A stretch of DNA of 64,000 nucleotides from a virus. The notes below the pieces were generated by a model that was given only the letters and a program-made list of their open reading frames with translations, made no database searches and was not told the origin of the DNA. The DNA lies in IMG/VR virus record IMGVR_UViG_3300021961_000078, positions 1 through 64,000 of that record. One strand, written 5' to 3'. The position numbers were made by a program, and so were the translations under genes. Below are positions 1 through 64,000 of the stretch, piece after piece (position 1 is the stretch's first letter; each line of letters opens with the position of its first letter).

Positions 1-75
1 GACAAAGTACTTGCCAGTTTCGGTGTCTTTCATGATACGCTTGCCAGTGGTGGAGTAGGTAGGGAGGTGAGTCAT
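1..75 (-). CDS. Partial CDS, N-terminal 25 codons, function unknown
   Basis: An open frame starts with ATG at 75 and runs off the left edge. The visible peptide begins MTHLPTYSTTGKRIM and is polar. The start is supported by a CA-rich leader without a Shine-Dalgarno, as seen before neighbouring small genes, and by a TATAAT box 23 bases upstream. Too little is present to assign a function. Confidence 0.55.
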   Translation of the reverse strand, partial: MTHLPTYSTTGKRIMKDTETGKYFV

Positions 76-97
76 GTGCTTTGTTTGGTATGCAACC

Positions 98-103
98 ATT
101 ATA
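98..103 (-). promoter_or_regulatory. Putative -10 box (TATAAT) upstream of the left-edge gene
   Basis: A perfect TATAAT on the minus strand lies 23 bases before the ATG at 75. No good -35 is visible at 17 bases, so it may be an early or middle phage promoter that needs an extra factor. The same TATAA-plus-CA-rich-leader layout is seen at 1376 and 1956. Confidence 0.4.
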
Positions 104-128
104 AGCACGGGATCGGGCGATTCCAGGG

Positions 129-163
129 GATCAGTGTGCGGAGATTCGATTGGCACACTGATC
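129..163. repeat. 11-bp inverted repeat, intergenic stem-loop
   Basis: GATCAGTGTGC and GCACACTGATC form a perfect 11-bp stem with a 13-base loop. It sits between the stop of the 57-residue gene (193) and the TATAAT box at 98. There is no T-run after it on either strand, so it is not a classical terminator. It could be an RNA processing hairpin or a protein-binding site. Confidence 0.6.
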
Positions 164-192
164 TAGGTTTGCTGCTGGTGGCAGGTATCGGG

Positions 193-366
193 TCAGTCCC
201 ACGGGTCTCGCACCTGAGATCCCTTGCTACGACTTGCCTCAAAACGCTCTTTTTTGATAATTTCAGCGAGCACCGCCTGATCGTCACGCCCGCACCTGAA
301 ACCGTAGAAAAAACCAAACTTATAACCTAAGGCGAAACCGATGATAGCAAAACCTGCACTAATCAT
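193..366 (-). CDS. Small membrane protein, 57 aa, unknown function
   Basis: A 57-residue frame from ATG at 366 to TGA at 193. The N-terminal half (residues 2-22) is a hydrophobic Gly/Phe-rich segment typical of one membrane span, followed by a charged tail rich in K, E and R. Its ATG lies one base after the stop of the 56-residue gene, so the two are probably co-translated. No family is recognised. Confidence 0.6.
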   Translation of the reverse strand: MISAGFAIIGFALGYKFGFFYGFRCGRDDQAVLAEIIKKERFEASRSKGSQVRDPWD

Positions 367-367
367 G

Positions 368-538
368 TCAAACGTCGCAGATAACTTCTGCAGTAATGTT
401 GGTGAGTTGACGCTTCAATTCGCAACGCATCTTTGCGATCTTAGAATACAGATAATCTCTGTAATCGAAGTCAGAAGTGAGTTGCTCAAGATTGTCTAAT
501 TGTTGCAATGCGAGGATAAGTTTGGTTTGTTTTGTCAT
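368..538 (-). CDS. Small charged protein, 56 aa, unknown function
   Basis: ATG at 538 shares one base with the TGA of the upstream 65-residue gene (TGATG overlap). The protein is mostly helical, with K/R/E residues spread through it and Leu spacing that suggests a short coiled coil. No family is recognised. The overlapping start and stop on both sides support a real member of a small operon (735 to 193). Confidence 0.6.
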   Translation of the reverse strand: MTKQTKLILALQQLDNLEQLTSDFDYRDYLYSKIAKMRCELKRQLTNITAEVICDV

Positions 539-735
539 CACACCTCAAGGGTAAAGTTGGGAAGGAAGATGAACTCATAACCGCCATCTTCAGGATCTTG
601 ACCATCAACAATCCACTCATCATGAATTGCCTTTGCATTGCCGATATTATCAGATTCAGCAGCAGATTGCAATGCTTGCCACAGAGAATCGCTCATGTTG
701 TCGATAGCGTAGTCTTGCTCTAAACGGATGTCCAT
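538..735 (-). CDS. Hypothetical acidic protein, 65 aa
   Basis: The protein starts MDIRLEQDYAIDNMSDSLW and is acidic throughout. It is preceded by a CA-repeat leader with no Shine-Dalgarno. It is the first gene of a three-gene overlapping set that ends at 193. No domain is recognised. Confidence 0.6.
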   Translation of the reverse strand: MDIRLEQDYAIDNMSDSLWQALQSAAESDNIGNAKAIHDEWIVDGQDPEDGGYEFIFLPNFTLEV

Positions 736-773
736 GGTTGTGTGATGTGTGTGTTTGTTTGTGTTAGTTTAGA

Positions 774-1052
774 TCAGAGATCGCCACCGTGGCGTTGATA
801 CTCAATCACCTCATTGTAGAGGTCACGTTGATACTGAGATGCTGATTTCACAGGCATGAGATCACTCAAAGTCTCCTCATCATACAGATCTAGGATCTCA
901 TCAACAATCTCATCTTCAGAGATATTGTGATAAGAATCCATCAGCATGTCAAAGCACATTTGCATCAGACTATCAAGATCTGCACGATCGATAATCATAT
1001 TAGCATAGTTTTCTTTGAAGGTGATCAGTTGCTCTTCAGAAAGGATGCCCAT
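774..1052 (-). CDS. Hypothetical acidic protein, 92 aa
   Basis: The protein is strongly acidic and predicted largely helical, with Asp/Glu clusters around residues 45-62. It starts at ATG 1052 after a CA-rich leader. It stands alone, with about 40 bases to each neighbour. No family is recognised. The compact early-type spacing matches the genes around it. Confidence 0.6.
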   Translation of the reverse strand: MGILSEEQLITFKENYANMIIDRADLDSLMQMCFDMLMDSYHNISEDEIVDEILDLYDEETLSDLMPVKSASQYQRDLYNEVIEYQRHGGDL

Positions 1053-1094
1053 GATTGTTGTGAAGAATGTGGTTGGATGTGTGTGGTCAGAGTA

Positions 1095-1346
1095 TCAGCA
1101 GCAGCAAGCAAGTGCGCTGTTGAAGAGTTGAGGAATGTCGTGCATGTCAGTCACCTCGTAGTTGTAAGCATTGATGCGAGAGTCTACCTCACGCTGGAAA
1201 TCTTTCTTGGTGATGTAACGCTTAGACTGACCAGATCCCATGAAAGTAACAATCTTAAGCATGAGTCGATCGCTAACAGTATTGTCAGCATACTTGACGG
1301 GATAGAAGTCAACAACCATGTTGCCGCCTTGTGCTGTGAGTTGCAT
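1095..1346 (-). CDS. Hypothetical protein, 83 aa
   Basis: I take the internal ATG at 1346 (MQLTAQGGNMVVDFYPVKY) rather than the first possible start at 1376, because 1376 falls inside the TATAAT box. The protein is alpha/beta with a central basic stretch (SKRYITKKDFQREVDSRI) and ends in three Cys. It is probably an early gene, with the hairpin and promoter just upstream. No family is recognised. Confidence 0.55.
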   Translation of the reverse strand: MQLTAQGGNMVVDFYPVKYADNTVSDRLMLKIVTFMGSGQSKRYITKKDFQREVDSRINAYNYEVTDMHDIPQLFNSALACCC

Positions 1347-1375
1347 GTGATCGAGGGGTGTGTGTCGATGAATCA

Positions 1376-1410
1376 ATTATAAGGGCATGGAGAGGCGTCT
1401 GGGTGCCTCT
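1376..1410 (-). promoter_or_regulatory. Hairpin followed by TATAAT box
   Basis: AGAGGC/GCCTCT at 1391-1410 forms a 6-bp stem with an 8-base loop. TATAAT on the minus strand follows at 1376-1381. It lies between the stop of the 96-residue gene (1421) and the start at 1346. This repeats the hairpin-then-promoter order seen at 98-163. Confidence 0.4.
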
Positions 1411-1420
1411 GGTGGACAGT

Positions 1421-1711
1421 TTAACCGACTGTCACAAGGGCGGGTGCAGGTTGCACAGAATAAACAATCCCACGATCGTAGGTGCAACCGACAGACACAT
1501 TGGGAGGCAACATGCTGCAGTCATCAACAACTTCCCAGCAATCTTCAGTTTCTTCAATGACAGCGAAACCAAACACACCTGCGGTTGGCATCATAAACTT
1601 ACCATGGGATTCTGCTGCTCGCTTGGATGCAAATCCCTTGGCATTGATATTCCACCACTTGCTAGGGTTGTTGCTGTCGTGACCAAAGTAGACGCAGATG
1701 AAGTCAGTCAT
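1421..1711 (-). CDS. Hypothetical protein, 96 aa
   Basis: The sequence begins MTDFICVYFGHDSNNPSKWW and contains an AAESHGKFM segment and an acidic EETEDCWEVVDDC stretch near residues 53-65. It is probably a single alpha/beta domain. It is bounded by a short CA-rich leader upstream and a hairpin downstream. No family is recognised. Confidence 0.6.
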   Translation of the reverse strand: MTDFICVYFGHDSNNPSKWWNINAKGFASKRAAESHGKFMMPTAGVFGFAVIEETEDCWEVVDDCSMLPPNVSVGCTYDRGIVYSVQPAPALVTVG

Positions 1712-1750
1712 TGTAGGAAAAGAGGAGAGTTTGATGTGTGTTTTGCAGGA

Positions 1751-1936
1751 TCAGAAAGGATTAGACCAGCGATCGTATTGTGATTCGGTGATGTAACCTT
1801 CCTTGCAAAGTGCATCAGTGAAGTTATTCCAGGACTCACGCTTAGCAACAGCATCTGCTGCCCATTTCGTGCCCTTGGTTTCTACTTTCCAGTTGTAGCG
1901 AAACTGTTGGAGTGCTTGTGCCTTGGTGATCGCCAT
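1751..1936 (-). CDS. Hypothetical protein, 61 aa
   Basis: The ATG at 1936 (MAITKAQALQQFRYNWKVE) is chosen because a leader almost identical to the one before 5767 ends exactly here. An upstream start at 1969 would put that leader inside the gene. The protein is basic and aromatic-rich, with the tail YITESQYDRWSNPF. No family is recognised. Confidence 0.6.
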   Translation of the reverse strand: MAITKAQALQQFRYNWKVETKGTKWAADAVAKRESWNNFTDALCKEGYITESQYDRWSNPF

Positions 1937-1975
1937 GGGGTGCGTTGCTTTGACCCTTATAGAATACACGAGTTC
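1937..1975 (-). promoter_or_regulatory. Conserved early promoter and leader, copy 1
   Basis: On the minus strand a CGTGTATTC-TATAAG block is followed by GGGTCAAAGCAACGCA and then the start codon. A near-identical block sits before the gene at 5767. The shared part includes the likely -10 and the entire untranslated leader, suggesting common early control. There is no clear -35. Confidence 0.5.
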
Positions 1976-1984
1976 GGTGCCCTG

Positions 1985-2548
1985 TCACCAGGGATTGTGC
2001 AGTCCTACGACTGGCACAAGGGGGTACATGCATCCTAGACTCATCCTAAGACCCTGATCGGGTGCGTCGCCACGGTGCCACAGTCTAGAATTAAATATAA
2101 CAATTCTCCCTTCCTTAAATGATACTCTCTGCGTCTCTTCTCCCTCAGGTGTAACAAATACAGTATCACCTGAGTTACCACATGCATGGTAGATCACAGA
2201 TAGATTATCATCAGTCTCTGAATCATCTTGATGATTACATCCACCGAGTCCTGGGACTTGAGCATTGAGAAGCATCCTACGGCAGTGCTCTATATTATAT
2301 TCTTTTAGCAGATCATTGATCATGCATAGATTAAAATAGTCAACAAACCAAAACTTCTCCATTGGCACAACCCATCGATCCATATCTATCAGCATGTTGC
2401 CAAAGAATCTGGTGTTAGTGTAATCAAACTCAGATGAGTTTGTATATGTGACAGGAAAGGTTGAGATGTAGTTTGCTATCTTCTCAACCATCCAATCTGG
2501 GAAGTAATTATCAACTACCGTTACGTCGTTGTGCTTCTCTTGCGTCAT
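1985..2548 (-). CDS. 2-oxoglutarate/Fe(II)-dependent oxygenase, 187 aa
   Basis: The double-stranded beta-helix iron site is visible: H106-x-D108, distal H158 and R168, the last being the residue that would bind the 2-oxoglutarate carboxylate. Enzymes of this family hydroxylate proteins, nucleic acids or small molecules using O2 and 2-oxoglutarate, and related genes are common in T4-like cyanophages. The substrate cannot be told. The gene overlaps the next small gene upstream (2511-2699). It is one of about ten oxygenase or cupin genes in this window. Confidence 0.8.
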   Translation of the reverse strand: MTQEKHNDVTVVDNYFPDWMVEKIANYISTFPVTYTNSSEFDYTNTRFFGNMLIDMDRWVVPMEKFWFVDYFNLCMINDLLKEYNIEHCRRMLLNAQVPGLGGCNHQDDSETDDNLSVIYHACGNSGDTVFVTPEGEETQRVSFKEGRIVIFNSRLWHRGDAPDQGLRMSLGCMYPLVPVVGLHNPW

Positions 2549-2699
2549 TTAATATCTTTGCAATTTCCTCTGATGCATTCAATCTTGCCATGAAGTTGTC
2601 TGCTAACTCATCACCATCCATTGTCTTGGTGTTAATCTCTTCCACCTTTTGTTGCAGACGTTTGAAAGCATCTGCTGCTGCATCTGCCTCTTTAGTCAT
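2511..2699 (-). CDS. Hypothetical coiled-coil protein, 62 aa
   Basis: ATG at 2699 (MTKEADAAADAFKRLQQKV) overlaps the end of the 65-residue gene upstream. The protein is Ala/Glu/Lys-rich with heptad-like spacing through most of its length. Its 3' end overlaps the oxygenase gene by 38 bases, indicating translational coupling. No family is recognised. Confidence 0.6.
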   Translation of the reverse strand: MTKEADAAADAFKRLQQKVEEINTKTMDGDELADNFMARLNASEEIAKILNDAREAQRRNGS

Positions 2700-2889
2700 C
2701 ACCAAACCCCTCAACTCTTTCTCGCAATCCTTGAATAATCAACTCAGTAATTTGCTCTTCTGTCATATCATTAAAGATAGCATATCGTGGGTCATTTGGA
2801 TCCCATTCAATCACAAATGTTCCATCATCATTCTCTGAAACTTTCAGAGAATCTTCACTAGAAACCTTTTCCACCTTTACGTCTTGCAT
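2692..2889 (-). CDS. Conserved cyanophage hypothetical, 65 aa
   Basis: The core reads DDGTFVIEWDPNDPRYAIF followed by a helix with a TEEQITELI motif. From memory, small proteins with this EWDP-D-DPRY pattern recur in cyanomyoviruses, but no function is known. It overlaps both neighbours, as expected in a tightly coupled operon. Confidence 0.65.
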   Translation of the reverse strand: MQDVKVEKVSSEDSLKVSENDDGTFVIEWDPNDPRYAIFNDMTEEQITELIIQGLRERVEGFGDD

Positions 2890-3046
2890 CGATTACCTCC
2901 ACATGAGAAATGTATTCTTTGAAGTTCCACCAAGCATCATAAACTTCTTCGTAACTATGTAACACCTTAACTGAGTTATCTATGCACCATACTTTATACC
3001 AATGGCGATCATATGGTGCATCTGATGTGCGTGTGAAGTATTTCAT
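2858..3046 (-). CDS. Hypothetical protein, 62 aa
   Basis: A Trp/Tyr-rich small protein (HWYKVWCIDNSVKVLHSYEEV) with a basic C-terminus (DARRKGGKGF). It overlaps the upstream gene by 4 bases and the downstream gene by 32. No family is recognised. Confidence 0.6.
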   Translation of the reverse strand: MKYFTRTSDAPYDRHWYKVWCIDNSVKVLHSYEEVYDAWWNFKEYISHVEVIDARRKGGKGF

Positions 3047-3267
3047 TCAAATACTGGTATAACGTTTGGATCCCACTCTTGTCTTACTGCTTTCATGACA
3101 TGTTTGGGCACACCATAGTATCCCATATGCATCCACACACAGTCAACATATTCTAGATCTTCACGATCTACGAGTGGATTGAAAGCATCACAATACTGGA
3201 CAATATCATAGGGAACCTGCACCCGTTTCCATGTGAGATGTTCCTCAATATAGTAGGGAATAGTCAT
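3043..3267 (-). CDS. Hypothetical protein, 74 aa
   Basis: I start at ATG 3267 (MTIPYYIEEHLTWKRVQVP), which overlaps the stop of the upstream 67-residue gene. An earlier possible start would overlap that gene more deeply. The protein is aromatic-rich and mixed alpha/beta. No family is recognised. Confidence 0.6.
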   Translation of the reverse strand: MTIPYYIEEHLTWKRVQVPYDIVQYCDAFNPLVDREDLEYVDCVWMHMGYYGVPKHVMKAVRQEWDPNVIPVFE

Positions 3268-3467
3268 TTTATTTCGTAGAAACTCCAATCATTATCGTAT
3301 GGCACATCCACCCAAAACCAGAAGTCAGGATTATCTGGTGATGAAAAGAACCAGCGATCTTCTCTCTTATGCTCAACAGTTACAATAGGTTTGCTGTTGA
3401 GATAATTAGCATAGATTTCCTGTGCCTTCTCAGTCTTGGGTGTTACTTGTGCTTTGCCTCTCAACAT
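3264..3467 (-). CDS. Hypothetical protein, 67 aa
   Basis: A basic N-terminal helix (TEKAQEIYANYLNSK) is followed by a beta-rich aromatic half (DRWFFSSPDNPDFWFWVDV). It overlaps the ParB-like gene by 7 bases upstream and the next gene by 4 downstream, so it belongs to the same operon. No family is recognised. Confidence 0.6.
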   Translation of the reverse strand: MLRGKAQVTPKTEKAQEIYANYLNSKPIVTVEHKREDRWFFSSPDNPDFWFWVDVPYDNDWSFYEIK

Positions 3468-4345
3468 AATGCTAGAAACTTACGATAACAACCACGATTC
3501 TTAAGTCTATCGTGGTGCATGTCAGCAACTGTGACATTCAACTCAATCTTACCATCTTCATTGGAGATAATACGATCAAGACCAATACACAGCAGTTGAT
3601 AGAATAACGTGAGGCGACCTTCATTACTCATGTCAATCGCATTGGTATTCCAGTAGTTAATTATATCAGATGTGAGGCGACAAGTGGAGTCAACGTTGAC
3701 AATCTCTTCCTCAAGCAACTCAAGCAAAGTTGCTGCTGGTTGTTGTAACTTAGCAGAGCAAGCAAGTGTTGCCCAAGCACCCAACACTTTAGACTGAGAT
3801 GAAAACTTCTCAGTATTTGTGAGGAAGGTATCAATCAGGTCTACACCCTCACGAATATCATCAGACCACAATTCCCACTGTCGAATAGCATTATTGATGG
3901 TGAGTTTGTCACCACGACGGCGACGCAATAGATCACCAAGAATAGCAACTTCACTGGCAAGTGCAGTCTTATCCTTACGTTGGATCTCATCACATGCTCG
4001 CCTGGGTTTAGCAATCACGCAGTTGGAGAAGCAATCAAGGGCAATACCTGTCGCGACAATCACATCAAATGTGGTCTCATGATCATGCCATTTAGCAATA
4101 GCATTGAGGCGATGTTGTCCCTCAGTTAGATTACCTTTTTTGTTGAATGTGATGGGTTGACCATCATATAACCATCCATTCTGTTTGATGCCTTGATACA
4201 GATCATTGACCTGTTTCTTGCATAGTTTTCTATTGTCATTGTTGTGGAAATCGAGAATATACTGGGCATGATCTCTATTCAGTTGATAGATGCCTACAGT
4301 TTTCTCTTCAGTGATCTCAAAGGGTAGAGTTGTGGTGATTGTCAT
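3461..4345 (-). CDS. ParB/sulfiredoxin-fold N-terminal domain protein, 294 aa
   Basis: Residues 60-90 contain PITFNKKGNLTEGQHRLNAI, the G-Q-H-R box typical of ParB/Srx-fold proteins found in phages and plasmids. Such domains occur in DNA-binding or nuclease-like proteins. Downstream helices carry a run of four Arg and a long helical C-terminal half without a familiar domain. It overlaps the methyltransferase by 4 bases, so the two are translationally coupled. A role in DNA modification or in processing of modified DNA is an inference from position. Confidence 0.6.
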   Translation of the reverse strand: MTITTTLPFEITEEKTVGIYQLNRDHAQYILDFHNNDNRKLCKKQVNDLYQGIKQNGWLYDGQPITFNKKGNLTEGQHRLNAIAKWHDHETTFDVIVATGIALDCFSNCVIAKPRRACDEIQRKDKTALASEVAILGDLLRRRRGDKLTINNAIRQWELWSDDIREGVDLIDTFLTNTEKFSSQSKVLGAWATLACSAKLQQPAATLLELLEEEIVNVDSTCRLTSDIINYWNTNAIDMSNEGRLTLFYQLLCIGLDRIISNEDGKIELNVTVADMHHDRLKNRGCYRKFLALC

Positions 4346-5181
4346 GATAAACGAGTGAGAAGGTTGTCAGTGAAAGGTTTTACTCGATCCACACACATTT
4401 GGTGATAGGTAGGATCAATCTCAAACCCGATAAAATTACGATGCTCTTCTAGGCAGACCTGGGCGGTGGTGCCAGCACCCATGAAAGGATCAAGCACGAG
4501 GTCATTCTTATCACTCCAGGTGATAATATGCCCCCTTGCTAACTCTTCTGGCATCGTTGCAGGGTGCTTGTATGATGCTTTAGAGGATTGTCCAAACCCT
4601 CCGCTATTCTTAATCTTCCAAATGTTGGTCCTTACGCCATACTCTCGGATTTCTTTGGACTTTCGTCCTGGGTCGTGCATTGACCCATCCTTACGCCTGG
4701 TTTTGGCGTTTCCGAAGGAAGTATAACCTGCCCATGCATTTTTCTTGTCTTGAATGAGATTAACTGTCTTGGGTTTGCCCTTGGACAGGATAAAACAATA
4801 CTCAAAGATCTGAGTATATCTCACACTCTGAGGACCAGATGCAAATGCTGTGCCTGTCTTTTCATAGATCATAGTATCATGTAACCTGAGACCATGAGCA
4901 TCCATAAAGTGAAGGCACTGACGAAAACTACTACCAGTTTCACTACCCTTTACCGTTGAATCATTGACATTCCACATAATAACACCGCCAGGTTTGAGCA
5001 CCCGAGTGATACCAGCAGCAACATCTTTGAAGACATTGAAGTCCCACTTGCTGCTGTCATTGTATGTGCGAAGGTCATCGTATGGTGGAGAAGTAACAAC
5101 CAGATCCACAGACTCTTCATCCATGAGTTGCATCCCTTCGATGCAATTCATGAGGTGAGTATCATTCAGCGAGAGTTTCAT
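4342..5181 (-). CDS. DNA methyltransferase (TSPPY type), 279 aa
   Basis: The catalytic motif TSPPY and the AdoMet-binding motif DPFMGAGTT are both present, in the beta-class order (catalytic motif first). Such enzymes methylate exocyclic amino groups (N4-cytosine or N6-adenine). The SPPY form is most common in N4-cytosine enzymes. The start is placed at ATG 5181 (MKLSLNDTHLMNCIEG), where the family's N-terminal strand begins. It overlaps the upstream gene by 20 bases and the downstream gene by 4. It could protect phage DNA from host restriction or pair with its upstream neighbour. Confidence 0.85.
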   Translation of the reverse strand: MKLSLNDTHLMNCIEGMQLMDEESVDLVVTSPPYDDLRTYNDSSKWDFNVFKDVAAGITRVLKPGGVIMWNVNDSTVKGSETGSSFRQCLHFMDAHGLRLHDTMIYEKTGTAFASGPQSVRYTQIFEYCFILSKGKPKTVNLIQDKKNAWAGYTSFGNAKTRRKDGSMHDPGRKSKEIREYGVRTNIWKIKNSGGFGQSSKASYKHPATMPEELARGHIITWSDKNDLVLDPFMGAGTTAQVCLEEHRNFIGFEIDPTYHQMCVDRVKPFTDNLLTRLS

Positions 5182-5767
5182 AGACGGTGTGGACAAACTT
5201 CTGGGTCTTACGCACTTTACCATAGATCACAGTGATGCAGTGCAGATCATCATTGTGGACACGAAGAGTAGAGAATCCGTTGTTATTGTTGCCAGTCTCA
5301 CTCACTTTGTCATCCCAACCAGTCTTAGGATTAGTGGCGAGGGAGAGATCAACAATAGCAGCAAATACAGAGGGGAAGATGTTACCCACCTGAGATGCTT
5401 TGACAACGAAGACTTTATCAACCTTAGTCTTGCTGTGGTTGTTACCAGTAGCAAAGGAAGATGTGCTCTTGGTCAGAGTCAGTTTATTCTCCAACTTCTC
5501 GTTGAGAAGAATAGCATCATAACCTGTAGTCTCCTCAGTGATGTAGTCAACACCACAATTCTCAGCAACATCCTGCAATGCAGGGTTGAAGACATTAGCG
5601 AGGAGTTTGGTCTTATCAACAGTAGTTTCACCGAAATACTCATCGAGATCGGTGAAACGACCGCCAGACATGATGCTAAGACCCTTCTGGAGGCGCTGGG
5701 TGGTCAGTGCGAGGGCACTGGGGACCATACGGTAGAGGGCGTCAGCGAGGTTGGCGTTGGTGGTCAT
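5162..5767 (-). CDS. Possible PD-(D/E)XK endonuclease-like protein, 201 aa
   Basis: Residues 83-97 read YDAILLNEKLENKLT. D84, E93 and K95 fit the D...(E)xK metal site of restriction-type nucleases, and basic and polar residues around SSFATGNNHSKTK follow, as in several type II enzymes. It sits directly upstream of, and overlaps, a DNA methyltransferase. It is preceded by a conserved early promoter/leader. The nuclease reading is an inference from a weak motif plus context. It could equally be a DNA-binding protein of unknown function. Confidence 0.45.
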   Translation of the reverse strand: MTTNANLADALYRMVPSALALTTQRLQKGLSIMSGGRFTDLDEYFGETTVDKTKLLANVFNPALQDVAENCGVDYITEETTGYDAILLNEKLENKLTLTKSTSSFATGNNHSKTKVDKVFVVKASQVGNIFPSVFAAIVDLSLATNPKTGWDDKVSETGNNNNGFSTLRVHNDDLHCITVIYGKVRKTQKFVHTVYETLAE

Positions 5768-5806
5768 TGGATTGCGTTGCTTTGACCCTTTTAATATACA
5801 CGCAAA
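5768..5806 (-). promoter_or_regulatory. Conserved early promoter and leader, copy 2
   Basis: The block CGTGTATATTAAAA followed by GGGTCAAAGCAACGCA ends a few bases before ATG 5767. It matches copy 1 at 1937-1975 almost base for base, while the genes downstream are unrelated. This points to shared early regulation or a duplicated promoter cassette. Confidence 0.5.
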
Positions 5807-5835
5807 CGAGGGGTGCCGTCAAGATGGTGGACAGT

Positions 5836-6183
5836 TTATGCAACTGGCACAGGGATGCGGGTCACCGCATGGGGGAGCATCTCATTGCCAGGGTGATCAT
5901 TCACTTTACCCTTATATAGCACAACATCGTGCATATGACTATCATCAACCTCCAGATCATCCCAGTATTCACTAAACACTAAGAGATTACATTGCTCATA
6001 CTTACGAGCAGATCCTACTGGCAATTCCTTCTCTTTGAAGCAAATGCAAATATAGTCATCACATATGAAACTGATGAATCCTTCAGTTTCTTTATAGCGA
6101 GCACGCTGACCAATCTCTAGAGTTTGCAAGATCTTCTTGACCTCCAAGGGGATGCTCTCAGAGATTAGCAGCGGGATGGTCAT
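5836..6183 (-). CDS. Conserved cyanophage hypothetical, 115 aa
   Basis: The middle of the protein (EGFISFICDDYICICFKEKE, then YWDDLEV) resembles small proteins I recall from several cyanomyoviruses, always unassigned. It is a beta-rich single domain. Its start overlaps the stop of the upstream oxygenase by 4 bases, so it may be translated together with the oxygenase run. Confidence 0.65.
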   Translation of the reverse strand: MTIPLLISESIPLEVKKILQTLEIGQRARYKETEGFISFICDDYICICFKEKELPVGSARKYEQCNLLVFSEYWDDLEVDDSHMHDVVLYKGKVNDHPGNEMLPHAVTRIPVPVA

Positions 6184-6806
6184 ATTGTCAACCTCGATTC
6201 CATTGATCCGACTGTGCCTTTAACAAAGTAGTTGAAAGCAACACTGTATCTATGAATCTTTGATGCACTTGCTGTTACATAATGTGGTATGTGTGAGGGA
6301 AAGATAAGGATCATTCCTTTCTCTGGTGTGATAGGAAACTCCCTCATGTTGTAGATATTTGGATCAACAATATCTAAGTTGACTGTGCTTGTTGCATATG
6401 TGGGAAACATTGATGGGATGCTGAATATAATGTCACCACTATCTTCTGGAACAGAGAGATATACCACCCCACTAAACATGCTGTTGACATGCACATGTGA
6501 GGCGGCACGATCTCCCTCTAGGTGTAGATTAACCCAGGATGATTGATGATCAAGATAAACCGATTCTCTACTCGCTCCTAGTATTCCAAACACATAGTCG
6601 CTGAGGTGTGCCTCAACAACTCTCTTCAAGTTGGGCACAGTTTCTAACCATCTTGTATTTGTGCTGATACTACCATTGTTGCCATAGGTAGGATCATCAC
6701 CACATGGATTTACAAACTGTGTGTTTTCTGCATTGATAATACAACCGTCATCTATATCACAATAATCAATGTATAACGGAGTAGAGAATAACGGGAGTAT
6801 TTCCAT
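6180..6806 (-). CDS. 2OG-Fe(II) oxygenase, TIGR02466-like, 208 aa
   Basis: The start MEILPLFSTPLYIDY is the usual opening of this family. The iron ligands are H104-x-H106 and H175, with R186 as the 2-oxoglutarate anchor. FPSHIPHYV around the distal His matches the family pattern. Substrates of the family are mostly unknown, and bacterial members occur beside tryptophan halogenases. ATG 6806 overlaps the region just after the upstream small gene stop (6808). It closes the oxygenase run 10252 to 6180. Confidence 0.8.
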   Translation of the reverse strand: MEILPLFSTPLYIDYCDIDDGCIINAENTQFVNPCGDDPTYGNNGSISTNTRWLETVPNLKRVVEAHLSDYVFGILGASRESVYLDHQSSWVNLHLEGDRAASHVHVNSMFSGVVYLSVPEDSGDIIFSIPSMFPTYATSTVNLDIVDPNIYNMREFPITPEKGMILIFPSHIPHYVTASASKIHRYSVAFNYFVKGTVGSMESRLTI

Positions 6807-6807
6807 A

Positions 6808-6966
6808 TTAACGTAGATGCAATTTGTCTGCAATTTCACCAAGCAACTGTCGCTGATCTTCAGGCATTTCGCCATAACGATTGTAGCAGTCTTTTTGATA
6901 TACAAAAAGTGCTCTTCTCAGTAGGTTTTTTTCCTCTCGGTCGAGGATTGCGCTTGTCAGTAACAT
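6808..6966 (-). CDS. Small helical protein, 52 aa
   Basis: ATG at 6966 is preceded by a good AGGAG Shine-Dalgarno, unusual in this window, and ends at TAA 6808 just before the oxygenase ATG. The peptide (MLLTSAILDREEKNLLRRAL, then GEMPEDQRQLLGEI) is charged and helical. An ATTAAATAG late-promoter-like box lies about 30 bases upstream. No family is recognised. Confidence 0.65.
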   Translation of the reverse strand: MLLTSAILDREEKNLLRRALFVYQKDCYNRYGEMPEDQRQLLGEIADKLHLR

Positions 6967-7017
6967 AGTCCCCAATCTCCTACGGAGTTGTCATTACTAT
7001 TTAATGATAACGGAGTT

Positions 7018-7725
7018 TCAAGAGAGCGCAATGTTTCTCCATATTTCCTTAACTGTCTTGGTATCAAAACCTGCAATACCACGATCTTCTGGTGGTGGAG
7101 TTTCATTCATTTCATAGTCAACAAACAGAGACTGTCTTACATCAGGATCCATATACTTATATGCTAAGACATATCTATTAAACATAAACTTTGGTCCTGG
7201 TGGTCTACCTGTGTGTGGAATACGACCATCAAACATTACAACACGTCCAGGTCTAGGTTGCACAATACACTTTGCATCTAGATCATCATCAAAGAAAATA
7301 GTTTCCCCACCCCATTCAGGATGCCAAACTGGATTCATATAAACTAATACAGTTTTATTCTGTGCCACATTGAATGGTGCATCAACATGAATACCAGGAG
7401 AATTGCCATATCTGAGCACATTGATATATGCAGAATAGCAGTGGTCACGAGGGGGCATCTCGGGCACCACCGCTTCAAGATAGGTCAGAATATCTTGCCA
7501 CAAATTATTATTACTTGCTGCCAATCCTGCATTTTGAAAGTAATCAGGATCTTCAATGGGACAGAAGTTATGTAACTGATGTGTCCAATACATTCCTGCC
7601 CACTCAACATTAGGATTATCTACGGTTGGGGGAGCATCAGTGCGACTGCATTTGTATGGCAGTTGAATGATCTCTTCCGCCAACTCCTGAGTTACTAGAT
7701 TAGTATTGAATACTTGGATTGTCAT
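7018..7725 (-). CDS. 2OG-Fe(II) oxygenase, prolyl-hydroxylase-like, 235 aa
   Basis: The classical site H113-V-D115, WGGETIFF, H171 (in the R-I-P-H-T-G context) and R184 are all present, as in prolyl-4-hydroxylase-type dioxygenases. That branch usually hydroxylates proline or other residues in proteins or peptides. It overlaps its upstream neighbour by 26 bases, showing co-translation within the oxygenase run. The substrate is not known. Confidence 0.85.
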   Translation of the reverse strand: MTIQVFNTNLVTQELAEEIIQLPYKCSRTDAPPTVDNPNVEWAGMYWTHQLHNFCPIEDPDYFQNAGLAASNNNLWQDILTYLEAVVPEMPPRDHCYSAYINVLRYGNSPGIHVDAPFNVAQNKTVLVYMNPVWHPEWGGETIFFDDDLDAKCIVQPRPGRVVMFDGRIPHTGRPPGPKFMFNRYVLAYKYMDPDVRQSLFVDYEMNETPPPEDRGIAGFDTKTVKEIWRNIALS

Positions 7726-8332
7726 TTACAAAGTTACCCATAATGTTGAGGGACATAACATATCTATCCTTATTACTATTATTGACTTCTGTCTTGTGAG
7801 TCAACCACCCTGGGAAGAATAATACATCTCCAGTTTCTACACTGATTGGACACCATTCGTGTCCGTCATCATAATAATGATAGTTAAGTGGTTCTCCCAA
7901 TTTGTATATACTGAGAGGATTCTTGATCATGAATCTACCACTATTCTTTGGAACATGCAAGTATGCAGCAACAGCAACGGTGACATTTTGATGATGATGC
8001 TCTGCTGTCCATGCTCCTGGTGGATGCACATTGATCCACGATTCGGATAGATTCTTATTCATGGGAGCAAGTCTCCACGTCTCCCAAACATCATTAACCT
8101 TATCAAATAACCATGGTCTAAACTCTTCAAACTCATCCCATGCATGAGGTGGAAGGACTCTATTGATGACTACACTTGTTGTGCCACCACCTTTCTCATG
8201 GGTGTCATAATTATTCTCTTCGATCGTCTGCCTTGCTGCTAGCAAATGCCCATCAACTTTATCTTTGATTGTATTAAACTTGAAATCAAACTTACTCTTA
8301 AACACATAGGGGAATGGGTTAATTGATTTCAT
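7700..8332 (-). CDS. 2OG-Fe(II) oxygenase, TIGR02466-like, 210 aa
   Basis: The iron site appears as H112/H114 in EHHHQNVTVAVAAYLHVP, followed by PGWLTHKTEVN (H179) and R190. The YLHVPKNSG strand is typical of the family. It overlaps both neighbours (26 bases downstream, 14 upstream). It is probably part of a co-translated set of oxygenases. Confidence 0.8.
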   Translation of the reverse strand: MKSINPFPYVFKSKFDFKFNTIKDKVDGHLLAARQTIEENNYDTHEKGGGTTSVVINRVLPPHAWDEFEEFRPWLFDKVNDVWETWRLAPMNKNLSESWINVHPPGAWTAEHHHQNVTVAVAAYLHVPKNSGRFMIKNPLSIYKLGEPLNYHYYDDGHEWCPISVETGDVLFFPGWLTHKTEVNNSNKDRYVMSLNIMGNFVNDNPSIQY

Positions 8333-9008
8333 AATACTTTCTCTTGGGACGTTGTATTGATGGCACTGACATCATAGGAATACTTATAGACAACCTCTTC
8401 TGTTTTGGTTGTGCTTGATGATAACATCTCTCAGGTATGAATAACATATCTCCTGGTTGTAGCATCACATCAATGACACAATCAAGATCACTTTCTTTTG
8501 GATCTACATCAGCACTAATCAACTCTGATTGTCTATTATTATAGACTTTCCAATGTGTCTCACCATCAACTTGTAGAATGAAGTTGTGTGCGTGATCTCT
8601 ATGAATAGGGAAAGACTTAGAGTTTTCTAAACCACAATACACATGAAATGCTGCTGTGATGTTTGTAAATATACACTCAATCTCATTCAATAATTCTTGC
8701 TTACCTTTGATCCATTCAAAGTTATTGATGATGCAAGCGTGTCCTGCTTTGAAAGCATTACAAATGTCCTCAACTTCGGGTGTTGGTGGTGACCAGACAC
8801 GATCATACATTGGGAATGAAATATAGTCATTGGTCTTTTTATCAATGAATTGTATATCATAGAAATGAGGATTGTTAAGACAATACTCTACTTCTTTCCA
8901 TGATACAAACTCTTCGGGATTATCACAAATGCCAGGAAAATGCTGTGGAGAATCATCAAGAAACCAATCTTTAGATGATAACAGTTTTGTCAGAGTCGAA
9001 GAGATCAT
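8319..9008 (-). CDS. JmjC/cupin-type oxygenase, 229 aa
   Basis: The motif H136-R-D138 followed by HNFILQVDGETHWKVY and then GDMLFIPERCYHQA (H197) is that of the JmjC/Cupin_4 group, which includes ribosomal-protein hydroxylases such as bacterial YcfD/RoxA. Known members hydroxylate arginine or histidine side chains in proteins. This makes protein hydroxylation plausible here. It overlaps both neighbours. Confidence 0.8.
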   Translation of the reverse strand: MISSTLTKLLSSKDWFLDDSPQHFPGICDNPEEFVSWKEVEYCLNNPHFYDIQFIDKKTNDYISFPMYDRVWSPPTPEVEDICNAFKAGHACIINNFEWIKGKQELLNEIECIFTNITAAFHVYCGLENSKSFPIHRDHAHNFILQVDGETHWKVYNNRQSELISADVDPKESDLDCVIDVMLQPGDMLFIPERCYHQAQPKQKRLSISIPMMSVPSIQRPKRKYYEIN

Positions 9009-9633
9009 AGTCTGATTTGAAATTAAGATTAAGAATCACACGATATGGATTAGTAACTGGATTCGATGATGAATGAAACTGATGTCCATCAAATACAAAT
9101 AATTTATTTGCTTGTGGTGTTACTCTATGCTTAACTGTATATTCTTGTGTACGTGCCCTAAACCATCTCTCATCTACAGTGCCACTCTCAGGATCATCAT
9201 ACTGATCAAAGAATACTGTATCACCTGAAGAGTCATGAAAATAAAATAGAGCAGCATAATGATCCTCCTCACTATCAGTGTGGGCACCATTATGGTGATC
9301 AATGCCGTTATTTAATTGCAATGCAAGTCTCACCCTAAAGAATGTTACGGGGTGAGACATCGCATCTTGAATGTTATCCAATAGAGGTTGAAATGCTGGC
9401 AAATATGGACTCTCAATACCTCCCTGATCCAGAAGTAAGTGAGTGAATCCCACTGTCTTTTCTTCTGGTTTCATATCTAACAATCTATGCTCACCAAACT
9501 CATATCCCTTTGTGCTATATGCAACATCTTCGGATAGGAAAAACCATGGGAATCCATTCATTCCAGATACAAGATCGGTAAGTCTATTCAGATATGACTG
9601 ACCGATAACATTATCTACTTGGATATATTTCAC
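8971..9633 (-). CDS. 2OG-Fe(II) oxygenase, 220 aa
   Basis: Ligands H118-T-D120 and H187, and anchor R198 in the segment NPYRVILNLNF, are clear. GDTVFFDQY precedes the insert. The start codon appears to be GTG at 9633, with no ATG available before residue 25. It overlaps the downstream JmjC gene by 38 bases and the upstream gene by 23. The substrate is unknown. Confidence 0.8.
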   Translation of the reverse strand: MKYIQVDNVIGQSYLNRLTDLVSGMNGFPWFFLSEDVAYSTKGYEFGEHRLLDMKPEEKTVGFTHLLLDQGGIESPYLPAFQPLLDNIQDAMSHPVTFFRVRLALQLNNGIDHHNGAHTDSEEDHYAALFYFHDSSGDTVFFDQYDDPESGTVDERWFRARTQEYTVKHRVTPQANKLFVFDGHQFHSSSNPVTNPYRVILNLNFKSDYDLFDSDKTVII

Positions 9634-10252
9634 GATAGTAATTTGAGAAAGGAATTATATTGAATGATAGAGAGATCCTATCATCATCACTGGCACTTTT
9701 GCTCACACTATGCTGCAACCAAGACGGAAATAAGATCATCATATCATCCTTAGGATCCATGAAGTAATCAGTGCGATTATAATGCTCATTCTGATACTTG
9801 TTAAAATTAGCATCACAACCCCAAGATTCTTTGAGCATCATGTCTTCAAATCTATTATGAAAGTTGATATGACCTGAGCAACATGATGGGACATCAACAT
9901 AATAAACTCCAGACAATACTGACCCAGCATGTGTGTGAAGATTATTATAATGCCCCTTGCCATTAACATTCAACCACAGATTTGTGATCTTCAACGTATA
10001 GTCCTGAAATCCCCATTCATCACAAGCAAGATAAGCAATTTGCAGTATCTTGTCGCGAATCTCTCTCAGAGGATTATTGAGCATTACACTATCAATGAAG
10101 TCGTGAGATTGCCATCCCCCATAGTTGGTGGCAACTCTACCTTCAGGATCTTCTTGTCTAACAAGAGAGATAAACTGCTTTAGTTTATCTCTATCAACCC
10201 CACACTCTTCTTCAATCCAAAGTGGTGTGGGGAATAACAATTCAGTCTTCAC
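9611..10252 (-). CDS. 2OG-Fe(II) oxygenase, TIGR02466-like, 213 aa
   Basis: It begins with the family's TELLFPTPLW strand. Ligands H106-T-H108 and H181, and anchor R192, are present, with GVYYVDVP and FPSWLQHSV as in other members. GTG 10252 is preferred as start because AAGGAG lies 10 bases upstream; a TTG at 10261 is too close to it. It overlaps the upstream coiled-coil gene by 11 bases. It opens the overlapping oxygenase run. Confidence 0.8.
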   Translation of the reverse strand: MKTELLFPTPLWIEEECGVDRDKLKQFISLVRQEDPEGRVATNYGGWQSHDFIDSVMLNNPLREIRDKILQIAYLACDEWGFQDYTLKITNLWLNVNGKGHYNNLHTHAGSVLSGVYYVDVPSCCSGHINFHNRFEDMMLKESWGCDANFNKYQNEHYNRTDYFMDPKDDMMILFPSWLQHSVSKSASDDDRISLSFNIIPFSNYYREIYPSR

Positions 10253-10598
10253 TAAATTCAAACTCCTTGTCAGTCACATTAGGATCAACATGCTTTTTAT
10301 ACAGATACAATGCTTCGATTGCACCAGTAAGTTTGTTGAGGTGATCTTTCTTCAACTGCAATTCTTCCAGTGAAATCTTTGTGATCGTGGAAGTATAATG
10401 CATGTTATCAAGTGCTTCTTGCAGTTTCCAATACTCTTGTTTAGTATCTTCATGCTGCTGCAAGAAATTCATGACAAGTTGGTCAAATGTAATGAGACCT
10501 TCAATCTCATTTTCTTTTTCAATAACTCTTTTTTCTTCTTCAGTGGCAACACCTGCCACCTCGGCAATGTTCACTTCAGTTACAGTTTGCTCAGACAT
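10242..10598 (-). CDS. Coiled-coil hypothetical protein, 118 aa
   Basis: Nearly the whole chain is predicted helical, with heptad patterning from about residue 20 to 95 (KLQEALDNM, EELQLKKDHLNKLTGAIEAL). The termini are acidic. It sits between the DUF6065-like gene and the oxygenases and could be a scaffold or adaptor for them, which is inference only. No enzymatic motif is seen. Confidence 0.6.
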   Translation of the reverse strand: MSEQTVTEVNIAEVAGVATEEEKRVIEKENEIEGLITFDQLVMNFLQQHEDTKQEYWKLQEALDNMHYTSTITKISLEELQLKKDHLNKLTGAIEALYLYKKHVDPNVTDKEFEFSED

Positions 10599-10600
10599 AG

Positions 10601-11479
10601 TTACATAAACCTCTTGATGTTTTTATTTAGCGCAAGAATCACTTTATGTGTCTTGATTCTTTCTTTTAGAGTTTCCATCTCCATAAAGTTTTTGAATCTT
10701 TGATATTCCATGATGTTGTTATTCTCAAGATCATACTCATTTGCAGTCTCAACTACAACATTCCACCCCTGCATCTTTAAGAAATCACGATGCACAGGCA
10801 CCCATTGACACAGCGGTGTGCCTGCTTTGACCAGATATTCTCCTGCTTCAATCTTATGCCAAAAGAGTTGAAGATTGATCTCATAAGAATAAGATGGATC
10901 AACAATACCTATGGGTGGTGTAAATCTATCCTCATCCCAATATGGGATAGGCATTTGAATAAACACTACATCTGGATGTGCTTGCACACGCCAAGGCAAT
11001 TCTAGTTTGACTGTCCAATCGAGCACATCCTTTGTTTGATCTACAAGATCACGCATACCTTCAGTCTGCTGTGGAATATGTGCCTTAACATATCTCTGAT
11101 TGTTATTGAATAGCATCTGAGATGCCCACTCAAAGTTGACACCAGTGCCATCAGTCTTGATAATAAAGTCGGCAGGTGCAGGCAAAACGTATCCACTATC
11201 CATCAAACCTGTCAATGCTGGGCATGTAACAGCATGAGAATATATTTCTGGTGTGCCATCTCTACCATGCATTTCATTCTGCACTCTTTCCCACAATTTC
11301 TTTACACGAAGATATGGGCAACGTTTTGAAGGATCATTCTGCTGTTTGATAGCATCAGTCCTCCATTTACGATGTAATTTCCTTGCAGGAAACCAAGGAT
11401 GCAGATCTGCAACTCCAGGATCTACCGAATAGAATCTAATCCACGGTTTCTTCTTCTTGAATATATTCATCAGTGCCAT
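10601..11479 (-). CDS. DUF6065-like protein, 292 aa
   Basis: The features I recall for DUF6065 are present: a CPALTGLMDSGYVLPAPADF segment (about residues 85-105), FIQMPIPYWDEDRF, and a later KAGTPLCQWVPV strand near residue 220. The biochemical function is unknown. The gene overlaps the tryptophan halogenase by 44 bases. From memory, such genes accompany halogenases and TIGR02466 oxygenases in other cyanophages, which supports one pathway. Confidence 0.6.
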   Translation of the reverse strand: MALMNIFKKKKPWIRFYSVDPGVADLHPWFPARKLHRKWRTDAIKQQNDPSKRCPYLRVKKLWERVQNEMHGRDGTPEIYSHAVTCPALTGLMDSGYVLPAPADFIIKTDGTGVNFEWASQMLFNNNQRYVKAHIPQQTEGMRDLVDQTKDVLDWTVKLELPWRVQAHPDVVFIQMPIPYWDEDRFTPPIGIVDPSYSYEINLQLFWHKIEAGEYLVKAGTPLCQWVPVHRDFLKMQGWNVVVETANEYDLENNNIMEYQRFKNFMEMETLKERIKTHKVILALNKNIKRFM

Positions 11480-13058
11480 AGATAAACTTCAGTAGGTATT
11501 CGTAATGCGTGTTTTGTCTGCTTGCCCATTCTAACACAACTTGTCGATCAAGTTGCCATTTATCATGGATTTCTTTTACAATGTCTAGACGACTATCAAC
11601 ATCGTATTTTGCCTTCTCCATGTAGAATGTTTCATTGATAGGTCGAAATCCTTGACCCGCAGCAATGTATATAGATCCCTGAAGTTTAGCAGAATCATAG
11701 AATGCATTCTCAATACCATCTAAGAGATTAAATACATCATTATATGCATTGATTGTTGACGGAAATGCATCTTTCGGTAGTGGGAATGTGATCTTACTTG
11801 TGCAATCTCTCCAGTATGGTGTATCTTCACGCATACTCAATGCATAATGAAGTGCAATGAAGTTTTTCATTGACTCTATCATATTATCGGTAATCCAATT
11901 ATATGAGTCTGTATCAAACCTCAAAACATGACCTTGGCGTCGCGACAGAGTATCGCACAGATAAATTAGATTCTCATGAGTTGTCATCAGTCCTGTAGAT
12001 TCCAATGGTTCTAGGAAACCAAATGACAATCCAACACCAACTACATTCTTTTCCCATGCAACTTTGTGCTTACCGTGTTTAATCCTGATCGGGAATACGT
12101 CGGCACTTCGGGCAATTTCGGGCGAAAATCTTCCCGATAGGTATTTTCTAAACTCAATCTCAGCATCATGATCTGAAATATGTTTGCTGCTATAAACATA
12201 TCCTGTGCCAATACGATGCCACAGTGGGATATTCCAGACCCATCCACTACTCAAAGCAACACAGTCAGTATATGTTTCCATATCCTCCTGCCTATTAACA
12301 TATGGGATGCGTGTTGCCATTGCTCTATCATTAAAGAGCATGTGATTGAATGACTCAAACTCAACACCCATGTGCTGCTCAAGTAGTAATGACTTGAATC
12401 CTGTGCAATCTAAGAATAGATCTGCGGATACAATTCCCCCATCAGAGGTTACAATAGAATCAATATACCCATCAGGTCTCTTAATTACATTCTCAATATC
12501 ACCCTTGAGATGCACAACACCATTGGGTACTGCAATGTTGTCTCTTAGATATTCTCCAAACAATGCTGCATCCAAATGATATGCAGTATCGTTATCGAAA
12601 TTAAATGTAGATCCAGGAATCTCTTTAGCAATTCTACATTCATCTGCCAAGAATGTATTGAGATTGGCAAAGCGGGCAAATTCTTCGGGTGGATATAATT
12701 CATATCCAAATTGACACTGCAATTCAAAGAATCTCAACAGAGCATCCCTGTAATCGATCATGTCAAAGTGACCGAAAGGATACTGGAATCTCTCTCCCTT
12801 CCCCTCTCTAAAATCCTTAAATGCAATGGAAGTTTTATAAGTTGCATTACATGCAGGCATCCAATCAGAATCCTTCAAATCTAATCGTCTGAGGAATCGA
12901 TTGAAGTGTCCTAGTGTAGATTCACCCACACCGATCGTTGGCACTCGTTCAGACTCAATCAGAGCGATCTCCATGTCTGGAAATGTTTTGGACAGCAGTG
13001 CTGCTGCCATCCATCCACTACTACCGCCGCCAACAATACAAATACTTTCTACTTTCAT
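11436..13058 (-). CDS. Flavin-dependent tryptophan halogenase, 540 aa
   Basis: The FAD-binding GGGSSGW near the N-terminus, the WVWNIP motif around residue 271, a Lys in SIAFKDF (about 83) and FLEPLEST with its Glu near 349 all match flavin-dependent halogenases. Such enzymes use FADH2, O2 and chloride or bromide to halogenate indole rings, free or in a carrier. I start at ATG 13058 (MKVESICIVGGG), because a GTG at 13085 would sit inside the terminator hairpin. Substrate and halide are unknown. It heads the oxygenase cluster. Confidence 0.85.
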   Translation of the reverse strand: MKVESICIVGGGSSGWMAAALLSKTFPDMEIALIESERVPTIGVGESTLGHFNRFLRRLDLKDSDWMPACNATYKTSIAFKDFREGKGERFQYPFGHFDMIDYRDALLRFFELQCQFGYELYPPEEFARFANLNTFLADECRIAKEIPGSTFNFDNDTAYHLDAALFGEYLRDNIAVPNGVVHLKGDIENVIKRPDGYIDSIVTSDGGIVSADLFLDCTGFKSLLLEQHMGVEFESFNHMLFNDRAMATRIPYVNRQEDMETYTDCVALSSGWVWNIPLWHRIGTGYVYSSKHISDHDAEIEFRKYLSGRFSPEIARSADVFPIRIKHGKHKVAWEKNVVGVGLSFGFLEPLESTGLMTTHENLIYLCDTLSRRQGHVLRFDTDSYNWITDNMIESMKNFIALHYALSMREDTPYWRDCTSKITFPLPKDAFPSTINAYNDVFNLLDGIENAFYDSAKLQGSIYIAAGQGFRPINETFYMEKAKYDVDSRLDIVKEIHDKWQLDRQVVLEWASRQNTHYEYLLKFIYGTDEYIQEEETVD

Positions 13059-13061
13059 ACT

Positions 13062-13091
13062 AAAAAAATAGAGGTGTTTACTCACCTCTAT
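13062..13091 (-). terminator. Rho-independent terminator
   Basis: On the minus strand a 9-bp stem (ATAGAGGTG / CACCTCTAT as read on plus) with a 6-base loop is followed by seven T. It lies between the stop of the structural gene at 13113 and the halogenase start, so it ends late structural transcription and isolates the halogenase cluster. Confidence 0.8.
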
Positions 13092-13112
13092 GTATGCTTT
13101 ACTATTTTGTTA

Positions 13113-13544
13113 TTATACGCCAGGTGGCACCCAGTTGTCAACCCAAGGATCCCACGCTGCTCTTCCGTCAAGTTGCACTTTCTTAGGATCTTCCACAAAC
13201 TCAGGAATAGATGTGGGTGAAGTTGTGCTTGCTTTTACTGCTGCAATATGATCTCTCCAGCGAGTGCCACCATCAAGAGAATCTTTATACTGCATATCTA
13301 ATTGCTCACCAATAGGACCATATGCCAATTCTCGATCAACAACAGCACTTCGTCTCAGATCTTCTTGCTCACTGTGATGGATAACTACACCATTTACCAT
13401 CACATGTTCGTATGTGCAGTCATCAGGCACTGATACCCACTTCATTTCAGCATCAGGACCTTCATAGATCTCAAACTTATCTGCCTCATCACAGATGTCT
13501 GATAGTTGTCCTGTTGTCTTACTGCAAATTGCTACTTTTGCCAT
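13113..13544 (-). CDS. Virion-associated or fibre-related protein, 143 aa
   Basis: The C-terminal half (IGEQLDMQYKDSLDGGTRWRDHIAAVKA, given here in pieces: IGEQLDMQYKD and WRDHIAAVKA) resembles a module common at the ends of cyanophage fibre or fibre-assembly proteins. A similar module ends the 103-residue protein at 16073. It has its own late promoter (13568) and a terminator downstream. The exact role is not known. Confidence 0.55.
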   Translation of the reverse strand: MAKVAICSKTTGQLSDICDEADKFEIYEGPDAEMKWVSVPDDCTYEHVMVNGVVIHHSEQEDLRRSAVVDRELAYGPIGEQLDMQYKDSLDGGTRWRDHIAAVKASTTSPTSIPEFVEDPKKVQLDGRAAWDPWVDNWVPPGV

Positions 13545-13567
13545 GATAGATTAAACTCCTTCGTTGT

Positions 13568-13575
13568 TATTTATA
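13568..13575 (-). promoter_or_regulatory. Late promoter TATAAATA
   Basis: An exact T4-type late box lies 24 bases before ATG 13544, with an AAGGAG ribosome site in between. It sits immediately beyond the stop codon of the upstream adhesin gene. Confidence 0.7.
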
Positions 13576-14379
13576 TTAACCGTAGTATTCATAAACAACT
13601 ACGACGCCTTCACGTCCTCTAGCACCTCTGTTACCTTCACGAGCACCGTTACCTCCAGCACCCCAAGCGGCGTGAGATTGGTGATTGTGTGCATAGTTTC
13701 TTTGGTTATACGATGAAGGTTGCGTGCCACCCATATATGATGCACCTGCGGTGTGATTTCCATATGAGTGATATGATCCGTGACCATTACCGCCACCACC
13801 ATATACATTTAGAGTACCACCAGATCCATTGCCACCAATGCCTCCAGCGTGCTGCTGTCTACAGTTAGCACCATATCCGCCAGATGCTGAGCAATAACTG
13901 CCAAATGACGATGTATTTCCACCACCCCCACATCCAGAGTAGTTTGTGCCACCACCAGGATTTCCTACAGTAACAGTGACTGATGAGACGTTGGTAACAT
14001 CGAGCATACGCTCTGACATACCACCAGCACCACCAGATTCACAGAAACCTGATCCACCACCACCAGCACCAACTACTTGGACGCGAATAGATTTAACGTT
14101 ACTAGGTCTACTCCAAGTGCCGTTAGATGTCCACACCTGCATAGAGCGAAACCCTGTGGTTGTGCTGACATCAACCCATTGGAGATTCGTACCATTGGTA
14201 GACAGATATTTTCCACTCTGGAGAGATGGAATGATATAGTTGGAAGAACCTGAGATAGATCCGTTAATCGAAAGATTATTCACCTTCAAAGTGCCACTAA
14301 CAGTGATGGATCCACCAGAGAGAGTGAAACCACCAATACCTGCTAAGTCTTTAATAGATGCTACTTTAAGAACGCTCAT
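13576..14379 (-). CDS. Glycine-rich tail adhesin, copy 1, 267 aa
   Basis: The N-terminal 70 residues are a beta-rich head (KVASIKDLAGIGGFTLSGG, then SNYIIPSLQSGKYL). Next comes MQVWTSNGTW and, from residue 105 on, several polyglycine blocks separated by variable His/Tyr/Ser loops, ending GAREGNRGARGREGVVVV. This layout recalls the polyglycine-sandwich adhesins (gp38 type) at T-even fibre tips, which bind host receptors. It is one of three tandem paralogues, each with its own late promoter. Copy 1 differs mainly in the loops around residues 205-245. Confidence 0.7.
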   Translation of the reverse strand: MSVLKVASIKDLAGIGGFTLSGGSITVSGTLKVNNLSINGSISGSSNYIIPSLQSGKYLSTNGTNLQWVDVSTTTGFRSMQVWTSNGTWSRPSNVKSIRVQVVGAGGGGSGFCESGGAGGMSERMLDVTNVSSVTVTVGNPGGGTNYSGCGGGGNTSSFGSYCSASGGYGANCRQQHAGGIGGNGSGGTLNVYGGGGNGHGSYHSYGNHTAGASYMGGTQPSSYNQRNYAHNHQSHAAWGAGGNGAREGNRGARGREGVVVVYEYYG

Positions 14380-14400
14380 TGGACACTTCCTTCTTAGATG

Positions 14401-14408
14401 TATTTATC
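14401..14408 (-). promoter_or_regulatory. Late promoter GATAAATA
   Basis: It sits 22 bases upstream of ATG 14379 and overlaps the stop codon of the preceding adhesin copy. An AAGGAAG ribosome site follows. Confidence 0.65.
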
Positions 14409-15216
14409 AACCGAAAAACTCTTGGACAACAACTACACCTTCACGTCCTCTAGCACCTCTGTTGCCTTCACGAGCACCATTGCCTCCAGCACCCCAAGCG
14501 CAATGAGATTGGTGATTGTGTGCATAGTTTCTCTGGTTGTGTGATGAAGGTTGGGATCCACCCATGTAACTACATCCAGCAGAGTGATTACCATAGATGT
14601 GATATGAACCATGTCCACATCCACCACCACCATACACATTTACACTACCACCAGATCCATTGCCACCAATGCCTCCAGCGTGTTGTGAGCGACAGTTAGC
14701 ACCATATCCACCAGATGCAGAGCAATAACTACCAAACGATGAAGTGTTACCATTACCCCCACATCCAGAGTAGTTTGTGCCACCACCAGGATTTCCTACA
14801 GTAACACCAACGGATGAAACATTAGTAACATCCACAACACGCTCTGCCATACCACCAGCGCCGCCAGATTCAGCAAAACCCGATCCGCCGCCGCCAGCAC
14901 CAACAACAGTTACGATGATAGATTTACATCCAGTAGGTCTATTCCAAGTGCCGTTAGATGTCCACACCTGCATGGATCTAATGCCACTACCAACAGTTGC
15001 AGTCTGCCATTCCAGACCACCACCTGTTGATGCCAAAATCTTTCCAGAGTTACCTGCTTGTGGGGGAATTACATATGCAGACTGACCCTGAATCTGACCG
15101 TTAATAATAACATTAGATATAGTGAGAGTAGTGCTTACAGTGATACCACCGCCCGAGAATTGAAAACCCGCCGAGTCGGTAAGATCCCTAATAGATGCTA
15201 CTTTTAACTGTGACAT
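14407..15216 (-). CDS. Glycine-rich tail adhesin, copy 2, 269 aa
   Basis: The architecture is the same as copy 1. The N-terminal module (KVASIRDLTDSAGFQFSGGG) differs clearly, and the tip loops carry different residues (CGHGSYHIYGNHSAGCSYMG). The polyglycine core is nearly unchanged. Cys residues in the loops are more numerous than in copies 1 and 3. It is probably a receptor-binding variant used in place of, or alongside, the other two. Confidence 0.7.
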   Translation of the reverse strand: MSQLKVASIRDLTDSAGFQFSGGGITVSTTLTISNVIINGQIQGQSAYVIPPQAGNSGKILASTGGGLEWQTATVGSGIRSMQVWTSNGTWNRPTGCKSIIVTVVGAGGGGSGFAESGGAGGMAERVVDVTNVSSVGVTVGNPGGGTNYSGCGGNGNTSSFGSYCSASGGYGANCRSQHAGGIGGNGSGGSVNVYGGGGCGHGSYHIYGNHSAGCSYMGGSQPSSHNQRNYAHNHQSHCAWGAGGNGAREGNRGARGREGVVVVQEFFG

Positions 15217-15233
15217 AGCAGTTTCTTTTTAGT

Positions 15234-15241
15234 TATTTATC
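15234..15241 (-). promoter_or_regulatory. Late promoter GATAAATA
   Basis: A late box 18 bases before ATG 15216, overlapping the end of adhesin copy 3. Confidence 0.6.
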
Positions 15242-16049
15242 AACCGAAAAACTCGTGGACAACCACAACACCTTCACGTCCTCTAGCACCACGGTTACCA
15301 TGCTGAGAACCATTACCACCAGCACCCCAAGCAGCATGTGATTGGTGCCTGTGTGAATAATTTGACTGGTTGTGTGATGAAGGTTGTGACCCACCCCAGT
15401 ATGAAACTCCACCAGCATGAGTGCCATAGGAGTGGTGAGATCCATGACCATTACCACCACCGCCGTAGATATTCAAACTACCACCAGATCCATTGCCTCC
15501 GATGCCTCCAGCGTGCTGCTGTCTACAGTTAGCACCATATCCACCAGATGCACTACAGTATGATCCAAAGGATGAGGTATTTCCACCACCCCCACATCCA
15601 GAGTAGTTTGTGCCACCACCAGGAGTGCCTACAGTAACAGTAACTGATGAGACGTTAGTAACATCCACCTGTCTCTGTGCAGTACCACCAGCACCACCAG
15701 ATTCACAGTGTCCAGATCCACCGCCGCCACCGCCAGTTACGGTTACCATAATAGTTCTTACACCACTGGGTTTACTCCAAGTGCCGTTAGATGTCCACAC
15801 CTGCATGGATCTAACACCAGTCTGGGTGTTAAGAGTACCCCACTGAGTTGTGGAACCGTTGTTAGTTAAAAACTTGCCACTATTTCCAGATGGATTAGGA
15901 ATCAGAAATCCAGAAGATCCACTAATAGTGCCATCAACCACTAGGTCAGTCACAGTTAAAGTGCCGTTAGCAGTAACACCCCCAGAGGAGAGCGTAAAAC
16001 CACCCACACCACTTAAATCTTTAATAGCATTTACATTTAACTGTGCCAT
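15240..16049 (-). CDS. Glycine-rich tail adhesin, copy 3, 269 aa
   Basis: The architecture is the same as copies 1 and 2. The N-terminus is MAQLNVNAIKDLSGVGGF. The tip loops (HHSYGTHAGGVSYWGGSQ) and the near-C-terminal segment (GNGSQHGNRGARGREG) differ from the other copies. It is the first of the three in transcription order. The shared polyglycine blocks suggest the same fold with diversified receptor loops. Confidence 0.7.
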   Translation of the reverse strand: MAQLNVNAIKDLSGVGGFTLSSGGVTANGTLTVTDLVVDGTISGSSGFLIPNPSGNSGKFLTNNGSTTQWGTLNTQTGVRSMQVWTSNGTWSKPSGVRTIMVTVTGGGGGGSGHCESGGAGGTAQRQVDVTNVSSVTVTVGTPGGGTNYSGCGGGGNTSSFGSYCSASGGYGANCRQQHAGGIGGNGSGGSLNIYGGGGNGHGSHHSYGTHAGGVSYWGGSQPSSHNQSNYSHRHQSHAAWGAGGNGSQHGNRGARGREGVVVVHEFFG

Positions 16050-16072
16050 TTGGTTAGACTATTACTCCTGTC

Positions 16073-16384
16073 TTATTTATCAAGGTATTGTTTCATTGTA
16101 TTGAAGAATGATCCACCTTTGTTGAGTGAATTATTATTCAAATCATGCCATAACAACTCAAGTTGCTCTTCAAGAGTTGGTTTAGGCGGAGGTGCAAACC
16201 TATCTCTAATATCCCATTCCCTTTGCACTTCCTCGCACATTGCTTCTAATCTAGCAACAGAAATACTGGGAAACTCTGGATCATGAGGAAACATAATAGT
16301 GCTCATATCACCATCAGTCATAATAAAGTCTTTACCATCAGAGAGGCGACGGATCGCCTCTGCTTTCACATCATCAGAAAACAT
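16073..16384 (-). CDS. Small fibre-associated protein, 103 aa
   Basis: The N-terminal half is mixed, and the C-terminal part (EEQLELLWHDLNNN, then KGGSFFNTMKQYL) matches a short helical module found at the ends of many cyanophage fibre or fibre-chaperone proteins. It lies 1 base from the end of the upstream structural gene. A chaperone or minor tail role is likely but unproven. Confidence 0.5.
   Translation of the reverse strand: MFSDDVKAEAIRRLSDGKDFIMTDGDMSTIMFPHDPEFPSISVARLEAMCEEVQREWDIRDRFAPPPKPTLEEQLELLWHDLNNNSLNKGGSFFNTMKQYLDK
16074..16081 (-). promoter_or_regulatory. Late promoter GATAAATA
   Basis: A late box 25 bases before ATG 16049, with an AGGAG ribosome site between. It overlaps the stop of the 103-residue gene. 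Confidence 0.65.
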
Positions 16385-16385
16385 A

Positions 16386-17285
16386 TTAACCTCTAATTTC
16401 CATTGCCATCAAGGTGCTGATTGATCTCATATCATTACCATCTCTATCGTTAATGTAGAGATTTCTTGTACCACCACTCCAAGATGCAGATGCACCGACA
16501 CTATATGTCTGGGGATTGATGCTATTTGGCATATCCATATACATCAAATTCATATTCCACATCAAACCATCTTGATCATCACCACTATAGAATGTGGATA
16601 CACTACCGCTGCTTACGTTAGTATTTCCACTAAGTCCTGAAGTAAGGATACTATTGTTTCTCAAGAAACCAAACGAGCAAACATGACGAGCAGTCGTATT
16701 AACCATTGCCATCAACAGGATCTTAGAGGATGTATGTGATGGTTGAATGGTAACTTCCAAGTTAGGAATTGCACTAAGATTTTGCGCTTGGATCAAATAT
16801 CGTGATGCTGGGGTTTGAGAATATCTCACCTGAAGGACTTGACCTTCACCAACGTCATTATCCTCACCACCAAGAATAAACCAGGATGCTGCATTCTCAA
16901 TGGTAACTGTATAACCATTTTGAATTTCTACAGGACCAGCAGTGAATCCATTACGAAACTCCTCACCACCATTTGCAACAGGACCAACAGTGATATTTTG
17001 ATTGATGAAGTTTGCGTTAGTGCGAATGATCGAATCTTCACCAACAGAAGGACCACCGCCACCAACATCATCCCAACCAGGCACACCTGCCTGTGCATCC
17101 TGAAGGTAGATCTGTGCCATATCTTCAGTGGTGTTATACACCAGTGTGCCATAGGCAGGTGTGCCTAAAGCATTGATGGCAGTCTGGTTTAGTGCAGGCA
17201 GATTGATCTGCTCAGTGACAGACAGTGCTTCAATAATAGCACGGGTCGCTGCATCAATCTGATTGCCTATGATTTTGGTAGACAT
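16386..17285 (-). CDS. Virion structural protein, fibre-like, 299 aa
   Basis: A beta-rich protein with an N-terminal segment (GTPAYGTLVYNTTEDMAQIY) of the kind found at the starts of fibre and neck proteins. A central part with a GEEFRNGFTAGPVEIQNG repeat-like region and a C-terminal jelly-roll-like half (TSSKILLMAMVNT) follow. It lies among structural genes with a late promoter (17306). No exact family is recognised. Confidence 0.55.
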   Translation of the reverse strand: MSTKIIGNQIDAATRAIIEALSVTEQINLPALNQTAINALGTPAYGTLVYNTTEDMAQIYLQDAQAGVPGWDDVGGGGPSVGEDSIIRTNANFINQNITVGPVANGGEEFRNGFTAGPVEIQNGYTVTIENAASWFILGGEDNDVGEGQVLQVRYSQTPASRYLIQAQNLSAIPNLEVTIQPSHTSSKILLMAMVNTTARHVCSFGFLRNNSILTSGLSGNTNVSSGSVSTFYSGDDQDGLMWNMNLMYMDMPNSINPQTYSVGASASWSGGTRNLYINDRDGNDMRSISTLMAMEIRG

Positions 17286-17305
17286 TCGATCCCTCTAAGT
17301 TTAAC

Positions 17306-17313
17306 TATTTATT
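17306..17313 (-). promoter_or_regulatory. Late promoter AATAAATA
   Basis: A late box 20 bases before ATG 17285, in the 29-base gap after the 1190-residue gene's stop. Confidence 0.6.
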
Positions 17314-17314
17314 T

Positions 17315-20300
17315 CTAGATAACCAATTCACGGATCATAACGTTATCACCAGTCTGGGGAGTTGTGCCCACAGAGAAGTCAACAGCGTTTGCAGTCACAG
17401 TATAGTCAGTGCCAGGACGCTGACAAACACCATTCAAGAATACCAGGACAGAGTTTTGATTGTGTCCAGGCGAAATTGCGAATGAAGTAGTGCTACCATT
17501 ACCAGTATACATGACACCATTGTTGCCATTATTGACACCTGTTGCCAGTGAGTATTTATCTGCACATCCATACCTACCAGTCACATCCAGGTTTCCAGTG
17601 ATCTCAGTATTACCAGAGATTCTCATTCTGTTATTGGCATCAGGGGCAATTCCGATACCATAATGTGTTTCACCAGAGAATCTTTGTGAAGTGATAGGTC
17701 CAGTATCACTCAGACCAAACTTATACCAGATTCCAGATTCATAAATCCAACCAAGGAATGTGCCAGGAGTCCAGTCAACATTATAGCAAAGATCACCAGT
17801 GTTAAATGCAGCAAGTGGATCCACATCTGGGTTGCCAGCACCATCGTCAGGTGCCATCAGAATGTTTCTCAGCACCGTGCCATCATCGTTAGACAGTGTG
17901 AAGTTGAGAGTCTGAATCTGATCCTGTGATGTAATCTTCTTCTGGAAGGTTACAGGACCTGAGAATACAGATTCCAACTGGTTAGATGCACCACCAATAA
18001 CAGTCAGTTTATCAGTCAGCACCAACTCAGAGAATGTCTCAATCGTTGTGCCTTCTTCACCCAACACATTCAACTGTGCAATATCCTCGTTAGTGATCTG
18101 ACCTGTAACTGGGTTGATAACTTGGTTACCAACAAACAACTCACCATCACTATTCACACCAGAGTAGTATGCAACGCCTGCTGCTTCTTTGAGTGACTGA
18201 GATAGTCTAACTGCTTCAGGTGAGAGCACTTCCACCTGAGTAGATGGGAATGCTGTTGAATAGTTACCAGGACCAAATCCAAGATACTCAAACGTGTGAC
18301 CAGATGCACGAAGAATAGAATAACGACGCAACTCAATCAAGATAGGTTGGACAGAGTTGTCAGCATTCAGTTTCAGGGGGATCTTACGCTCTTCAGCATC
18401 ACCAAGACGTGCAGTCACAGAGATACCATTCAGCACGTTTGATGTAGTGTTATAACCTAGGTTATTCTCAGATTCCAACAGGAAGAATTGAGATGATTCC
18501 TTAGTAATAGATCTCTCTGTGTCTAGATTGGGTGTAGGTGAAGCACCATCAGTTGTAAATACTTCACCAATGATTTCATTATCGGCAATAGACACAGCAG
18601 CAGGAGGATCTGCCACAGGGTTATCTCTGTCAAATGCAGGATACAGATCAACCGTATTCTGAGAGAAGTAGAAATCGTTGAAGTTTGATGTAGAAGGAGC
18701 AACAGATGCATTCAAGAATGTCAGATAGTAGATACCATCTGCAACACCACGCTCAAACTCTTGGAATGTCTCTACACTATAGATGTAGTATGTCTTAGAG
18801 TATGCAGGAGAGTTTGTCTCTGATGATCTAGGTTGTGCAACGAAACCTGTAATGGGAGGACGGGGCACAGGGAATGCATCTTTATCGAGCACATAGCGAT
18901 AACGATAGATTCTGTCAACAAGGTTTCTCGCATCGGGCACACGACGGATGAATGTAGTAGGTGTGAATCCGAGATTCTGATAAAGAGAGTTTGCTTGTAG
19001 TGTAGTGTAGATAGTGTTAGCACTTGCATCTACTTGAATATACCATGCATTATTAACACTATCCCACTTCAGAGGTGAGTCATCATCACCAGCACGAGTG
19101 CCAGTTACTTGCTTACCTGAAGGATTGATCTCTGCATAGTGTGTGGTAGGTTCTGTTGCACCTGATGCAAGCAGAAGCACATATAGTCTGTCAGGTGTAT
19201 TAACGTCATCACGTCTTGCACCAACAGTATAACCTTGCACTTTGCTTGGTGGTCTACCTGTCTCCACTGTATATCCATACAGGAAGAGTTTGGAAGGATC
19301 AGCAACACTACGAGTCTTGTTAATATCAATCGTCACCCAGTTGATAGAGATCTCATCAACATCATCTAGCGACTTAGGTGGAATGACGTGAGTGATTTGA
19401 CCTGCTTTATCCTTGGTAAAGGCATTTGCCTTGAAACCTTTGGATCGGAGAGATGTGTTACCAAAGTTGGAGTTAGAGTTGGTAATTGAAAGGTCACCAC
19501 CACTATCTGAGAAGAAGTGATCACCGAATCCCACAGCAAACACCGACACAACCTGAATGAATGCGTCATTAGATGCTTTAATGTGGCAATGACGCCATCC
19601 CTTACGATACTTACATAGACCGTTAATGTGTGCGCCAGATCCTGCTGCTTGGACTTCATATGCACCAGTCGTTTGGTTATACAACACAAACGCTCTATCA
19701 TCTTTTTGTAGTGAAATACCAGTAAACTGTGCAACCACCATCGATTTGAAACCAGTTGCCTCAGCACCATCGGCGTGCATACCATTGATGCCCCACACCG
19801 ATCTGAGTGACATGTTGAAGACATATGGTGACGCAGAGTCAACAGTATCAATCTCAACTTTCACCAGAATGTTACTACCAAGTGCGTTACCTGATGGTTC
19901 AGCAGACATCTGGTAAGTGAATTGGTTGCCCTGTGCTGACGTTACCAGGAATGATCCATTGTAGAGGAGAGCATCTTGGTCAGTAGGACCAGTAACACCA
20001 GATATATTAACAGCGACACCCACGGAGAATCCATGATTCTTCGGATTGCCCAATTCGTCCACCGTGAAGGCGGTTGCGGTTTGACCATTGCGGATAATCT
20101 GGGAAACTGCAAATTCGTCCGAGATAGGACCCACAATTCTGTTTTCTTCCACCCTGGGTTGCAACTGGTCTTGTGCAACGATGCCAGAGGTATCAGGAAT
20201 AACAGCATAACCTTTGGAGATCTTTTGGTAATACAACTCAAGATCTGCCTTGTTTGCATACTCAAAACATGTCACCTTATGGTGAGAATAGTTAGGAGCA

Positions 20301-20887
20301 ATTTGCGAAAGATCGTCACGATAGTAAACACCAGTTGTGTCACCATCAAAGAATGATGCCTGCCAGAAATAGCAACCACCAGTTACCCTAAAGATCGCAG
20401 TAGGATCAGGTTCATTAGCAGCAGTAATGCCGAGACTACCCTGTACTGTGGGATAAGGGACGTATTTCGGAATGAACTTGGTTCGACGTAAGTCCGAACC
20501 AACAACAGAAGCACCACGAGGGACAATAACACCACCGCGAGTTGAATTAAACTTATAAAGTTCATTGCTTGGAGATGTTAGATCAAAGTTTGAGTTTTCA
20601 TTAAATGGTTGGATCTGGTTGTAATCAGAAAGACCAGGACGGTTATCAATTACATATTCAGATGGATACAAATAAATCGAGAAGGCGTCAAATTCGTCGT
20701 TTGACAGACCGACTCGATACGAAAATCTAGCAACCTCAAGGAATGCACGTTGCAACGTCTTAAACGGACGCAACGCCGAGTTACCTCGGTTGTCATATGC
20801 GTCCGATGCATCGAAGTCATCAGGGTTGACGTAGATAATACGTCCTGTCCTCGACGTAATGATATTCTTAAGACGAGTAAGTGCCAT
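17315..20887 (-). CDS. Large virion structural protein, 1190 aa
   Basis: The opening (RLKNIITSRTGRIIYVNPDD, then RPFKTLQRAFLEVARFSYRVG) is the one I recall from the large structural protein present in cyanomyovirus particles. It resembles the start of a right-handed beta-helix of the pectate-lyase type, and later sections contain collar- or fibre-like beta repeats. It ends in a GYTVTANAVDF-like module seen at the tips of phage fibres. It probably builds a baseplate or long fibre part. A single late promoter precedes it (20913). Confidence 0.65.
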   Translation of the reverse strand: MALTRLKNIITSRTGRIIYVNPDDFDASDAYDNRGNSALRPFKTLQRAFLEVARFSYRVGLSNDEFDAFSIYLYPSEYVIDNRPGLSDYNQIQPFNENSNFDLTSPSNELYKFNSTRGGVIVPRGASVVGSDLRRTKFIPKYVPYPTVQGSLGITAANEPDPTAIFRVTGGCYFWQASFFDGDTTGVYYRDDLSQIAPNYSHHKVTCFEYANKADLELYYQKISKGYAVIPDTSGIVAQDQLQPRVEENRIVGPISDEFAVSQIIRNGQTATAFTVDELGNPKNHGFSVGVAVNISGVTGPTDQDALLYNGSFLVTSAQGNQFTYQMSAEPSGNALGSNILVKVEIDTVDSASPYVFNMSLRSVWGINGMHADGAEATGFKSMVVAQFTGISLQKDDRAFVLYNQTTGAYEVQAAGSGAHINGLCKYRKGWRHCHIKASNDAFIQVVSVFAVGFGDHFFSDSGGDLSITNSNSNFGNTSLRSKGFKANAFTKDKAGQITHVIPPKSLDDVDEISINWVTIDINKTRSVADPSKLFLYGYTVETGRPPSKVQGYTVGARRDDVNTPDRLYVLLLASGATEPTTHYAEINPSGKQVTGTRAGDDDSPLKWDSVNNAWYIQVDASANTIYTTLQANSLYQNLGFTPTTFIRRVPDARNLVDRIYRYRYVLDKDAFPVPRPPITGFVAQPRSSETNSPAYSKTYYIYSVETFQEFERGVADGIYYLTFLNASVAPSTSNFNDFYFSQNTVDLYPAFDRDNPVADPPAAVSIADNEIIGEVFTTDGASPTPNLDTERSITKESSQFFLLESENNLGYNTTSNVLNGISVTARLGDAEERKIPLKLNADNSVQPILIELRRYSILRASGHTFEYLGFGPGNYSTAFPSTQVEVLSPEAVRLSQSLKEAAGVAYYSGVNSDGELFVGNQVINPVTGQITNEDIAQLNVLGEEGTTIETFSELVLTDKLTVIGGASNQLESVFSGPVTFQKKITSQDQIQTLNFTLSNDDGTVLRNILMAPDDGAGNPDVDPLAAFNTGDLCYNVDWTPGTFLGWIYESGIWYKFGLSDTGPITSQRFSGETHYGIGIAPDANNRMRISGNTEITGNLDVTGRYGCADKYSLATGVNNGNNGVMYTGNGSTTSFAISPGHNQNSVLVFLNGVCQRPGTDYTVTANAVDFSVGTTPQTGDNVMIRELVI

Positions 20888-20912
20888 TTACTTGGAATCC
20901 TTCTATCTTGAG

Positions 20913-20920
20913 TATTTATT
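20913..20920 (-). promoter_or_regulatory. Late promoter AATAAATA
   Basis: A late box 26 bases upstream of ATG 20887, with an AGAAGGA ribosome site between the two. Confidence 0.65.
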
Positions 20921-20925
20921 AGTCA

Positions 20926-23151
20926 TTAGGGAGCGGGAGCGCCACCGCCGCCACCGTCATCAGTAGAAATCTTTGTCATATTGACTACAGGGAAGTCATC
21001 TGAAGGAGACTCAAAACCATTGGCAACATAACTAAGATCTGCAGTGGAGGAATATACCAGCAGATTTTCACCAGGACCAACTACAATAGCAGAGTTTTTA
21101 TCTGTCTCATTAGCAGCAACTTGATTATCATAGAAGAGGTAATCTTCTGCACTATACAGATCGGTCTGATCAACAGCAACACCTGTGGAGATAGTTGCAA
21201 CATCAAATGTCAATGCAGCAGCGCCACCATTACCCAGTTGACCATCATTGATTTGAATGGTATCAGCAACCAGGAAGTCCTCACCACCATCAACAATGGT
21301 AACAGTTGCACCACCACCAGCAGCAACAACAACAGTGAAACGTGCAGTTGTAAGATCACCACTACCCGTGGTAGAGTTTGCAGTCAAATTAGGATAAGTG
21401 CCCACCACACGGTTTGCATCTGCAGCAGAGACATTATTGATACTGAGGATCTTACCATCAACAACTTTAACCTGAGTGCGATCACCATTATTGAGGGTGG
21501 GGGTATCGTAGAAGACAATCCCGTCACTAAAGGGGGTAGATCCTTCACCCAGAGCAACTTTCAGGTGTGCTTTATCAGGGAACCACTCCTGCACATAACC
21601 ATAAGGACCCACAGTGATTTGCCCTTGCTGCACGGTTTGAGTCACATTATTGATAGTAAAAGTATCAGCAGCAACCAGAGGTTCACCACCAACATCATAG
21701 ATAAAGATATCACTATAGACAGGATCATTATCAACAGACGCTGAAAAACCTACTCCAGTAGTACTACCAGCAGGAGTGCCATCTGCATATACAAAGAGGT
21801 TGACATTGGTGTTTTCGTCTACAGCAATAGAAGTATATGCACCCGCCGTGCCTGCTGTGCCGACTTTACTTACACCTTGGGTATATTCTGTACCAGTGCC
21901 TCCAGCACTATTAGCACCTTCTGGATCGTCACCAGAGAATTTCAGAGGATAGTTAGTGTTACTTGCATCAGTCAGATCAAACACATATGTCCTACCAGGA
22001 GTAAAAAATACACTACCAAGCAAGATGTGATCAGTGCTAGAAGGAGTTTCGGAGAGCAGATATTTGGTTTGAGTATCTGCTGTAGTTGTGGTATCAAATG
22101 CCAATACTGCCGATGCGTTTGAAGTTGCACCAGTGATTGTTTCACCTTCAGTGAAATAATTCAAAAGATATGTGCCGTTGTCCTGAAGTAGAGTGACTGT
22201 TGATCCATTGTTATGGTCAACATCAGCAGTGCCATAAACACCACGATTAAGTGTAAGATCATTACCATTCACATCTGTGATCTCAACAATTTCATTATCG
22301 ATGATTGCAAAACCACCTGAAATGAAACCTGTGGAATCAAGCAGAGTGAGTGTGCCATCACCTGCAACAAAAGTTGCACCTTCATCAATAGTAGAAACAG
22401 TTGCTGAAGATGACCAAGCATTAACTGCTTGACCAGGGGAAATAGAAGCAGCAGTTGTGCCAAGGACACCACGAGTAACAGTCAGAGTATTATCGGTTAA
22501 GTTAATACCACCAACGTCAATCTGGGCAATTTCACCACCAGCATCTGATGCACCGATAGTCAGATACATACCATCGCCAAGACCTGTGTTGCGAGAGACC
22601 TTAACCGATGTTGTAGTGCTATTTGCTTCAGCAATACCAAGTTGCACTTGAGTTGCATCGCCACCACGGTAAGTAGCAGTGAAACCAGATGTAGATCCCG
22701 TTACAGTTTCACCACCAAGAAGTGTGCCTGCTAGAGAATCCGCAGCAATGGCAACACCAGTAACATCAGCAACGATTGCATAATAGTATTTGTCCGAGAT
22801 GTCAATGAATACATCAAGGATCTTGGCAGTTGCGCCATTAGTAGTGGTAAACTCTGTGCCAGGAAGAGCATCAGAATATGAATATCCAGGGTTAAGACCT
22901 ATCTTATATGCACTGATAGGATTTCCCTTGGTGAATTTATATGTGGATGCCTGTCCGCCATTGGCAGACTCAGGTCCATTCAAATGCAGAACTTGATCGT
23001 AGTTGCGAAGCGCCATACGATAAGTTGCTGCACTACCACTCTGGTTGCACACATTAACAACTGTGCTGCCAGTTACAGTAGTAGGACACCTATACAGCAC
23101 CGTATTTGTGGTTGCTGCTGGTTTATTAGCTGCGAGTCTTCCTGCTGTCAT
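20926..23151 (-). CDS. Virion structural protein, 741 aa
   Basis: A long, Thr/Ser/Gly/Asp-rich beta protein with repeated short units (for example VTRGVLGT and LNRGVYGT, about 65 residues apart) and few charged helices. The N-terminus (MTAGRLAANKPAATTNTVLY) is the start I recall from a conserved cyanophage structural protein. The C-terminus is a Gly/Pro/Asp tail. It lies 7 bases after the next upstream structural gene, with no promoter of its own, so it is co-transcribed with it. Confidence 0.6.
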   Translation of the reverse strand: MTAGRLAANKPAATTNTVLYRCPTTVTGSTVVNVCNQSGSAATYRMALRNYDQVLHLNGPESANGGQASTYKFTKGNPISAYKIGLNPGYSYSDALPGTEFTTTNGATAKILDVFIDISDKYYYAIVADVTGVAIAADSLAGTLLGGETVTGSTSGFTATYRGGDATQVQLGIAEANSTTTSVKVSRNTGLGDGMYLTIGASDAGGEIAQIDVGGINLTDNTLTVTRGVLGTTAASISPGQAVNAWSSSATVSTIDEGATFVAGDGTLTLLDSTGFISGGFAIIDNEIVEITDVNGNDLTLNRGVYGTADVDHNNGSTVTLLQDNGTYLLNYFTEGETITGATSNASAVLAFDTTTTADTQTKYLLSETPSSTDHILLGSVFFTPGRTYVFDLTDASNTNYPLKFSGDDPEGANSAGGTGTEYTQGVSKVGTAGTAGAYTSIAVDENTNVNLFVYADGTPAGSTTGVGFSASVDNDPVYSDIFIYDVGGEPLVAADTFTINNVTQTVQQGQITVGPYGYVQEWFPDKAHLKVALGEGSTPFSDGIVFYDTPTLNNGDRTQVKVVDGKILSINNVSAADANRVVGTYPNLTANSTTGSGDLTTARFTVVVAAGGGATVTIVDGGEDFLVADTIQINDGQLGNGGAAALTFDVATISTGVAVDQTDLYSAEDYLFYDNQVAANETDKNSAIVVGPGENLLVYSSTADLSYVANGFESPSDDFPVVNMTKISTDDGGGGGAPAP

Positions 23152-23158
23152 TGTTTAC

Positions 23159-24499
23159 TTACCAACCTGCTTGGAAAAATGATTGAAGTCTTAGTTGTCC
23201 ACCCAACACAGGAGCGGAGAGAGCACCACCGAAACTAATTGCCACGTCACTAATGTTATTAGTAGACAGCAGCGTTGCATCAGCGTCGGGGAATTGGATA
23301 TTAACTGATCCAGTAATGTTTGAAGCATCAATAGTAATAATACCATTGACATCATCGGGGTTGTTGATTTTCATCAACTCCATCGTCTTATTATAGAGAG
23401 TTTGTGTTTTTCTCTCAGAGACGAGGATGCTTGTGCCTGATGTATTTAGAGGGGCAGCAGGGTCATTATTTGGGAAACCAAAATTATATGTTTGGTTATC
23501 CTCAATGTTAGATAGATCAAAAGCAATCTTTCTACCATCGCCGTCATTAGGATCAGTATCACTAAATACTGCACCACGATATACTTTATTATAAATGGTT
23601 TGTGCAGACTCTTCACCAACCAAAGTAATGTTAAGGTCGGGGAAGATTACTGCTCTATCTTGTGTCAGATTTGAAGAATCAAAGATAGCATAACGAGTAG
23701 GATTATTCTCATCATCTGAAGGTGTGTTAGAGAATGTGGGATTAACCATATTCTTGTTAAACACATTCTGCTCAGTGACATCATCCAACAGTGTGGATTG
23801 AGTCAGAGTTGCACCAAAGTCGGGCAACTTATAGGTGTGCAGACCAGGAGACTCCCACGAGTCAACCTCAAACTTTGCGATCTTATCAGTAGCAGTAGAT
23901 CCAGTGACCTGTAACTCTGCGTCCTTGATGATGATCGTTTTGTTGGTGATCGTCTGGAAAGTATCGTTTGCGAGCAACGTTGTGCTTGTAGCAGTGCCAA
24001 CGTTGGGAAGATCGAAACGACGTGTGCCAGACTGTGCTGAGATTGTATCTACATTGATCTGTGCTCTCTTAGCAGGGTTTTGATCACCTTGCAGGAAGAA
24101 TTGAGCATCAGTTTGAATGATAGGACCATTAACTGTAAGGAAACCACTACCCTGTGGTGTCAATTCAATACTAGAAGTTGCTGATGCACTGTCGATTGCT
24201 CTGATAATCAGAGTCGATGATCCATCGGTGTTTGCTCTTCTAGTATTATAAAACGCCGCAGATCCAAACGTCATACCAATCTCGTTGACCGCAGATTGGT
24301 AGATCCCAGTGTCTCTGTCCAAGTCAAATGCTAGTCCTGGATTGGTCTGAGATCCCGCAGATAGACCACGGAAAAGTTGATTGATCTTTGCCTTGCGGTT
24401 AGGAATCAGAGGATCTGAGATAACAATAGGGAGAATTGCTTCTCCCGTTACCAGATCGTCTGCAATAGTTTCTAACTGCGATATACGTTTGGTTGCCAC
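23159..24499 (-). CDS. Virion structural protein, 446 aa
   Basis: It starts MATKRISQLETIADDLVTGE. Repeated beta-hairpin units of the type VYNKVYRGAVF, TLYNKTMELM and ITNKTIIIKD appear at about 75-residue intervals, typical of fibre shafts. It opens the structural block ending at 13113 and has a late promoter (24528). The exact position in the particle is unknown. Confidence 0.6.
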   Translation of the reverse strand: MATKRISQLETIADDLVTGEAILPIVISDPLIPNRKAKINQLFRGLSAGSQTNPGLAFDLDRDTGIYQSAVNEIGMTFGSAAFYNTRRANTDGSSTLIIRAIDSASATSSIELTPQGSGFLTVNGPIIQTDAQFFLQGDQNPAKRAQINVDTISAQSGTRRFDLPNVGTATSTTLLANDTFQTITNKTIIIKDAELQVTGSTATDKIAKFEVDSWESPGLHTYKLPDFGATLTQSTLLDDVTEQNVFNKNMVNPTFSNTPSDDENNPTRYAIFDSSNLTQDRAVIFPDLNITLVGEESAQTIYNKVYRGAVFSDTDPNDGDGRKIAFDLSNIEDNQTYNFGFPNNDPAAPLNTSGTSILVSERKTQTLYNKTMELMKINNPDDVNGIITIDASNITGSVNIQFPDADATLLSTNNISDVAISFGGALSAPVLGGQLRLQSFFQAGW

Positions 24500-24527
24500 G
24501 AAATCTCAACACGATTTGCTACAGTTT

Positions 24528-24535
24528 TATTTATA
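24528..24535 (-). promoter_or_regulatory. Late promoter TATAAATA
   Basis: An exact late box 29 bases before ATG 24499. It marks the switch from the small-gene block upstream to the structural block. Confidence 0.7.
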
Positions 24536-24536
24536 A

Positions 24537-24908
24537 CTAATCGTCACCCAAGTGATCAGCACAGGTAAGAGTGTCACAAGGAGGACAATCTTTCTGACTA
24601 TTCAGTGCTTCTTTGAGTGCTTCGCTTACATTCTCTTTGAATGAGCGATACGGAATGAACATGTCATCATCATCAGTTTTGTAATCCTGGTGTGTTTCTT
24701 TGAACTGACGATCTACATCATACAACATAGTTTGCACCATGTCATTGATAACTTCCAAGGTCTTTGGTGTGAGTGTGTGCCACTCATAACCAGGAAACAT
24801 GTCATCCTTGACACGATTCAGCAGTGCTCGCTTACAATGCCACTGACTATCAAAGATTTGGGTAAATGCTTCCCAGTCATGTTGTGATTTGAAATAAGGA
24901 ATACTCAT
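24537..24908 (-). CDS. Hypothetical protein, 123 aa
   Basis: Helical with an acidic centre (QDYKTDDDDMF) and a Cys-rich tail (DCPPCDTLTCADHLGDD) that could bind a metal. It overlaps the upstream gene by 4 bases. No family is recognised. Confidence 0.6.
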   Translation of the reverse strand: MSIPYFKSQHDWEAFTQIFDSQWHCKRALLNRVKDDMFPGYEWHTLTPKTLEVINDMVQTMLYDVDRQFKETHQDYKTDDDDMFIPYRSFKENVSEALKEALNSQKDCPPCDTLTCADHLGDD

Positions 24909-25162
24909 TTGAATCCCTCCACAGGATATTGTTGGGGTTTATCTTTCCAATCAATTATAGCATTAACTAGATCAACCAGTGATGCATCACGACCTTTGAA
25001 GGATGCTGCTACGAATACATCATCCCACCAGTCAGATACAATGTCATACAGTTCTTGTTGTTCTTCAGTCATCTCAAATTTAGCAAGTTTTGTCATCGCA
25101 TTGCCATTCTCTTCATAGAGTTTATCAAGTGCTTCTAATGCTTTTCTTTCTTGTACAGTCAT
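24905..25162 (-). CDS. Hypothetical protein, 85 aa
   Basis: A small helical protein rich in E, K and W, with a WWDDVFVAASFKGRD segment near the middle. It overlaps both neighbours by 4 bases, so it is a member of the 26704-24537 coupled operon. No family is recognised. Confidence 0.6.
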   Translation of the reverse strand: MTVQERKALEALDKLYEENGNAMTKLAKFEMTEEQQELYDIVSDWWDDVFVAASFKGRDASLVDLVNAIIDWKDKPQQYPVEGFK

Positions 25163-25437
25163 CGATAATCACCTGATTTGTAACGACGATACTTTGCTAA
25201 GTTGCGTGGTTCAAAATCCAGCACATCAAAGCGAATTTCAAACTTCCTCCACCTGAATGTAAAACCAATGTCACGAGGACCAATGCCAATGATTAGGAAT
25301 GGAAACCATTCGGGAGAAGTAAAGTCATCCCATTGAATACACATATCAATGAGAGCAAACTTGGTAGAGATTGGGAGCAGTTGGAAATACCACTCATGCC
25401 CAAAGTCTTCGTAGTAGCAATAATCAAAGAGTTTCAT
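25159..25437 (-). CDS. Hypothetical protein, 92 aa
   Basis: Rich in aromatic residues (FDYCYYEDFGHEWYFQLL), ending in a basic tail RNLAKYRRYKSGDYR. The middle (PFLIIGIGPRDIGFTFRWRKFEI) is beta-like. It shares one base with the stop of the upstream gene. No family is recognised. Confidence 0.6.
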   Translation of the reverse strand: MKLFDYCYYEDFGHEWYFQLLPISTKFALIDMCIQWDDFTSPEWFPFLIIGIGPRDIGFTFRWRKFEIRFDVLDFEPRNLAKYRRYKSGDYR

Positions 25438-25826
25438 CAGACTACTCCGTTTGCGCTGTCAATAACATTCTCTCTATGATGAGCGATTGCCTCCTCTAGT
25501 TTCTTAAACTCTTCATACTTCGTATGAAGATCTTCGTCCATGGTCAACTCATACTCTTTACAGACCTTACGTTGATCTTCCTCTCGCACCATATCATTGA
25601 AGACCAATGACATGGCAGCAGAGCGAATAGAAACAGGATCCATTCCTACACAGAGGAGAAACTTTTCAAAAAGTTTGAAATACTGTTTACAGTTAAGGTC
25701 TGCTGCTGGTGCAGTGATAAGATAATGCTCTTCAGGGATAAAATCATCATCAGTCCAGGAGGATGATCCATAGGTGGGGGTGAATGTTGCATCAAACTTA
25801 AACTGTACTTCTGCTTCGTAGGTCAC
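25437..25826 (-). CDS. Conserved cyanophage hypothetical, 129 aa
   Basis: The pattern FKFDATFTPTYGSSSWTDDD, then PEEHYLITAPAADLN and a KYFKLFEKFLL-type helix, is one I recall as conserved among cyanomyoviruses, without known function. It is followed by an acidic helical tail. It overlaps the exported HExxH gene by 4 bases. Confidence 0.65.
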   Translation of the reverse strand: MTYEAEVQFKFDATFTPTYGSSSWTDDDFIPEEHYLITAPAADLNCKQYFKLFEKFLLCVGMDPVSIRSAAMSLVFNDMVREEDQRKVCKEYELTMDEDLHTKYEEFKKLEEAIAHHRENVIDSANGVV

Positions 25827-26485
25827 TTGACGAATCCGTTGTTACGCAACCATTCTAGCGTAAGAGGGGTGGGTTTGTAAACCTCCCACATGGATCCGTT
25901 TGCACATGCTGACAGTGCCTTCATGGTCATGCCTTCCGTCTTCCCTGCCCAGGTTGCCTCTGCTTCCCAGGGGACAGCAGACTTGGGATAGGTCTTCTCG
26001 GTGATCTCACGCCAAATAGAGGGCACCGATTCTTCGGGCATGATGATAGCAATCATACTATTCTTAATAGTGCCTGCCATGCAGTCTTGAGCAGCGTGCC
26101 ATCCTTCGTGCCTCATTACACTCATCAATACACTAGGACGGTGCATGAATCGTTTGTTGAGAAAGAAGTTGTTGCTGACTGTGTGATATACACCACGATG
26201 ACCAGGGGGGAAATACTTTTCATCAGCAAGATATACCTTCACCCCAATGTCATCGAGTGATGACAGCATAGAATTGAATTCTGCTGTAATTACATCAAAC
26301 TTTTCAGGACTATCATATTCACTAGCAACATCAAGTGTAGAGAATACTTCTTTAGTGCCTTCGGTGCATTCTCGGAGGATCATACATCCCATAGCATCCA
26401 TGGTGTAGTAACCCTTGGTTGGTTTTGCCTCTACGGGCAGATTGAGGCATAATAGGGCAGAAATGCCCAGGAGAAATTTTTTCAT
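25823..26485 (-). CDS. Exported HExxH metallopeptidase-like protein, 220 aa
   Basis: A type I signal peptide is clear (MKKFLLGISALLCLNLPVEA, cleavage near residue 20). Residues 126-130 read HEGWH, the zinc-binding HExxH motif, and the glutamates of WEAEATW (E174/E176) could be the third ligand, as in gluzincins. If active, it would cut proteins in the periplasm or cell wall. No known peptidase family is recognised beyond this motif. It overlaps the small gene upstream by ATGA. An alternative is an inactive wall-binding protein. Confidence 0.6.
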   Translation of the reverse strand: MKKFLLGISALLCLNLPVEAKPTKGYYTMDAMGCMILRECTEGTKEVFSTLDVASEYDSPEKFDVITAEFNSMLSSLDDIGVKVYLADEKYFPPGHRGVYHTVSNNFFLNKRFMHRPSVLMSVMRHEGWHAAQDCMAGTIKNSMIAIIMPEESVPSIWREITEKTYPKSAVPWEAEATWAGKTEGMTMKALSACANGSMWEVYKPTPLTLEWLRNNGFVK

Positions 26486-26607
26486 GAGTTTTTCTTTTCA
26501 TTTACTGCTTTGCTTGACTCATGAAGTTTCCTCAATGCTTTGATAGTTTCAGGAGTCTCATCCCACGACCAAGTGTTACCATTCTTATCGATCAGTTGCT
26601 TCTTCAT
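26482..26607 (-). CDS. Small charged protein, 41 aa
   Basis: ATG 26607 lies within the stop region of the 31-residue gene, and TGA 26482 overlaps the signal-peptide gene's ATG. The peptide (MKKQLIDKNGNTWSWDETPE, then a Lys-rich helix) has no transmembrane segment. The double overlap supports translation. No family is recognised. Confidence 0.55.
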   Translation of the reverse strand: MKKQLIDKNGNTWSWDETPETIKALRKLHESSKAVNEKKNS

Positions 26608-26608
26608 T

Positions 26609-26704
26609 TCAATACCTCTTGATACCTTTAGTGCCTGTTGGGAAAGTGGTTTCCATTGCCCACGTTAGTAGAAGAATAAATCCAAAGACAAATAAATGCT
26701 CCAT
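26609..26704 (-). CDS. Tiny membrane peptide, 31 aa
   Basis: ATG 26704 overlaps the TAA of the upstream gene. Residues 2-17 (EHLFVFGFILLLTWAM) form one hydrophobic span, followed by a short basic tail. Being between tightly coupled genes makes it a likely single-span peptide. Its function is unknown. Confidence 0.5.
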   Translation of the reverse strand: MEHLFVFGFILLLTWAMETTFPTGTKGIKRY

Positions 26705-27120
26705 TAGAATGATGCTCCTACTTTAGTGGGGTTATATGTTTCGCCTAAGCGTTGTGAAGTTACGTCTTCTACCCATTCAATCTTACCATGTCTGAAACAT
26801 ATTCGCAAGGTTGGATATGGCGCATACTTACAATCCCATTGTGTCGGATAGACATCAATGGTCTTACTTAGATAAACGGGTCTCACTTTGCCGTGGTTTC
26901 CATTACTAACCCATGTCCATGGTAGAGAAATCTCCCCTCGATCTTCTTCGGGGTTATCTACCATATCTTGAGTGCCAGTGTAATCAATCTCGTATAGTTT
27001 ACCTTCGGGATCGATCCAATACTCAGACATGCAGCATTCTAGATCTTTACACTGCAATTCCTTGCTGATAGCACCAGGACCCAAATCATAACTTGTGTAA
27101 ATGGTATCATACATACCCAT
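26704..27120 (-). CDS. Conserved hypothetical (MGMYDT family), 138 aa
   Basis: It begins MGMYDTIYTSYDLGPGAISK, an opening I recall from small conserved phage proteins of unknown function. A Cys-rich stretch (QCKDLECC) follows at residues 23-30, then beta-rich sequence. It starts the small operon that runs to 24537. tRNA genes lie just upstream. Confidence 0.6.
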   Translation of the reverse strand: MGMYDTIYTSYDLGPGAISKELQCKDLECCMSEYWIDPEGKLYEIDYTGTQDMVDNPEEDRGEISLPWTWVSNGNHGKVRPVYLSKTIDVYPTQWDCKYAPYPTLRICFRHGKIEWVEDVTSQRLGETYNPTKVGASF

Positions 27121-27157
27121 ACAGACTCACCTCACGTTTGCCTGTATTATATATCAA

Positions 27158-27229
27158 CTCCCCCGCCAGGATTCGAACCTGGGACCAATCGATTAACAGT
27201 CGATAGCTCTACCGCTGAGCTACAGAGGA
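27158..27229 (-). tRNA. tRNA-Asn (GTT)
   Basis: The cloverleaf folds with a 7-bp acceptor (TCCTCTG / CGGGGGA with two G-U pairs), D arm GCTC...GAGC, anticodon loop CTGTTAA and T arm CCAGG-TTCGAAT-CCTGG. CCA is not encoded. Confidence 0.9.
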
Positions 27230-27233
27230 ATGG

Positions 27234-27713
27234 TTATGCTGAGAAACTAAGTGTACACCTAGGACTCAGCACTTCTGGTTTATGCCATACACCTGCTTGG
27301 ATGTATATTGCATCTCCAGGAAGGAGGGTGTGGAGTTGCCCATCATCAAAACGATAACTGACAACTCCGATCCCTTGCACAATTAGCACATCCGTTTCAT
27401 CTTCATGCCCTCCAAAGTTAGAAGATGATTGTGCAAAGGAAACATATGTATGGAAGGTATCAAATCCGATATGGTCATAAACACGATCACAGACAGGAAG
27501 AAAACTTTCTGGTCTATAATCACCCTCGGCAACGATTGATGGCATTGCACCAGTCGTCAGCGTAACATCTTCGTTTTGTGCAATTACAGACTCTGTATTG
27601 AAACGGGTGACACAAAATTCACCAGTTTCAGAATCATGTTGCAGTTTTTCAAAGACATCCTGCCAAGTCATATGAGACACTTCAGGAGAATATGATCTGA
27701 TAACTTCAAACAT
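27234..27713 (-). CDS. Cupin/JmjC-like protein, 159 aa
   Basis: I start at ATG 27713 (MFEVIRSYSPEVSHMTW), since longer readings run through tRNA-Ala. H103-E-D105 in GGHEDETDVLIVQGIG and GDAIYIQAGVWHKP with H144 give the H-x-D...H iron site of cupin-type oxygenases. No clear 2-oxoglutarate-binding Arg or Lys can be named. It lies between tRNA genes, like several moron genes in tRNA clusters. Confidence 0.65.
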   Translation of the reverse strand: MFEVIRSYSPEVSHMTWQDVFEKLQHDSETGEFCVTRFNTESVIAQNEDVTLTTGAMPSIVAEGDYRPESFLPVCDRVYDHIGFDTFHTYVSFAQSSSNFGGHEDETDVLIVQGIGVVSYRFDDGQLHTLLPGDAIYIQAGVWHKPEVLSPRCTLSFSA

Positions 27714-27722
27714 ACATATGGG

Positions 27723-27746
27723 ATTCGCTATTTGCAAATAGCGAAT
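27723..27746. repeat. Perfect 24-bp palindrome next to tRNA-Ala
   Basis: The palindrome's half-site ATTCGCTATTTG is followed directly by its reverse complement. It begins at the tRNA-Ala discriminator base and ends 9 bases from the cupin gene start. It can fold into a 10-bp hairpin with a 4-base loop. No T-run follows on the minus strand. It may serve as a 3' processing signal or a protein-binding site. Confidence 0.8.
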
Positions 27747-27818
27747 GGAGAATAGCGGACTCGAACCGCTGACATCCTGCTTGCAAAGCAGGCGCTCTAC
27801 CAACTGAGCTAATTCCCC
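27746..27818 (-). tRNA. tRNA-Ala (TGC)
   Basis: A complete cloverleaf: acceptor GGGGAAT / ATTCTCC, D arm GCTC...GAGC, anticodon arm CCTGC-TTTGCAA-GCAGG, T arm AGCGG-TTCGAGT-CCGCT. CCA is not encoded. Confidence 0.9.
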
Positions 27819-27855
27819 GTGTGCCGTGTGATTGTGAGACTAAATCAGATTGGTT

Positions 27856-27882
27856 TGATAGACGCCCCACTGGATTCTATCA
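27856..27882. repeat. 7-bp inverted repeat between tRNA genes
   Basis: TGATAGA and TCTATCA with a 13-base loop lie in the 84-base gap between tRNA-Ala and the tRNA-like element. No open frame or promoter of note is seen in this gap. Confidence 0.4.
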
Positions 27883-27902
27883 TAATATCTGAACCACGGC
27901 AA

Positions 27903-27974
27903 TCATCTGTCTAGGAATCGAACCTAGTTTCCATGTGTGTTGTCCACCCGTCCTTACCAATAGACTACCAGATG
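27903..27974 (-). tRNA. tRNA-like element with unpaired anticodon arm
   Basis: Acceptor (CATCTGG / ACAGATG, one mismatch), D arm (GTCT...GGAC with a GG in the loop) and T arm (CTAGG-TTCGATT-CCTAG) all fold. The 22 bases between D and T arms do not form a normal anticodon stem, and no T33 precedes an anticodon in a 7-base loop. It may be a degenerate tRNA or a tRNA mimic. No amino acid can be assigned. Confidence 0.55.
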
Positions 27975-28026
27975 TTGATGGAGTAATCGTAATATACCTC
28001 AAGGATATAACAGAGGATTACCCTCA

Positions 28027-28100
28027 AGCCCACGGTCGGACTTGAACCGACGACCTACGGTTTACAAAACCGTTGCTCTATCCAGCTGAGCTACGGAGGC
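28027..28100 (-). tRNA. tRNA-Thr (TGT)
   Basis: A cloverleaf with acceptor GCCTCCG / CGTGGGC (one mismatch), D arm GCTC...GAGC, anticodon arm ACGGT-TTTGTAA-ACCGT, T arm GTCGG-TTCAAGT-CCGAC. Its 5' end overlaps the 3' end of a protein-coding frame (28078). Confidence 0.9.
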
Positions 28101-28290
28101 GATCTTCTTTATCTAGTTTGAAATATAATTTATAGTATCGTTGTTTGATACTATCTATAAGGTCCATATCCTCCTTAAATCCCATGTACTTAAGGAGGGC
28201 ATATGATCCTTCCAATTCACTAAGCAGTCGGAGAATAGTAACTGGCGTTACTTCAAACCCTCCAAATTCGTAACGATTCGGTTTATCCAT
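28078..28290 (-). CDS. Hypothetical protein, 70 aa
   Basis: A helical, charged protein (GFEVTPVTILRLLSELEGSY, then KQRYYKLYFKLDKEDRL). Its start is inside the last codons of the upstream oxygenase, and its last 7 codons overlap tRNA-Thr. That overlap is unusual, so the true stop or the gene's status is somewhat uncertain. No family is recognised. Confidence 0.5.
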   Translation of the reverse strand: MDKPNRYEFGGFEVTPVTILRLLSELEGSYALLKYMGFKEDMDLIDSIKQRYYKLYFKLDKEDRLRSSAG

Positions 28291-28817
28291 AAATTACAAG
28301 AGAGGGATCTCCTAATTATGTCATGCTTATGAATGGAAACACCATGAAGCATGTGACCAGGAAAGAATACCACATCTCCAGACTGAATGTCAAGGATGTG
28401 AGGATTCTTTTCTTTCATCAAATCACGAAGGGGACGTGATAGATTTACAGCCCTATTCATAAAATAGAATTGGGAGAATCCCTCTTTATATTCTGGAAAA
28501 TAAACACAAACAAGATCACAATCATTATGATCATGCACTTCCTGATGATCTCCTTTTACATACTCACTCACCCATGGGCGATTCATACGCATTTCTAACT
28601 TAGCATTAACTTCTTTGCAAAGAAGATCAATACTAGGTTGAATCAAAGGAAAAATATCTTCAGTAACTTGAAGTGTTTTAACTGAGCACAGTGTTTCCCA
28701 GGGAGCACCATCATACTTATTCAAAGACCAAACAAAATCGTTTATCTCTTCAGCATTTGGTGCTGAAAACTTCCAGTAAAAATGGTCATTGAATATATTA
28801 TTCTGGACACTCGGCAT
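28248..28817 (-). CDS. 2OG-Fe(II) oxygenase, 189 aa
   Basis: Residues 95-97 (HDH in EVHDHNDCDLVCVYFPEY) and GHMLHGVSIH with H158, followed by R169/R170 in IIRRSLSCNLW, give the iron and 2-oxoglutarate site. QSGDVVFFPG precedes the distal His, as usual. It overlaps the upstream gene by 20 bases. This family is widespread in T4-like cyanophages, with unknown substrate. Confidence 0.75.
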   Translation of the reverse strand: MPSVQNNIFNDHFYWKFSAPNAEEINDFVWSLNKYDGAPWETLCSVKTLQVTEDIFPLIQPSIDLLCKEVNAKLEMRMNRPWVSEYVKGDHQEVHDHNDCDLVCVYFPEYKEGFSQFYFMNRAVNLSRPLRDLMKEKNPHILDIQSGDVVFFPGHMLHGVSIHKHDIIRRSLSCNLWINRIVTNLEGLK

Positions 28818-29070
28818 AGTTTTCTACCCACTCAGATAAGTCAAACAGAATGGGGTGACATTCCTCAGCAATGAGGTAATCACTCACTCTGTATAACTCT
28901 TCCATAGTATAGTGCTTATTTACTTTTGCGTCAAGCACTACTTCCTCCAACCCTTGTATGGATTCTGGTAACTCCTCAAAGGTGAAAGGGAGACCCATAA
29001 TATACCACATATTCACGATACCTACATCATCTAGACGGCAGTAATTGTGAGTAATGCGGATCTTTTTCAT
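28798..29070 (-). CDS. Hypothetical protein, 90 aa
   Basis: A mixed alpha/beta protein (MKKIRITHNYCRLDDVGIVN, with an acidic C-terminal helix). It shares its first base with the stop of the antitoxin-like gene and overlaps the oxygenase by 20 bases. No family is recognised. Confidence 0.6.
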   Translation of the reverse strand: MKKIRITHNYCRLDDVGIVNMWYIMGLPFTFEELPESIQGLEEVVLDAKVNKHYTMEELYRVSDYLIAEECHPILFDLSEWVENYAECPE

Positions 29071-29318
29071 TAGAAATCTCGGGTCATTTCGTTTAGAGAT
29101 TCTGATACATATCCTGCGACAAATGCAGGATCTGGCACAAATTCTTCAGGATCTGGAATATTTATTTGGGATCCCTGACTTGGAGTCGCGATCGGAGTCA
29201 TTAACACAACATGACCCTCATGAAGAATCTTGATAGTATGTCCTCGCTCTACTAGAGAGAAAACAAAATCAAAATTCTTTTCCACCTCGTCAGAAGTAAG
29301 GGTGATAATACTAGACAT
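29070..29318 (-). CDS. Phd/YefM antitoxin-like protein, 82 aa
   Basis: The N-terminal half (SDEVEKNFDFVFSLVERGHTIKI, then HEGHVVLMTPIATP) follows the Phd/YefM antitoxin pattern: a helix, a strand with an RGHT turn, then a strand ending in hydrophobic-P. The C-terminal part is acidic and disordered, as in antitoxins that neutralise a toxin. No RelE/Doc/YoeB-type toxin is seen next to it, so it may be an orphan that blocks host toxins. Confidence is moderate. Confidence 0.45.
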   Translation of the reverse strand: MSSIITLTSDEVEKNFDFVFSLVERGHTIKILHEGHVVLMTPIATPSQGSQINIPDPEEFVPDPAFVAGYVSESLNEMTRDF

Positions 29319-29496
29319 AGGTAATCAATTCGGACGGGACATTTTCATTGAAAGATGTCAGAGTCTCGTGGAAACCCTCGGCACCTTCTTCATCAAATTT
29401 CCATTGCACGATCTCGTCGTATCCCTCATTGTCAAGAATCTTGACAGTGCGACGGGGGATGTCAACCCAGATGTGCTCAAGATAGGTTTCTTCCAT
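29311..29496 (-). CDS. Conserved cyanophage hypothetical, 61 aa
   Basis: The phrase IWVDIPRRTVKILDNEGYDE, followed by IVQWKFDEEGAEGF, is one I recall as conserved in cyanophages. It is a small beta-rich domain without known function. The start codon touches a strong hairpin (29498-29519), with no Shine-Dalgarno seen. Confidence 0.6.
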   Translation of the reverse strand: MEETYLEHIWVDIPRRTVKILDNEGYDEIVQWKFDEEGAEGFHETLTSFNENVPSELITYV

Positions 29497-29497
29497 G

Positions 29498-29519
29498 GGG
29501 GGTCATGATGTGGACCCCC
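29498..29519. promoter_or_regulatory. Strong hairpin touching a start codon
   Basis: A 7-bp GC stem (GGGGGTC / GACCCCC) with an 8-base loop lies between the gp5 gene stop (29531) and ATG 29496. No T-run follows, so it is not a normal terminator. It could slow or regulate translation of the 61-residue gene, or stabilise the upstream or downstream RNA ends. Confidence 0.5.
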
Positions 29520-29530
29520 GTATCATAGCA

Positions 29531-32194
29531 TCAATTCAGGAGCAATGGCAAGCCGTAGACCTGATGGGGACCGAAAGCGCAACCTGTTGCCATGAATCCA
29601 GCGCCTACAGAGTAGGACGCCATACCCGTTGCCACTTGGTTGACGATCGATCCAGAGGGGACAAACTCGGTAATCACGCCAGAGGGGCAAGCGACAAAGG
29701 AGTTAATGATACCTGAGGTTGTACCTAGGCAGATATCATGAATCGATCCAGGTTGATTGAGGGCAACTGTAGTCCTAATAATCATAGGAGGTGCTACAGC
29801 AGGGAAAGGCAAGTCTGTTGCCAATTCCAGAATAGTGCCCTTCACAATACGGAAACTACCAGTCAGTGCAGCGAATGGATTAAACACTGCAATGATTTCT
29901 AGTCTTCCAGCATTCAGGAAGGATGTGATCCAGTTTGCCTCATTACTAATCTCACCATCAGCAACGTTTTCAATAGCGTTTGCTTCTGTGCGGACAGTCT
30001 GCGAGTTGATATTGATTGATTCAATACCAGTGATCTTCACCTTGTTACCTTGAATGGTAACGTCACCAGTGTAAGCGATGTTATGGTCACCTTCGATACG
30101 TTGAGCAGACTTTTGCTCCTTGTCATCTTCCAGTTTGGTTGACAACTGAGGACCCCAAGGTGTGCGTCCAAATTCATCAGCATCAGGGTGATAAGGAATC
30201 TTATCTACTGGATAGAAACCATCCTTGAAGTTACCCTTAAAGTATTTTGCTCTCCTCGTTGCTCCAGGACTTTCAAGATTGAAAGTATCCGTAGATGCCT
30301 TAGAAGTGTTGCTAGTGCCACCCATCGATGCATAATCTGCCGACTTTGCTTTAGTCAGATCAGGTGCTTTAGAAGATCCTTCAGACTTGGATTGAGGTCC
30401 ATTTGCTTTGTTTTCATTCTTAGCACCAATGATCTCTTCATGGTAGTTACCCATGACTTTAAGATACATATCACCTTCGACGGTCAACACATAGTTGCCC
30501 TTGATGGTTTCACACTTATCTCTAGCAACGATCTTAGTATCATTGTTAGGGACGTTTGTGTGGCGGTTGCCGAATGAATCTTGGAAGTCCGTTACACCAC
30601 CAGGACCAGTCTCAATGCTCTTTTCCTTACCAGGAGTAGCATCAAAAATCTTAGATGCACCATTAAGGAAAGTTGTGACCTGCATCATGTAAGGATTGAT
30701 ATCCTCAAACATCTTGTCAACAAAACTCCCCTGTCCACCAGATCCAAAGGTGCCAGCATTCTTAGATCCAGAAGATACTAGAGATGCATAAGCACTACCT
30801 TGGACAGCAGAATCAATATCAACACATTCCGTGGTACCTATCAATGGATACCACGCTTTAGATCGCGGTCGTTTAATCTTCCTCCCACAATCTTTCTTGA
30901 AGAAGATACCAAGAATTGCCAGGATGAGAGCAATCAGACTACCCCAATCCAAGTTGGTGAAGTCAAACTCAAAGATCATACTAACAGTTTGACCTAAGCG
31001 ACCTGCAACTTCACCCAGAGATCTAGCAGTATTAACTGCTGAAATGATATCACCAGTAATACTAGACATCTTCTGAATAGCAGCAGTAATGCCTTCCAGA
31101 ATACGACTCGTAACACCATCAACAGCAGCAGAGATTGCAGCACCAATAGCACTGAAAACTTTATCTACAACTAAGGTTGCAATAGAGTTTGCAAAGTTTG
31201 CCGTATCTGACAATGCCCCCTGCACCAATCCTAACCAGGCAGGTTTTGGAGCACAGAAGATGTCAAATATCTGATCTAGGAAACTCAGGATAGTGAGAAT
31301 AACACCTAGAGGAATAAAGTTAGAAATTAGCTTAACCAGAGCATTGATAACTGTAGCAACTGCCTTTGCCATCACCTCTTTAATGGGTGCTAGCAGTGCT
31401 GCAATACCACCAGACAAGAAGTTTACGATCTTACCCAGGTGCTCCAGAATCTTATCACCAGCAATCCTATTACCAGTAATCATGGAGACAAATCCACCAG
31501 GACCAGATCCTAATGCTGCTGCCATATTGCCCAACTCAGTGAGCATTCTCCTGATATCTGTTTCAAAACCTTCACCTGCAGATCCAGCAACACCGTCTGC
31601 AATGGATTGTTTTTCTACAGGAGGTTTCTTGGGGTTAGTAACAGCATTACCAGGAGTCTTTGTCTCCAAGATACTCAGACCACCTCTAGATTCATCCGTG
31701 CCACCTGCTTCTGATACTGGTGCAGTATTCTGATCCTTTACAAAACTATTACCTGCTCTAGCATCTTGATTAACTGCAGTCTGTGCTTGTTTATTATTTG
31801 CAGGTTTATTCTTCTCTGCGTCCTCAGGATCTGCAACTGTAGTCAGTTTATCATTCTCACCTTCTTGGAAACCTCGGAAAGCACCAAGCACAACGGGCAA
31901 CTGTGCTTCATCACCATCAAGGAAGAATCCCAATACCCATGCGCCAGGTTGCAACTCTGATGTAACACCAGTGTTTTTCGTGCCTGCCTGATTAGTAGGC
32001 AGCAAAACCATTGCCCAAGGAAGCACCTCAGTAGGAACTTCTTTTACATAATCTTGCTTCTGTTTGTGACCCGTATACCAACCAAGGATACGCACACGGA
32101 CTCTACCCAGTTGAGAAGGATCGCTGATATCCTCAACTTCTCCAATCCACCAAGTATAACCGTCTCTTCCTAAGTAATCAGTGCGCTCTCTCAT
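29531..32194 (-). CDS. gp5: Baseplate hub protein gp5-like, 887 aa
   Basis: The N-terminal 110 residues (GYTWWIGEVEDISDPSQLGR, then WAMVLLPTNQAGTKN and WVLGFFLDGDEAQLPVVLG) are the OB-fold domain of T4 gp5, the hub spike. A long hydrophobic Ala/Gly/Ile region (about 200-450) follows, then a charged beta section (RHTNVPNNDTKIVARDKCET) resembling the triple-stranded helix of spike proteins. No lysozyme domain is visible, although T4 gp5 carries one. A lysozyme motif is found instead in the 1152-residue protein nearby. Confidence 0.75.
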   Translation of the reverse strand: MRERTDYLGRDGYTWWIGEVEDISDPSQLGRVRVRILGWYTGHKQKQDYVKEVPTEVLPWAMVLLPTNQAGTKNTGVTSELQPGAWVLGFFLDGDEAQLPVVLGAFRGFQEGENDKLTTVADPEDAEKNKPANNKQAQTAVNQDARAGNSFVKDQNTAPVSEAGGTDESRGGLSILETKTPGNAVTNPKKPPVEKQSIADGVAGSAGEGFETDIRRMLTELGNMAAALGSGPGGFVSMITGNRIAGDKILEHLGKIVNFLSGGIAALLAPIKEVMAKAVATVINALVKLISNFIPLGVILTILSFLDQIFDIFCAPKPAWLGLVQGALSDTANFANSIATLVVDKVFSAIGAAISAAVDGVTSRILEGITAAIQKMSSITGDIISAVNTARSLGEVAGRLGQTVSMIFEFDFTNLDWGSLIALILAILGIFFKKDCGRKIKRPRSKAWYPLIGTTECVDIDSAVQGSAYASLVSSGSKNAGTFGSGGQGSFVDKMFEDINPYMMQVTTFLNGASKIFDATPGKEKSIETGPGGVTDFQDSFGNRHTNVPNNDTKIVARDKCETIKGNYVLTVEGDMYLKVMGNYHEEIIGAKNENKANGPQSKSEGSSKAPDLTKAKSADYASMGGTSNTSKASTDTFNLESPGATRRAKYFKGNFKDGFYPVDKIPYHPDADEFGRTPWGPQLSTKLEDDKEQKSAQRIEGDHNIAYTGDVTIQGNKVKITGIESININSQTVRTEANAIENVADGEISNEANWITSFLNAGRLEIIAVFNPFAALTGSFRIVKGTILELATDLPFPAVAPPMIIRTTVALNQPGSIHDICLGTTSGIINSFVACPSGVITEFVPSGSIVNQVATGMASYSVGAGFMATGCAFGPHQVYGLPLLLN

Positions 32195-32216
32195 TGTGTC
32201 AGACTTTTCGTGTGAT

Positions 32217-32224
32217 TATTTATC
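32217..32224 (-). promoter_or_regulatory. Late promoter GATAAATA
   Basis: A late box 22 bases before ATG 32194. It overlaps the stop codon of cpeT. Confidence 0.6.
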
Positions 32225-32678
32225 CAATTCTTACAAACTGAAATTCTCCTTCTGAAGGATCCTTACCCCAAAGGAAATGGTTTGTTTCGATATCAAAACC
32301 AGTATCTAAAGATCGATACTCTTGACCGTTGAATCTTGCTTTGGATTCAACTCTTGCGTTGCCATGAATACAATCTCCGTTGGTTGTCCCATTCCACCAT
32401 TCACCATCCCAAGTCCAAATATAAGGACATACTTCTTTCTCCTTAAGAAGATCTTTGGTGGTGAATACAACCGTGTTTTCAGAAGTATATTCCCAACTGT
32501 GTTGAGAGTGTTTGTAAGGATTCTTCTCTCCTTTATACTTATACCAAGATTTAGACTCTAAGAGTCCATATCCAATGCTGATGATACGAATGTCGATCTG
32601 AGGCCATTTAGCAGGATTGGACATCGCCTGCCTTTGATTTCTATAATGACCCTGTATTAGTTCTTCAAAGCTATTCAT
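32220..32678 (-). CDS. cpeT: CpeT-like phycobilin lyase, 152 aa
   Basis: The protein starts MNSFEELIQGHYRNQRQAMS and keeps the CpeT/CpcT pattern: GLLESKSWYKYKGEKNPY, WTWDGEWWNGTTNGDC and DTGFDIETNHFLWGKD. Cellular CpeT attaches phycoerythrobilin to phycoerythrin. Phage copies are known auxiliary genes whose activity is less certain, and they have been suggested to affect light harvesting. It has a perfect host-type promoter (32698-32726) despite its position between late baseplate genes, suggesting early expression. Confidence 0.85.
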   Translation of the reverse strand: MNSFEELIQGHYRNQRQAMSNPAKWPQIDIRIISIGYGLLESKSWYKYKGEKNPYKHSQHSWEYTSENTVVFTTKDLLKEKEVCPYIWTWDGEWWNGTTNGDCIHGNARVESKARFNGQEYRSLDTGFDIETNHFLWGKDPSEGEFQFVRIG

Positions 32679-32697
32679 TGCAACCCTTACATGGTTG

Positions 32698-32726
32698 ATT
32701 ATAATTATAATTTAGAGACCTGTCAA
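32698..32726 (-). promoter_or_regulatory. Consensus sigma70 promoter for cpeT
   Basis: TTGACA at 32721-32726 and TATAAT at 32698-32703 are separated by exactly 17 bases, a perfect match to the sigma70 consensus. The -35 overlaps the stop codon of cp12. The ATG of cpeT is 20 bases downstream of the -10, with TAAGGG as ribosome site. Confidence 0.85.
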
Positions 32727-32935
32727 GCGTCGTAAAACTTGCACTCAGGCTCTGAAGGATTCGCGTCGCAATACAATTCCAACGATGTGGGATCGTGGTG
32801 ATCATTTGGATGCTTTTCATGATATGCTTCTAGCTGCTCCAATTCATCCTCAATGTGACGACGACGCTGTGGAGAAATGTTTCCATCATCCAACTGCTTT
32901 CGATCCACCTCAATATGTTTTTCGATACTTTCCAT
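32723..32935 (-). CDS. cp12: CP12-like Calvin-cycle inhibitor, 70 aa
   Basis: The C-terminus reads LELYCDANPSEPECKFYDA, the CP12 loop with two Cys eight residues apart and the terminal YD that inserts into GAPDH. The N-terminal half is a charged helix pair (MESIEKHIEVDRKQLDDGNI) as in phage CP12 proteins. Host CP12 binds GAPDH and phosphoribulokinase in the dark. Phage CP12 is thought to steer carbon away from the Calvin cycle. It sits between the hub gene and cpeT, with a late box upstream (32961). Confidence 0.8.
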   Translation of the reverse strand: MESIEKHIEVDRKQLDDGNISPQRRRHIEDELEQLEAYHEKHPNDHHDPTSLELYCDANPSEPECKFYDA

Positions 32936-32960
32936 TATTAGTATCCGTATAAACTAAAAT

Positions 32961-32968
32961 TATTTATT
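32961..32968 (-). promoter_or_regulatory. Late promoter AATAAATA
   Basis: A late box 25 bases before ATG 32935. It overlaps the last codons of the hub gene. Confidence 0.55.
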
Positions 32969-34319
32969 CCTTGACCGAATCGCGTGTTAGAGTTAGTTGG
33001 GTAGTCATACCCTCTTTCTCCCAGGTGTGGGAGACACCTGCAATCAGATACTTGCCACTATATCTTTTATCTTCATCCACCTTACCTGAGGTGCCTGCAA
33101 CAGGATCTTCACCAGGAGTCTGTTTAGCAGCAGGGATTACCACTTTGAGTATCTGACCTGCACACAATGCAGTATTACCAGGAATTACAATTGTCAATTG
33201 AATAGATTTCAACAAACTATATCTGGCAGAAGCATATAGTGCTACCATCTGAGTATCATTATTTCCTTCAGTGCCTGCTTTAGGATCACCACTTCCCTCT
33301 TGATTCTTCAACTTAGGTAGATTTCTGATGTGCATTCTAGTGGGTGCCGCATCCTCAATTTCTTCTGTCAATTCATATGGAGGTTTGTCTTCAATATGAC
33401 TTGCCATACCGAAGACTTGTTTGTAGTTAATCTCCTTTGGTGCTCCAATAGTCCCACGCTTGTCATTCTTACCAGAATCTGTAGTCTGAGTGTCAGTAAC
33501 CTTAGGCATAGAAATACCAATGGTGAGTGACTTGTATGTGCCAAGTCTCATATTCCTAAGGTGATCTGCCTTATCAGGATATTGCACACTCTCAATAGCA
33601 TACATACCGTCTTCTGGTGGATCTGCACCCTGCTGGACTAACTTATACTCAAACTTCTCAGCACCATCAATAGCACCTTCGCAAAGACCATCGATGGAAT
33701 AGAATACAAAACCTTTCTTGGTTTCAAAGAATAGGAATCCAGTTTGCTTTGTTGATCCCTTACCACCCTTCTTTCTTGTTACCTTGTCACAGATGTGTGA
33801 AATAGCATCAGTAACTTTCCAGTTAGGTGAAATGAAATTGATTGTGCTGTGGTCTTCAAAGTATTTTGACTTGACCCTATCCTGTGCCTCCCAATACTTT
33901 GTACATAAGTGTTTGGGAATGTTTGGTTTATTAACAGCGCCCTTCATAGGACCGAATGATTTGAATACCTTCTTCAATTCATTCTTGTAGATCTGTGGTG
34001 TTGAGCAATGAAGAATATACATCTGACCACGCTCAGACTTGATAATGCTACCAATTTTGAAGACCTTCAATTCAATCTCTAGAGGATCTCCTTTGGAGCT
34101 CTTAGTTTCAATCTCCAATTCAATCTTTTCTCCACCCATCAACAGCAGGTTGAAGTCAATTGCATCAACGATGGTAAAGTCTGCACGAATAAAAGGTGCC
34201 TCGATCGCTTCGTGGTAACTGAAGTCGGTGACAATATCTCTGATATCATAACTCTTACCACCAACTGTGGTAAGCACCATCTTCTTTAATTCGTGTAATC
34301 TAGCTCTTCTATTTGCCAT
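32964..34319 (-). CDS. Baseplate hub protein (gp27-like role), 451 aa
   Basis: It starts MANRRARLHELKKMVLTTVG. The part from residue 30 to 90 (YHEAIEAPFIRADFTIVDAI, then LLMGGEKIELEIE) resembles the beta-barrel domains of hub proteins such as T4 gp27 or phage-tail GpD-type proteins. It is followed by gp5 across the cp12-cpeT insertion, consistent with the gp27-gp5 hub complex. The first base of its ATG is shared with the stop of the 979-residue gene. The exact T4 counterpart is not certain. Confidence 0.6.
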   Translation of the reverse strand: MANRRARLHELKKMVLTTVGGKSYDIRDIVTDFSYHEAIEAPFIRADFTIVDAIDFNLLLMGGEKIELEIETKSSKGDPLEIELKVFKIGSIIKSERGQMYILHCSTPQIYKNELKKVFKSFGPMKGAVNKPNIPKHLCTKYWEAQDRVKSKYFEDHSTINFISPNWKVTDAISHICDKVTRKKGGKGSTKQTGFLFFETKKGFVFYSIDGLCEGAIDGAEKFEYKLVQQGADPPEDGMYAIESVQYPDKADHLRNMRLGTYKSLTIGISMPKVTDTQTTDSGKNDKRGTIGAPKEINYKQVFGMASHIEDKPPYELTEEIEDAAPTRMHIRNLPKLKNQEGSGDPKAGTEGNNDTQMVALYASARYSLLKSIQLTIVIPGNTALCAGQILKVVIPAAKQTPGEDPVAGTSGKVDEDKRYSGKYLIAGVSHTWEKEGMTTQLTLTRDSVKE

Positions 34320-37258
34320 TACATTAAGTCTACCATGTCGTTATTGAAGTCTGCTACCAGACCAAATTTAGGCATAAGGAATGGATCTGCTTCCATCTTA
34401 GTCCTGCCAGGCATTACGATTGAAGGTGCCATAGAGGCAGCAGCCCCAGAGTTTTGAATGATTGGTGGCATACTGAATGCAGTCGAAACATTTGCACTAT
34501 CAAAACCCGCAAATAACTCATTGAATTTCTTTTCATTCTGCTCAACTTCATCCAACTGTGCTTTATTCACTTTGAATCCTGTATAGTCTTGCTCATTCTT
34601 AACAGAATCGGTCATCACCTCACCAAACTTTTTGAGACTTGCTTTAAGAGCATCAAATGGATCTTCAGAGTCTTTATCAGATGTTTGAGATGCTTGACGC
34701 TCAGCATCAGTTACTACATCAACATTCTTCATTTCAGCAGGAGCAGCACCCTCAAGTAAATCACCAGTCTCAGGATCTTTAGCACCAGGCAATGCAGATA
34801 CTTTTTCACCATCTTTATCTGTGCCTTCAAGTGCCAATTCTACTGCAGCTCTTGCAGCAAGTTGTCTTGCTTCAGTATCACTTCTTCCTTGTGCCTTCCA
34901 ATTGGCATAATTCTGTTGGTATGACTTGTTATAGAAATATCCAATGAGTGCTTGAGGATCTGGTTTAATGCTCTTTACCTCATAGTTAAATGCTTCTGTG
35001 CCTTCTTTAGAAGATCCACTGCGTTTCCCGTGTTTCTTCTTGAGCCAATCTTTGAAACCACCACTTTGGGTGACAGCATTAAACTCATCGCTGCCAGGTT
35101 TCACACCAGTCAACTCTTCACCCATACCCATGAAACCTGCCTTCACCCTCTTGCTGACATTCTTGACAGTTACATCACCACCACTTTCGGTGTATTTGAC
35201 ATAATACGTCTTGTCATTAAGCACCAGACCTGTAGTATTATGAGCACCACTTCCATATGAAACAGGATCAAACTTACCACCTTCAGAAAACTTAGGTAGA
35301 GTTGGTTTAATTGCACCACCAACCGAGAATCCAGGCATACCATATCCACCAGCAGATGCTTGACGCATCCTCATCTTGGTAAGTCCAGGATTCTTCCTAG
35401 TCGCTGGAGTATCGAATGGCACAACGAATGCACCACCCTGAGCAAATCCTTTATAACCTACCCATTCCGTGCCGTGACCGATGAATGATGTGCTACGCCC
35501 ACCATCTAAGGACACAGGATACCCAGATTGCGGTCCTGAGATCCATCCACCACGAGCAAATCCTGGCATAGGCATTGGTTGCACGGATCTTACCGCACCA
35601 CCTTCTGCAAATCCGAGTAATCCTTTCCCCCAATTCCATGCTTTACTTATCAAACTACCAGCAGCAGATGCTACAGCGCCTACAGGATTCAAGGCAAACT
35701 TAGCAATAGCAGCACCAATAATCTTAACAGACTCCAGGATACCACCTGGCTCCATCAAGATATCATACAATGCGCTCCAGAATTTCTCCTCTTTTGACAT
35801 CAGTGGGCTAGCATTGCCACCTTCTGCCAATTTGGGCAGTATGACAGGAGATCTTACTTTGCCGCCTGCTGCCTTACCTTCCTTCGCTGATCCTTTACCT
35901 TGTGCCTTCTTAGGTGTGAAGAATTTCAGCACTGCGGTCAGTGCTTTAATACCCAAGAATAGAGGGAAGAATGTTGCCTTAACACCAAATCCTAAGATCT
36001 TGGTGAGCATTGGTAGGTGAGGCTCAACAGCATCTAAGATGCCATTCATAAATCCACCCAACGCCTCAAAGAATCCACCGATAGCATCCTTGATAGGTGC
36101 CATCACAGCGTTGAATACATTGCCGATCATTCCGAAGAATCTCTTGATCGGCTCAAAGATGGGCTCGATTAGTTTACCAATACCTTGACCAACAGCACCA
36201 CCAGCGAGACCGCCAACAGCACCGCCAATCATCCCCCCTAGAGGACCGCCAACAGCACTACCAATAGCACCACCCACTGCGGTGCCAGCACCTGCTCCTA
36301 CGCCCGCTCCAAGCGCCTCTGCGGTGCTCCCACCAGACGCAGCGACACCGATCGCAGCAATAGATCCAGCACCTAGGACACCAGCAGCACGAGCATACTT
36401 GCTCTTGGCAAATGCCTTCATCTTTCCAGCAAGTTTCCCTGCCTTGAAAAGATTCATTATGCCCTTACCTAAGGTGCCAACTACCCAGGTAAGTGCTTTT
36501 ACTGTAGCAATAGGATTCTTGAGGAATGCCATACCCACAAATAGTGGGGCAGCAGACAGCAGAAACTGTATTGCACCGAATAATCCTTTTATACTAATAG
36601 GATTCTCAAGGAAACGGATGAGACCATCGAGTGCCGATCCGACCAGAAAATTGGCAATCTTGAAGATAAATTTTCCGAGAGAGACAAGTCCTTTGGCGAG
36701 TTTCTCAACCTTATCTGGATTCTTTGACATCCAATCGAGGATACCAAAGATAACAAAATACTTGAGAAAGAAACCAGCAATCCTCGCAAGAGCACCAAAC
36801 ATTCCACCGAATGCTTTCTTAGTCTCTTCCTTAAACTTCTCAGTGATTTTTCCAAATAGACCAGGCTGTGACTTTTCAGATTCTTCTTCTGATTTGTCTC
36901 TTCTTTTTCTTGCCTCTTCTTTTTTCTTCTTGGTTAACTCGTCCTTTCTTCTTTTCTCTTCAGACTTCTTTGCCTTTTCTTCTGTCTTGAAGATCTTGTC
37001 TGCATTCTTGATCTGCTCACCTACAGACTTACCCAATGACTCTGAGAGTTTCTCTACAGAAAGTGCCATACTATTCAAAGTAGCACCCATTGAGTTGAGA
37101 CCACTCAGAATAGATTTAACGCCCGATTGCACCTCCCCCATTGCCTGAGCAGCAGTGAGTGGGGTAAACTTACTAGCCGCACCAGTAGATCCCTTATAAG
37201 AGATCATCTTATAAAGTTTTGCTTTGGGGACTCTAGATACTGGTTTAGTCTCTGCCAT
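34319..37258 (-). CDS. Tape-measure-like structural protein, 979 aa
   Basis: A Lys/Glu-rich coiled-coil start (residues 60-120) is followed by hydrophobic segments (YFVIFGILDWMSKNPDKVEK, then an AGAGTAVGGAIGSAVGG glycine-zipper region). After that come several short GG-x(n)-GG motifs (AAGGKVRSPV, FAEGGAV, FARGGW, FAQGGAF) of the kind found in tail tape measure proteins. It overlaps and resembles its upstream neighbour (37258-40716). It probably sits in the tail tube or baseplate hub. There is no enzyme domain. Confidence 0.6.
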   Translation of the reverse strand: MAETKPVSRVPKAKLYKMISYKGSTGAASKFTPLTAAQAMGEVQSGVKSILSGLNSMGATLNSMALSVEKLSESLGKSVGEQIKNADKIFKTEEKAKKSEEKRRKDELTKKKKEEARKRRDKSEEESEKSQPGLFGKITEKFKEETKKAFGGMFGALARIAGFFLKYFVIFGILDWMSKNPDKVEKLAKGLVSLGKFIFKIANFLVGSALDGLIRFLENPISIKGLFGAIQFLLSAAPLFVGMAFLKNPIATVKALTWVVGTLGKGIMNLFKAGKLAGKMKAFAKSKYARAAGVLGAGSIAAIGVAASGGSTAEALGAGVGAGAGTAVGGAIGSAVGGPLGGMIGGAVGGLAGGAVGQGIGKLIEPIFEPIKRFFGMIGNVFNAVMAPIKDAIGGFFEALGGFMNGILDAVEPHLPMLTKILGFGVKATFFPLFLGIKALTAVLKFFTPKKAQGKGSAKEGKAAGGKVRSPVILPKLAEGGNASPLMSKEEKFWSALYDILMEPGGILESVKIIGAAIAKFALNPVGAVASAAGSLISKAWNWGKGLLGFAEGGAVRSVQPMPMPGFARGGWISGPQSGYPVSLDGGRSTSFIGHGTEWVGYKGFAQGGAFVVPFDTPATRKNPGLTKMRMRQASAGGYGMPGFSVGGAIKPTLPKFSEGGKFDPVSYGSGAHNTTGLVLNDKTYYVKYTESGGDVTVKNVSKRVKAGFMGMGEELTGVKPGSDEFNAVTQSGGFKDWLKKKHGKRSGSSKEGTEAFNYEVKSIKPDPQALIGYFYNKSYQQNYANWKAQGRSDTEARQLAARAAVELALEGTDKDGEKVSALPGAKDPETGDLLEGAAPAEMKNVDVVTDAERQASQTSDKDSEDPFDALKASLKKFGEVMTDSVKNEQDYTGFKVNKAQLDEVEQNEKKFNELFAGFDSANVSTAFSMPPIIQNSGAAASMAPSIVMPGRTKMEADPFLMPKFGLVADFNNDMVDLM

Positions 37259-40200
37259 TACTTATTATGGGTTAGCAGGGGGGATGGCTTTGTATGAATA
37301 ATATTTGGTGCTTGTCCACCTCTGTTATTTATTACTGGTTGTTGTATCGTATTGGTAACTACTGTTGGGGGCGCAATGACAGTCTTCCTGTCCTTATCTC
37401 TTTGTGCCTTCTTTCTCACTTTGTTTTGCAGATCAACAAATTGCTTGACCTTTGTGCCAGTAATCTCACTCTGAGAGATCATTGCTCTCTGTTTTGTAGC
37501 ACTCTCAAGCGCATCCCCCCTGAGAGTCCTATATCCACGCAACCCAGAAGAAACATCGAGATCCGTTGATCCCATCATATTCATAAATGCTTTTCTAAAG
37601 TCACCTTCAAATGTCTTCATCAGTTGATCGACAGACTCATCCAGAGTCAACTCTTTTTCGGGTTTAGTAGATGCACCAGAATCCCCACCACCAGTTTCAG
37701 AAGTCTGACCTTCGGATGTAGTGCTTTCTATATCCTTTCCATCACCAAATTTTTTGGATGGTTTAATAGATCTTGGTGCCTTCCACCACCAAACATCACC
37801 ATCTGGCAATTGGTTTTGGAAGAGATTCTTATCCATGAAGTAATACTTACCAGGACCATCTGTCTTATTACCAGAACTGTTAGTCTTCTTCCAGGTCCCG
37901 CCATGATTAAGTTGTCCGAATGGATCATGGACCACAAATCCATTATTTTTGTATCCAACCACCATACCCCAGTGTCCAGATCCCTTATACTTAAATCCCA
38001 CAGGGATTGGATATCCTGCATCAATTTCAGATCTCAGATTTGACCAGCTGCCACCAGTCCTAAGTGATGAATCAATACCAAAATCTGCAAGTGCCTTTCT
38101 TTGAGGATTTGCTTCTGTTGAAGATCCGTATTTCTGTCTTACTTTATTATAGTCCTCAGATGTCATCGACTTGCCAAGCAATTGCGATGTCCACATTGCC
38201 ATTGTGGTTGAATAGCACTGCGTATCTCCAGGACGACCAAACTTATCTTGCTTATTCGCTCTTTGATTTAAGTATGGGACATTCTGAATGATCTTACCAC
38301 CCTCAGCAGCAAACTGAATTCCAACACGGGGACTACGACCACTTTCCATAACAGTAGCTTCATCATTCCTTCTCCAGGAATTGACGCCCTTATTATGCTT
38401 TGCTAGTCTTTCCCTATATGCTTTGATGACAGGAGTATAATCTCCACTATCAAGTGCTTGTTTAACTAGACCACGAATACCTGCACCATCCAGAGATCCA
38501 TAGTTAAACACGACAGACTCAAGTGCTGCCTTTACTTTATCAGGTGCCTTACCATAACTGTCTCCAACTTCTCTAATGAGACGCGCACGGTGCTCTTTAA
38601 TGTGTTTTGCTTTGATCCAATACGCTTCTTCCTTTGTGATCTTATCGCCTTTCTTTACCTTACCCGAAAGACGGAATCCTGATGGGTAGTAAGTAGCACC
38701 GATACCAATCGTGGGGACACTCCATCCATGAATAGCATCTGGATACGCATTTTCTCGTATGCCTTCATAATTGCCAAGAAGTGCAGCAAACTTAGTATCA
38801 AAGTCTCCAGATACGGGGACATCACCAGCACCAGCACCACTGCTAGGAGTGCCATCAGATGCTGCACCAGCACCAGGAGTAGATCCAGGTTGGGTTGCTG
38901 CCTGTGCCTTTCCACCCGTAAGACCAGACACAAAATCAACGATAGTCTTAAGGACACCGATGAAACCATTATCACCAGTGTCTGTCAAGATATCTAATAC
39001 GTCTTGTCTCTTCTTCTCGGTGCGTGTCATAAAGACACCACCCGCAGCAAATTCTACAGGACCACCTGCTGCTCTTTTATTATATCCATCAAAATCAAAG
39101 AGATTAAAGGTCAGCATATCAGCATAACCTTTTGCCACGCTCATGGGATCCATGAGACGTTTTGCATTGTTAATTACAAACTGGACGGTCTTGCCAATGG
39201 TATCCATGATACCACCAAATATAAAGTCTGCGAAATCCTTAAGGATCCCAGCAACCTCCATAAGGATACTGGCAAGTTGACCAACAAAGTCAAATAGTGC
39301 GCTGAATAATTCTTTGATTGGTTGGAATACTTCACCAAAGACACCAGACACGACCTTAAACATCATGCCAAAGTATCTCTTGATTGGTCCGAAGATGGGC
39401 TCCAAGAGGGGACCCAACTCACCACCAACCCACTCACCAAGGAAACTACCGATCGCACTACCAACCATGGGTGCGAAGGGACCCAGGAAGGGTCCTAGGA
39501 GCGCCGTGCCTGCCGCTGCACCGAGCACACCGCCTGCTGCCTGCCCTACACCTGCCCCAACCGCTTTACCAGCACTCTCACCTGCTGCAAGACCTCCTGC
39601 AATGCGTGTAACACCACCTAGGATTGAGACTCCAGCAGCAACTTTACCAGGATTCGCCTTTGCAAAGTTGTTGAATCCCTTATTGAGTTTTTTACCAGCG
39701 ATCCTTCCACGCTGTTGTAATTTTCCTAGAGGACCCTTCTGTCTACTTCCATATTGACCCTGAAGTCTTTGTTTTAATTCATCTTGATACAGAGAGGACT
39801 TCATGCCCTTGCCTGCTTTCTTGCCTCTCTTGGCATCAGCACGCTGGGCAGATTTTCTCATCTGCTCTACTTCTTCCTTGGTATAGATGACTCCTGTCTT
39901 CTTGTCTCTATACCCAGTCATTCTCTTTTCACGAGAGACCTCAGTTTCCGCCTCCATTGCTGCTTGGCGACTGAAGATCCCTCTAACAAAGTTGATGTCT
40001 TGCATCAACTTCCATGGCATCATGACATACTGTGCTGCCTTCAGGGCAGCAACACCACCAAGTAATTGGAATGCACCAAGAAGGAATCTGAATCCTCTCT
40101 TTACTATATTCTCATTGATGCCATCTGCACTGAAATCACCAAACATGTTGGTGAGTCCATTCATGACCCCATTGATACCAAAACTTGCTATGTTATAAGC

Positions 40201-40716
40201 AAATTTACCGATATGATAGATCAGTTTGAATAACTTGACTGCAGACTCTGGATTCTTTTCCAACCAGTCTAGGACACCAAATATAATGAAGTATTTGGCA
40301 ACAGTGCCCAGGATACCACCTAGAGCCTGTAGGAATCCCTTGACAGGTTTCTTGACCTTATCTGCAAACTTCTTTTTATCTTTCTGTGCTTCCTTATCGC
40401 CCTTTTCTGCTGCATCTTCAGCTTTCTGTCTCTTCTTCTTCTCAAACAGTTTACCGTAAAACCTTTGCATCCTCTTAGCAAAGGTTTCTTTGGATTTTGT
40501 CTCATCCTCAATGCGGGTTACTGTTGCTTGAGTATTAGATCTAAGAAACTCTCGCTCAAACTCTACTAATTTTCTCGACTGCTCCAGATGCTGCCCAATA
40601 CCCTCCACCAAGACTCCCGTGCGGTTGATACCTTTACGGAGCTCGTTGAAATTCGTGCCAATAGCAGTCTTGGCGGCGAAGGGTTTGATTTTGACGAAAC
40701 TACGGATAGCTGCCAT
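37258..40716 (-). CDS. Tape-measure-like protein fused to lysozyme and C39-type peptidase, 1152 aa
   Basis: Residues 1-620 parallel the 979-residue neighbour (YFIIFGVLDWLEKNPESAVK, a glycine-zipper region, EPIFGPIKRYFGMM). A GH24-type lysozyme follows, with E651 and D660 in NYEGIRENAYPDA and the TIGIGATY strand after it. Next is a C39-like papain-fold peptidase: Cys in DTQCYSTT (about 833), His in GHWGMVVGY (about 914), Asp in VVHDPFGQ (about 931). It would cut peptidoglycan glycan and peptide bonds during DNA injection. T4 carries the tail lysozyme in gp5, so this is a relocated arrangement. Confidence 0.75.
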   Translation of the reverse strand: MAAIRSFVKIKPFAAKTAIGTNFNELRKGINRTGVLVEGIGQHLEQSRKLVEFEREFLRSNTQATVTRIEDETKSKETFAKRMQRFYGKLFEKKKRQKAEDAAEKGDKEAQKDKKKFADKVKKPVKGFLQALGGILGTVAKYFIIFGVLDWLEKNPESAVKLFKLIYHIGKFAYNIASFGINGVMNGLTNMFGDFSADGINENIVKRGFRFLLGAFQLLGGVAALKAAQYVMMPWKLMQDINFVRGIFSRQAAMEAETEVSREKRMTGYRDKKTGVIYTKEEVEQMRKSAQRADAKRGKKAGKGMKSSLYQDELKQRLQGQYGSRQKGPLGKLQQRGRIAGKKLNKGFNNFAKANPGKVAAGVSILGGVTRIAGGLAAGESAGKAVGAGVGQAAGGVLGAAAGTALLGPFLGPFAPMVGSAIGSFLGEWVGGELGPLLEPIFGPIKRYFGMMFKVVSGVFGEVFQPIKELFSALFDFVGQLASILMEVAGILKDFADFIFGGIMDTIGKTVQFVINNAKRLMDPMSVAKGYADMLTFNLFDFDGYNKRAAGGPVEFAAGGVFMTRTEKKRQDVLDILTDTGDNGFIGVLKTIVDFVSGLTGGKAQAATQPGSTPGAGAASDGTPSSGAGAGDVPVSGDFDTKFAALLGNYEGIRENAYPDAIHGWSVPTIGIGATYYPSGFRLSGKVKKGDKITKEEAYWIKAKHIKEHRARLIREVGDSYGKAPDKVKAALESVVFNYGSLDGAGIRGLVKQALDSGDYTPVIKAYRERLAKHNKGVNSWRRNDEATVMESGRSPRVGIQFAAEGGKIIQNVPYLNQRANKQDKFGRPGDTQCYSTTMAMWTSQLLGKSMTSEDYNKVRQKYGSSTEANPQRKALADFGIDSSLRTGGSWSNLRSEIDAGYPIPVGFKYKGSGHWGMVVGYKNNGFVVHDPFGQLNHGGTWKKTNSSGNKTDGPGKYYFMDKNLFQNQLPDGDVWWWKAPRSIKPSKKFGDGKDIESTTSEGQTSETGGGDSGASTKPEKELTLDESVDQLMKTFEGDFRKAFMNMMGSTDLDVSSGLRGYRTLRGDALESATKQRAMISQSEITGTKVKQFVDLQNKVRKKAQRDKDRKTVIAPPTVVTNTIQQPVINNRGGQAPNIIHTKPSPLLTHNK

Positions 40717-40901
40717 TAGAGAGACATGCGATTTCTTTCTTGAGACTGCCGTCTTTCCTCTTCAGCAATGTATGCTAATAGGAGATTCACATATACATCT
40801 CTTTCCCACGGCATCATATTCTCCATTTCGGTAAGAGAATATTTGTGATGTTGCATCAGTGCAAAATTAGTCTTGTAATAGTTTTCAAGACTATTATGCA
40901 T
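40716..40901 (-). CDS. Conserved small protein in the baseplate operon, 61 aa
   Basis: The sequence YSLTEMENMMPWERDVYVNL, then LLAYIAEEERR, is a pattern I recall in T4-like and other phages next to gp26-type genes, where it may be a tail-assembly chaperone component. It overlaps the lysozyme gene's ATG by one base and follows gp26 by 5 bases. An alternative start exists at M16. Confidence 0.55.
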   Translation of the reverse strand: MHNSLENYYKTNFALMQHHKYSLTEMENMMPWERDVYVNLLLAYIAEEERRQSQERNRMSL

Positions 40902-40906
40902 TAGGG

Positions 40907-41611
40907 CTACTCGAAAAAAGATGCGAGACCCTCAAGGACAACATCAGTCTTTACTCCAGTCTTGGGATTCTTGACCTCAAGTGTATAAGACAGTTTGGGC
41001 ATGGTTTCAAAGAATGCCTGAATCTTAGCAAACTGATCAGAATTCAGGTTTTCCAGGAATTCAAGTGCCTCTGCTTTAGTGAAGGAATCATAGATTTCTT
41101 CATCGTCATACACTTTATCAATACATCCTGCAGCAAGTGCAAAGACATCTTCCAAGGATGGATTATCCGACATATTCTGATTAACGAATACGTCAATGGA
41201 AGGGTATTTCATCATAACGCCGACCTTATCATCCAGAAGGATCTTCTGCTTATGCCCCTCGGGGACAACAACAGCAACCTCTTCCAGAGGCACAGCAACT
41301 TCAACTTGGGTTTCTTCATCGTCGGGACAAGTGACTTTGAATTCACTAATCTCGCCAACTGCTTTACCACGAATTCTAAGGAAAATATACTCGATCTCAA
41401 ATGTAGCGAGATCTTCAACCTTATTCTTCAGGTTTGTGCAGTTTTTAATGATGGTCTTAACCGCCTTAATCATCTCCTTCTCACTTTGAGATTCCATAGC
41501 AAGATAGAGGAGTTTCTCTTCCTTCACCAGGAAGGGGCGGTATGCAACTTTAGTGCCAGAAATAGGCAATGTCAATTCGTATTCAGGAATTGCAAGTTTA
41601 GGTAAAGGCAT
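40907..41611 (-). CDS. gp26: Baseplate hub subunit gp26, 234 aa
   Basis: The protein begins MPLPKLAIPEYELTLPISGT. It contains FLVKEEKLLYLAMESQSEKE, ATFEIEYIFLRIRGKAVGE and a CPDDEE segment, all typical of the T4 gp26 family (T4_baseplate). It ends in an acidic helical domain. In T4 it is a hub component. It has a CTAAATAA late box 22 bases upstream of its start. Confidence 0.85.
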   Translation of the reverse strand: MPLPKLAIPEYELTLPISGTKVAYRPFLVKEEKLLYLAMESQSEKEMIKAVKTIIKNCTNLKNKVEDLATFEIEYIFLRIRGKAVGEISEFKVTCPDDEETQVEVAVPLEEVAVVVPEGHKQKILLDDKVGVMMKYPSIDVFVNQNMSDNPSLEDVFALAAGCIDKVYDDEEIYDSFTKAEALEFLENLNSDQFAKIQAFFETMPKLSYTLEVKNPKTGVKTDVVLEGLASFFE

Positions 41612-41632
41612 AATATTCCATAACTGTTGAAA

Positions 41633-41640
41633 TTATTTAG
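41633..41640 (-). promoter_or_regulatory. Late promoter CTAAATAA
   Basis: A late box 22 bases before ATG 41611. It overlaps the stop codon of the gp54-like gene. Confidence 0.6.
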
Positions 41641-42383
41641 ACGCCAAATTGAGCGACATCTCTCTGCTCCACGGAGTAACCAAGAGTTTCTGCAATACTA
41701 TCAAATGTATTGATGATCTTGTCACCACCGTTATTTGTAAATGGCAGAGTCTTTTCCGCCACAGTATCAAATCTATATCTTTCGTAATAGAAAGAGATAT
41801 CCAACTTAATTAGATCTGTAGGTCCATTATTTAGTTGCATCGCTGACATATCAAATGGGAATGCACCATACATCTGCCATATTCCAGACACTCTGTTAAG
41901 TCTCTGTCTATACTTATTATTATCCTTGGTATATCCTTCATACACAATAGGAGATCCCAACTCCCACTTCTTGACCAAAATATTGGTTGTATACTCGCTG
42001 TAAAAGGTAACTCTATTCTCTGCATCAGATGCAGTGTAATTCATCCATCTCTCAAACAGAGTGCGATGATAAAGATTCTTCGGAAGGATGAAGGAAACTT
42101 GCATCTCAGAGAATGTGGTGTCAGTTGCAAACTTACGCATTGCACCAACACTTCTTACCTGACCCGTTGTAATTCTTCTACCAGGAATGCTGACATTATC
42201 TGCAAGTGCATTAACCTGATCATAGTGCTCTCTCAGTCTAGATCTGATTGTAGCATCTTGAGCGAGAAGCACCTGGGGGAGAGCGATCTCAATGCCGTAC
42301 AGATTTGATCTCGCTGGCTCAAGTGTGCCCGCTGTCACCAGATTCATAAAACGACCGAAGCCGTTATCGTCTCTGTATGCCAT
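41637..42383 (-). CDS. gp54-like baseplate/tail-tube initiator, 248 aa
   Basis: NALADNVSIPGRRITTGQVR, then FILPKNLYHRTLFERWMNYT and FYYERYRFDTVA, follow the tube-protein fold shared by T4 gp19, gp48 and gp54. Position beside gp26, gp48 and gp53 supports a role in starting the tail tube on the baseplate. It begins MAYRDDNGFGRFMNLV. gp48 is found at 43283, which leaves gp54 as the likeliest match. Confidence 0.55.
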   Translation of the reverse strand: MAYRDDNGFGRFMNLVTAGTLEPARSNLYGIEIALPQVLLAQDATIRSRLREHYDQVNALADNVSIPGRRITTGQVRSVGAMRKFATDTTFSEMQVSFILPKNLYHRTLFERWMNYTASDAENRVTFYSEYTTNILVKKWELGSPIVYEGYTKDNNKYRQRLNRVSGIWQMYGAFPFDMSAMQLNNGPTDLIKLDISFYYERYRFDTVAEKTLPFTNNGGDKIINTFDSIAETLGYSVEQRDVAQFGV

Positions 42384-42853
42384 TAAAGTTTACTCCAAAT
42401 AAAGCTGCTGGGGACATCAATCATTCGCCCGACTCTAGACATTGTGAATTGCTCAATCGGTAGGGGTGTCATATTATTGAGATCTTCACGTCTAATGGTT
42501 TTTACACCAGATACGTTAGACATGAAGTATTTATGGTAACAACGCTCAGGAAACGCAACACTGCCCCTCGACCAATTATTACAGATTGTCTTTCTAGCTT
42601 CAGGTCTTAGATAGTGAGCATTTCCCCCAGAAAACTGCATATTCTGAGTATCTTTGTCAGTGATCAAGACCATAGGAAATCGGTCATAAAAGGGCAACTT
42701 CTCAGTTGCAGCAGCATAGGAAAAGAGAATAATATCTCCCACATCAAATGATCCAGTATAGTCCTGCAGTCCATAAAATAACTGCTCCCTATACCATTCC
42801 TTTGACTGCTTTTTACCTCCAGATAAGTCTTTAACGTCTGTGAAGATGCTCAT
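42383..42853 (-). CDS. Hypothetical protein in the baseplate operon, 156 aa
   Basis: A beta-rich domain (FDVGDIILFSYAAATEKLPF, then YDRFPMVLITDKDTQNMQF) with a conserved-looking RPEARKTICNNW helix. It overlaps gp4 by 4 bases and shares a base with the gp54-like gene. It recalls proteins found next to gp4/gp53 in cyanophages but has no assigned role. Confidence 0.55.
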   Translation of the reverse strand: MSIFTDVKDLSGGKKQSKEWYREQLFYGLQDYTGSFDVGDIILFSYAAATEKLPFYDRFPMVLITDKDTQNMQFSGGNAHYLRPEARKTICNNWSRGSVAFPERCYHKYFMSNVSGVKTIRREDLNNMTPLPIEQFTMSRVGRMIDVPSSFIWSKL

Positions 42854-43284
42854 ACCTTCAATTCTACTTCGGTGAGTATTACGAAATCCATCTTTCGATC
42901 AGCACAATACTCTCTTGCTGCCTTCCACTTCGCATCATTGACAGCATAAGTCTTGACCTCAGTCAAGTATTTCTTGGTAACCCGTCCTCGCTGCTTTGGA
43001 GGCGCAGTTTGCGACTTTGGTTTAACCTCGACAACGAACCTCTTAATCCCTCCGTCCCTGGTCCTTGCTCGAACGTAGAAGTCTGGAAAATAACGGTGAA
43101 TCCTATTATCAACAGGGCTGATGTAGGGGATAATAATTTCTTCACTGCCCCATTCCAGAATGTTTTCATTGCGGTCGCACCACACCATAAACTTTCTTTC
43201 CCACAAAGACCTATAAATAATATTTGTAGGATCACCCTTATACTTATGTCTGTTTGATGGTCGGAATTTTCCAGAATAACTCAT
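42850..43284 (-). CDS. gp4: Head completion protein gp4, 144 aa
   Basis: MSYSGKFRPSNRHKYKGDPT, then YRSLWERKFMVWCDRNENIL and HRYFPDFYVRARTRDGG, closely match T4 gp4 (also called gp50/gp65), which finishes the filled head before tail joining. A nuclease-like core (W-G-S-E-E, FPDFY, VEVKPK) is visible, as in T4 gp4. Its ATG overlaps the divergent gp48 ATG within CATG. Confidence 0.9.
   Translation of the reverse strand: MSYSGKFRPSNRHKYKGDPTNIIYRSLWERKFMVWCDRNENILEWGSEEIIIPYISPVDNRIHRYFPDFYVRARTRDGGIKRFVVEVKPKSQTAPPKQRGRVTKKYLTEVKTYAVNDAKWKAAREYCADRKMDFVILTEVELKV
43212..43219 (+). promoter_or_regulatory. Late promoter TATAAATA for gp48
   Basis: An exact late box on the plus strand, 64 bases before gp48's ATG. 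It lies inside the N-terminal coding region of gp4, which runs the other way. Confidence 0.65.
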
Positions 43285-44173
43285 GACACTTATTTATCCA
43301 AGGGCCAAACCTTACGGTGCTAACTCAACTAATAGTCAAAATGCAATTCGTGATGAGGCAGCATTTCCTACTGAGGTAATTGATTACCTCAAATTGGAGA
43401 TCTATGACCCCATCAGCGATGCGTTGATTACTACTTTGTATTTATACCTGCCTGCTAAACTCAGCGAGTCGTATAAAGCGAAGTATGCTGGTGTTGAATT
43501 GGGTGCAGTGGGTGCTGCTGCCGTAGGTGCCGCTCGTGATGCAATCTCTGCAGGTGGTATCGGTGAAGGTTTCGCTCAACAGGTTGAAAGTTTCGCTAAA
43601 GCAGCAAAACCTGCTCTTGGATACTCCTTGGGTGCTGCAGCAATTAACAAGGTGATCTCTGCTACTGGTGGTAGTGGCAGTCTCACTGCTGGAGCACTGA
43701 CACAACTTACCTCTGGTAGGGTCTTCAACCCCTACGAAGAAGCAATCTTCCAGGGCACAGACTTCCGTGATCACCAGTTTGATTTCAAGATGGCACCTAA
43801 AGATTCATCAGATGTGCAAACGATTGTTGAGATCATTGATACCTTGCGTAAAGCAATGCTTCCTGGTAAAGATGGTGATAACTGGTTGACTATTCCCAAC
43901 TACTTCAGAATTGCAGTGATGAGATATAAGGGAAGTGGTGACTCTGAGACCATTTCCGCTCCAGGTGACGGTAGTGGGACTCTGGCAAGAATTATGCAAT
44001 TCCCCACAAATCTTGTTTTGACAGATATGAGTGTTGATCTGTCTCCCGATGGTAATTATGCTTCTCTCCAAACATATCTTGGAGATCCAACTGCGGACTA
44101 CGGTCCTGTTTCTTACAACATGCGTCTTGCATTCAAAGAAACATCTTACCTCACCAAAGAGTCATTCGCATAA
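43283..44173 (+). CDS. gp48: Baseplate tail tube cap gp48, 296 aa
   Basis: MTLIYPRAKPYGANSTNSQN, an Ala/Gly-rich middle (residues 75-115) and a C-terminal FRDHQFDFKMAPKDSSD / NLVLTDMSVDLSPDGNYASL match the T4 gp48 family, which caps the baseplate and starts tube polymerisation. It is one of only two plus-strand genes here. Its start overlaps the gp4 start (CATG). Its TAA overlaps the gp53 start. Confidence 0.75.
   Translation: MTLIYPRAKPYGANSTNSQNAIRDEAAFPTEVIDYLKLEIYDPISDALITTLYLYLPAKLSESYKAKYAGVELGAVGAAAVGAARDAISAGGIGEGFAQQVESFAKAAKPALGYSLGAAAINKVISATGGSGSLTAGALTQLTSGRVFNPYEEAIFQGTDFRDHQFDFKMAPKDSSDVQTIVEIIDTLRKAMLPGKDGDNWLTIPNYFRIAVMRYKGSGDSETISAPGDGSGTLARIMQFPTNLVLTDMSVDLSPDGNYASLQTYLGDPTADYGPVSYNMRLAFKETSYLTKESFA
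43291..43298 (-). promoter_or_regulatory. Late promoter GATAAATA for gp4
   Basis: A late box on the minus strand, 7 bases from gp4's ATG. It lies within codons 3-6 of gp48. The distance would give an almost leaderless mRNA unless another upstream promoter is used. Confidence 0.5.
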
Positions 44174-45096
44174 TGTCAAAATACTTCAGTCGCTTACCAA
44201 ATGTCTATGTAAGGACATCGAGTTATCGGACAAACAACAACGATCCGTATGTCCTTGCTAAGAATATCTTCAGGAGAATCAAGATCCGCGAGAATCTTGA
44301 TGATGTAATCCTGGGATTCTCTCAGTATACCATTTCCAACAACAGCAGACCCGATCAGGTTGCTCTGGAATTTTATGGGCAAATGGAATACGACTGGGTG
44401 GTGCTCATATGCAATAACATCATCAACATATATGATGAATGGCCTATGACTGAAGATGAGTTATACAACTATCTGGTCAGAAAGTATGGTGTTAGTCATG
44501 TTGAAGATATCCACCACTGGGAAACTCAGGAGCAGAGAGATCTGAAGGGCAGAGTTGTCCTTAAAGGTGGTTTGCAGGTCCCTGAAGACTTTTATTACAC
44601 AAGACCCGATGGGTCTGTAGTGCCCAGATTGCAATTAGTGGTGCCTGTTACCAATTATGAGTATGAATCGCAATTAAACGACTATAAGAGAAATATCTAC
44701 CTCTTGAGAAAAGAGTATGTTTCTCAGTTTATCGACGAATTCAGATCTTTGACCAAATATCTGCCTTCCAGCGAAACCGACCCAGATTCACAAGCGAAGA
44801 GATCTTACAATACGACTCGCGAGCCCTTTATTCCCGTCAAACCTACATACGAGACTTTGGTGGGTCAAACCTCTTCTATCGAATTTGCATCAGAGCAAGA
44901 ATATACGTCCAGGACAGTCACTCTGGAGCAAATCGGTCTTGATGAAGGTGATGTTTTGGCAACTGGGGCGACAATTGCTGTAACTGCTGCTGGCACGTCA
45001 GCACAGACAGTTGTAGCAGGTCAAACCGATGAAGAGATTGTAAACTCTTTTGGTAGTGCTGGATCTTCTACAGGTCAGACTTCCACTGGGTATTAA
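44173..45096 (+). CDS. gp53: Baseplate wedge protein gp53, 307 aa
   Basis: The N-terminal pattern FSRLPNVYVRTSSYRTNNND, NIFRRIKIRENLDDVI and DWVVLICNNIINIYDEWP is that of T4 gp53, a wedge protein linking the baseplate to the hub. A more variable Thr/Gly/Ala-rich tail (residues 250-307) extends the family length. It starts at the end of gp48 and ends with a TTAA overlap with the convergent gene at 45093. Confidence 0.85.
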   Translation: MSKYFSRLPNVYVRTSSYRTNNNDPYVLAKNIFRRIKIRENLDDVILGFSQYTISNNSRPDQVALEFYGQMEYDWVVLICNNIINIYDEWPMTEDELYNYLVRKYGVSHVEDIHHWETQEQRDLKGRVVLKGGLQVPEDFYYTRPDGSVVPRLQLVVPVTNYEYESQLNDYKRNIYLLRKEYVSQFIDEFRSLTKYLPSSETDPDSQAKRSYNTTREPFIPVKPTYETLVGQTSSIEFASEQEYTSRTVTLEQIGLDEGDVLATGATIAVTAAGTSAQTVVAGQTDEEIVNSFGSAGSSTGQTSTGY

Positions 45097-45335
45097 AAGA
45101 GGTTATGCTCTTTTCCGTATTGTAGCAATTCCTTAAGATGACCCACATGTTGCGCTCCAAGTGCAATTTGTGGGTATTCTGCGTCTGGACCAAATTCTTG
45201 CTCAAACGCTCTTTGGGTGAAATGGTCATTTAGGCGATATTCTAGATATTCGCCTCCTAACGATTTTAGCAGTGCTGCTGCTCTTTCACACTCAATACTA
45301 CCATTGGAATAAATGACTGCTGTAAGTGGGATCAT
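45093..45335 (-). CDS. Glutaredoxin-like protein without CxxC, 80 aa
   Basis: ATG 45335 (MIPLTAVIYSNGSIECERAA) overlaps the stop of the upstream gene. The fold signature YSN-G-S-x-x-C...AALLKSLG...YPQIALGAQHVGHLKEL is that of glutaredoxin, but the first Cys of CxxC is absent (SIEC). A monothiol or inactive version is likely. A true CPFC glutaredoxin occurs at 52790. It may have been duplicated and re-purposed. Confidence 0.65.
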   Translation of the reverse strand: MIPLTAVIYSNGSIECERAAALLKSLGGEYLEYRLNDHFTQRAFEQEFGPDAEYPQIALGAQHVGHLKELLQYGKEHNLF

Positions 45336-45652
45336 TAGTCTCGTTGCCTCCAATCGTCAGTTTTGTCTCTACTAAACCAGTCTATAATATCGTCTGCACT
45401 ATCAAATCTAGATTTGTGATTGGAGGGGTCGGGATCACCCAGATCAAGTTTATTCATAAAGTCATCTAAACTCCCTTCCTCCATATTAGGGTTTGCTGCT
45501 TCTCGTCTCGCCCTCCTTAACATTGCATCTGCTGAATGATTGGACTTTGCCAATTTCTGTGCCCAGATCATATCTTCGATCTTGACTTCTTCACTCTTGG
45601 AGATCCTATCGCAGATAAACTCCAGGCGTTGACGATACTGATTCGACAGCAT
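45335..45652 (-). CDS. Hypothetical protein, 105 aa
   Basis: An N-terminal helical half (RLEFICDRISKSEEVKIEDM, WAQKLAKSNHSADAMLRRAR) is followed by an acidic tail (DDIIDWFSRDKTDDW). I recall such proteins from cyanophages as conserved hypotheticals near gp53. The acidic aromatic end could bind the sliding clamp, as late-transcription factors do, but this is speculation. It has a late promoter (45677). Confidence 0.55.
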   Translation of the reverse strand: MLSNQYRQRLEFICDRISKSEEVKIEDMIWAQKLAKSNHSADAMLRRARREAANPNMEEGSLDDFMNKLDLGDPDPSNHKSRFDSADDIIDWFSRDKTDDWRQRD

Positions 45653-45676
45653 ACAAACTCTCGCTCACATCCTTAG

Positions 45677-45684
45677 TATTTATT
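45677..45684 (-). promoter_or_regulatory. Late promoter AATAAATA
   Basis: A late box 25 bases before ATG 45652, in the 111-base gap between that start and the terminator of the exported His-rich gene. Confidence 0.6.
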
Positions 45685-45701
45685 GAAAAACCCTGGGGGC
45701 G

Positions 45702-45730
45702 AAAAAATACCCCGAATTTTTTTTCGGGGT
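45702..45730 (-). terminator. Rho-independent terminator
   Basis: An 8-bp ACCCCGAA / TTCGGGGT stem with a 6-base A-rich loop is followed on the minus strand by ATTTTTTC. It ends transcription of the gp32/His-rich gene unit. On the plus strand the stem is followed by only CTTTG, so it is mostly one-directional. Confidence 0.8.
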
Positions 45731-45763
45731 CTTTGTAAATCAAAGGTCGATTTTGGTTTGGGG

Positions 45764-46012
45764 TCAGCATGGACGGCGACGAATCTGGTCGCGTGTCTCG
45801 TAGTGTCCTTCAACGTAGTGGTAGGGTCCCAAATAATATCCTGGGACCCATACTCTCTTGGTCACGATCACTTCACAATACCTTTGGGGGCGTTGATGAT
45901 AGTGATGGTGGTGATGATCTTCACGAAGCGGTTCCCAAAACTCTCCCCAAGTTATTGCACTAGCAGGGGAAGCAGTAAACAGTATCAGGGGGAGAGCAAG
46001 GAGTTTCTTCAT
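45764..46012 (-). CDS. Exported His-rich small protein, 82 aa
   Basis: A signal peptide (MKKLLALPLILFTASPASA, cleavage after residue 19) is followed by a His cluster (DHHHHHYHQ) and an aromatic WVPGYYLGPYHYVEGHYET segment. The sequence recalls the short YxW/H-type repeats of small exported bacterial proteins of unknown function. Metal binding by the His cluster is plausible. It directly overlaps the gp32 stop by TGATG, so it depends on gp32 expression. Confidence 0.6.
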   Translation of the reverse strand: MKKLLALPLILFTASPASAITWGEFWEPLREDHHHHHYHQRPQRYCEVIVTKRVWVPGYYLGPYHYVEGHYETRDQIRRRPC

Positions 46013-46917
46013 CAGTCTTCAGCAGCGAGGGCAGCAAAGTAGGACAGATCAGGTTCGTCTGACTCCTCAAGTCTAGCACCGAAACCACTGGGAGTGGGGT
46101 CGGGTGCGACCACTGGTGAAGGTGTCATATCAAACTCTTCTTCCTCATCCTCAAACTGAGGGCGGGACTGAGTAGGACGTGAAGTCTTACCGAGCACCAG
46201 ATTCAGACGCTCTTCCAGTTTCTCATAGGACTTGAATGCACCAGGGTCGGTGAATTCCTTGAGAGAATACTGGGACTTCCAGATCTCTTCCAGACGCTCG
46301 TCATCGAAATTGCCGAGGGTAGAAGGTGATCCGAAGTCAGACTTATCGTAATTCCAGTAACCACCAATGGTCTGGATCTTGATACGGAAGTCAGCACCTT
46401 TCCAGAGATCGAAAGGATTGATGGGTTCTTCATCTTCAAACTGAGGTTGCATGGAAGACACGATCTTGTCATGGATCTTCTTGCCATACTTGTAAAGGAA
46501 TACTTTACCCTCATTCTCAGGGTTGAGTTGGTCCTTCACGACATAGATGTTGCTGTAGTAGGACAGTTTACGCTTCTGCTTACGAGCAATCTCTTTGTCA
46601 GCATCAACACCGCTATTCCACAGGGTCCGATTCAACTCACCAACAGGATCTTTCTGACCCAGAGTGGTGAGAGAGTTTTCAATATACCATCCACCAGGAC
46701 CTTGGAAAGCGTGACTCCAAACCTGTGCCCAGGGAAGATCTTCCCCTTCAGGTTCGGGCAGGAAACGAATCACGGCATAACCGTTACCGCTCTTGTCCAC
46801 CCCAGGTTTCCAGAGACGCTCATCAGGACCTGCGCCTTGGGGTTTGGACATTTTCTCAATCTGCTGAGTCAGTTTAGCAAACTGACCAGACTTGGACTTG
46901 AGACTTGAAAAAGACAT
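46012..46917 (-). CDS. gp32: Single-strand DNA-binding protein gp32, 301 aa
   Basis: MSFSSLKSKSGQFAKLTQQI, the core WKPGVDKSGNGYAVIRFLPE, QVWSHAFQGPGGWYIENSLT and YSNIYVVKDQLNPENEGKVF match T4 gp32's oligonucleotide-binding domain, and an acidic C-terminal tail ends EESDEPDLSYFAALAAED. It coats single-stranded DNA in replication, recombination and repair. The leader contains a stem-loop (46952) and a late promoter, resembling the autoregulated operator in T4. Confidence 0.9.
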   Translation of the reverse strand: MSFSSLKSKSGQFAKLTQQIEKMSKPQGAGPDERLWKPGVDKSGNGYAVIRFLPEPEGEDLPWAQVWSHAFQGPGGWYIENSLTTLGQKDPVGELNRTLWNSGVDADKEIARKQKRKLSYYSNIYVVKDQLNPENEGKVFLYKYGKKIHDKIVSSMQPQFEDEEPINPFDLWKGADFRIKIQTIGGYWNYDKSDFGSPSTLGNFDDERLEEIWKSQYSLKEFTDPGAFKSYEKLEERLNLVLGKTSRPTQSRPQFEDEEEEFDMTPSPVVAPDPTPSGFGARLEESDEPDLSYFAALAAED

Positions 46918-46951
46918 TTGTGTTTCTCCGTTGTTTTTGTGTGGTTTGTAT

Positions 46952-46972
46952 TGCCACCATGTAATGATGGCA
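46952..46972 (-). promoter_or_regulatory. gp32 leader stem-loop, possible translational operator
   Basis: TGCCATCA / TGGTGGCA form an 8-bp stem (one G-U) with loop TTACA, 35 bases before ATG 46917. It is followed by an unstructured CA/A-rich leader, reminiscent of the T4 gene 32 operator, where gp32 binds a folded element and an adjacent unstructured leader. Confidence 0.5.
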
Positions 46973-46974
46973 CA

Positions 46975-46982
46975 TTATTTAG
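46975..46982 (-). promoter_or_regulatory. Late promoter CTAAATAA
   Basis: A late box upstream of the gp32 leader. It overlaps the stop codon of the 50-residue gene at 46979. Confidence 0.6.
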
Positions 46983-47131
46983 GCGGCGTCAAGCGCCTGT
47001 GTGCGGTTGTAGATGTGGATCCTCTCACCGTCGTGGGTGAAGACCAGCTCATCATCGGGATCCCAGCACAGCTCTTGGTAGAGAGCATCGAGTCGCTCCA
47101 TATCTTCAAAAAGTTGATTAGGATTCGGCAT
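46979..47131 (-). CDS. Small acidic protein, 50 aa
   Basis: ATG 47131 (MPNPNQLFEDMERLDALYQE) overlaps the upstream DUF1825-like gene by 14 bases. The stop TAA lies inside the gp32 late promoter. It is helical, then acidic (DPDDELVFTHDGERIHIY). No family is recognised. Confidence 0.6.
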   Translation of the reverse strand: MPNPNQLFEDMERLDALYQELCWDPDDELVFTHDGERIHIYNRTQALDAA

Positions 47132-47483
47132 CTCTGATCTCTTTCCTCCATTTTTGTAGTTTATCCTCCATAGTTTGAAGGATCATCATGAGATCCATGC
47201 CACCTGAATACTGCTTCGACATAGTATCGATGCGGTCTTTTACAAATGACGCTTCTTCACTACCTTCGTCTTCTGGACTTATACCATGGGATGCCAGAGC
47301 AAGACGGGCATAAAAGATCTTTTGTTTTGCAATCAATTCAAGAGTCTTTTCAATATGATCTAGTCTTTCTGCAGGACTAAAGTCTGCTAGACCAGAAGAC
47401 ATCTGCAGAAGATCTGTATAAGTCTTCTGGATGTCTTCTAACTCTTCAACAACTGCTTCTGATTTGAAAAAATTGTCAGTCAT
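47118..47483 (-). CDS. DUF1825-like protein, 121 aa
   Basis: The opening (FFKSEAVVEELEDIQKTYTD) and helical layout (KTLELIAKQKIFYARLALAS) recall the cyanobacterial DUF1825 family, a helical protein without known function. A related gene is annotated in other cyanophages from memory. A glycine-linked second helical half (QYSGGMDLMMILQTMEDKLQ) follows. It overlaps both neighbours. The assignment is tentative. Confidence 0.45.
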   Translation of the reverse strand: MTDNFFKSEAVVEELEDIQKTYTDLLQMSSGLADFSPAERLDHIEKTLELIAKQKIFYARLALASHGISPEDEGSEEASFVKDRIDTMSKQYSGGMDLMMILQTMEDKLQKWRKEIRDAES

Positions 47484-47725
47484 AGGGGAAGTACTCCTCT
47501 GCTTGTCCGTTTCATATAATTAAGTTGTTGAGCATCCCACTTGATCTTATCCTTGAGAGGTTTGGAGATCAGTTTACTAACAGTTTCAACTTCGATTTCA
47601 AATTCTTCGCAGATAGAAGTGACTGCCTCAATATAATTGATGAGACCCTTACTTTCTTTGACTCGATGCTCAACGAGTGAAGTGAATTTGCCTTGTGTCA
47701 TAAACTTTTCTTCAATTTCTTTCAT
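47480..47725 (-). CDS. gp33-like late-transcription coactivator, 81 aa
   Basis: The pattern FTSLVEHRVKESKGLINYIE, then SICEEFEIEVETVSKLISKP and DKIKWDAQQLNYMKR, resembles T4 gp33 (segments FIIEKMVEEFGMSYLEATTAF and SGIIEKIQSEAIDENLL). T4 gp33 links the sliding clamp and RNA polymerase for late transcription. The late promoters found across this window would need it together with a gp55-type sigma factor, which is not in the window. It is shorter than T4 gp33 (112 aa). Confidence 0.55.
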   Translation of the reverse strand: MKEIEEKFMTQGKFTSLVEHRVKESKGLINYIEAVTSICEEFEIEVETVSKLISKPLKDKIKWDAQQLNYMKRTSRGVLPL

Positions 47726-48399
47726 TTAATACCCCCGACGTAGTAGTGATAGTCTTCGATCCAATCACAAAGGGTATTGATGTAAGGTATTTTATCATAC
47801 TTTTGGACCACTTGAGTCTCTCCATTTTCAGCAACAGAGAGAGTGACCAGTTTAGTTACTTCAACACCAGTTAATTCATAATACATGTAGGCATATGCTG
47901 CCTCCTGCACAAAGAATTTTTCTAGATGCTCTTCCTTCTTGAGTTGTTTGGTTGTTTTGAAGTCGATTATAGCAAGCTCGCCAGCATAGTTAGCAATACA
48001 ATCAACCCGCCCAGCAACACCAAGGCGACGAGAGTAAAGAGGGGCTTCAAGAACGTGAATATCAGAAATAAGATCAAGATCCTTACGAGCAAACCCAAAG
48101 AGGTACTTGGGAAGACCCTCGCTCTTTTCAACTTCTTCCAATTCATTATTTAGGTAATGCTCCACGATAGTATGGTATTTAGTGCCTCTCCAAGAAGCAG
48201 CACGACGGATCTTCTCCGCCTCAGTGTAACCGATACGCTCCTCCCACTTGAGGATACCTTGCTTTGATTGATGACCGACAACGGTGGTGACAGAAGGCAT
48301 CCACACGTCCTCGATCTTATAAAATCGTCCATGATCTAATGTCCTGCTCTCTAACTCTTTGAGTGGAGCAGCAGGACCCACATTATTAAAAGGCATCAT
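47722..48399 (-). CDS. RecB/Cas4-like PD-(D/E)XK exonuclease, 225 aa
   Basis: GRVDCIANYAGELAIIDFKT is the nuclease core: D in GRVD, then D-F-K. QEAAYAYMYYELTG after it matches the Q-x(3)-Y motif of RecB/Cas4-type nucleases. A preceding SVTTVVGHQSKQGILKWEER segment is also typical of the phage branch. It probably digests host or recombination-intermediate DNA. ATG 48399 overlaps the PhoH stop. Confidence 0.8.
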   Translation of the reverse strand: MMPFNNVGPAAPLKELESRTLDHGRFYKIEDVWMPSVTTVVGHQSKQGILKWEERIGYTEAEKIRRAASWRGTKYHTIVEHYLNNELEEVEKSEGLPKYLFGFARKDLDLISDIHVLEAPLYSRRLGVAGRVDCIANYAGELAIIDFKTTKQLKKEEHLEKFFVQEAAYAYMYYELTGVEVTKLVTLSVAENGETQVVQKYDKIPYINTLCDWIEDYHYYVGGIK

Positions 48400-49151
48400 C
48401 CAAATCCAAGATTGATTTTACTAATAAGATACTCGCGTACCAAACCAGATCTGACAATATCTTCGATGCCAAATTCAACACAATCGAATGAGGGCATAGA
48501 CTGCAAGATCTTCATGAAGTCTAGCACACCATTGCGCTCATTGTTTTTAATAAGGTCAGATTGTGTGTAGTCTCCAGAGAAAATGATCTTACAATCTTCA
48601 CCAACACGAGTGACAATAGAGTCAAGCTCGTGGAAGTTAAGGTTGGAGAATTCATCCACAATAATGATGCAACGATCCATTGTCACACCACGAATGAATG
48701 AAGTAGACCAGAAAGAAATGGTTTCCTGTGCTCTCAGATTGTCATACAGACTGTCGAATGCATTGTCGTCTGGCATCTCAAACATATACTTCACCATATT
48801 CTTATAGGGAATCTGGTAAAGGTTACTCTTGTCCTCGTGATCTCCAGGAAGGAAACCAATCTCTCGGGTAGGCACCAGAGAGCGGACCATATAAACCTTA
48901 TCGAAAGGAGTAGAAGGATCCAGGACCTGTTGCAGTGCCAGGTAAAGACTAATAAAGGTCTTGCCCGTGCCAGCAGCACCATGCAAGACCAAGTTTTTAC
49001 CTTCGCCATATGATTCAAACACACGCTCCTGATTTTCTGTCAGGGGCTCAATAATCTTGAGGTGATCAAGATTGATAGGCTTCTTACGTCTCATCTGTTT
49101 TGCACTCATTGAAGAGGTTGATGGGGACTTGCGCTTTCTAGTAACAGGCAT
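48396..49151 (-). CDS. phoH: PhoH-like ATPase, 251 aa
   Basis: Walker A is GAAGTGKT and Walker B is CIIIVDEFSN, followed by IFSGDYTQSDL and the final RSGLVREYLI helix. The MVRSLVPTREIGFLPGDHED segment is the PhoH signature. Phage phoH is common in cyanomyoviruses. Its role is unproven, perhaps RNA or phosphate-stress related. It has a basic N-terminal extension of about 30 residues. It is tightly packed between coupled genes. Confidence 0.9.
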   Translation of the reverse strand: MPVTRKRKSPSTSSMSAKQMRRKKPINLDHLKIIEPLTENQERVFESYGEGKNLVLHGAAGTGKTFISLYLALQQVLDPSTPFDKVYMVRSLVPTREIGFLPGDHEDKSNLYQIPYKNMVKYMFEMPDDNAFDSLYDNLRAQETISFWSTSFIRGVTMDRCIIIVDEFSNLNFHELDSIVTRVGEDCKIIFSGDYTQSDLIKNNERNGVLDFMKILQSMPSFDCVEFGIEDIVRSGLVREYLISKINLGFG

Positions 49152-49153
49152 AA

Positions 49154-49384
49154 TCAGGTATAACGACTGAGGTTTGCACCAGGATGTGCTTTTTGGACTT
49201 TGGTCATGACTTCTTTGAATCCTTCAGATTGCTTGGGGGATCCGTAGGTTACCCCACCGACTCCAGCCATCCAATCTTTGTCCCAGTCGGGGTTTTCACT
49301 TCTCCACTGGTCATATTCTTTCATAGTCATGGAGAGTTCCTGTTTCTCCCCTGTCTTTTTATTTATTACTGGGTAAGTTGGCAT
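49154..49384 (-). CDS. Conserved cyanophage hypothetical, 76 aa
   Basis: The pattern MPTYPVINKKTGEKQELSMT, YDQWRSENPDWDKDWMAG, then a Gly-rich segment, is one I recall in many T4-like phages as a small protein next to phoH or gp61-type genes. A Zn-ribbon-like FmdB start is absent here. Function unknown. It lies 2 bases after the start of the PhoH gene's preceding neighbour. Confidence 0.65.
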   Translation of the reverse strand: MPTYPVINKKTGEKQELSMTMKEYDQWRSENPDWDKDWMAGVGGVTYGSPKQSEGFKEVMTKVQKAHPGANLSRYT

Positions 49385-49385
49385 G

Positions 49386-49565
49386 TCAACACTCCTCCTT
49401 CTGGTATTTTTTACGACACTTTTTAACTTCTTTCATCTCATCTTTGATTCGTTGATAAGACTCTTCAGGAGTAATCTTCTTTGACATCTCCATTGCAATG
49501 ATCACATCAACACGAGTGCCAAAGTGTTGTAGTGCTCTTTCAAAACAATCTAGATCTTCATACAT
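49386..49565 (-). CDS. Small helical hypothetical, 59 aa
   Basis: ATG 49565 (MYEDLDCFERALQHFGTRVD) overlaps the ThyX stop. The protein is helical, with a very basic C-terminus (KEVKKCRKKYQKEEC) that may bind nucleic acid. No family is recognised. Confidence 0.6.
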   Translation of the reverse strand: MYEDLDCFERALQHFGTRVDVIIAMEMSKKITPEESYQRIKDEMKEVKKCRKKYQKEEC

Positions 49566-50290
49566 CAGTCGATCCTCAGGCAAGGTTGTACATCTTCGGC
49601 ATCATAATGACAATCACAATCACCAGGGCACCAGTCAAGTGCCTTAGAGATGGTAGGAAACTGACAGATGAAATGCTTCTTACACAACTCTGCGATTTCC
49701 ATATGCTCTTTCTGTGTGCCGTTAGCAGTCCGCAGTTGGATATAATGGATCCAATTGCGAAGATTGCCCGTCATGTAAAGACGAGTCGGTGTTGCCAAAG
49801 GCAATACAAAGCGAGCACATTCCTTTGCGACACCACGCGAAAGCAATTCATTGTAGAGATCCATACCTTCAACAAAGTATTGTTGAATCCTACCCTGAAG
49901 GAATGCCTTTTCAGTGGGGTCAAGATCATCAATAGAATTCTGACGATTCTTCGTGTCTTGACTACGGAGATCAGGCACAGGGATATGATTGCCAAGCAGA
50001 TTCGTATCAGCATATCGCTGTGAAAATTCTTGAAATGTGAAGGACCTATGGCGAAGTATCTGAGCCGCCAGTCCACGAGTGGTGTTGATCTCCAAGGTCA
50101 TGTGTGCCTGCTCAAAGACACTCCAGTGACCATGCTCAATACAATATGCAAGCAGTCTTTCCACCTTAGGATTATCTTGGTTATTCGGATTGCTTACACG
50201 AGCAATGTAACCAATAGTTTTCTCTGCATCAGGAGTGATGGAGATCAAACATACTTTAGATGAGGAAATTTCAAGGGGGAGATTAGTCAT
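49565..50290 (-). CDS. thyX: Flavin-dependent thymidylate synthase ThyX, 241 aa
   Basis: The ThyX signature RHRSFTFQEFSQRY is complete. Further matching parts are EHGHWSVFEQAHMTLEI, FVLPLATPTRLYMTGNLRNW and ELCKKHF. It makes dTMP from dUMP using FAD and methylenetetrahydrofolate, supplying phage DNA synthesis. The start is ATG 50290 (MTNLPLEISSSKVC), which overlaps the stop of the upstream membrane-protein gene. Confidence 0.9.
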   Translation of the reverse strand: MTNLPLEISSSKVCLISITPDAEKTIGYIARVSNPNNQDNPKVERLLAYCIEHGHWSVFEQAHMTLEINTTRGLAAQILRHRSFTFQEFSQRYADTNLLGNHIPVPDLRSQDTKNRQNSIDDLDPTEKAFLQGRIQQYFVEGMDLYNELLSRGVAKECARFVLPLATPTRLYMTGNLRNWIHYIQLRTANGTQKEHMEIAELCKKHFICQFPTISKALDWCPGDCDCHYDAEDVQPCLRID

Positions 50291-50564
50291 GCTTAAAAAG
50301 AATCTTGGCAAGGAGGAATAGACCGAATGCTTTGAAGTAACCGATGGTAGCGAGACCAAACAGTCCAGGCATCAACCAATTCCAGAGTAACATAAGTACG
50401 GCAGGAAGGCAAATGAATCCAACAAGCATTCCCAAAGCAGCAGCACCAGTTGCTATGTTAGCAGCCTTCTCTGCCTCTTCCTGCTCTTCCTTAGTTTTAT
50501 TTGAGATGTCTTGGATCTTCTGTTGAAACGCTTGCTTAGCGTTGAAGTAAACGTCGTCAGTCAT
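50283..50564 (-). CDS. Membrane protein, 93 aa
   Basis: An acidic Lys/Glu-rich N-terminal third (KQAFQQKIQDISNKTKEEQE) is followed by two hydrophobic segments (about 42-65 and 69-90) that can cross the membrane. It overlaps ThyX by 8 bases and the upstream gene by 4. No family is recognised. Confidence 0.6.
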   Translation of the reverse strand: MTDDVYFNAKQAFQQKIQDISNKTKEEQEEAEKAANIATGAAALGMLVGFICLPAVLMLLWNWLMPGLFGLATIGYFKAFGLFLLAKILFKHD

Positions 50565-50848
50565 TTCTTTTTCTTGTTACTAGCGGACCATAATTTAGGA
50601 TTGCGATTGCCATCAGTCCATTCCATCTTCTTCATTACATGACCAAACATGTCATAGTATGCATCGAAGATGTCGGATCTCATGCCCATCACAATATCAT
50701 GCCAAGTCTCTCCATTACTTTTTTCTAAAGTGAGTAGATAAGAGCTGTTGGGGAGAGACTTATCTTTAGCATCAATCGGGGAGCAACCAGTTTTAATAAC
50801 TCTTACACCATACGAATTGATGATATCCATTTGGGTGTCAGTTAACAT
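50561..50848 (-). CDS. Hypothetical protein, 95 aa
   Basis: ATG 50848 (MLTDTQMDIINSYGVRVIKT) overlaps the stop of the upstream gene (TAATG). A beta-rich section (SYLLTLEKSNGETWHDIVMG) is followed by helix and a basic tail (SASNKKKK). No family is recognised. Confidence 0.6.
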   Translation of the reverse strand: MLTDTQMDIINSYGVRVIKTGCSPIDAKDKSLPNSSYLLTLEKSNGETWHDIVMGMRSDIFDAYYDMFGHVMKKMEWTDGNRNPKLWSASNKKKK

Positions 50849-51285
50849 TAAGAGCGACCACCCCACTCAATAGATGGGAATGCTTCTTTAACAACAGTGT
50901 GAGTAACACGAAACTTCTTGTGCAGACTCTTGTTGATTGCTTTTACCAGGACTTCTGCCTCACTCTCATGAAGTCCTTCCAGCATCTGAAGAAACATATT
51001 CTCGATCTTCATCTGACTAAGAGTATCTTCACCACCCTTGAAGAAGCGATAGAGTTTCTTATACTCCTGCTCCAGGATAGTGTGCTCTGTGCCCTTAGGA
51101 GCATCGTTAGGACGGTAGGGGACCTCTTCTCCCAGAGGGACCCGAGGGACCACACTATCATCGAAATTGATGATGAAGATAGTGCGGAGTGCAGGCGTGT
51201 TATTGTCCTGCAGGACCTTGATTTTTTCTGCTTTTGTCTTGGCGCTGTGTGCTTTCTGCAGCACTTCGGAAATTAGTAGTTTCAT
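50848..51285 (-). CDS. DUF6433-like protein, 145 aa
   Basis: The layout (MKLLISEVLQKAHSAKTKAE, then NDAPKGTEHTILEQEYKKLY and a C-terminal HESEAEVLVKAINKSLHKKF) matches small T4-like phage proteins placed under DUF6433 from memory. Function unknown. It begins one base after the RNase H gene start and is encoded in the same operon. Confidence 0.6.
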   Translation of the reverse strand: MKLLISEVLQKAHSAKTKAEKIKVLQDNNTPALRTIFIINFDDSVVPRVPLGEEVPYRPNDAPKGTEHTILEQEYKKLYRFFKGGEDTLSQMKIENMFLQMLEGLHESEAEVLVKAINKSLHKKFRVTHTVVKEAFPSIEWGGRS

Positions 51286-51286
51286 T

Positions 51287-52168
51287 TCAAAACTCAGTAA
51301 TGTGATCTAGCATTTCATTCAACGCATGTTTCATGAAATAGGGATACATCTTGCCCCGTGCAGGGGTCTCTGTATTCTCAAACGTATTTATGATGTTGTT
51401 TGTAACCTCTGTTGGGATACAATCAAAATCAATTAGGCGTTGATTCCTATGATAGTTAGCAAGTAACTCTTTAGTTGTGCAGAAATCCATTGTATCCTGC
51501 TCAACCCAACGTGCAAGTTTGATCTTGGACATTGGTCGCTGACGTTTGTTAGCAACAAAGGTGTCATCATCCGAGAGGAAGTTGGGGATACCATCAGAGC
51601 GATCACCTTTCAAGATGTGCTCAAGCATATATGCTTTAGGATCCTCACACTGGATAAACTTCTTCTGAATAGGATTGTATTGACTTACAAACTTATACTT
51701 CTGAAGTTGTTGGAAGTCTTTATCACCCGAAAGGATCAGGACTTTCTGGGGAGGTTGCATATTATTCTGCAACCGAATGTTTATATGACCTTGCTCTTTT
51801 ACAAGAGTGGCAATGATGTCATCCGCTTCAGCACCATCAACCTCTACAACTTTGTAAGGTAGATGATCTCGGATCTCATCCCGAATCATATTCAAGACTT
51901 CAAAGATTTCATTCCAGTCTAGATTGGACTTCTCTCGGTCTTTCTTGCGAGTCCCCTTGTAGAAGGGAAACTCCCTGCGTCGCCAGTAGTGCTTGCTGTC
52001 ATAGCAAAGGACCAATTCACCGTAGTCTTTGTAAAACTTATTGCGATAAGATCGCAGGGAGTTTAAGACCATGTGGCGAACCAGTCCTTCGCTGACATTT
52101 GTGACCGTGGTGGTCAAGGAAACCATCAGGTTGCTGATGCAAACCTGATTCATATCAACAAGGATCAT
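51287..52168 (-). CDS. rnh: RNase H / FEN-1-like exonuclease, 293 aa
   Basis: MILVDMNQVCISNLMVSLTT, then GELVLCYDSKHYWRRREFPF, GAEADDIIATLV and VLILSGDKDFQQLQKY carry the acidic metal site of T4 RNase H and FEN-1 nucleases. DRSDGIPNFLSDDD supplies further acidic residues. It removes RNA primers in lagging-strand synthesis. Length matches the T4 protein (305 aa). Confidence 0.9.
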   Translation of the reverse strand: MILVDMNQVCISNLMVSLTTTVTNVSEGLVRHMVLNSLRSYRNKFYKDYGELVLCYDSKHYWRRREFPFYKGTRKKDREKSNLDWNEIFEVLNMIRDEIRDHLPYKVVEVDGAEADDIIATLVKEQGHINIRLQNNMQPPQKVLILSGDKDFQQLQKYKFVSQYNPIQKKFIQCEDPKAYMLEHILKGDRSDGIPNFLSDDDTFVANKRQRPMSKIKLARWVEQDTMDFCTTKELLANYHRNQRLIDFDCIPTEVTNNIINTFENTETPARGKMYPYFMKHALNEMLDHITEF

Positions 52169-52174
52169 CAGACC

Positions 52175-52414
52175 TCAATCATCTTCGTCATCCATCATAT
52201 CATCTTCATCGGTGATCCGCAAGTAAAGGAGCTCAGAAGGATCAACATATTCACCATCCATCTGCATCTCTGGGTGCATTACAACTGCAGCATACTCAGC
52301 CCTCTCCTTCCACTCATCAAAAATCCCCTTGAGATTCCATGACGCCATGAAACCCAAGAGGAATGATCCGATGGTAAGGAAGAAAGCGATGTAAAGAAAA
52401 CTTAGGTCTGCCAT
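52175..52414 (-). CDS. Membrane-anchored acidic protein, 79 aa
   Basis: One hydrophobic N-terminal span (FLYIAFFLTIGSFLLGFMAS) is followed by a charged cytoplasmic tail ending in DDMMDDEDD. It has its own CTAAATAA late box and an AGGAG ribosome site. No family is recognised. Confidence 0.65.
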   Translation of the reverse strand: MADLSFLYIAFFLTIGSFLLGFMASWNLKGIFDEWKERAEYAAVVMHPEMQMDGEYVDPSELLYLRITDEDDMMDDEDD

Positions 52415-52436
52415 AACGCCTCTCCTTTATGTATTA

Positions 52437-52444
52437 TTATTTAG
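52437..52444 (-). promoter_or_regulatory. Late promoter CTAAATAA
   Basis: A late box 23 bases upstream of ATG 52414. It overlaps the stop codon of the 117-residue gene. Confidence 0.55.
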
Positions 52445-52790
52445 TTGCCTTTTTCTTACGTCCAGGCTTGCGATCAGCATGGTATTTCCAGGCATCTTCA
52501 AGTATACCATACAAATAGTTTCTGATCTTCCGTGCTTTTGGTTTGGGAATGTGACCATATGCTTCTCGGACTGTTTTGTCTCCGCCCTTAATGTAGTCAT
52601 CTAATTCCTGCACGGTGTCACTCAACTCTGCAGCAGCAGGTGACTCGATAAATTCATTGACTTCACGACGGGTCCAGTTACCCATCTTCAAGTAAGAATA
52701 CATGTTAAAAAGAAATCGATTGTTAACCATTGCTTCATCAATAGCACGATCAACAATCGAATACAATTCAGTCAGGGTAGTGTCTTTCAT
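52437..52790 (-). CDS. Hypothetical protein, 117 aa
   Basis: ATG 52790 overlaps the glutaredoxin stop (TGATG); a TTG three bases earlier is less likely. The protein is helical, with a basic C-terminal tail (KPGRKKKATK) and a middle motif GNWTRREVNEFI, suggesting nucleic-acid contact. No family is recognised. Confidence 0.6.
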   Translation of the reverse strand: MKDTTLTELYSIVDRAIDEAMVNNRFLFNMYSYLKMGNWTRREVNEFIESPAAAELSDTVQELDDYIKGGDKTVREAYGHIPKPKARKIRNYLYGILEDAWKYHADRKPGRKKKATK

Positions 52791-53041
52791 CAAAGAAGTT
52801 GTTGATCTCGCAAGTATTTAACAGTGTCGGTGCATCCACCTACCTTTCGACCACCAATGATGACCTGAGGAAAGGTAGCACCTTGTCCAAACTCTTTATA
52901 AAACTGCTCCTTAGTGAAGTTAGTTCCAAGAGTGTATTCAGCATACCCCCATCCCTTTGATTTGTAAACCTCTTTAATCTTGGTGCAGAAGGGACAACCT
53001 GCACGAGTATAAATTGCCGTTGATCTAGGTGCGTTTGCCAT
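52790..53041 (-). CDS. Glutaredoxin, 83 aa
   Basis: The active-site CPFC is present (TRAGCPFCTKIKEVY), followed by the cis-Pro strand (FPQVIIGGRKVGGCTD). It reduces disulfides and can supply electrons to ribonucleotide reductase during phage DNA synthesis. The length and motifs match dithiol glutaredoxins. A variant without CxxC is at 45093. Confidence 0.9.
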   Translation of the reverse strand: MANAPRSTAIYTRAGCPFCTKIKEVYKSKGWGYAEYTLGTNFTKEQFYKEFGQGATFPQVIIGGRKVGGCTDTVKYLRDQQLL

Positions 53042-53054
53042 ATCTAATCAAGTG

Positions 53055-53079
53055 AGAAAAAAAGGGACCCGAAGGTCCC
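53055..53079 (-). terminator. Rho-independent terminator (TTCG loop)
   Basis: GGGACC / GGTCCC with a TTCG loop on the minus strand is followed by a run of T. It ends the transcript of the porin-like gene. The same loop type is used at 57885 and 59091. Confidence 0.85.
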
Positions 53080-53109
53080 AAGAGCATCAGATTCCGTCTG
53101 TATTATATA

Positions 53110-53481
53110 TCAGAAAGAATACTTCACACCCACCTTGGTGCCGTAACCACGGTCAACACCTGCTTGACCGCTACCAACGAAGGAAACTTCGCCGTAGAGA
53201 CCGAGGTTGTCGGTAGCAGCAACGCCGATGCCTGCCTTACCCGAAGGCACGGTATCCACAGCGCCACCATCAGGGGAGACGACAGTAGCACCTGCTTGGA
53301 CGTAGTAAGAAGCAGCACCACCAATAGGACCTTCATAACCGACATGGAGATCGGTATTGGTGCCAGTGTAGTTGGAGCCAGTGAAACCAGAGTTTGCCTC
53401 TACGTTAACGTAGGGACCTGCAAGGGCAGCAGCGGGAGCGAATGCGAGAGCAGCAGCAGCTGCGAATGCGGTTTTGATCAT
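53110..53481 (-). CDS. Exported porin-like beta-barrel protein, 123 aa
   Basis: A clear signal peptide (MIKTAFAAAAALAFAPAAALA) is followed by alternating beta strands and a terminal Phe (GTKVGVKYSF), as in outer-membrane barrels. Its small size (about 100 mature residues) suggests an oligomeric or 8-strand barrel. It has its own strong host-type promoter, a structured leader and a terminator, so it is probably expressed strongly and independently. Phage porin-like genes are known from cyanophages. Function in infection is unclear. Confidence 0.65.
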   Translation of the reverse strand: MIKTAFAAAAALAFAPAAALAGPYVNVEANSGFTGSNYTGTNTDLHVGYEGPIGGAASYYVQAGATVVSPDGGAVDTVPSGKAGIGVAATDNLGLYGEVSFVGSGQAGVDRGYGTKVGVKYSF

Positions 53482-53592
53482 TGTTTTTAATCCTCGTAAA
53501 TTTTACTTGTGGAATGGTTACCCACAGATGGCAGGGACTTCGACGGGTCCCGTTTGTTACAAGTCGCAACGTGGTGTCGCGACCATGTATAT

Positions 53593-53620
53593 ATACTAGC
53601 ACAATGTCAGATTTTGTCAA
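53593..53620 (-). promoter_or_regulatory. Strong sigma70 promoter of the porin-like gene
   Basis: TTGACA (53615-53620) and TAGTAT (53593-53598) are spaced by 16 bases, followed by a TATATAC extension. The same -10 block, TAGTATATATAC, recurs before the lysozyme gene (63686). A leader of about 105 bases with several short hairpins separates it from ATG 53481. Confidence 0.75.
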
Positions 53621-53646
53621 CCGTGTGACAGTTGGAGATCTGACAA

Positions 53647-53731
53647 CGGAGAGGGTGGGATTCGAACCCACGGAAGCTTTCACTTCGCTAGTTTTCAAGA
53701 CTAGAGCCTTAAACCACTCGACCACCTCTCC
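53647..53731 (-). tRNA. tRNA-Ser (TGA)
   Basis: A class II tRNA with acceptor GGAGAGG / CCTCTCC, anticodon arm CTAGT-CTTGAAA-ACTAG, a long variable arm and T arm GTGGG-TTCGAAT-CCCAC. CCA is not encoded. It reads UCA codons. Confidence 0.9.
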
Positions 53732-53741
53732 AGGTATGGTG

Positions 53742-53939
53742 CTAGATATCCTCCATGTATTTGAAGTTTTCATTGAGATCATAGTGCAACTTGTGCTTCT
53801 CTGTCAAGACATAGTATCCTATGATCTCAAGTCCATCGCAAGAGAAACCGTATCCTCTTACGGTTTCTTCAATGCCATCAATCCGAAACTTCCTGTCCCC
53901 CCGAAGGTAGTGGTGATACCTCTGGTCCAGATTGATCAT
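53742..53939 (-). CDS. Hypothetical protein, 65 aa
   Basis: ATG 53939 (MINLDQRYHHYLRGDRKFRI) overlaps the upstream gene. A beta-rich segment (GIEETVRGYGFSCDGLEII) is followed by a Lys/Asn-rich tail. It lies between tRNA-Ser and the 140-residue gene. No family is recognised. Confidence 0.55.
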   Translation of the reverse strand: MINLDQRYHHYLRGDRKFRIDGIEETVRGYGFSCDGLEIIGYYVLTEKHKLHYDLNENFKYMEDI

Positions 53940-54300
53940 TTGTTTCTCCCGAATCTTTAGATAGCATATCACGGATTGCAGACATATCTTCTTCCGTAAG
54001 ATTATCTATAGAATCTCCTTCCTCCTCGCGAGGATCTGTTACGAGATTTTGCATCTTGGCAAGGTCATCTACCAGTTGCTTGTCTGGTTTCCATGCAGCA
54101 CCCTGAGGTTGATAATCAAGATTCTTTACAGTAGCAAGGTTGCTACTCCAATACCTCTTCATTTTCTTGAGCATTTTCTTCCGACCCTTTGGATCATCTT
54201 TGTATTGCTCAATCACTCTGCGAAGCATACGCAACTCACGAGTGGACTTCTCCAGAGATCTTTCTGCTGCAGAGTCACTCTTCTTCCCAAAACCTGACAT
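53878..54300 (-). CDS. Hypothetical protein, 140 aa
   Basis: A basic helical start (ELRMLRRVIEQYKDDPKGRK, KKMLKKMKRYW) is followed by an acidic, disordered C-terminal half (DPREEEGDSIDNLTEEDMSA). It lies 2 bases after the start of the large structural gene's downstream end, in the same transcript. No family is recognised. Confidence 0.55.
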   Translation of the reverse strand: MSGFGKKSDSAAERSLEKSTRELRMLRRVIEQYKDDPKGRKKMLKKMKRYWSSNLATVKNLDYQPQGAAWKPDKQLVDDLAKMQNLVTDPREEEGDSIDNLTEEDMSAIRDMLSKDSGETNDQSGPEVSPLPSGGQEVSD

Positions 54301-54302
54301 AC

Positions 54303-57300
54303 TTATGTTGCCTCTGTAATAATGATTCTAAACTTGAGTCTATCTTTATTTCTGTCGGAGCAGAAATACCAATAGGGAGAGTTAGTATTGTGAGACTCTT
54401 GGTATATAGCCTCCTTTACGCTCCTCTTCACGTTATCGTTTCTCTCATACCATCCAATGAGTTTTCTATTAGGTTTCTTGAATGATCCCTGATAGTCGGG
54501 ATAGTATGGAGACTGTGTGTTATCTTCCAGTGCTTTCTCTCTTGGAGGTGGCCATAGAAGATCGAATGTCATCCCCTCAGAATATCCTCTACCAGGATTG
54601 ATAACATCAATGACATTGATGATTGCTTGCCAGTAGTATTTTGTCCGAGAGAATGATTCCCCAGCTGGGTGGGCAGGATAGAAAGTAATACCTATCCTAA
54701 CCTTTGCTGCAGCAGCAGGATTACCTGCTCCTTGTAGTGCGTCACCATCTAAAACATAATCATGAATGAAGGTGCAGGGTGCATAGAAGTTAGCACTTCC
54801 AGGTCCATTTGTCCAGTTGTTAGAAAGGGCATTCAGATAACTGGTGGAATCACTAACAGATCCCTGTGCCAACTCATACCATGGGAGGTATCCCTTAGCA
54901 TATGCTGTGGGGATCTTTTCTCTAATAGCACCGCTACCTGAGAGATTGAGATTATCAAATCGAGTGACCAGATAATTCTCAAGGAGTTGATTATAGCATC
55001 CTGTGAGTGCTCTGTAAACATCTGTGGGCAGTTGTCCCAATTCATATTGATCCAGAGACTGTGGAATGTAACCAGTATCAATGTATCCACCATCAATGTT
55101 GGGCATGAATCTATTCTGCTTGTCGCGACGATGCCCACCCATATTCGCAGGAGTATTTTGTAGTGTCCCATGCATGGATACTCTCGCTCCACCAACCCAT
55201 ACCAAGGTATAGGGATGCTGGTTGAGATCATCGTCATCCACATACCATGCCTCTGTGCTAACAGATCCAGGTTGCCATTCAGATCCTGCTCTGTTGTATG
55301 GTTTGAATTGCATTGCCATACTGGTGATGGCACCCGCAGAAGTTGTATTTGGGTTTAGATATGGACTGCTTGTATATGTGCCGAATTCATCATCTGTAGC
55401 AACTGTTGTGAGGTTGATAGAGAATTGAGAATCAAAGACACCAGTAGATGTGTTATAGAGAGCAAGCGAAGGTGAGATCGATCCTGTGTGAGGACCAGTT
55501 ACCAACTCAACAAACTCGAATGACAAAGTATCACCAGCACTCAGATTGATATCCGAGTCATTGATATCTTGACCAATCGCTGGCCAATACTGTGCTACCC
55601 AGTCCCCCTCATAAATTGTAGACCCATTCTTCTTGAATCTAAACTTGAATCGGATGCAACTAGATTGCAATCCTCCAGTAATGCCACCCATAGAAACAAT
55701 TCTATAGGTGCCAGCATTAGGAGCAACATATGACTGAGTATCATTCTGTCTGATCGTATAAGCACCCGTGCATTTGCGACACTCCCAATCAGTATCCTCG
55801 GAAAGGATTGTTGGTTTAAGTGCTCCACAATCTGCTCGGCCAATAGTCACATCCTTGAAAGATTTCTCTAGAGATCTATCATCACACCCTGGTGGTTTGA
55901 GTGTCCTATACACAGGAGGAGGTGCTTGCTCGTCAAACACATAGCACTGAATACCCTCCAGATAATATCCGTTGCTAGTCCATTGGACTTTATGCCAGAA
56001 TTTCAGGTCATCATAATCATCATCACCATTGATGAGGTCTTCCCACATCTGTTTGTTTCTTCCCTTCCACTTAGTCTGGTCCTTGTCACCAGGATTCCAT
56101 CTATTGTCGGAGAAGAGACAGTAATTGCTTTGTGCTGTGGAGATACCGTTGCCACGGAATCCATCACTCTGAGCAGAGAAAGTGATCTGCTGACCTTTAC
56201 TCAAACTATTCTGTCGGGCACCATCAGGGATCAGGAAGAATCCCATGCTACCACCCTTATAATTCCTCAGTTGTGATGCTGGAATAGTTACTCGGTTAAT
56301 GTTTGTCCCTGACTTTGCAGATTTAACAATGACATATCCAACCTGAGGACCATTCTTATCAGCAAGATAGTATCCCAAAGCATTATCATAACCAGCACTA
56401 CCCTTCTCAGTGTCTGTAGTTACAAGTATGTCTGCATTGATCTCACCCTTGGGAATCCTATATGCATTCCTTCTCTTGAGAGTCTGAGGAAAGTCCCAAA
56501 GGAATTCAGGATCGATCGTATACATGTGATCAGATCCATTGTAGAAGCGATAGAGCGCCTCGCCCTGCTCATCATCTCCCATGTAGGAGATCATGTCAGA
56601 CCCCTTTGTAAAGGCGTATCCAAGCACTGCTTGGAATTGCATACCAGCAGCATTCATGGTCGCCCTCTCGCCGCTTCCAGGACCGTCTGGCTGCCCTGGG
56701 TTGGTCGTTAGGAATCCATCGCCAGCAGAGTTGAGGTAATAGAAGAGAGGGACCGTTACGGGGTTGTCTGGATCAGGGGAAATAGGATCCTTGAGGATGT
56801 GGAATGCAGGATCTCCACTGCCAGTAAGACTATAGGTATGCTTACCGCCACTGTAAGTCTCATACACAGGCAGTCTGGTGGGGAAGCAATTCTTCACGCA
56901 AACTCTATCAAGATTTGCACTCCATCCATTTGGATAGTGTGTATCACAAGATGCAGCAGGTGGTTTCCACTTACCACCAGCGTAGGGTTTGAAGAAACAA
57001 TCTAGGGTATTGCGGACGCATCTCTCCCAGTCAAGATCCTGCTCACGAATATCATCGTCACAGATCAGAATCTCTCCTGTCTTTTTATTTCTCCATCTGT
57101 TGCCACTCAGTTTCTCACACTGCCCTTTGACTCTGAGTTGCATCACCTCAGCACAATCATCATTGTTGCCTAGTTTGATGTAAGGTTTGGCGTCGTTGGG
57201 ATTGGGTAATTTAATGACAAGATCAGGACCATAGCATTGATCTCCCAAGAAACCATTCTTACATAACCAATCTAAAATTTCAATTCTAACTTCAATAACA

Positions 57301-57674
57301 TTATCCTGCACCTCAGGAATGTTATATGGAGTTTGTAGTGTAGGTAGACCTGGGTAGCATCGTCCAACCAACTCCTGAATAACTTGTGCTGGAGTTGGCT
57401 CTACTTGAGGAGGTGCTACCTCAGCAGGAATCCTAGGATTCTCTTGGTCAAGTGGGTTAGGTGTTAGTGGAGGAGTCCCTGCATAGCAACGACCCACAAG
57501 TTGTTGAATAGTTTCTGCTGGATCTGGCGATGAAATAGGACCAGCCGAAGTGCCACCCAGACTCAGCGACGCTGGGTTAGATCCATCCAGGGGGTTGGGG
57601 TTGTTGGCGAGAATGAAACCAGCACCACCAACGTAACACCTGTCAACTATATTTCTGATGTCTTCGGCTGCCAT
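54303..57674 (-). CDS. Large virion protein with triple RCYxG repeat, 1123 aa
   Basis: Three N-terminal repeats (IVDRCYVGG, LVGRCYAGTPP, LVGRCYPGLPT; about residues 9-115) are separated by PNPLD linkers. Then comes a Cys-rich beta region (about 145-260). A DUF5648-like part follows (ALYRFYNGSDHMYT, LFYYLNSAGDGFLTT), then a DUF4114-like strand (GYYLADKNGPQVGYV... MGFFLIPDG) and a long C-terminal beta domain. These modules are typical of surface adhesins, so a fibre or capsid-decoration role is likely. It has a CTAAATAA late box (57696). Confidence 0.6.
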   Translation of the reverse strand: MAAEDIRNIVDRCYVGGAGFILANNPNPLDGSNPASLSLGGTSAGPISSPDPAETIQQLVGRCYAGTPPLTPNPLDQENPRIPAEVAPPQVEPTPAQVIQELVGRCYPGLPTLQTPYNIPEVQDNVIEVRIEILDWLCKNGFLGDQCYGPDLVIKLPNPNDAKPYIKLGNNDDCAEVMQLRVKGQCEKLSGNRWRNKKTGEILICDDDIREQDLDWERCVRNTLDCFFKPYAGGKWKPPAASCDTHYPNGWSANLDRVCVKNCFPTRLPVYETYSGGKHTYSLTGSGDPAFHILKDPISPDPDNPVTVPLFYYLNSAGDGFLTTNPGQPDGPGSGERATMNAAGMQFQAVLGYAFTKGSDMISYMGDDEQGEALYRFYNGSDHMYTIDPEFLWDFPQTLKRRNAYRIPKGEINADILVTTDTEKGSAGYDNALGYYLADKNGPQVGYVIVKSAKSGTNINRVTIPASQLRNYKGGSMGFFLIPDGARQNSLSKGQQITFSAQSDGFRGNGISTAQSNYCLFSDNRWNPGDKDQTKWKGRNKQMWEDLINGDDDYDDLKFWHKVQWTSNGYYLEGIQCYVFDEQAPPPVYRTLKPPGCDDRSLEKSFKDVTIGRADCGALKPTILSEDTDWECRKCTGAYTIRQNDTQSYVAPNAGTYRIVSMGGITGGLQSSCIRFKFRFKKNGSTIYEGDWVAQYWPAIGQDINDSDINLSAGDTLSFEFVELVTGPHTGSISPSLALYNTSTGVFDSQFSINLTTVATDDEFGTYTSSPYLNPNTTSAGAITSMAMQFKPYNRAGSEWQPGSVSTEAWYVDDDDLNQHPYTLVWVGGARVSMHGTLQNTPANMGGHRRDKQNRFMPNIDGGYIDTGYIPQSLDQYELGQLPTDVYRALTGCYNQLLENYLVTRFDNLNLSGSGAIREKIPTAYAKGYLPWYELAQGSVSDSTSYLNALSNNWTNGPGSANFYAPCTFIHDYVLDGDALQGAGNPAAAAKVRIGITFYPAHPAGESFSRTKYYWQAIINVIDVINPGRGYSEGMTFDLLWPPPREKALEDNTQSPYYPDYQGSFKKPNRKLIGWYERNDNVKRSVKEAIYQESHNTNSPYWYFCSDRNKDRLKFRIIITEAT

Positions 57675-57883
57675 ACTGTAGCGATATCTTCCAAGTTATT
57701 TAGTTGTGGTTGATCATTCCAATGTCTTATTGCGTTTGCAACAATGGCAATATTAGTGACAAGGTAAGTGAGAAATATAAGAGTCCGTATAATAGCAATG
57801 ATATCTGATTCTTTGTCATCTTTACCTGATTTCTCTCCTAGTGCTTTTGCCCAGATTCTCCAGGCGCTTTTCTGTTTTGCCAT
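57647..57883 (-). CDS. Conserved small membrane protein, 78 aa
   Basis: A basic start (MAKQKSAWRIWAKALGEKSG) precedes one hydrophobic segment (IIAIIRTLIFLTYLVTNIAI, residues 28-48). I recall the same small gene near photosynthesis genes in other cyanophages. Its ATG lies 1 base from the psbD terminator's T-run. It overlaps the large structural gene by 28 bases. Function unknown. Confidence 0.6.
   Translation of the reverse strand: MAKQKSAWRIWAKALGEKSGKDDKESDIIAIIRTLIFLTYLVTNIAIVANAIRHWNDQPQLNNLEDIATVWQPKTSEI
57696..57703 (-). promoter_or_regulatory. Late promoter CTAAATAA
   Basis: A late box 22 bases before ATG 57674. It lies inside the 3' coding region of the 78-residue membrane gene. Confidence 0.55.
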
Positions 57884-57884
57884 T

Positions 57885-57906
57885 AAAAAAGGATCCCGAA
57901 GGATCC
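57885..57906 (-). terminator. Rho-independent terminator after psbD (TTCG loop)
   Basis: GGATCC / GGATCC with a TTCG loop on the minus strand is followed by TTTTTT. It lies 10 bases after the psbD stop. Confidence 0.85.
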
Positions 57907-57915
57907 TCTAGTATA

Positions 57916-58971
57916 TCACAAAGCGTTGCCCCTGGGAAGCACTTCCTCTGGGAAGACAAAGTTTTCATGTGGTTGGTCAACTGGTGCCATCCATGCACGG
58001 AGACCTTCATTCAAAAGAATATTCTTAGTGTAGAAGGTTTCAAATTCTGGATCTTCTGCTGCCCTGATCTCCTGACTCACGAAATCGTAAGCGCGAAGAT
58101 TAAGAGCAAGACCAATGATGCCGATAGAGGATGTCCAAAGACCCATAACAGGAACAAAAAGCATAAAGAAATGCAACCACCTCTTATTGCTAAATGCAAT
58201 ACCGAATATCTGCGACCAAAAACGATTAGCCGTGACCATAGAATATGTTTCTTCCTCCTGAGTTGGTTCAAATGCCTTGAAAGTATTTGATTGGTCACTG
58301 TCTTCAAACAAAGTATTCTCTACTGTAGCACCATGAATGGCACAAAGCAATGCTCCACCCAGGATACCTGCTACACCCATCATGTGAAAAGGATTCAACG
58401 TCCAGTTGTGGAATCCTTGGAGGAAGAGGAGGAATCGGAAGATCGCCGCCACCCCGAAAGACGGTGCGAAGAACCAGGACGATTGTCCCAGAGGATACAT
58501 AAGAAAAACACTAACGAATACAGCAATAGGACCTGAGAAAGCAATAGCATTGTATGGTCTAATCCCTACGAGACGAGCGATTTCAAACTGCCGAAGCATG
58601 AATCCAATCAGAGCGAAAGATCCGTGGAGCGCCACAAAAGTCCAGAGTCCCCCAAGTTGGCACCAGCGGATGAAATCGCCTTGAGCTTCAGGACCCCAAA
58701 GGAGTAGAAGGCTATGTCCGAGAGCATCAGCAGGAGTAGAAACAGCAGCAGTAAGAAAGTTACACCCCTCAAGATATGAACTCGCAATGCCGTGGGTGTA
58801 CCAACTGGTAACAAAGGTGGTTCCTGTAAGCCACCCGCCAAGAGCAAGATAAGCAGTCGGGAATAGTAGTAAGCCAGACCAACCGACAAACACAAACCGA
58901 TCACGCTTAAGCCAGTCATCGAGAACATCAAACCACCCCCTTTGTGGTAATTGTAGTGTACTTGTTGTCAT
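57916..58971 (-). CDS. psbD: Photosystem II D2 protein, 351 aa
   Basis: Conserved D2 sections are present: [20 protein letters not shown] near the start, [40 protein letters not shown] with the chlorophyll/iron-binding His, and [20 protein letters not shown] near the end. It maintains the reaction centre during infection together with phage D1. Length is that of host D2. It sits after psbA with a terminator between and one after. No phage-specific truncation is seen. Confidence 0.95.
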
Positions 58972-59065
58972 TTGTTTTTTCCTTTGATTGTTTTAACCAG
59001 TATAACTGAGGCCAAGTGTCCATGATAATCTCACGCTCCTTGTATGTTGCGTCTTTGTTTATCAT
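58928..59065 (-). CDS. Tentative small ORF overlapping psbD, 45 aa
   Basis: ATG 59065 opens a frame ([20 protein letters not shown] ...) that continues to TGA 58928, 44 bases inside psbD. An internal ATG at 59023 has AAGGAG 12 bases upstream. The peptide is charged and not clearly folded. It may be only a leader peptide or noise. Codon and overlap evidence is weak. Confidence 0.25.
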
Positions 59066-59090
59066 TGTCTTTGGAAAACTTAACATTTAG

Positions 59091-59118
59091 ATTAAAAAGA
59101 AAGGGGACCGAAGTCCCC
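59091..59118 (-). terminator. Rho-independent terminator after psbA (TTCG loop)
   Basis: GGGGAC / GTCCCC with a TTCG loop on the minus strand is followed by TTTCTTTTT. It lies about 44 bases after the psbA stop, after a short palindrome. Confidence 0.85.
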
Positions 59119-59130
59119 TAGTTGTTTTTC

Positions 59131-59149
59131 TAATAAACGACGTTTATTA
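59131..59149. repeat. 9-bp inverted repeat in the psbA 3' region
   Basis: TAATAAACG and CGTTTATTA flank a single base, between the psbA stop (59162) and its terminator. With a one-base spacer it behaves more like a protein-binding palindrome than an RNA hairpin. It might also fold as part of the 3' UTR. Confidence 0.5.
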
Positions 59150-59161
59150 AGAATCCGAGTA

Positions 59162-60241
59162 TCAACCGATCGCAGGTGCGGTGAGTGCCACAGGAGTGGA
59201 CTCAGCAGCAGCAAGGTCAAGAGGGAAGTTGTGAGCATTACGCTCGTGCATGACTTCCATACCCAGACCCGCACGGTTGAGCACATCTGCCCAAGTGTTG
59301 ATCACTTTACCTTGACTATCAACAATCGACTGGTTGAAGTTGAAACCATTCAGGTTGAATGCCATGGTGCTAACACCAAGAGCAGTAAACCAGATGCCAA
59401 CCACAGGCCATGCTGCGAGGAAGAAGTGCAGCGAGCGAGAGTTGTTGAAGGAAGCGTATTGGAAGATCAGGCGACCGAAGTAACCGTGGGCAGCCACGAT
59501 GTTGTAGGTCTCTTCCTCTTGACCAAACTTGTAACCATAGTTTTGGGACTCGTTTTCGGTGGTCTCACGGACCAGCGAAGAGGTGACCAGACTACCGTGC
59601 ATTGCCGAGAAGAGTGAACCACCGAAGACACCAGCAACTCCAAGCATGTGGAAGGGGTGCATCAGGATGTTGTGCTCTGCTTGGAAGACAAGCATGTAGT
59701 TAAAGGTGCCACTGATACCCAGGGGCATTGCGTCAGAGAAAGAACCTTGACCGAAAGGATAGACCAGGAATACAGCAGATGCAGCAGCAACAGGTGCCGA
59801 GTAAGCAACGCAGATCCAGGGACGCATACCGAGACGGTAAGACAATTCCCACTCACGACCCATGTAGGCATAGATACCGATCAGGAAGTGGAAGACAACG
59901 AGTTGGAAAGGACCACCGTTGTAGAGCCATTCGTCCAGACTTGCTGCTTCCCAGATGGGATAGAAGTGCAGACCGATAGCGTTAGAAGAAGGAATAACAG
60001 CACCAGAGATGATGTTGTTGCCCCACATCAGCGACCCAGCAACGGGTTCGCGAATGCCGTCGATGTCCACAGGGGGAGCACCGATGAAGGCGATGATGAA
60101 ACATGTGGTCGCTGCCAGCAGGCAGGGGATCATCAGGACGCCAAACCAACCGACATAAAGACGGTTATCGGTTGAGGTAACCCAGTTGCAGAATTGCTCC
60201 CAGGCATTAGTAGAACGTTGTTGTGAAAGTGTTGCAGTCAT
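59162..60241 (-). CDS. psbA: Photosystem II D1 protein, 359 aa
   Basis: The sequence contains the D1 landmarks [60 protein letters not shown] and [20 protein letters not shown]. The Mn-cluster ligands near the end are [17 protein letters not shown]. The phage copy replaces light-damaged host D1 during infection. The C-terminal extension after the processing Ala is [15 protein letters not shown], as in marine cyanobacteria. It has a long structured leader and a terminator. Confidence 0.97.
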
Positions 60242-60410
60242 TGTTATGTAACAGTTAGTAGGTCCATCAGGGAAATGGTGGAGATACTATGCTCCCTGCA
60301 CCCTCAGCAGGGATATGAGAGACGTGATTTATACACCCTATAGGTCTCGGTTTGGGGTGTTACAATAGATCAAAAAACTTTACGTTTCGTAACCTGTTGA
60401 CCTATTTATA
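60242..60410 (-). promoter_or_regulatory. psbA: psbA upstream region with late box and stem-loops
   Basis: A TATAAATA late box lies at 60403-60410. A possible sigma70 pair (TTGTAA, 17 bases, TATAGG) lies in the middle. Two stem-loops are visible: ACACCC/GGGTGT near 60340-60365 and CCCTGC/GCAGGG near 60290-60308. A TTACG-AAA-CGTAA hairpin followed by TTTTTT may end the upstream halogenase transcript. The leader is about 160 bases. This suggests transcriptional and post-transcriptional control. Confidence 0.5.
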
Positions 60411-60422
60411 ATACGGCAAACC

Positions 60423-61919
60423 CTACTCGGTGTCAACCCCCTCGGCGGGGATCTCGTAGTCGAATGTGCCAGAAAGAAATTCGTACATGGTTGGCAGGGT
60501 CTCGGCAAGGCGTTTGCGTTGCTCATACTTGTGTTTCCACTGTGCCACAGTCTTCTCTGAGACTAGACATGGATACCCAAAGTATTCATAATGACGTTTG
60601 TTGATGTTTGTATAACCAGATCCAGCAAGAATAAATGCGATAGGCATATGTCCTGTCGGAATAGGATCACCAGAGACCATCATATGACGGACAGATTCAT
60701 GAGTGCCCTCTTGCTTATACTGCACCTCATCAGTAACTGCTCTCCAGAAAGGCGTATCACGTCGGTGTGAATAGTAGTAATGTGCTTCCACAAACTCACG
60801 CCAACCATCCATGTGCTCAGAGAGATCATGATTGAAACGATCTCTAGCAAATTGACCTGGCAGTTTTTCTTCTCTGAGAATATCCATCAGAGCAAGAATG
60901 CCATGGTGTGTGTTAAACAATGACGTGGATTCTAGAGGCTCGATGAAACCATACGACAAACCAATAGCAACACAGTTACCTACCCATGCTTCTTCGTGTC
61001 TGCCATTTCTAAAGGTGATGAGTTTCGCATCATCATATCCAAACTCTTCTCTAGCATCCTCCTCAGTCTGATGCTTCGATGAAAAAACATATCCACGACT
61101 AATAAAATCGTAGGTAGGAATAGTCCACTGCCAACCCGAAGACATTGCCTTAGCATTGGTATAAGGCACCATCTGTTTCTTTCTATTCGTATACTCTGTC
61201 TTTACTACCAGAGCAGAGTCAGTGGGGATCGTATCAAATTCTACCCATCTGCTGAGAGCCCCCGAGACGGCACTCGCTTGGCCTGTACAGTCGATATAGA
61301 GATCACCGTATACTTCTTTTGGTTTGATATCGAACGGTCCTCTATCCACCAGGACACTTGTGATATTTCTTCCGTCATAACGAGCTGACTTAACCTTACT
61401 ATCAACCACCGTAATACCTTGACAGAAAGTAGTCTGAAGATACTCCGAAAATGCTTTAGCGTTGATGTGGAATGATCTGTCTTTGGCGAGGTCATATGGA
61501 AATAGCAAAGGATCGTTAAGTGGCATCTTACCCTCCTCTGCGACCGTCACAAATGGCATAAAGACATCTGCGAAAGGGGGAAGATCTTCTGGATAAAATG
61601 CTTTCGCAAGCATCCAGTCGTGATACTTTACGTCAGTATTTATCGACTGTCCATTGGGATAGTGGAATACTTGACCTTCCGAAACAAAACCTTCAAATCT
61701 AGATGAAGATTTGAAGGTTGCTCTTGCCGCAGGAAGGAATACTTCATCAGTAATTCCCATGTATCTGAGATACTGATTGATATGAGGTGTAGTTGATTCA
61801 CCAACCCCAATTGATTCACCACCAGTGATGATAGTAATATCCCATTCGGGAAAAGTTTTACAGAAGGCGGCAGCAGTCATCCAACCAGATGTGCCACCAC
61901 CACAAATAACAACTTTCAT
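60423..61919 (-). CDS. Flavin-dependent tryptophan halogenase, second copy, 498 aa
   Basis: GGGTSGWMTAAAF is the FAD motif, GWQWTIP near residue 260 is the WxWxIP signature, ATFKSSSRFEGF holds the likely active Lys (about 69), and GLSYGFIEPLEST holds the Glu (about 327). It is related to, but shorter and clearly diverged from, the copy at 11436. It overlaps the upstream small gene by 4 bases, which in turn overlaps an oxygenase. Substrate unknown. Confidence 0.85.
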   Translation of the reverse strand: MKVVICGGGTSGWMTAAAFCKTFPEWDITIITGGESIGVGESTTPHINQYLRYMGITDEVFLPAARATFKSSSRFEGFVSEGQVFHYPNGQSINTDVKYHDWMLAKAFYPEDLPPFADVFMPFVTVAEEGKMPLNDPLLFPYDLAKDRSFHINAKAFSEYLQTTFCQGITVVDSKVKSARYDGRNITSVLVDRGPFDIKPKEVYGDLYIDCTGQASAVSGALSRWVEFDTIPTDSALVVKTEYTNRKKQMVPYTNAKAMSSGWQWTIPTYDFISRGYVFSSKHQTEEDAREEFGYDDAKLITFRNGRHEEAWVGNCVAIGLSYGFIEPLESTSLFNTHHGILALMDILREEKLPGQFARDRFNHDLSEHMDGWREFVEAHYYYSHRRDTPFWRAVTDEVQYKQEGTHESVRHMMVSGDPIPTGHMPIAFILAGSGYTNINKRHYEYFGYPCLVSEKTVAQWKHKYEQRKRLAETLPTMYEFLSGTFDYEIPAEGVDTE

Positions 61920-62203
61920 TCTTGTTTCTCGTTAAGTGTAGCGTAGATTGCTCTCCATGATGCCAACTCAGATTTAACTTTTGCAGTTGCCATAGCAATA
62001 GGATCACCATTGAATTCCTTTAACTCTTCAGTCATAGGATTCTCTTCCGTAGGGAGCACATCATTAAACAAACCATTACTGGTGAAGTAATGGCAGAATT
62101 CGTAAATGCTTGAGTTAATTTCTTCCTTTGCTCGCACACAGCATATCAAGCATAGTGCTCGCTTCTCAAGATTCTCATCGGTGTAGCGCCAATCAGCATT
62201 CAT
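61916..62203 (-). CDS. Hypothetical protein between halogenase and oxygenase, 95 aa
   Basis: A helical, Glu/Lys-rich protein (MNADWRYTDENLEKRALCLI, then KVKSELASWRAIYATLNEKQ). It overlaps both neighbours by 4 bases. By position it may be a partner for the halogenase-oxygenase pair, an inference. No family is recognised. Confidence 0.6.
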   Translation of the reverse strand: MNADWRYTDENLEKRALCLICCVRAKEEINSSIYEFCHYFTSNGLFNDVLPTEENPMTEELKEFNGDPIAMATAKVKSELASWRAIYATLNEKQE

Positions 62204-62859
62204 AATGCAACCCAGTGATGTTTCATACTATCAGAGACATTTTTAATATAACCTTCTTCGGTCATAATGTCAAATGCAATTGTGATCCTTTCTTCATCAT
62301 CAACCACAGCATCTGTATGATGCATAACCCAAGAAGGAAACATTGTCATCTTACCTCTACTGTTTGGTGAATCGTAAAGATCTGACCCAAACAATTTATG
62401 ATAGTAAGTGCTGGTGTCTTTAACCTTCACACATAAGTGACCACTGAGGTAACTATATGCAGTATGGTTATGCCTATGTGCTGCCATTCTTTGCTTCTTC
62501 CTCATAACATTTGCCCAGCACTGGACATAGATGTTACCTGGCGGTTTAGGAATGTTGATTTCCTCTAAAAACTTATCGTGAAAATCTTTGATAGAAAATC
62601 TGAGAGTCTCTGCAGAATCAAACTCTAGAAGATTGTAGTTTTTAGATCTTGCAGTGAGACTATTCTTACCTAGTTTAGTGCCCCAGTCATCTTCAAACTC
62701 ATACTTCTCAATGATTTCCTTTTCCTTACCAAGTATCTCTTTCTCAATAGGATTGAGATCAATCATGCATTTGCCTTCAGCAATAAAGTAATCCCAGTAA
62801 GGAGCAAATGGTGTGAATTCCTCACTCGCAAAGTGAAGTATCTTTGTTAACTGACTCAT
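62200..62859 (-). CDS. 2OG-Fe(II) oxygenase, TIGR02466-like, 219 aa
   Basis: I start at ATG 62859 (MSQLTKILHFASEEFTPFAP); an earlier TTG is less likely. Ligands H128-R-H130 lie in AAHRHNHTAYSYLSGHLCVK. FPSWVMHHTDAV holds H180/H181, and R191 anchors 2-oxoglutarate. The gene heads a three-gene overlapping operon ending with the second halogenase, mirroring the order seen at 6180-13058. Substrate unknown. Confidence 0.8.
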   Translation of the reverse strand: MSQLTKILHFASEEFTPFAPYWDYFIAEGKCMIDLNPIEKEILGKEKEIIEKYEFEDDWGTKLGKNSLTARSKNYNLLEFDSAETLRFSIKDFHDKFLEEINIPKPPGNIYVQCWANVMRKKQRMAAHRHNHTAYSYLSGHLCVKVKDTSTYYHKLFGSDLYDSPNSRGKMTMFPSWVMHHTDAVVDDEERITIAFDIMTEEGYIKNVSDSMKHHWVAL

Positions 62860-62949
62860 CTTCAACAACTCTCAATTCTTTTTGGTTTGGCATCATACCA
62901 CATAATGTAAGTAGGAAGTCAGCCTTCGTTTTTGATAATCCAGAATATT

Positions 62950-62973
62950 TTTTAAGGGGGACCCAAGATCCCC
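62950..62973 (-). terminator. Weak terminator after the lysozyme-like gene
   Basis: GGGGA / TCCCC form a 5-bp stem with a 7-base loop on the minus strand, followed by TTAAAAAATATT rather than a pure T-run. It lies between the lysozyme-like stop (63007) and the oxygenase start. Confidence 0.5.
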
Positions 62974-63006
62974 TGTGATTTAACTCAATGCGGTAAGTCA
63001 CCCGTC

Positions 63007-63621
63007 TTAGGCATACACGAGTTTATTTATGTATTGGTATGCATACTGCTGACGGTATCCTTTGATGCCCCATCCCAACCAGTAGTAAGCAGCAACCATA
63101 TACTGATCAACTTTTTGTCCATTACCTTCAAACTCAGGAAGGTATTTCTGGAAAGTATATTCGTTGATCATGTATGCTGTCTGACCTTCAAGGGAAGAAG
63201 GATCATAACCATACTTCTTAGCGAAGCGTCCTAACCCCAGATAACGGTTCGTAGAGGTCCACTGAATGAGTCCGTAACCACCGCGAAGGCAACGATCGTA
63301 AGGAACTCTAGCACCTCCCTCACAAATATTGGGAGTGAAGTTACTCTCCGATTTAATGTTGCCCATGATTGTTGCAAGGGCATTGCGATCGGTGATCTTT
63401 GTTTTCTTTTGGAGTTGCTCAAGGACATACTGCTCATTTGTATTGCACCCTGGGCACTTCCAGGTCTTCTGGACTACTTCGACCTTCTCAACTTTCTCAG
63501 GATTCACTTTACCTACAACTGCAACTTCTACAGAGGGAGGATCTTGAATCTCACTGATGCTTGGATAAGCACAGGCGGCAGTCGCTGAGAGAGCGAAAAG
63601 GAGTGGTAGAAATTTTTTCAT
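63007..63621 (-). CDS. Exported lysozyme-like protein, 204 aa
   Basis: I start at ATG 63621 (MKKFLPLLFALSATAACAYP), giving a normal signal peptide; ATG 63642 is an alternative. ALATIMGNIKSESNFTPNIC with YGLIQWTSTNRYLGLGRFAK and GQTAYMINE fits the phage tail-lysozyme (Phage_lysozyme2) fold, with E in KSES as likely catalytic acid. The export signal suggests an endolysin reaching peptidoglycan by the Sec pathway. Its promoter overlaps the terminator of the upstream hli unit. Confidence 0.65.
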   Translation of the reverse strand: MKKFLPLLFALSATAACAYPSISEIQDPPSVEVAVVGKVNPEKVEKVEVVQKTWKCPGCNTNEQYVLEQLQKKTKITDRNALATIMGNIKSESNFTPNICEGGARVPYDRCLRGGYGLIQWTSTNRYLGLGRFAKKYGYDPSSLEGQTAYMINEYTFQKYLPEFEGNGQKVDQYMVAAYYWLGWGIKGYRQQYAYQYINKLVYA

Positions 63622-63685
63622 TAAACTAAAGAAACTCGACATCCACTATCATGAGAAATGAGTCAATCAGTGGCTCAGAGTATAT

Positions 63686-63714
63686 ATACTAACAAAAAAA
63701 TAGAGGGGTGTCAA
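63686..63714 (-). promoter_or_regulatory. sigma70 promoter of the lysozyme-like gene
   Basis: TTGACA (63709-63714) and TAGTAT (63686-63691) have a 17-base spacer. The -10 region TAGTATATATAC repeats the one used at 53593. The -35 is part of the terminator stem of the hli transcript. Confidence 0.75.
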
Positions 63715-63739
63715 CTGGATTGTGCCAGTTACCCCTCTG
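63693..63739 (-). terminator. Rho-independent terminator of the hli unit, overlapping a promoter
   Basis: AGAGGGGT / ACCCCTCT (8 bp) with an inner stem AACTGG / CCAGTT is followed by ATTTTTTT on the minus strand. The TTGACA of the next promoter begins inside the second half of the hairpin. Confidence 0.85.
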
Positions 63740-63762
63740 TCTGCGCCGACGATATTCAATTC

Positions 63763-63770
63763 TATTTATT
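63763..63770 (-). promoter_or_regulatory. Late promoter AATAAATA
   Basis: A late box overlapping the stop of the 26-residue gene. It would read into the terminator, so its use for the lysozyme-like gene depends on read-through. Confidence 0.4.
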
Positions 63771-63846
63771 CATCCCCAGATTGGGTAAGCATTGCAGCAC
63801 CGAAGAAGGTGCCCAATAGGATTATCGACAGTGCTGCTAATGCCAT
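63766..63846 (-). CDS. Tiny membrane peptide next to hli, 26 aa
   Basis: ATG 63846 overlaps the hli stop (TGATG). The peptide MALAALSIILLGTFFGAAML, then TQSGDE, is one membrane span with a short acidic tail, similar in size and layout to small photosystem or cytochrome subunits, although no specific one is recognised. Confidence 0.5.
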   Translation of the reverse strand: MALAALSIILLGTFFGAAMLTQSGDE

Positions 63847-63953
63847 CACCAAATACCAGGAATGATTTGACCTGTGGTGGCATAGGATCCCATTGCTGCA
63901 ATGATACCAATCATTGCTGCCCAGCCGTTAATGCGCTCTGCTTTTTCATTCAT
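63846..63953 (-). CDS. hli: High-light-inducible protein, 35 aa
   Basis: The peptide reads NEKAERINGWAAMIGIIAAM and then YATTGQIIPGIW. The E-x-x-N-G-x-x-A-M-I-G chlorophyll-binding core and the TGQIIPG end match phage hli genes. It protects photosystems from excess light. The start overlaps the stop of the upstream partial gene, and the 26-residue gene overlaps its stop. Confidence 0.9.
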   Translation of the reverse strand: MNEKAERINGWAAMIGIIAAMGSYATTGQIIPGIW

Positions 63954-64000
63954 TGTTAGTAGCTCCGTAAGATCTAAGGTATTCTAGGACAGTTTCTGGT
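63946..64000 (-). CDS. Partial CDS, C-terminal 17 residues
   Basis: A frame enters from the right edge and ends PETVLEYLRSYGATNNE at TGA 63946, overlapping the hli start. Too little is present for a function. Confidence 0.5.
   Translation of the reverse strand, partial: PETVLEYLRSYGATNNE

Follow-up and report, generated by a model that had tools for sequence, protein, structure and literature searches.

A virus of marine cyanobacteria carries, on the minus strand of the DNA analysed here (the window, 64,000 nucleotides, positions 1 to 64,000 of IMG/VR record IMGVR_UViG_3300021961_000078), a gene cluster for a VirX1-type flavin halogenase, six non-heme iron oxygenases and two further proteins, one dUTPase-like in predicted fold and one a coiled coil. 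In cyanophages this cluster is almost always found downstream of large tail fibre genes, one to three genes for glycine-rich proteins (G) and then the gene for a small protein, S. On balance, we slightly favor the view that the cluster is a phage-encoded protein-modification system acting on this fibre-tip module (the large fibres, the adhesin-like G, and S as the probable assembly chaperone of G), and not on a host metabolite. The halogenase and the neighboring oxygenases would act on the module during assembly. We put forward more tentatively, as something rather short of an even chance, that marine T4-like phages use sea-water chloride, bromide or iodide to halogenate, and also hydroxylate, the Trp tail of S or the fibre tip held by S, and thereby place non-standard residues at the host-recognition end.

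Cyanophage halogenases and numerous 2OG oxygenases have long been listed as auxiliary metabolic genes, with speculated roles in antibiotic protection, DNA repair and 2OG control. A literature search, which covered few subscription papers, found none in which a phage halogenase or 2OG oxygenase is tied to tail fibres. The fibre-tip link, together with a partner S in tailed and tailless forms, gives a testable natural-substrate hypothesis for VirX1. If it is true, phages use chemistry to enlarge the set of amino acids at the host-recognition surface, the reclassification applies to many cyanophage genomes, and the halogenated virion protein system would be, to our knowledge, the first.

Gene content of the cluster

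The features are listed in Table 1. All cluster genes were confirmed on the minus strand, with neighbors overlapping or touching, as an earlier note on this DNA had described; judged from these overlaps, co-translation is plausible. Searches of Pfam, PHROGs and NCBIfam recovered the halogenase, TIGR02466-type, 2OG and JmjC families that the note had named. The end coordinate it gave for the halogenase, 13058, implies an ATG there, which is the real start (the ORF list began at GTG 13085). The fibre, G and S genes upstream had been missed.

Table 1. Features in and around the cluster, in order of position
Feature	Position	Strand	Basis
s, small protein, 4-nt overlap with T3	5836..6183	-	phrog_8681 E 6e-39
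T3, TIGR02466 oxygenase, HxH...H...R	6180..6806 (start ATG 6806, not TTG 6905)	-	profile matches, metal-site alignment
Extra 52-aa ORF between E2 and T3	6808..6966	-	read from sequence
E2, 2OG-Fe(II) oxygenase	7018..7725	-	PF13640 E 5e-10
T2, TIGR02466-like oxygenase, HxH...H...R	7700..8332	-	profile matches, metal-site alignment
J, JmjC oxygenase	8319..9008	-	JmjC_2 E 4e-20; HRD...H...R invariant
E1, 2OG-Fe(II) oxygenase, GTG start, HxD...H...R	8971..9633	-	phrog_274 E 4e-33; PF13640 weak
T1, TIGR02466/PF13759 oxygenase, HxH...H...R	9611..10261 (TTG start, or GTG 10252)	-	profile matches, metal-site alignment
c, small coiled-coil protein	10242..10598	-	sequence, PHROGs
Late-type motif CTAAATA, 32 nt upstream of c	10630	-	motif search
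D, dUTPase-like beta-barrel in model	10601..11479	-	phrog_7084; AlphaFold2 pLDDT 88.8; Foldseek dUTPases E 2e-4, TMt 0.5-0.6
H, VirX1-type flavin-dependent halogenase	11436..13058	-	Trp_halogenase Pfam E 8e-111; PDB 6qgm VirX1 E 4e-156
9-bp hairpin then T-run before halogenase; terminator or attenuator	13068..13091	-	sequence
Perfect sigma70-like promoter TTGACA-N18-TATAAT, overlaps S end	13112..13141	-	sequence
S, small fibre-assembly-chaperone-like protein, C-terminal Trp tail	13113..13544	-	phrog_1787 domain; structure model and fold comparison
Near-invariant Trp131 of S	13152-13154	-	alignment of relatives
T4-type late promoter motif TATAAATA, 31 nt before S	13568..13575	-	motif search
G1, glycine-rich gp38-like adhesin candidate	13576..14379	-	PF21722 E 1.2e-9; phrog_863 'tail fiber assembly' E 2e-61
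G2, glycine-rich gp38-like adhesin candidate	14407..15216	-	PF21722 E 2.5e-8
G3, glycine-rich gp38-like adhesin candidate	15240..16049	-	PF21722 Gly_rich_2 E 4.5e-8
Fibre-associated protein, 299 aa	16386..17285	-	phrog_7459; C-terminal half matches tail fibre family phrog_6942 E 3e-13
Large tail fibre protein, 1190 aa	17315..20887	-	phrog_529 tail fiber protein E 0, 1761 bits

H is a member of the Trp_halogenase family with the catalytic Lys and Glu, Lys84 and Glu359 being invariant in 11 sequences, and halogenating activity is predicted. The orthologous family includes VirX1 of cyanophage Syn10 (PDB 6qgm; Gkotsi et al. 2019), in which both residues are also kept. In alignment, H is 49% identical to the Syn9 protein; the Syn9 locus matches the Syn10 locus, and the Syn9 record has the same neighbors as H (adhesin, S, D and oxygenases). 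The work on VirX1, however, concerned the enzyme in isolation and small-molecule substrates; neither its fibre-tip context nor S is mentioned there.

The cluster enzymes look active, to judge from their catalytic residues. The earlier statement that all oxygenases keep an iron site and are probably active was upheld as far as these residues are intact and conserved in relatives. The E and J types have the HxD...H...R site and so match the canonical 2-His-1-carboxylate pattern (HxD/E...H); T1, T2 and T3 have a three-His site instead, and HxH...H...R was found in 181/181 T-type sequences. T1 and T3 score above the TIGR02466 cut-off, and T2 scores below it and above the PF13759 cut-off. The PDB relatives 3bvc and 2rg4 of T1 are uncharacterised. 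E2 shows a faint resemblance to prolyl hydroxylases of the PHD type, with weak HIF prolyl hydroxylase matches in the PDB (E 0.03-0.4).

The description of D as DUF6065-like found hardly any support: the window protein has no Pfam DUF6065 match, and one of 32 homologues matched at E 0.006. Nor did the model of D, whose nearest folds are dUTPases, support the possibility that D is an oxygenase. At the other end of the cluster, s is present in 15 loci. Megablast gave no DNA-level relatives of the cluster, and no Rfam RNA families were found in 5-25 kb of the window.

The tail of S and the adjacent cluster

S, which lies directly upstream of the halogenase gene in the window, comprises a conserved N-terminal domain and a C-terminal tail that varies apart from a near-invariant Trp. 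A Trp is present in the S tail of 49/49 lineages. The S-tail peptides of S-CREM1 and Syn9 are KPAWVRYPGWRGYKKD and VPCWKRYPGWSGYIPP, respectively; in S-CREM1, for which LC-MS/MS identified 14 virion proteins (PMC9964418), G is ORF67 and S is ORF68. The predicted model of S has five strands followed by helices (rows from isolate loci were left out of the alignments for structure models). It matched a viral 'tail fiber assembly protein' (E 0.016, probability 0.96); the top PDB match was a weak one to gp25 of Pam3 (E 1.3, probability 0.15), and the S sequence profile had no match in the PDB. Pam3 gp25 is a fibre chaperone whose client, gp24, has a Gly-rich tip domain (PMC9608196). Pam3 gp24/gp25, the Tfa chaperones and the T-even gp38 adhesins have in common with the window a Gly-rich fibre tip gene and, after it, a gene for a small protein with a beta-strand domain plus helices, as predicted for S. 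Unlike gp25, to which it has no detectable sequence similarity, S has an extra C-terminal tail with the conserved Trp. S is probably the assembly chaperone of G.

The order G-S-H-D-c-oxygenases is fixed over diverse phages. It was kept in over 90 relatives at least 12 kb long, such that the genes are indeed conserved together. Where at least 5 kb upstream of the halogenase was available, G was found within 5 kb in 50/56 loci and S within 2.5 kb in 49/56. When IMG/VR was searched by S alone, the halogenase was downstream in 62/62 loci and G upstream in 66/66, the S gene being directly downstream of the fibre tip gene in 66/66 (a Tfa-like position); because IMG/VR loci overlap and are related, these counts overstate independence. 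Moreover, a VirX1-type halogenase is present in all 20 phage records with full-length S and in all 12 with the G type of this window.

The G-S pair also occurs without an adjacent cluster, in S-H35, S-RIM2, S-RIM12, P-RSM1 and S-BM1, and there S is tailless (112-119 aa). Tail and cluster were observed together in 9 lineages, versus tailless S without the cluster in 4 genera, and none was discordant (Fisher p 0.0014). Since S-H35 has a tailless S and a VirX1-like halogenase elsewhere in its genome, the tail goes with an adjacent cluster, not with having a halogenase. The number of Trp or Tyr residues in the S tail did not correlate with halogenase number (for Trp, rho 0.16, p 0.25), and in about five loci the S that precedes a halogenase has a different tail motif. 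S-SRM01 has a divergent halogenase whose immediate neighbors are fibre genes on one side and a 'gp37-gp38 adhesin tip complex' on the other; in Sf-CH11, a halogenase and oxygenases come right after fibre and adhesin-like genes.

Candidate substrates

The earlier note had offered as substrate a host protein, a phage protein or peptide, or a host metabolite. A protein now appears likelier than an NRPS/PKS product, and gene order points to the phage fibre-tip module. That note had also reported no NRPS, PKS or precursor gene. Profile searches (Pfam, PHROGs) likewise found no biosynthetic core gene among the cluster genes, but S, a candidate substrate or adaptor, sits directly upstream of the halogenase.

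According to the published reading, these genes serve auxiliary metabolism, through antibiotic protection (stated as speculative) or control of 2OG levels (PMC2984593, PMC3037559, PMC9964418). The halogenase would then act on free tryptophan or another host metabolite to give an antibiotic-like product, the oxygenases would adjust 2OG or make small molecules, and the position near the fibres would be an insertion hotspot. VirX1 does halogenate many small aromatics in vitro (PMC8407142), and a different halogenase subtype is found beside psbA/psbD both in this window and in S-MbCM25. In clusterless phages, moreover, S is followed by unrelated small genes, a methylase and a helicase, as expected of a hotspot. 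A pure hotspot, however, leaves unexplained both the change in S, which has its Trp tail beside the cluster, and the fixed gene order over diverse phages, and the lack of a recognised core gene among the cluster genes also counts against this reading. We consider auxiliary metabolism an unlikely explanation, though one to be taken seriously. The VirX1 active site is large and open and accepts bulky substrates (PMC8407142), which we counted in favor of protein modification.

We also counted in favor of protein modification that J is nearest to protein hydroxylases. With MINA53, NO66, YcfD and PHD it shares the JmjC_2 domain and the HxD...H...R site; it differs in being a short 229-aa protein in a phage operon. 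Among solved structures it lies closest to MINA53 and NO66, which hydroxylate histidines of ribosomal proteins, and such a resemblance would also suit modification of host proteins during take-over (for example, of ribosomal proteins by the JmjC enzyme), with the S tail serving, independently, to bind another fibre component. Oxygenases are also encoded elsewhere in these phages (5 to 16 phrog_81 matches in 17/18 genomes searched), and Syn30 has a JmjC homologue away from the fibres. On the other hand, 66/67 loci of at least 12 kb with a cluster-type JmjC also hold S, and a host target offers no reason for the fibre-linked position or for the S-tail correlation. We regard this possibility as quite improbable.

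As regards modification of the fibre tip, two roles of the S tail were ranked. In the first, the conserved Trp and nearby residues would be the site of halogenation and hydroxylation, like a leader-plus-core precursor. RiPP tailoring with peptide-acting halogenases, such as MibH, offers a possible parallel, in that a conserved domain at the N-terminus leads into a variable C-terminal segment containing a conserved Trp, beside a halogenase and oxygenases. The cluster differs from RiPP systems in that neither a protease nor an exporter was found among its genes at 5836-13058 (Pfam, PHROGs, NCBIfam), no self-resistance gene was recognised among them, and the N-terminal domain of S is chaperone-like, not a leader. 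Chaperones also normally leave the virion, and modifying S itself would therefore be odd.

In the role ranked second, the tail would recruit the enzymes to G, whose Tyr/His/Asn-rich domain would be modified. A stricter form, which falls within the favored view and in which the tail is a docking peptide only and S itself stays unchanged, seems to us doubtful, about as much so as auxiliary metabolism. Conserved Trp residues are often binding hot spots, and several enzymes would need several sites, which G could offer: it is 30% Gly, with about 5% Tyr, 6% His and 6% Asn in its last 180 residues. G of clusterless phages is nevertheless similar (Tyr 6.8%, His 5.0%), with no clear difference in composition between G with and without the cluster, and so far nothing in G marks the presence of the enzymes, unlike in S. 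Gene content, conserved order, catalytic residues, the tail-cluster correlation and the conservation of Trp are direct observations; for either role, we infer from this genomic evidence what the substrate may be, which reactions may take place and whether host recognition may be affected.

No bacterial counterpart of the whole cluster was found in 80 genome loci, from which the S, G, D and T types were absent. Nor was the earlier statement borne out there that bacterial tryptophan halogenases have TIGR02466 proteins nearby: the 80 bacterial halogenase loci gave 0 T-type, 3 E-type and 1 JmjC match with phage-derived profiles, which could miss divergent bacterial members.

Promoter motifs and a hairpin around S

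A late promoter motif was found no more than 60 nt upstream of S in 103/153 relatives' S genes, compared with 11% of other ORFs. At the S end, a sigma70-like promoter with at least 11/12 matches was present in 12/92 S loci versus 0/92 shuffled sequences, and a hairpin with a T-run lies between S and the halogenase in 29/85 relatives. Given this promoter and the hairpin, we no longer read the enzyme genes as a clean late operon; the promoter is a hint that production of the enzymes could precede that of the late fibre proteins. A late-type motif also precedes 57/116 c homologues.

Catalytic sites of the halogenase-oxygenase cluster

The window belongs to an IMG/VR virus record of 68,117 bases, in which the cyanomyovirus hallmarks psbA, psbD, gp32, PhoH and Thy1 are present. 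The oxygenase-halogenase cluster claimed in the earlier note was confirmed as overlapping minus-strand genes for a flavin halogenase (H), a dUTPase-fold-like protein (D), a coiled-coil protein (c) and the oxygenases T1, E1, J, T2, E2 and T3 (T, TIGR02466-type; E, 2OG-Fe(II); J, JmjC); start codons were refined to ATG 13058 for H and ATG 6806 for T3. H grouped with VirX1 of cyanophage Syn10 (PDB 6qgm, E 4e-156), the first viral halogenase characterised (PMC8407142), and its catalytic residues, Lys84 and Glu359, were invariant across both halogenase types. The JmjC enzyme, whose nearest relatives are the protein histidyl hydroxylases MINA53 and NO66, kept HRD...H...R in 63/63 relatives (HxD strictly), and HxD...H...R was found in nearly all E-type oxygenases (n=129). 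TIGR02466-type oxygenases carried HxH...H...R in 181/181. Conservation of these motifs agrees with the earlier view that the oxygenases keep an iron site and are probably active, except that the TIGR02466-type site has three histidines rather than the usual 2-His-1-carboxylate. By their motifs, the cluster enzymes look active. E-type oxygenases (E1, E2 and those of L204-L207) are named 'DNA endonuclease V' in PHROG 274 and GenBank (DenV, T4-GC_100), which is probably a propagated mis-annotation.

Coordinates of features (window positions unless another record is named)
Feature	Position	Strand	Remark
T1	9611-10261	minus	invariant three-histidine HxH...H motif
T2	7700-8332	minus	same motif
T3	6180-6806	minus	same motif
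E1	8971-9633	minus
E2	7018-7725	minus
Tail fibre	17315-20887	minus	directly upstream of cluster, with three G and S
Perfect sigma70 promoter, TTGACA-N18-TATAAT	13141-13112	minus	overlaps last codons of S
Strong hairpin with T-run	13091-13068	minus	immediately after promoter, before H start
Second halogenase	60423-61919	minus	31% identical; beside psbD/psbA
Its own TIGR02466-like oxygenase	62200-62868	minus	beside psbD/psbA
Further T-type and E-type oxygenases	28248-28817; 1985-2548; record 66739-67320		scattered; one beside tRNA genes
VirX1-like halogenase (L177)	S-H35 9004-10575		between recombination genes and 'peptidase'; context unlike fibre cluster

Gene order and promoters beside the tail fibre

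Upstream of H lie three glycine-rich proteins, the gp38-like adhesin candidates G1-G3 (PF21722; phrog_863 'tail fiber assembly'), and the small protein S. The order fibre-G-S-H-D-c-oxygenases was common to isolates P-TIM40, Syn9, S-CREM1 and S-RIM44, with variants in Sf-FP1, S-WAM1, P-RSM6, S-SZBM1 and Sf-FR1. Of the 80 IMG/VR loci reached through the halogenase, most had this order too. When such loci had at least 5 kb of upstream DNA, G was located within 5 kb in 50/56 and S within 2.5 kb in 49/56. In a second search using only the N-terminal domain of S, a halogenase lay within 2.5 kb in 62/62 loci and G just upstream in 66/66. Moreover, full-length S was found in 20 phage records (of 50,697), all 20 also having a VirX1-type halogenase. 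In S-SRM01, a distant halogenase has fibre genes on one side and, on the other, an adhesin whose annotation reads 'gp37-gp38 adhesin tip complex'; in Sf-CH11, a fibre gene and an adhesin-like gene are followed by two oxygenases, a halogenase and more oxygenases. This neighbourhood points to the fibre tip.

T4-type late motifs precede the starts of G1, G2, S and several fibre genes by 25-36 nt. Promoter matches of at least 11/12 occurred between S and H in 12/92 S loci and in none of the shuffles. Given the sigma70-like promoter and hairpin between S and H, the enzymes may be expressed earlier, starting before the fibre proteins.

The S protein and its variable tail

In S, a conserved domain of ~106 residues is followed by a variable tail. 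Its AlphaFold2 model (pLDDT 94.6; five strands in residues 3-56, helices in 57-106) shares the layout described for gp25, the fibre-assembly chaperone of cyanophage Pam3; the client of gp25 carries a tip domain that is Gly-rich and gp38-like (PMC9608196). gp25 was the best PDB match, with a poor score (E 1.3, probability 0.15), and the model also matched a viral 'tail fiber assembly protein' (E 0.016, probability 0.96). From position and predicted layout, S is likely a fibre-assembly chaperone.

Among 50 diverse S sequences, 90% or more keep one tail tryptophan (Trp131 in the window). A tail Trp was present in 49/49 lineages (sharing less than ~70% similarity), mostly preceded by a small residue (PAWKRYPGWKGY, KAWDPWVDDW, DPAWNHLP, SPAWTD). 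A single natural Phe replacement was seen, at L143, with a second Trp retained. Three loci (L066, L067, L083) carry three tandem halogenases and E-type oxygenases after G-S, with a SPAWTD-type tail.

S-H35, S-RIM2, S-RIM12, P-RSM1 and S-BM1 have the same G-S pair without the halogenase cluster there; the annotation of G reads 'gp38 distal long tail fiber assembly catalyst' in S-BM1 and 'tail fiber assembly protein' in S-RIM12. In all five, S is tailless: these proteins, of 112-119 residues, stop with the conserved domain. Taking genera or unclassified isolate lineages as units, tail and cluster occurred together in 9, neither in 4, and none was discordant (Fisher p 0.0014, approximate given relatedness). 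Because S-H35 holds another halogenase elsewhere, the tail tracks the adjacent cluster, not halogenase possession. An E-type oxygenase was found just before G in 4/5 of these phages and nearby in S-H35; a T-type oxygenase lay ~1 kb after S in three.

A putative fibre-tip substrate, and related genes elsewhere

The earlier interpretation, an operon whose product was not named, is supported in part and redirected toward the fibre-tip module, which the halogenase and oxygenases would modify during assembly. One option makes the S tail the core, which would be halogenated at Trp and receive hydroxyl groups close by; in the other, the tail would recruit the enzymes to G. Taking both options together, we lean slightly toward this module as the target; we rate tail modification somewhat above pure recruitment, since S, not G, changes with cluster presence. 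Counting against a fibre-tip target, chaperones normally leave the virion, Trp number did not correlate with halogenase number, and a small group of loci has different S tails. In published suggestions, the halogenase gives protection against antibiotics, and the oxygenases serve in DNA repair or in control of 2OG (PMC2984593, PMC3037559, PMC9964418, PMC9602691); in the literature open to search, no paper linking these enzymes to tail fibres was found. A fibre-tip target would offer a testable natural substrate for a well-known, unexplained viral enzyme family.

The second halogenase locus of the window resembles the halogenase-psbD-ferredoxin-psbA arrangement of S-MbCM25. Also, two loci (L084, L085) contain three tandem D-like genes near T-type oxygenases and halogenases, distant from G-S.

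What the first reader, a model, noticed from the sequence alone, without database searches (positions are those of the whole stretch)
13576..16049. Three tandem polyglycine adhesins with diversified tips and separate promoters
Three paralogues share a near-identical glycine-rich core but differ in N-terminal modules and in His/Tyr/Ser-rich loops. Each has its own late box at the junction. This resembles gp38-type adhesins that set host range, but here three versions coexist rather than one. Long near-identical stretches would let the genes recombine and swap tips.
Basis: partly seen in the sequence, partly recalled or inferred. Interest (0 to 1): 0.7.

Follow-up and report, generated by a model that had tools for sequence, protein, structure and literature searches.

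The report
Cyanophage array of three glycine-rich fibres
A marine cyanobacterial virus carries three side-by-side genes for glycine-rich tail-fibre proteins that probably grip the host; the triplet is an old, stable arrangement in related viruses, in which the front ends differ from copy to copy while the presumed gripping ends stay alike.

Summary
The three genes are real (minus strand, read 16049 to 13576), each behind its own T4-type late box, in a T4-like cyanophage contig related to P-TIM40. The glycine-rich core (residues 80-269) is predicted to fold like the head of the trimeric cyanophage Pam3 fibre gp24 (Z 20.5); gp38 membership is not supported. Three copies are usual here: 59 of 71 homologous loci carry exactly three complete tandem copies. 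What differs between copies is mainly the N-terminal module: in 31 dereplicated loci, 93 of 93 N-termini have their nearest relative in the same slot. The core is the conserved part: His233, His235, His238, Cys152, Cys175, Trp91 and Trp241 are invariant in 82 of 82 close sequences. Exchange of cores between slots is detectable but modest. A halogenase gene follows in 63 of 63 testable loci and a chaperone-like gene in 65 of 66. Published virion proteomics of relative S-SZBM1 does not list its two copies, which counts against abundant virion proteins. Best reading: slot-specific short fibres sharing one kind of head. Most novel reading left open: the neighbouring halogenase and oxygenases modify these heads.

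The parts
15240..16049 (-). slot 1 glycine-rich fibre, 269 aa: slot-specific N-module (res 1-79) + TNF-like/glycine-rich core (80-269)
14407..15216 (-). slot 2 glycine-rich fibre, 269 aa
13576..14379 (-). slot 3 glycine-rich fibre, 267 aa
16074..16080 (-). late box ATAAATA before slot 1, overlapping the stop codon of the upstream ORF
15234..15240 (-). late box before slot 2, overlapping the slot 1 stop codon by one base
14401..14407 (-). late box before slot 3, overlapping the slot 2 stop codon by one base
13568..13574 (-). late box before the chaperone-like ORF
13113..13544 (-). 143-aa ORF (phrog_1787), beta N-domain plus helical C-domain; candidate fibre chaperone; its homologue follows the last copy in 65 of 66 loci
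11436..13085 (-). flavin-dependent (tryptophan) halogenase, PF04820; homologue in 63 of 63 testable loci
8319..9008 (-). JmjC_2 (PF08007) oxygenase
9611..10261 (-). 2OG-Fe(II) oxygenase (PF13759); others above cut-off at 6180-6905, 7018-7725, 7700-8332; 8971-9633 only below the cut-off
16386..17285 (-). phrog_7459 protein; homologue S-SZBM1_51 listed in virions (one peptide)
17315..20887 (-). 1190-aa tail fibre (phrog_529); homologue S-SZBM1_52 listed in virions

Best explanation
The three genes encode three short fibre proteins. Each has a slot-specific N-terminal module of about 79 residues, inferred to be shaft and docking part, and a shared head of about 190 residues, predicted to be a TNF-like sheet bundle carrying a glycine-rich lattice as in the head of the trimeric Pam3 fibre gp24. 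Each is transcribed late, from its own late box or by read-through. The 143-aa protein downstream probably helps all three fold and trimerise, as gp25 does for Pam3 gp24. The three slots are old and stable, so they most likely occupy different positions in the tail apparatus and present the same kind of head to the host. Shown here: genes, boxes, predicted fold match, slot orthology, conservation of the head, gene linkage. Inferred: trimer, docking, chaperone action, receptor binding. Core exchange between slots occurs now and then and, by inference, keeps heads alike more than it diversifies them.
For: Fold: model pLDDT mostly 83-97 per ten-residue block in the core, except 62 at residues 201-210; Pam3 fibre 7ypx_A Foldseek E 1.2e-7, Z 20.5, rmsd 2.5, 181 aligned, residues 73-269. 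Slot orthology: N-terminal nearest neighbour in the same slot 93 of 93; within-genome paralogue identity 0.452 against 0.450 for different slots of different genomes; the N-module tree needs the minimum of 2 label changes. Shared head: core identity 0.814 within genome, 0.806 same slot between genomes, 0.774 different slot and genome. Stable number: 59 of 71 loci with exactly three complete copies. Chaperone: position in 65 of 66 loci; beta domain 1-56 then helices, as gp25 has beta 1-55 then helices 64-162 (PMC9608196 passage); the top Foldseek row among 350,542 PDB chains is the 162-residue gp25 chain of the Pam3 complex, though only at E 2.8.
Against: S-SZBM1 virion LC-MS (Table 1, 30 proteins) does not list copies _48 and _49, although they hold 9 and 8 tryptic peptides of 7-30 residues against 6 for the listed _51. 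S-SZBM1 is reported without long tail fibres, and S-WAM1, P-RSM6 and P-TIM40 as lacking them or their genes (PMC9146016 section). The chaperone fold match is not significant by itself: E 2.8, and Z 3.5 ties with unrelated helical rows. N-module pLDDT is 57-75 and no trimer was modelled. In Syn9 the second copy is broken as recorded and in S-CREM1 the first, so not every copy need be required. No binding evidence exists.
Confidence: 0.68

Rival explanations
1. One reading: gp38-type adhesins, tips on a long fibre, three alternative diversified versions that set host range and swap tips.
For: Glycine-rich core and His/Tyr/Ser-rich segments; RefSeq name 'tail fiber assembly' for homologues; the Pam3 authors note that gp24 resembles S16 gp38 (PMC9608196 passages); core exchange signals: tract test p < 0.01 in 5 of 93 same-genome pairs against 0 of 186 control pairs.
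Against: No gp38 Pfam hit in 94 of 94; the core is more conserved than the N-module, also within one slot; three His of the His-rich segment invariant in 82 of 82; cores mostly stay with their slot: nearest neighbour same slot 81, same genome 8, other 4 of 93; two S-RIM44 isolates differ by one residue each in slots 1 and 2 and none in slot 3.
Confidence: 0.15
2. The three paralogues are chains of one obligate heterotrimeric fibre, which would explain a conserved number of three and parallel evolution of the heads.
For: Exactly three in 59 of 71 loci; trimeric structural template; heads of one genome more alike than heads of different slots in different genomes.
Against: Six isolates carry two (Syn9, Syn10, S-WAM1, P-RSM6, S-SZBM1, S-CREM1); in Syn9 and S-CREM1 one of the two is broken as recorded; separate late boxes give no obvious stoichiometric control.
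Confidence: 0.06
3. Non-virion or transient factors (assembly aids or shed decoys), not adhesins of the finished particle.
For: Not listed in S-SZBM1 virions while _51 to _54 are, not for lack of tryptic peptides; homologues annotated 'tail fiber assembly'.
Against: Own late boxes among structural genes; predicted fold of a fibre head; non-detection in one 30-protein list is weak, and the neighbour _50 is also not listed.
Confidence: 0.11

Closest known systems
Pam3 tail fibre gp24 (PDB 7YPX) with chaperone gp25
   Same: TNF-like plus glycine-rich head, Z 20.5 over 181 residues at 29% identity; small beta+helical gene directly downstream
   Different: Pam3 has one fibre protein with an N-terminal helical domain (PMC9608196 passages); here three genes with N-modules predicted without helix and specific to the slot; chaperone match weak
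phrog_863 / PF21722 fibre proteins of Kyanoviridae (P-TIM40, Syn9, S-RIM44, S-SZBM1)
   Same: Homologous tandem arrays in a like gene order
   Different: Two copies in six isolates; slot 2 of P-TIM40 has 529 aa with an extra C-terminal part
gp38 adhesins of S16/PP01
   Same: Glycine-rich lattice with protruding loops as host-recognition principle (PMC12892980 abstract)
   Different: No gp38 family hit; head conserved across slots and loci; own N-module
ALK/LTK glycine-rich domain of animals
   Same: Z 8.4-9.4 over 127-136 residues
   Different: Distant fold resemblance only

Membership tests
PF21722 Gly_rich_2 | profile score above curated cut-off | tested here: met
   three copies 33.8-39 bits against 24.3; 94 of 94 homologues match at E <= 0.01
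phrog_863 tail fiber assembly | profile match over most of the protein | tested here: met
   E 2.3e-61, 3.1e-60, 8.4e-64
Pam3 gp24-type fibre | TNF-like plus glycine-rich head fold | tested here: met
   predicted model
Pam3 gp24-type fibre | homotrimer | not testable with these tools
   single chains only were predicted
Pam3 gp24-type fibre | N-terminal helical domain that docks to the baseplate | tested here: not met
   N-module predicted as strands and loops without helix, at pLDDT 57-75; so only the head is likened to gp24, the whole protein is not filed as a gp24
Pam3 gp24-type fibre | dedicated chaperone gene next to it | tested here: inconclusive
   gene and domain layout present; fold match to the gp25 chain 7ypx_a not significant, E 2.8, Z 3.5 over 54 residues; no sequence match
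T-even gp38 adhesin | sequence family (Pfam gp38 adhesin model, PF05268, number recalled) | tested here: not met
   no such hit (E up to 1) or in 94 proteins
T-even gp38 adhesin | S16/PP01 gp38 fold | tested here: inconclusive
   not among the rows shown; an absent row excludes nothing
T-even gp38 adhesin | hypervariable distal loops on a conserved stem | tested here: inconclusive
   core entropy 0.57 bits against 1.44 in the N-module, His233/235/238 invariant 82/82, but segment 201-221 reaches 1.00 and distal loops could not be mapped on coordinates

The most novel reading that the evidence does not exclude
The array and the enzyme genes behind it form one module: the flavin halogenase and the JmjC/2OG-Fe(II) oxygenases hydroxylate or halogenate the fibre heads on their invariant His, Trp or other residues, giving a chemically modified, possibly metal-binding, receptor-binding surface. 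This would also explain why an ordinary peptide search missed these proteins in S-SZBM1 virions.
Probability: 0.1. Interest if true: 0.85.

Novelty: new variant of a known kind. Interest (0 to 1): 0.42.

Why it matters
Host recognition by T4-like cyanophages is poorly mapped and many of their fibre genes are unnamed. A stable set of slots with one conserved head and differing N-modules inverts the usual picture of one dock and variable tips, and gives a concrete target for adsorption genetics. The near-constant linkage to a halogenase and oxygenases offers a testable substrate for enzymes whose role in cyanophages is unexplained (a review calls the antibiotic-protection idea speculative: PMC2984593, passages).

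Tried and rejected
Megablast of the region against phages: best place covers 4% of the query, S-WAM1 only. Sequence searches of PDB with proteins and profiles: nothing meaningful. S16/PP01 gp38 did not appear among rows; inconclusive by rule. S-PM2d175, an 'adhesin component' under selection in chemostats (PMC9910659 passages), is a 1177-aa protein and was set aside by length and place, without alignment. The S-TIM4 adaptation paper (PMC6224464 passages) was read for these genes; the passages did not name them. Strong concerted evolution rejected as the main force: four-fold-site identity within genomes exceeds that of different slots between genomes by 0.049 in the core (0 of 2000 permutations reach it) but also by 0.038 in the N-module (1 of 2000), so much of the excess may be genome composition. 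The window's own three pairs give no significant tract (p 0.57, 0.20, 0.07), although their core four-fold identity (0.65-0.67) exceeds the best to any other locus of the set (0.59-0.62). AU tests of one core clade per slot: p 0.39, 0.08, 0.046, so discordance is modest. Halogenase linkage as exclusive: rejected, since Sf-CH11 and S-B64 have related halogenases and are absent from the array hits. Halogenases of S-MbCM6, P-SSM2, HTVC008M, Syn1 and S-SSM7 (27-33% identity) show no annotated array nearby. Literature searches; from titles, abstract starts and the passages read, none describes this array as adhesins; the library lacks most subscription journals and the gp38 review PMC3157838 is not held.

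Full report
What is there. Three ORFs of 269, 269 and 267 aa lie head to tail on the minus strand at 15240-16049, 14407-15216 and 13576-14379. I call them slots 1, 2, 3 in reading order. The record is a 68,117-base virus contig. The neighbourhood matches Kyanoviridae cyanophages, nearest P-TIM40 by the array protein: 1190-aa fibre, 299-aa protein, small ORF, array, 143-aa ORF, tryptophan halogenase, 2OG-Fe(II) oxygenases.

Late boxes. ATAAATA occurs 22 times on the minus and once on the plus strand of the window, five times at consecutive junctions around the array. The cyanophage late promoter is reported as NATAAATA (PMC2984593, passages). Three of the boxes (16074, 15234, 14401) overlap the stop codon of the gene before. 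Relatives keep a box within 45 nt of the start in 35, 39 and 38 of 59 loci for slots 1, 2 and 3, against 1.5% of random stretches.

Copy number. Of 71 loci with a homologue (63 from one viral-contig scan seeded with the slot 1 protein, seven isolate records, and the window), 59 have exactly three complete copies; near-identical contigs are included in that count. Of the other 12, five isolates have two (Syn9, Syn10, P-RSM6, S-WAM1, S-SZBM1), S-CREM1 has one plus a truncated one, L053 has two, L060 one shortened, and L045, L047, L050 and L059 are cut by contig ends. In a second search S-RIM44 (five records), Sf-FP1, Sf-CH3 and Sf-FR1 give three places each. Three copies are therefore the usual state of a large clade.

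Which part differs. The 59 three-copy loci were reduced to 35 at 97% identity and four distant ones were set aside, leaving 31 loci (93 proteins). N-module (residues 1-79): identity 0.452 within a genome, 0.610 for the same slot in different genomes, 0.450 for different slots in different genomes; nearest neighbour in the same slot 93 of 93. Core (80-269): 0.814, 0.806 and 0.774; nearest neighbour same slot 81, same genome 8, other slot and genome 4. The N-module tree needs 2 label changes, the least possible; the core tree needs 10, with starred pairs joining two slots of one genome in L005 and L018, and the P-TIM40-type slot 2 cores starred within slot 3 cores. AU tests of one core clade per slot give p 0.39, 0.08 and 0.046, so this is moderate evidence at most. 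A silent-site tract test gives p < 0.01 in 5 of 93 same-genome pairs and in 0 of 186 control pairs; the window's own pairs give 0.57, 0.20 and 0.07 (no correction for multiple tests). In Syn9, compared with Syn10, 420 bp of the second gene's core are repeated at 98.8% identity and the gene is broken as recorded; a record error cannot be excluded. So exchange between cores happens, but slots keep their identity.

The head is the conserved part. In 82 close sequences (all slots, several per locus) Cys152, Cys175, His233, His235 and His238 are invariant, Cys165 is kept in 81 and His226 in 79; Trp91 and Trp241 in 82. In 12 distant sequences His179, His202 and His226 persist in 12 of 12 and His235 in 8, while His233 and His238 persist in 3 each, Cys165 in 4 and Cys152 and Cys175 in none. 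Segment 201-221 is the most variable part of the core (entropy 1.00 bits) and the least certain in the model. HxH pairs bind iron in T4 gp37 and have been proposed as iron sites in marine phage fibres (PMC11705849, passages); whether these His bind metal is untested.

Fold. The slot 1 model has mean pLDDT 82.8: 57-75 per ten-residue block in the N-module, 83-97 in the core except 62 at residues 201-210. Best solved match: Pam3 fibre gp24, Foldseek E 1.2e-7, TM-score 0.50, Z 20.5 over 181 residues; next the Bxb1 tail tip (15.6) and ALK/LTK (8.4-9.4). Pam3 gp24 is a trimer folded with chaperone gp25 (PMC9608196, passages). The 143-aa ORF model (pLDDT 92.7) has a beta domain at 1-56 and helices from 57, as gp25 has beta 1-55 and helices 64-162. 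Its top Foldseek row is the 162-residue chain of that complex, but at E 2.8, and Z 3.5 over 54 residues ties with unrelated helical rows; this is only suggestive.

Neighbourhood. Of 70 loci (window left out, close copies kept), a homologue of the 143-aa ORF starts within 150 nt of the last copy in 65 of the 66 with 600 nt to spare (the exception is L060), and a halogenase homologue within 1.4 kb in 63 of the 63 with 1500 nt to spare; 30 of 34 dereplicated loci reach 1500 nt. Conversely, of 26 phage records with a halogenase match of 37% identity or more over 94% or more of the query (H37-H62; several phages have two records), 20 carry the array and 6 (Sf-CH11, Sf-CH1a, two records each of S-B64 and S-H35) are absent from the array hits. 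The window halogenase has GGGSSG and WVWNIP motifs and the JmjC_2 protein an HRD motif; that these mark active flavin halogenases and Fe(II) oxygenases, and that JmjC_2 enzymes include protein His/Arg hydroxylases, is recalled. Modification of the heads is a proposal, not a result.

Proteomics. Table 1 of the S-SZBM1 virion LC-MS lists 30 proteins, among them _51, _52, _53 and _54, but not _48, _49 or the intervening _50 (PMC9146016); numbering was matched by the lengths 1192 and 287 aa. Copies _48 and _49 have 9 and 8 tryptic peptides of 7-30 residues, the listed _51 has 6. This weakens a claim of abundant virion proteins. The paper searches (above all) showed no description of this array as adhesins.

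Verdict. A known kind of part (a cyanophage fibre head) in a less ordinary arrangement: old slots with different N-modules and one conserved head. The host-range-cassette reading is mostly not supported.

Noticed in passing
window 6180-10261: A dense run of oxygenase genes of several families (PF13759, PF13640, PF08007 JmjC_2) behind the halogenase; substrates unknown.
   Followed up: partly
window 60423-61919: A second, distant homologue of the halogenase (498 aa, 214 bits) far from the array.
   Followed up: no
L067 9814-11403 (P-TIM40 slot 2) and similar loci such as L032, L033, L036, L039, L046: Slot 2 protein has about 529 aa, with an extra C-terminal part of about 260 aa after the glycine-rich core that has no Pfam hit above cut-off.
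   Followed up: partly
L071 6341-6540 (S-CREM1 copy 1): Cluster of stops and substitutions; 36 of 60 differences from Syn10 are changes to T, possibly a record error or a decayed copy.
   Followed up: partly
L068 6807-8079 (Syn9 gene 39): 420-bp near-exact repeat of the glycine-rich core, absent from Syn10, breaks the second copy as recorded.
   Followed up: yes
window 16073-16384: 103-aa ORF just before the array, weakly like phrog_9114 (E 0.002) and phrog_1787 (E 0.0036, the family of the 143-aa ORF); no homologue found in many of the relatives.
   Followed up: no
L072 4241-5116 (S-SZBM1 gp050): A 291-aa protein just before the array with 32% glycine that the core profile of this family does not find.
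   Followed up: no
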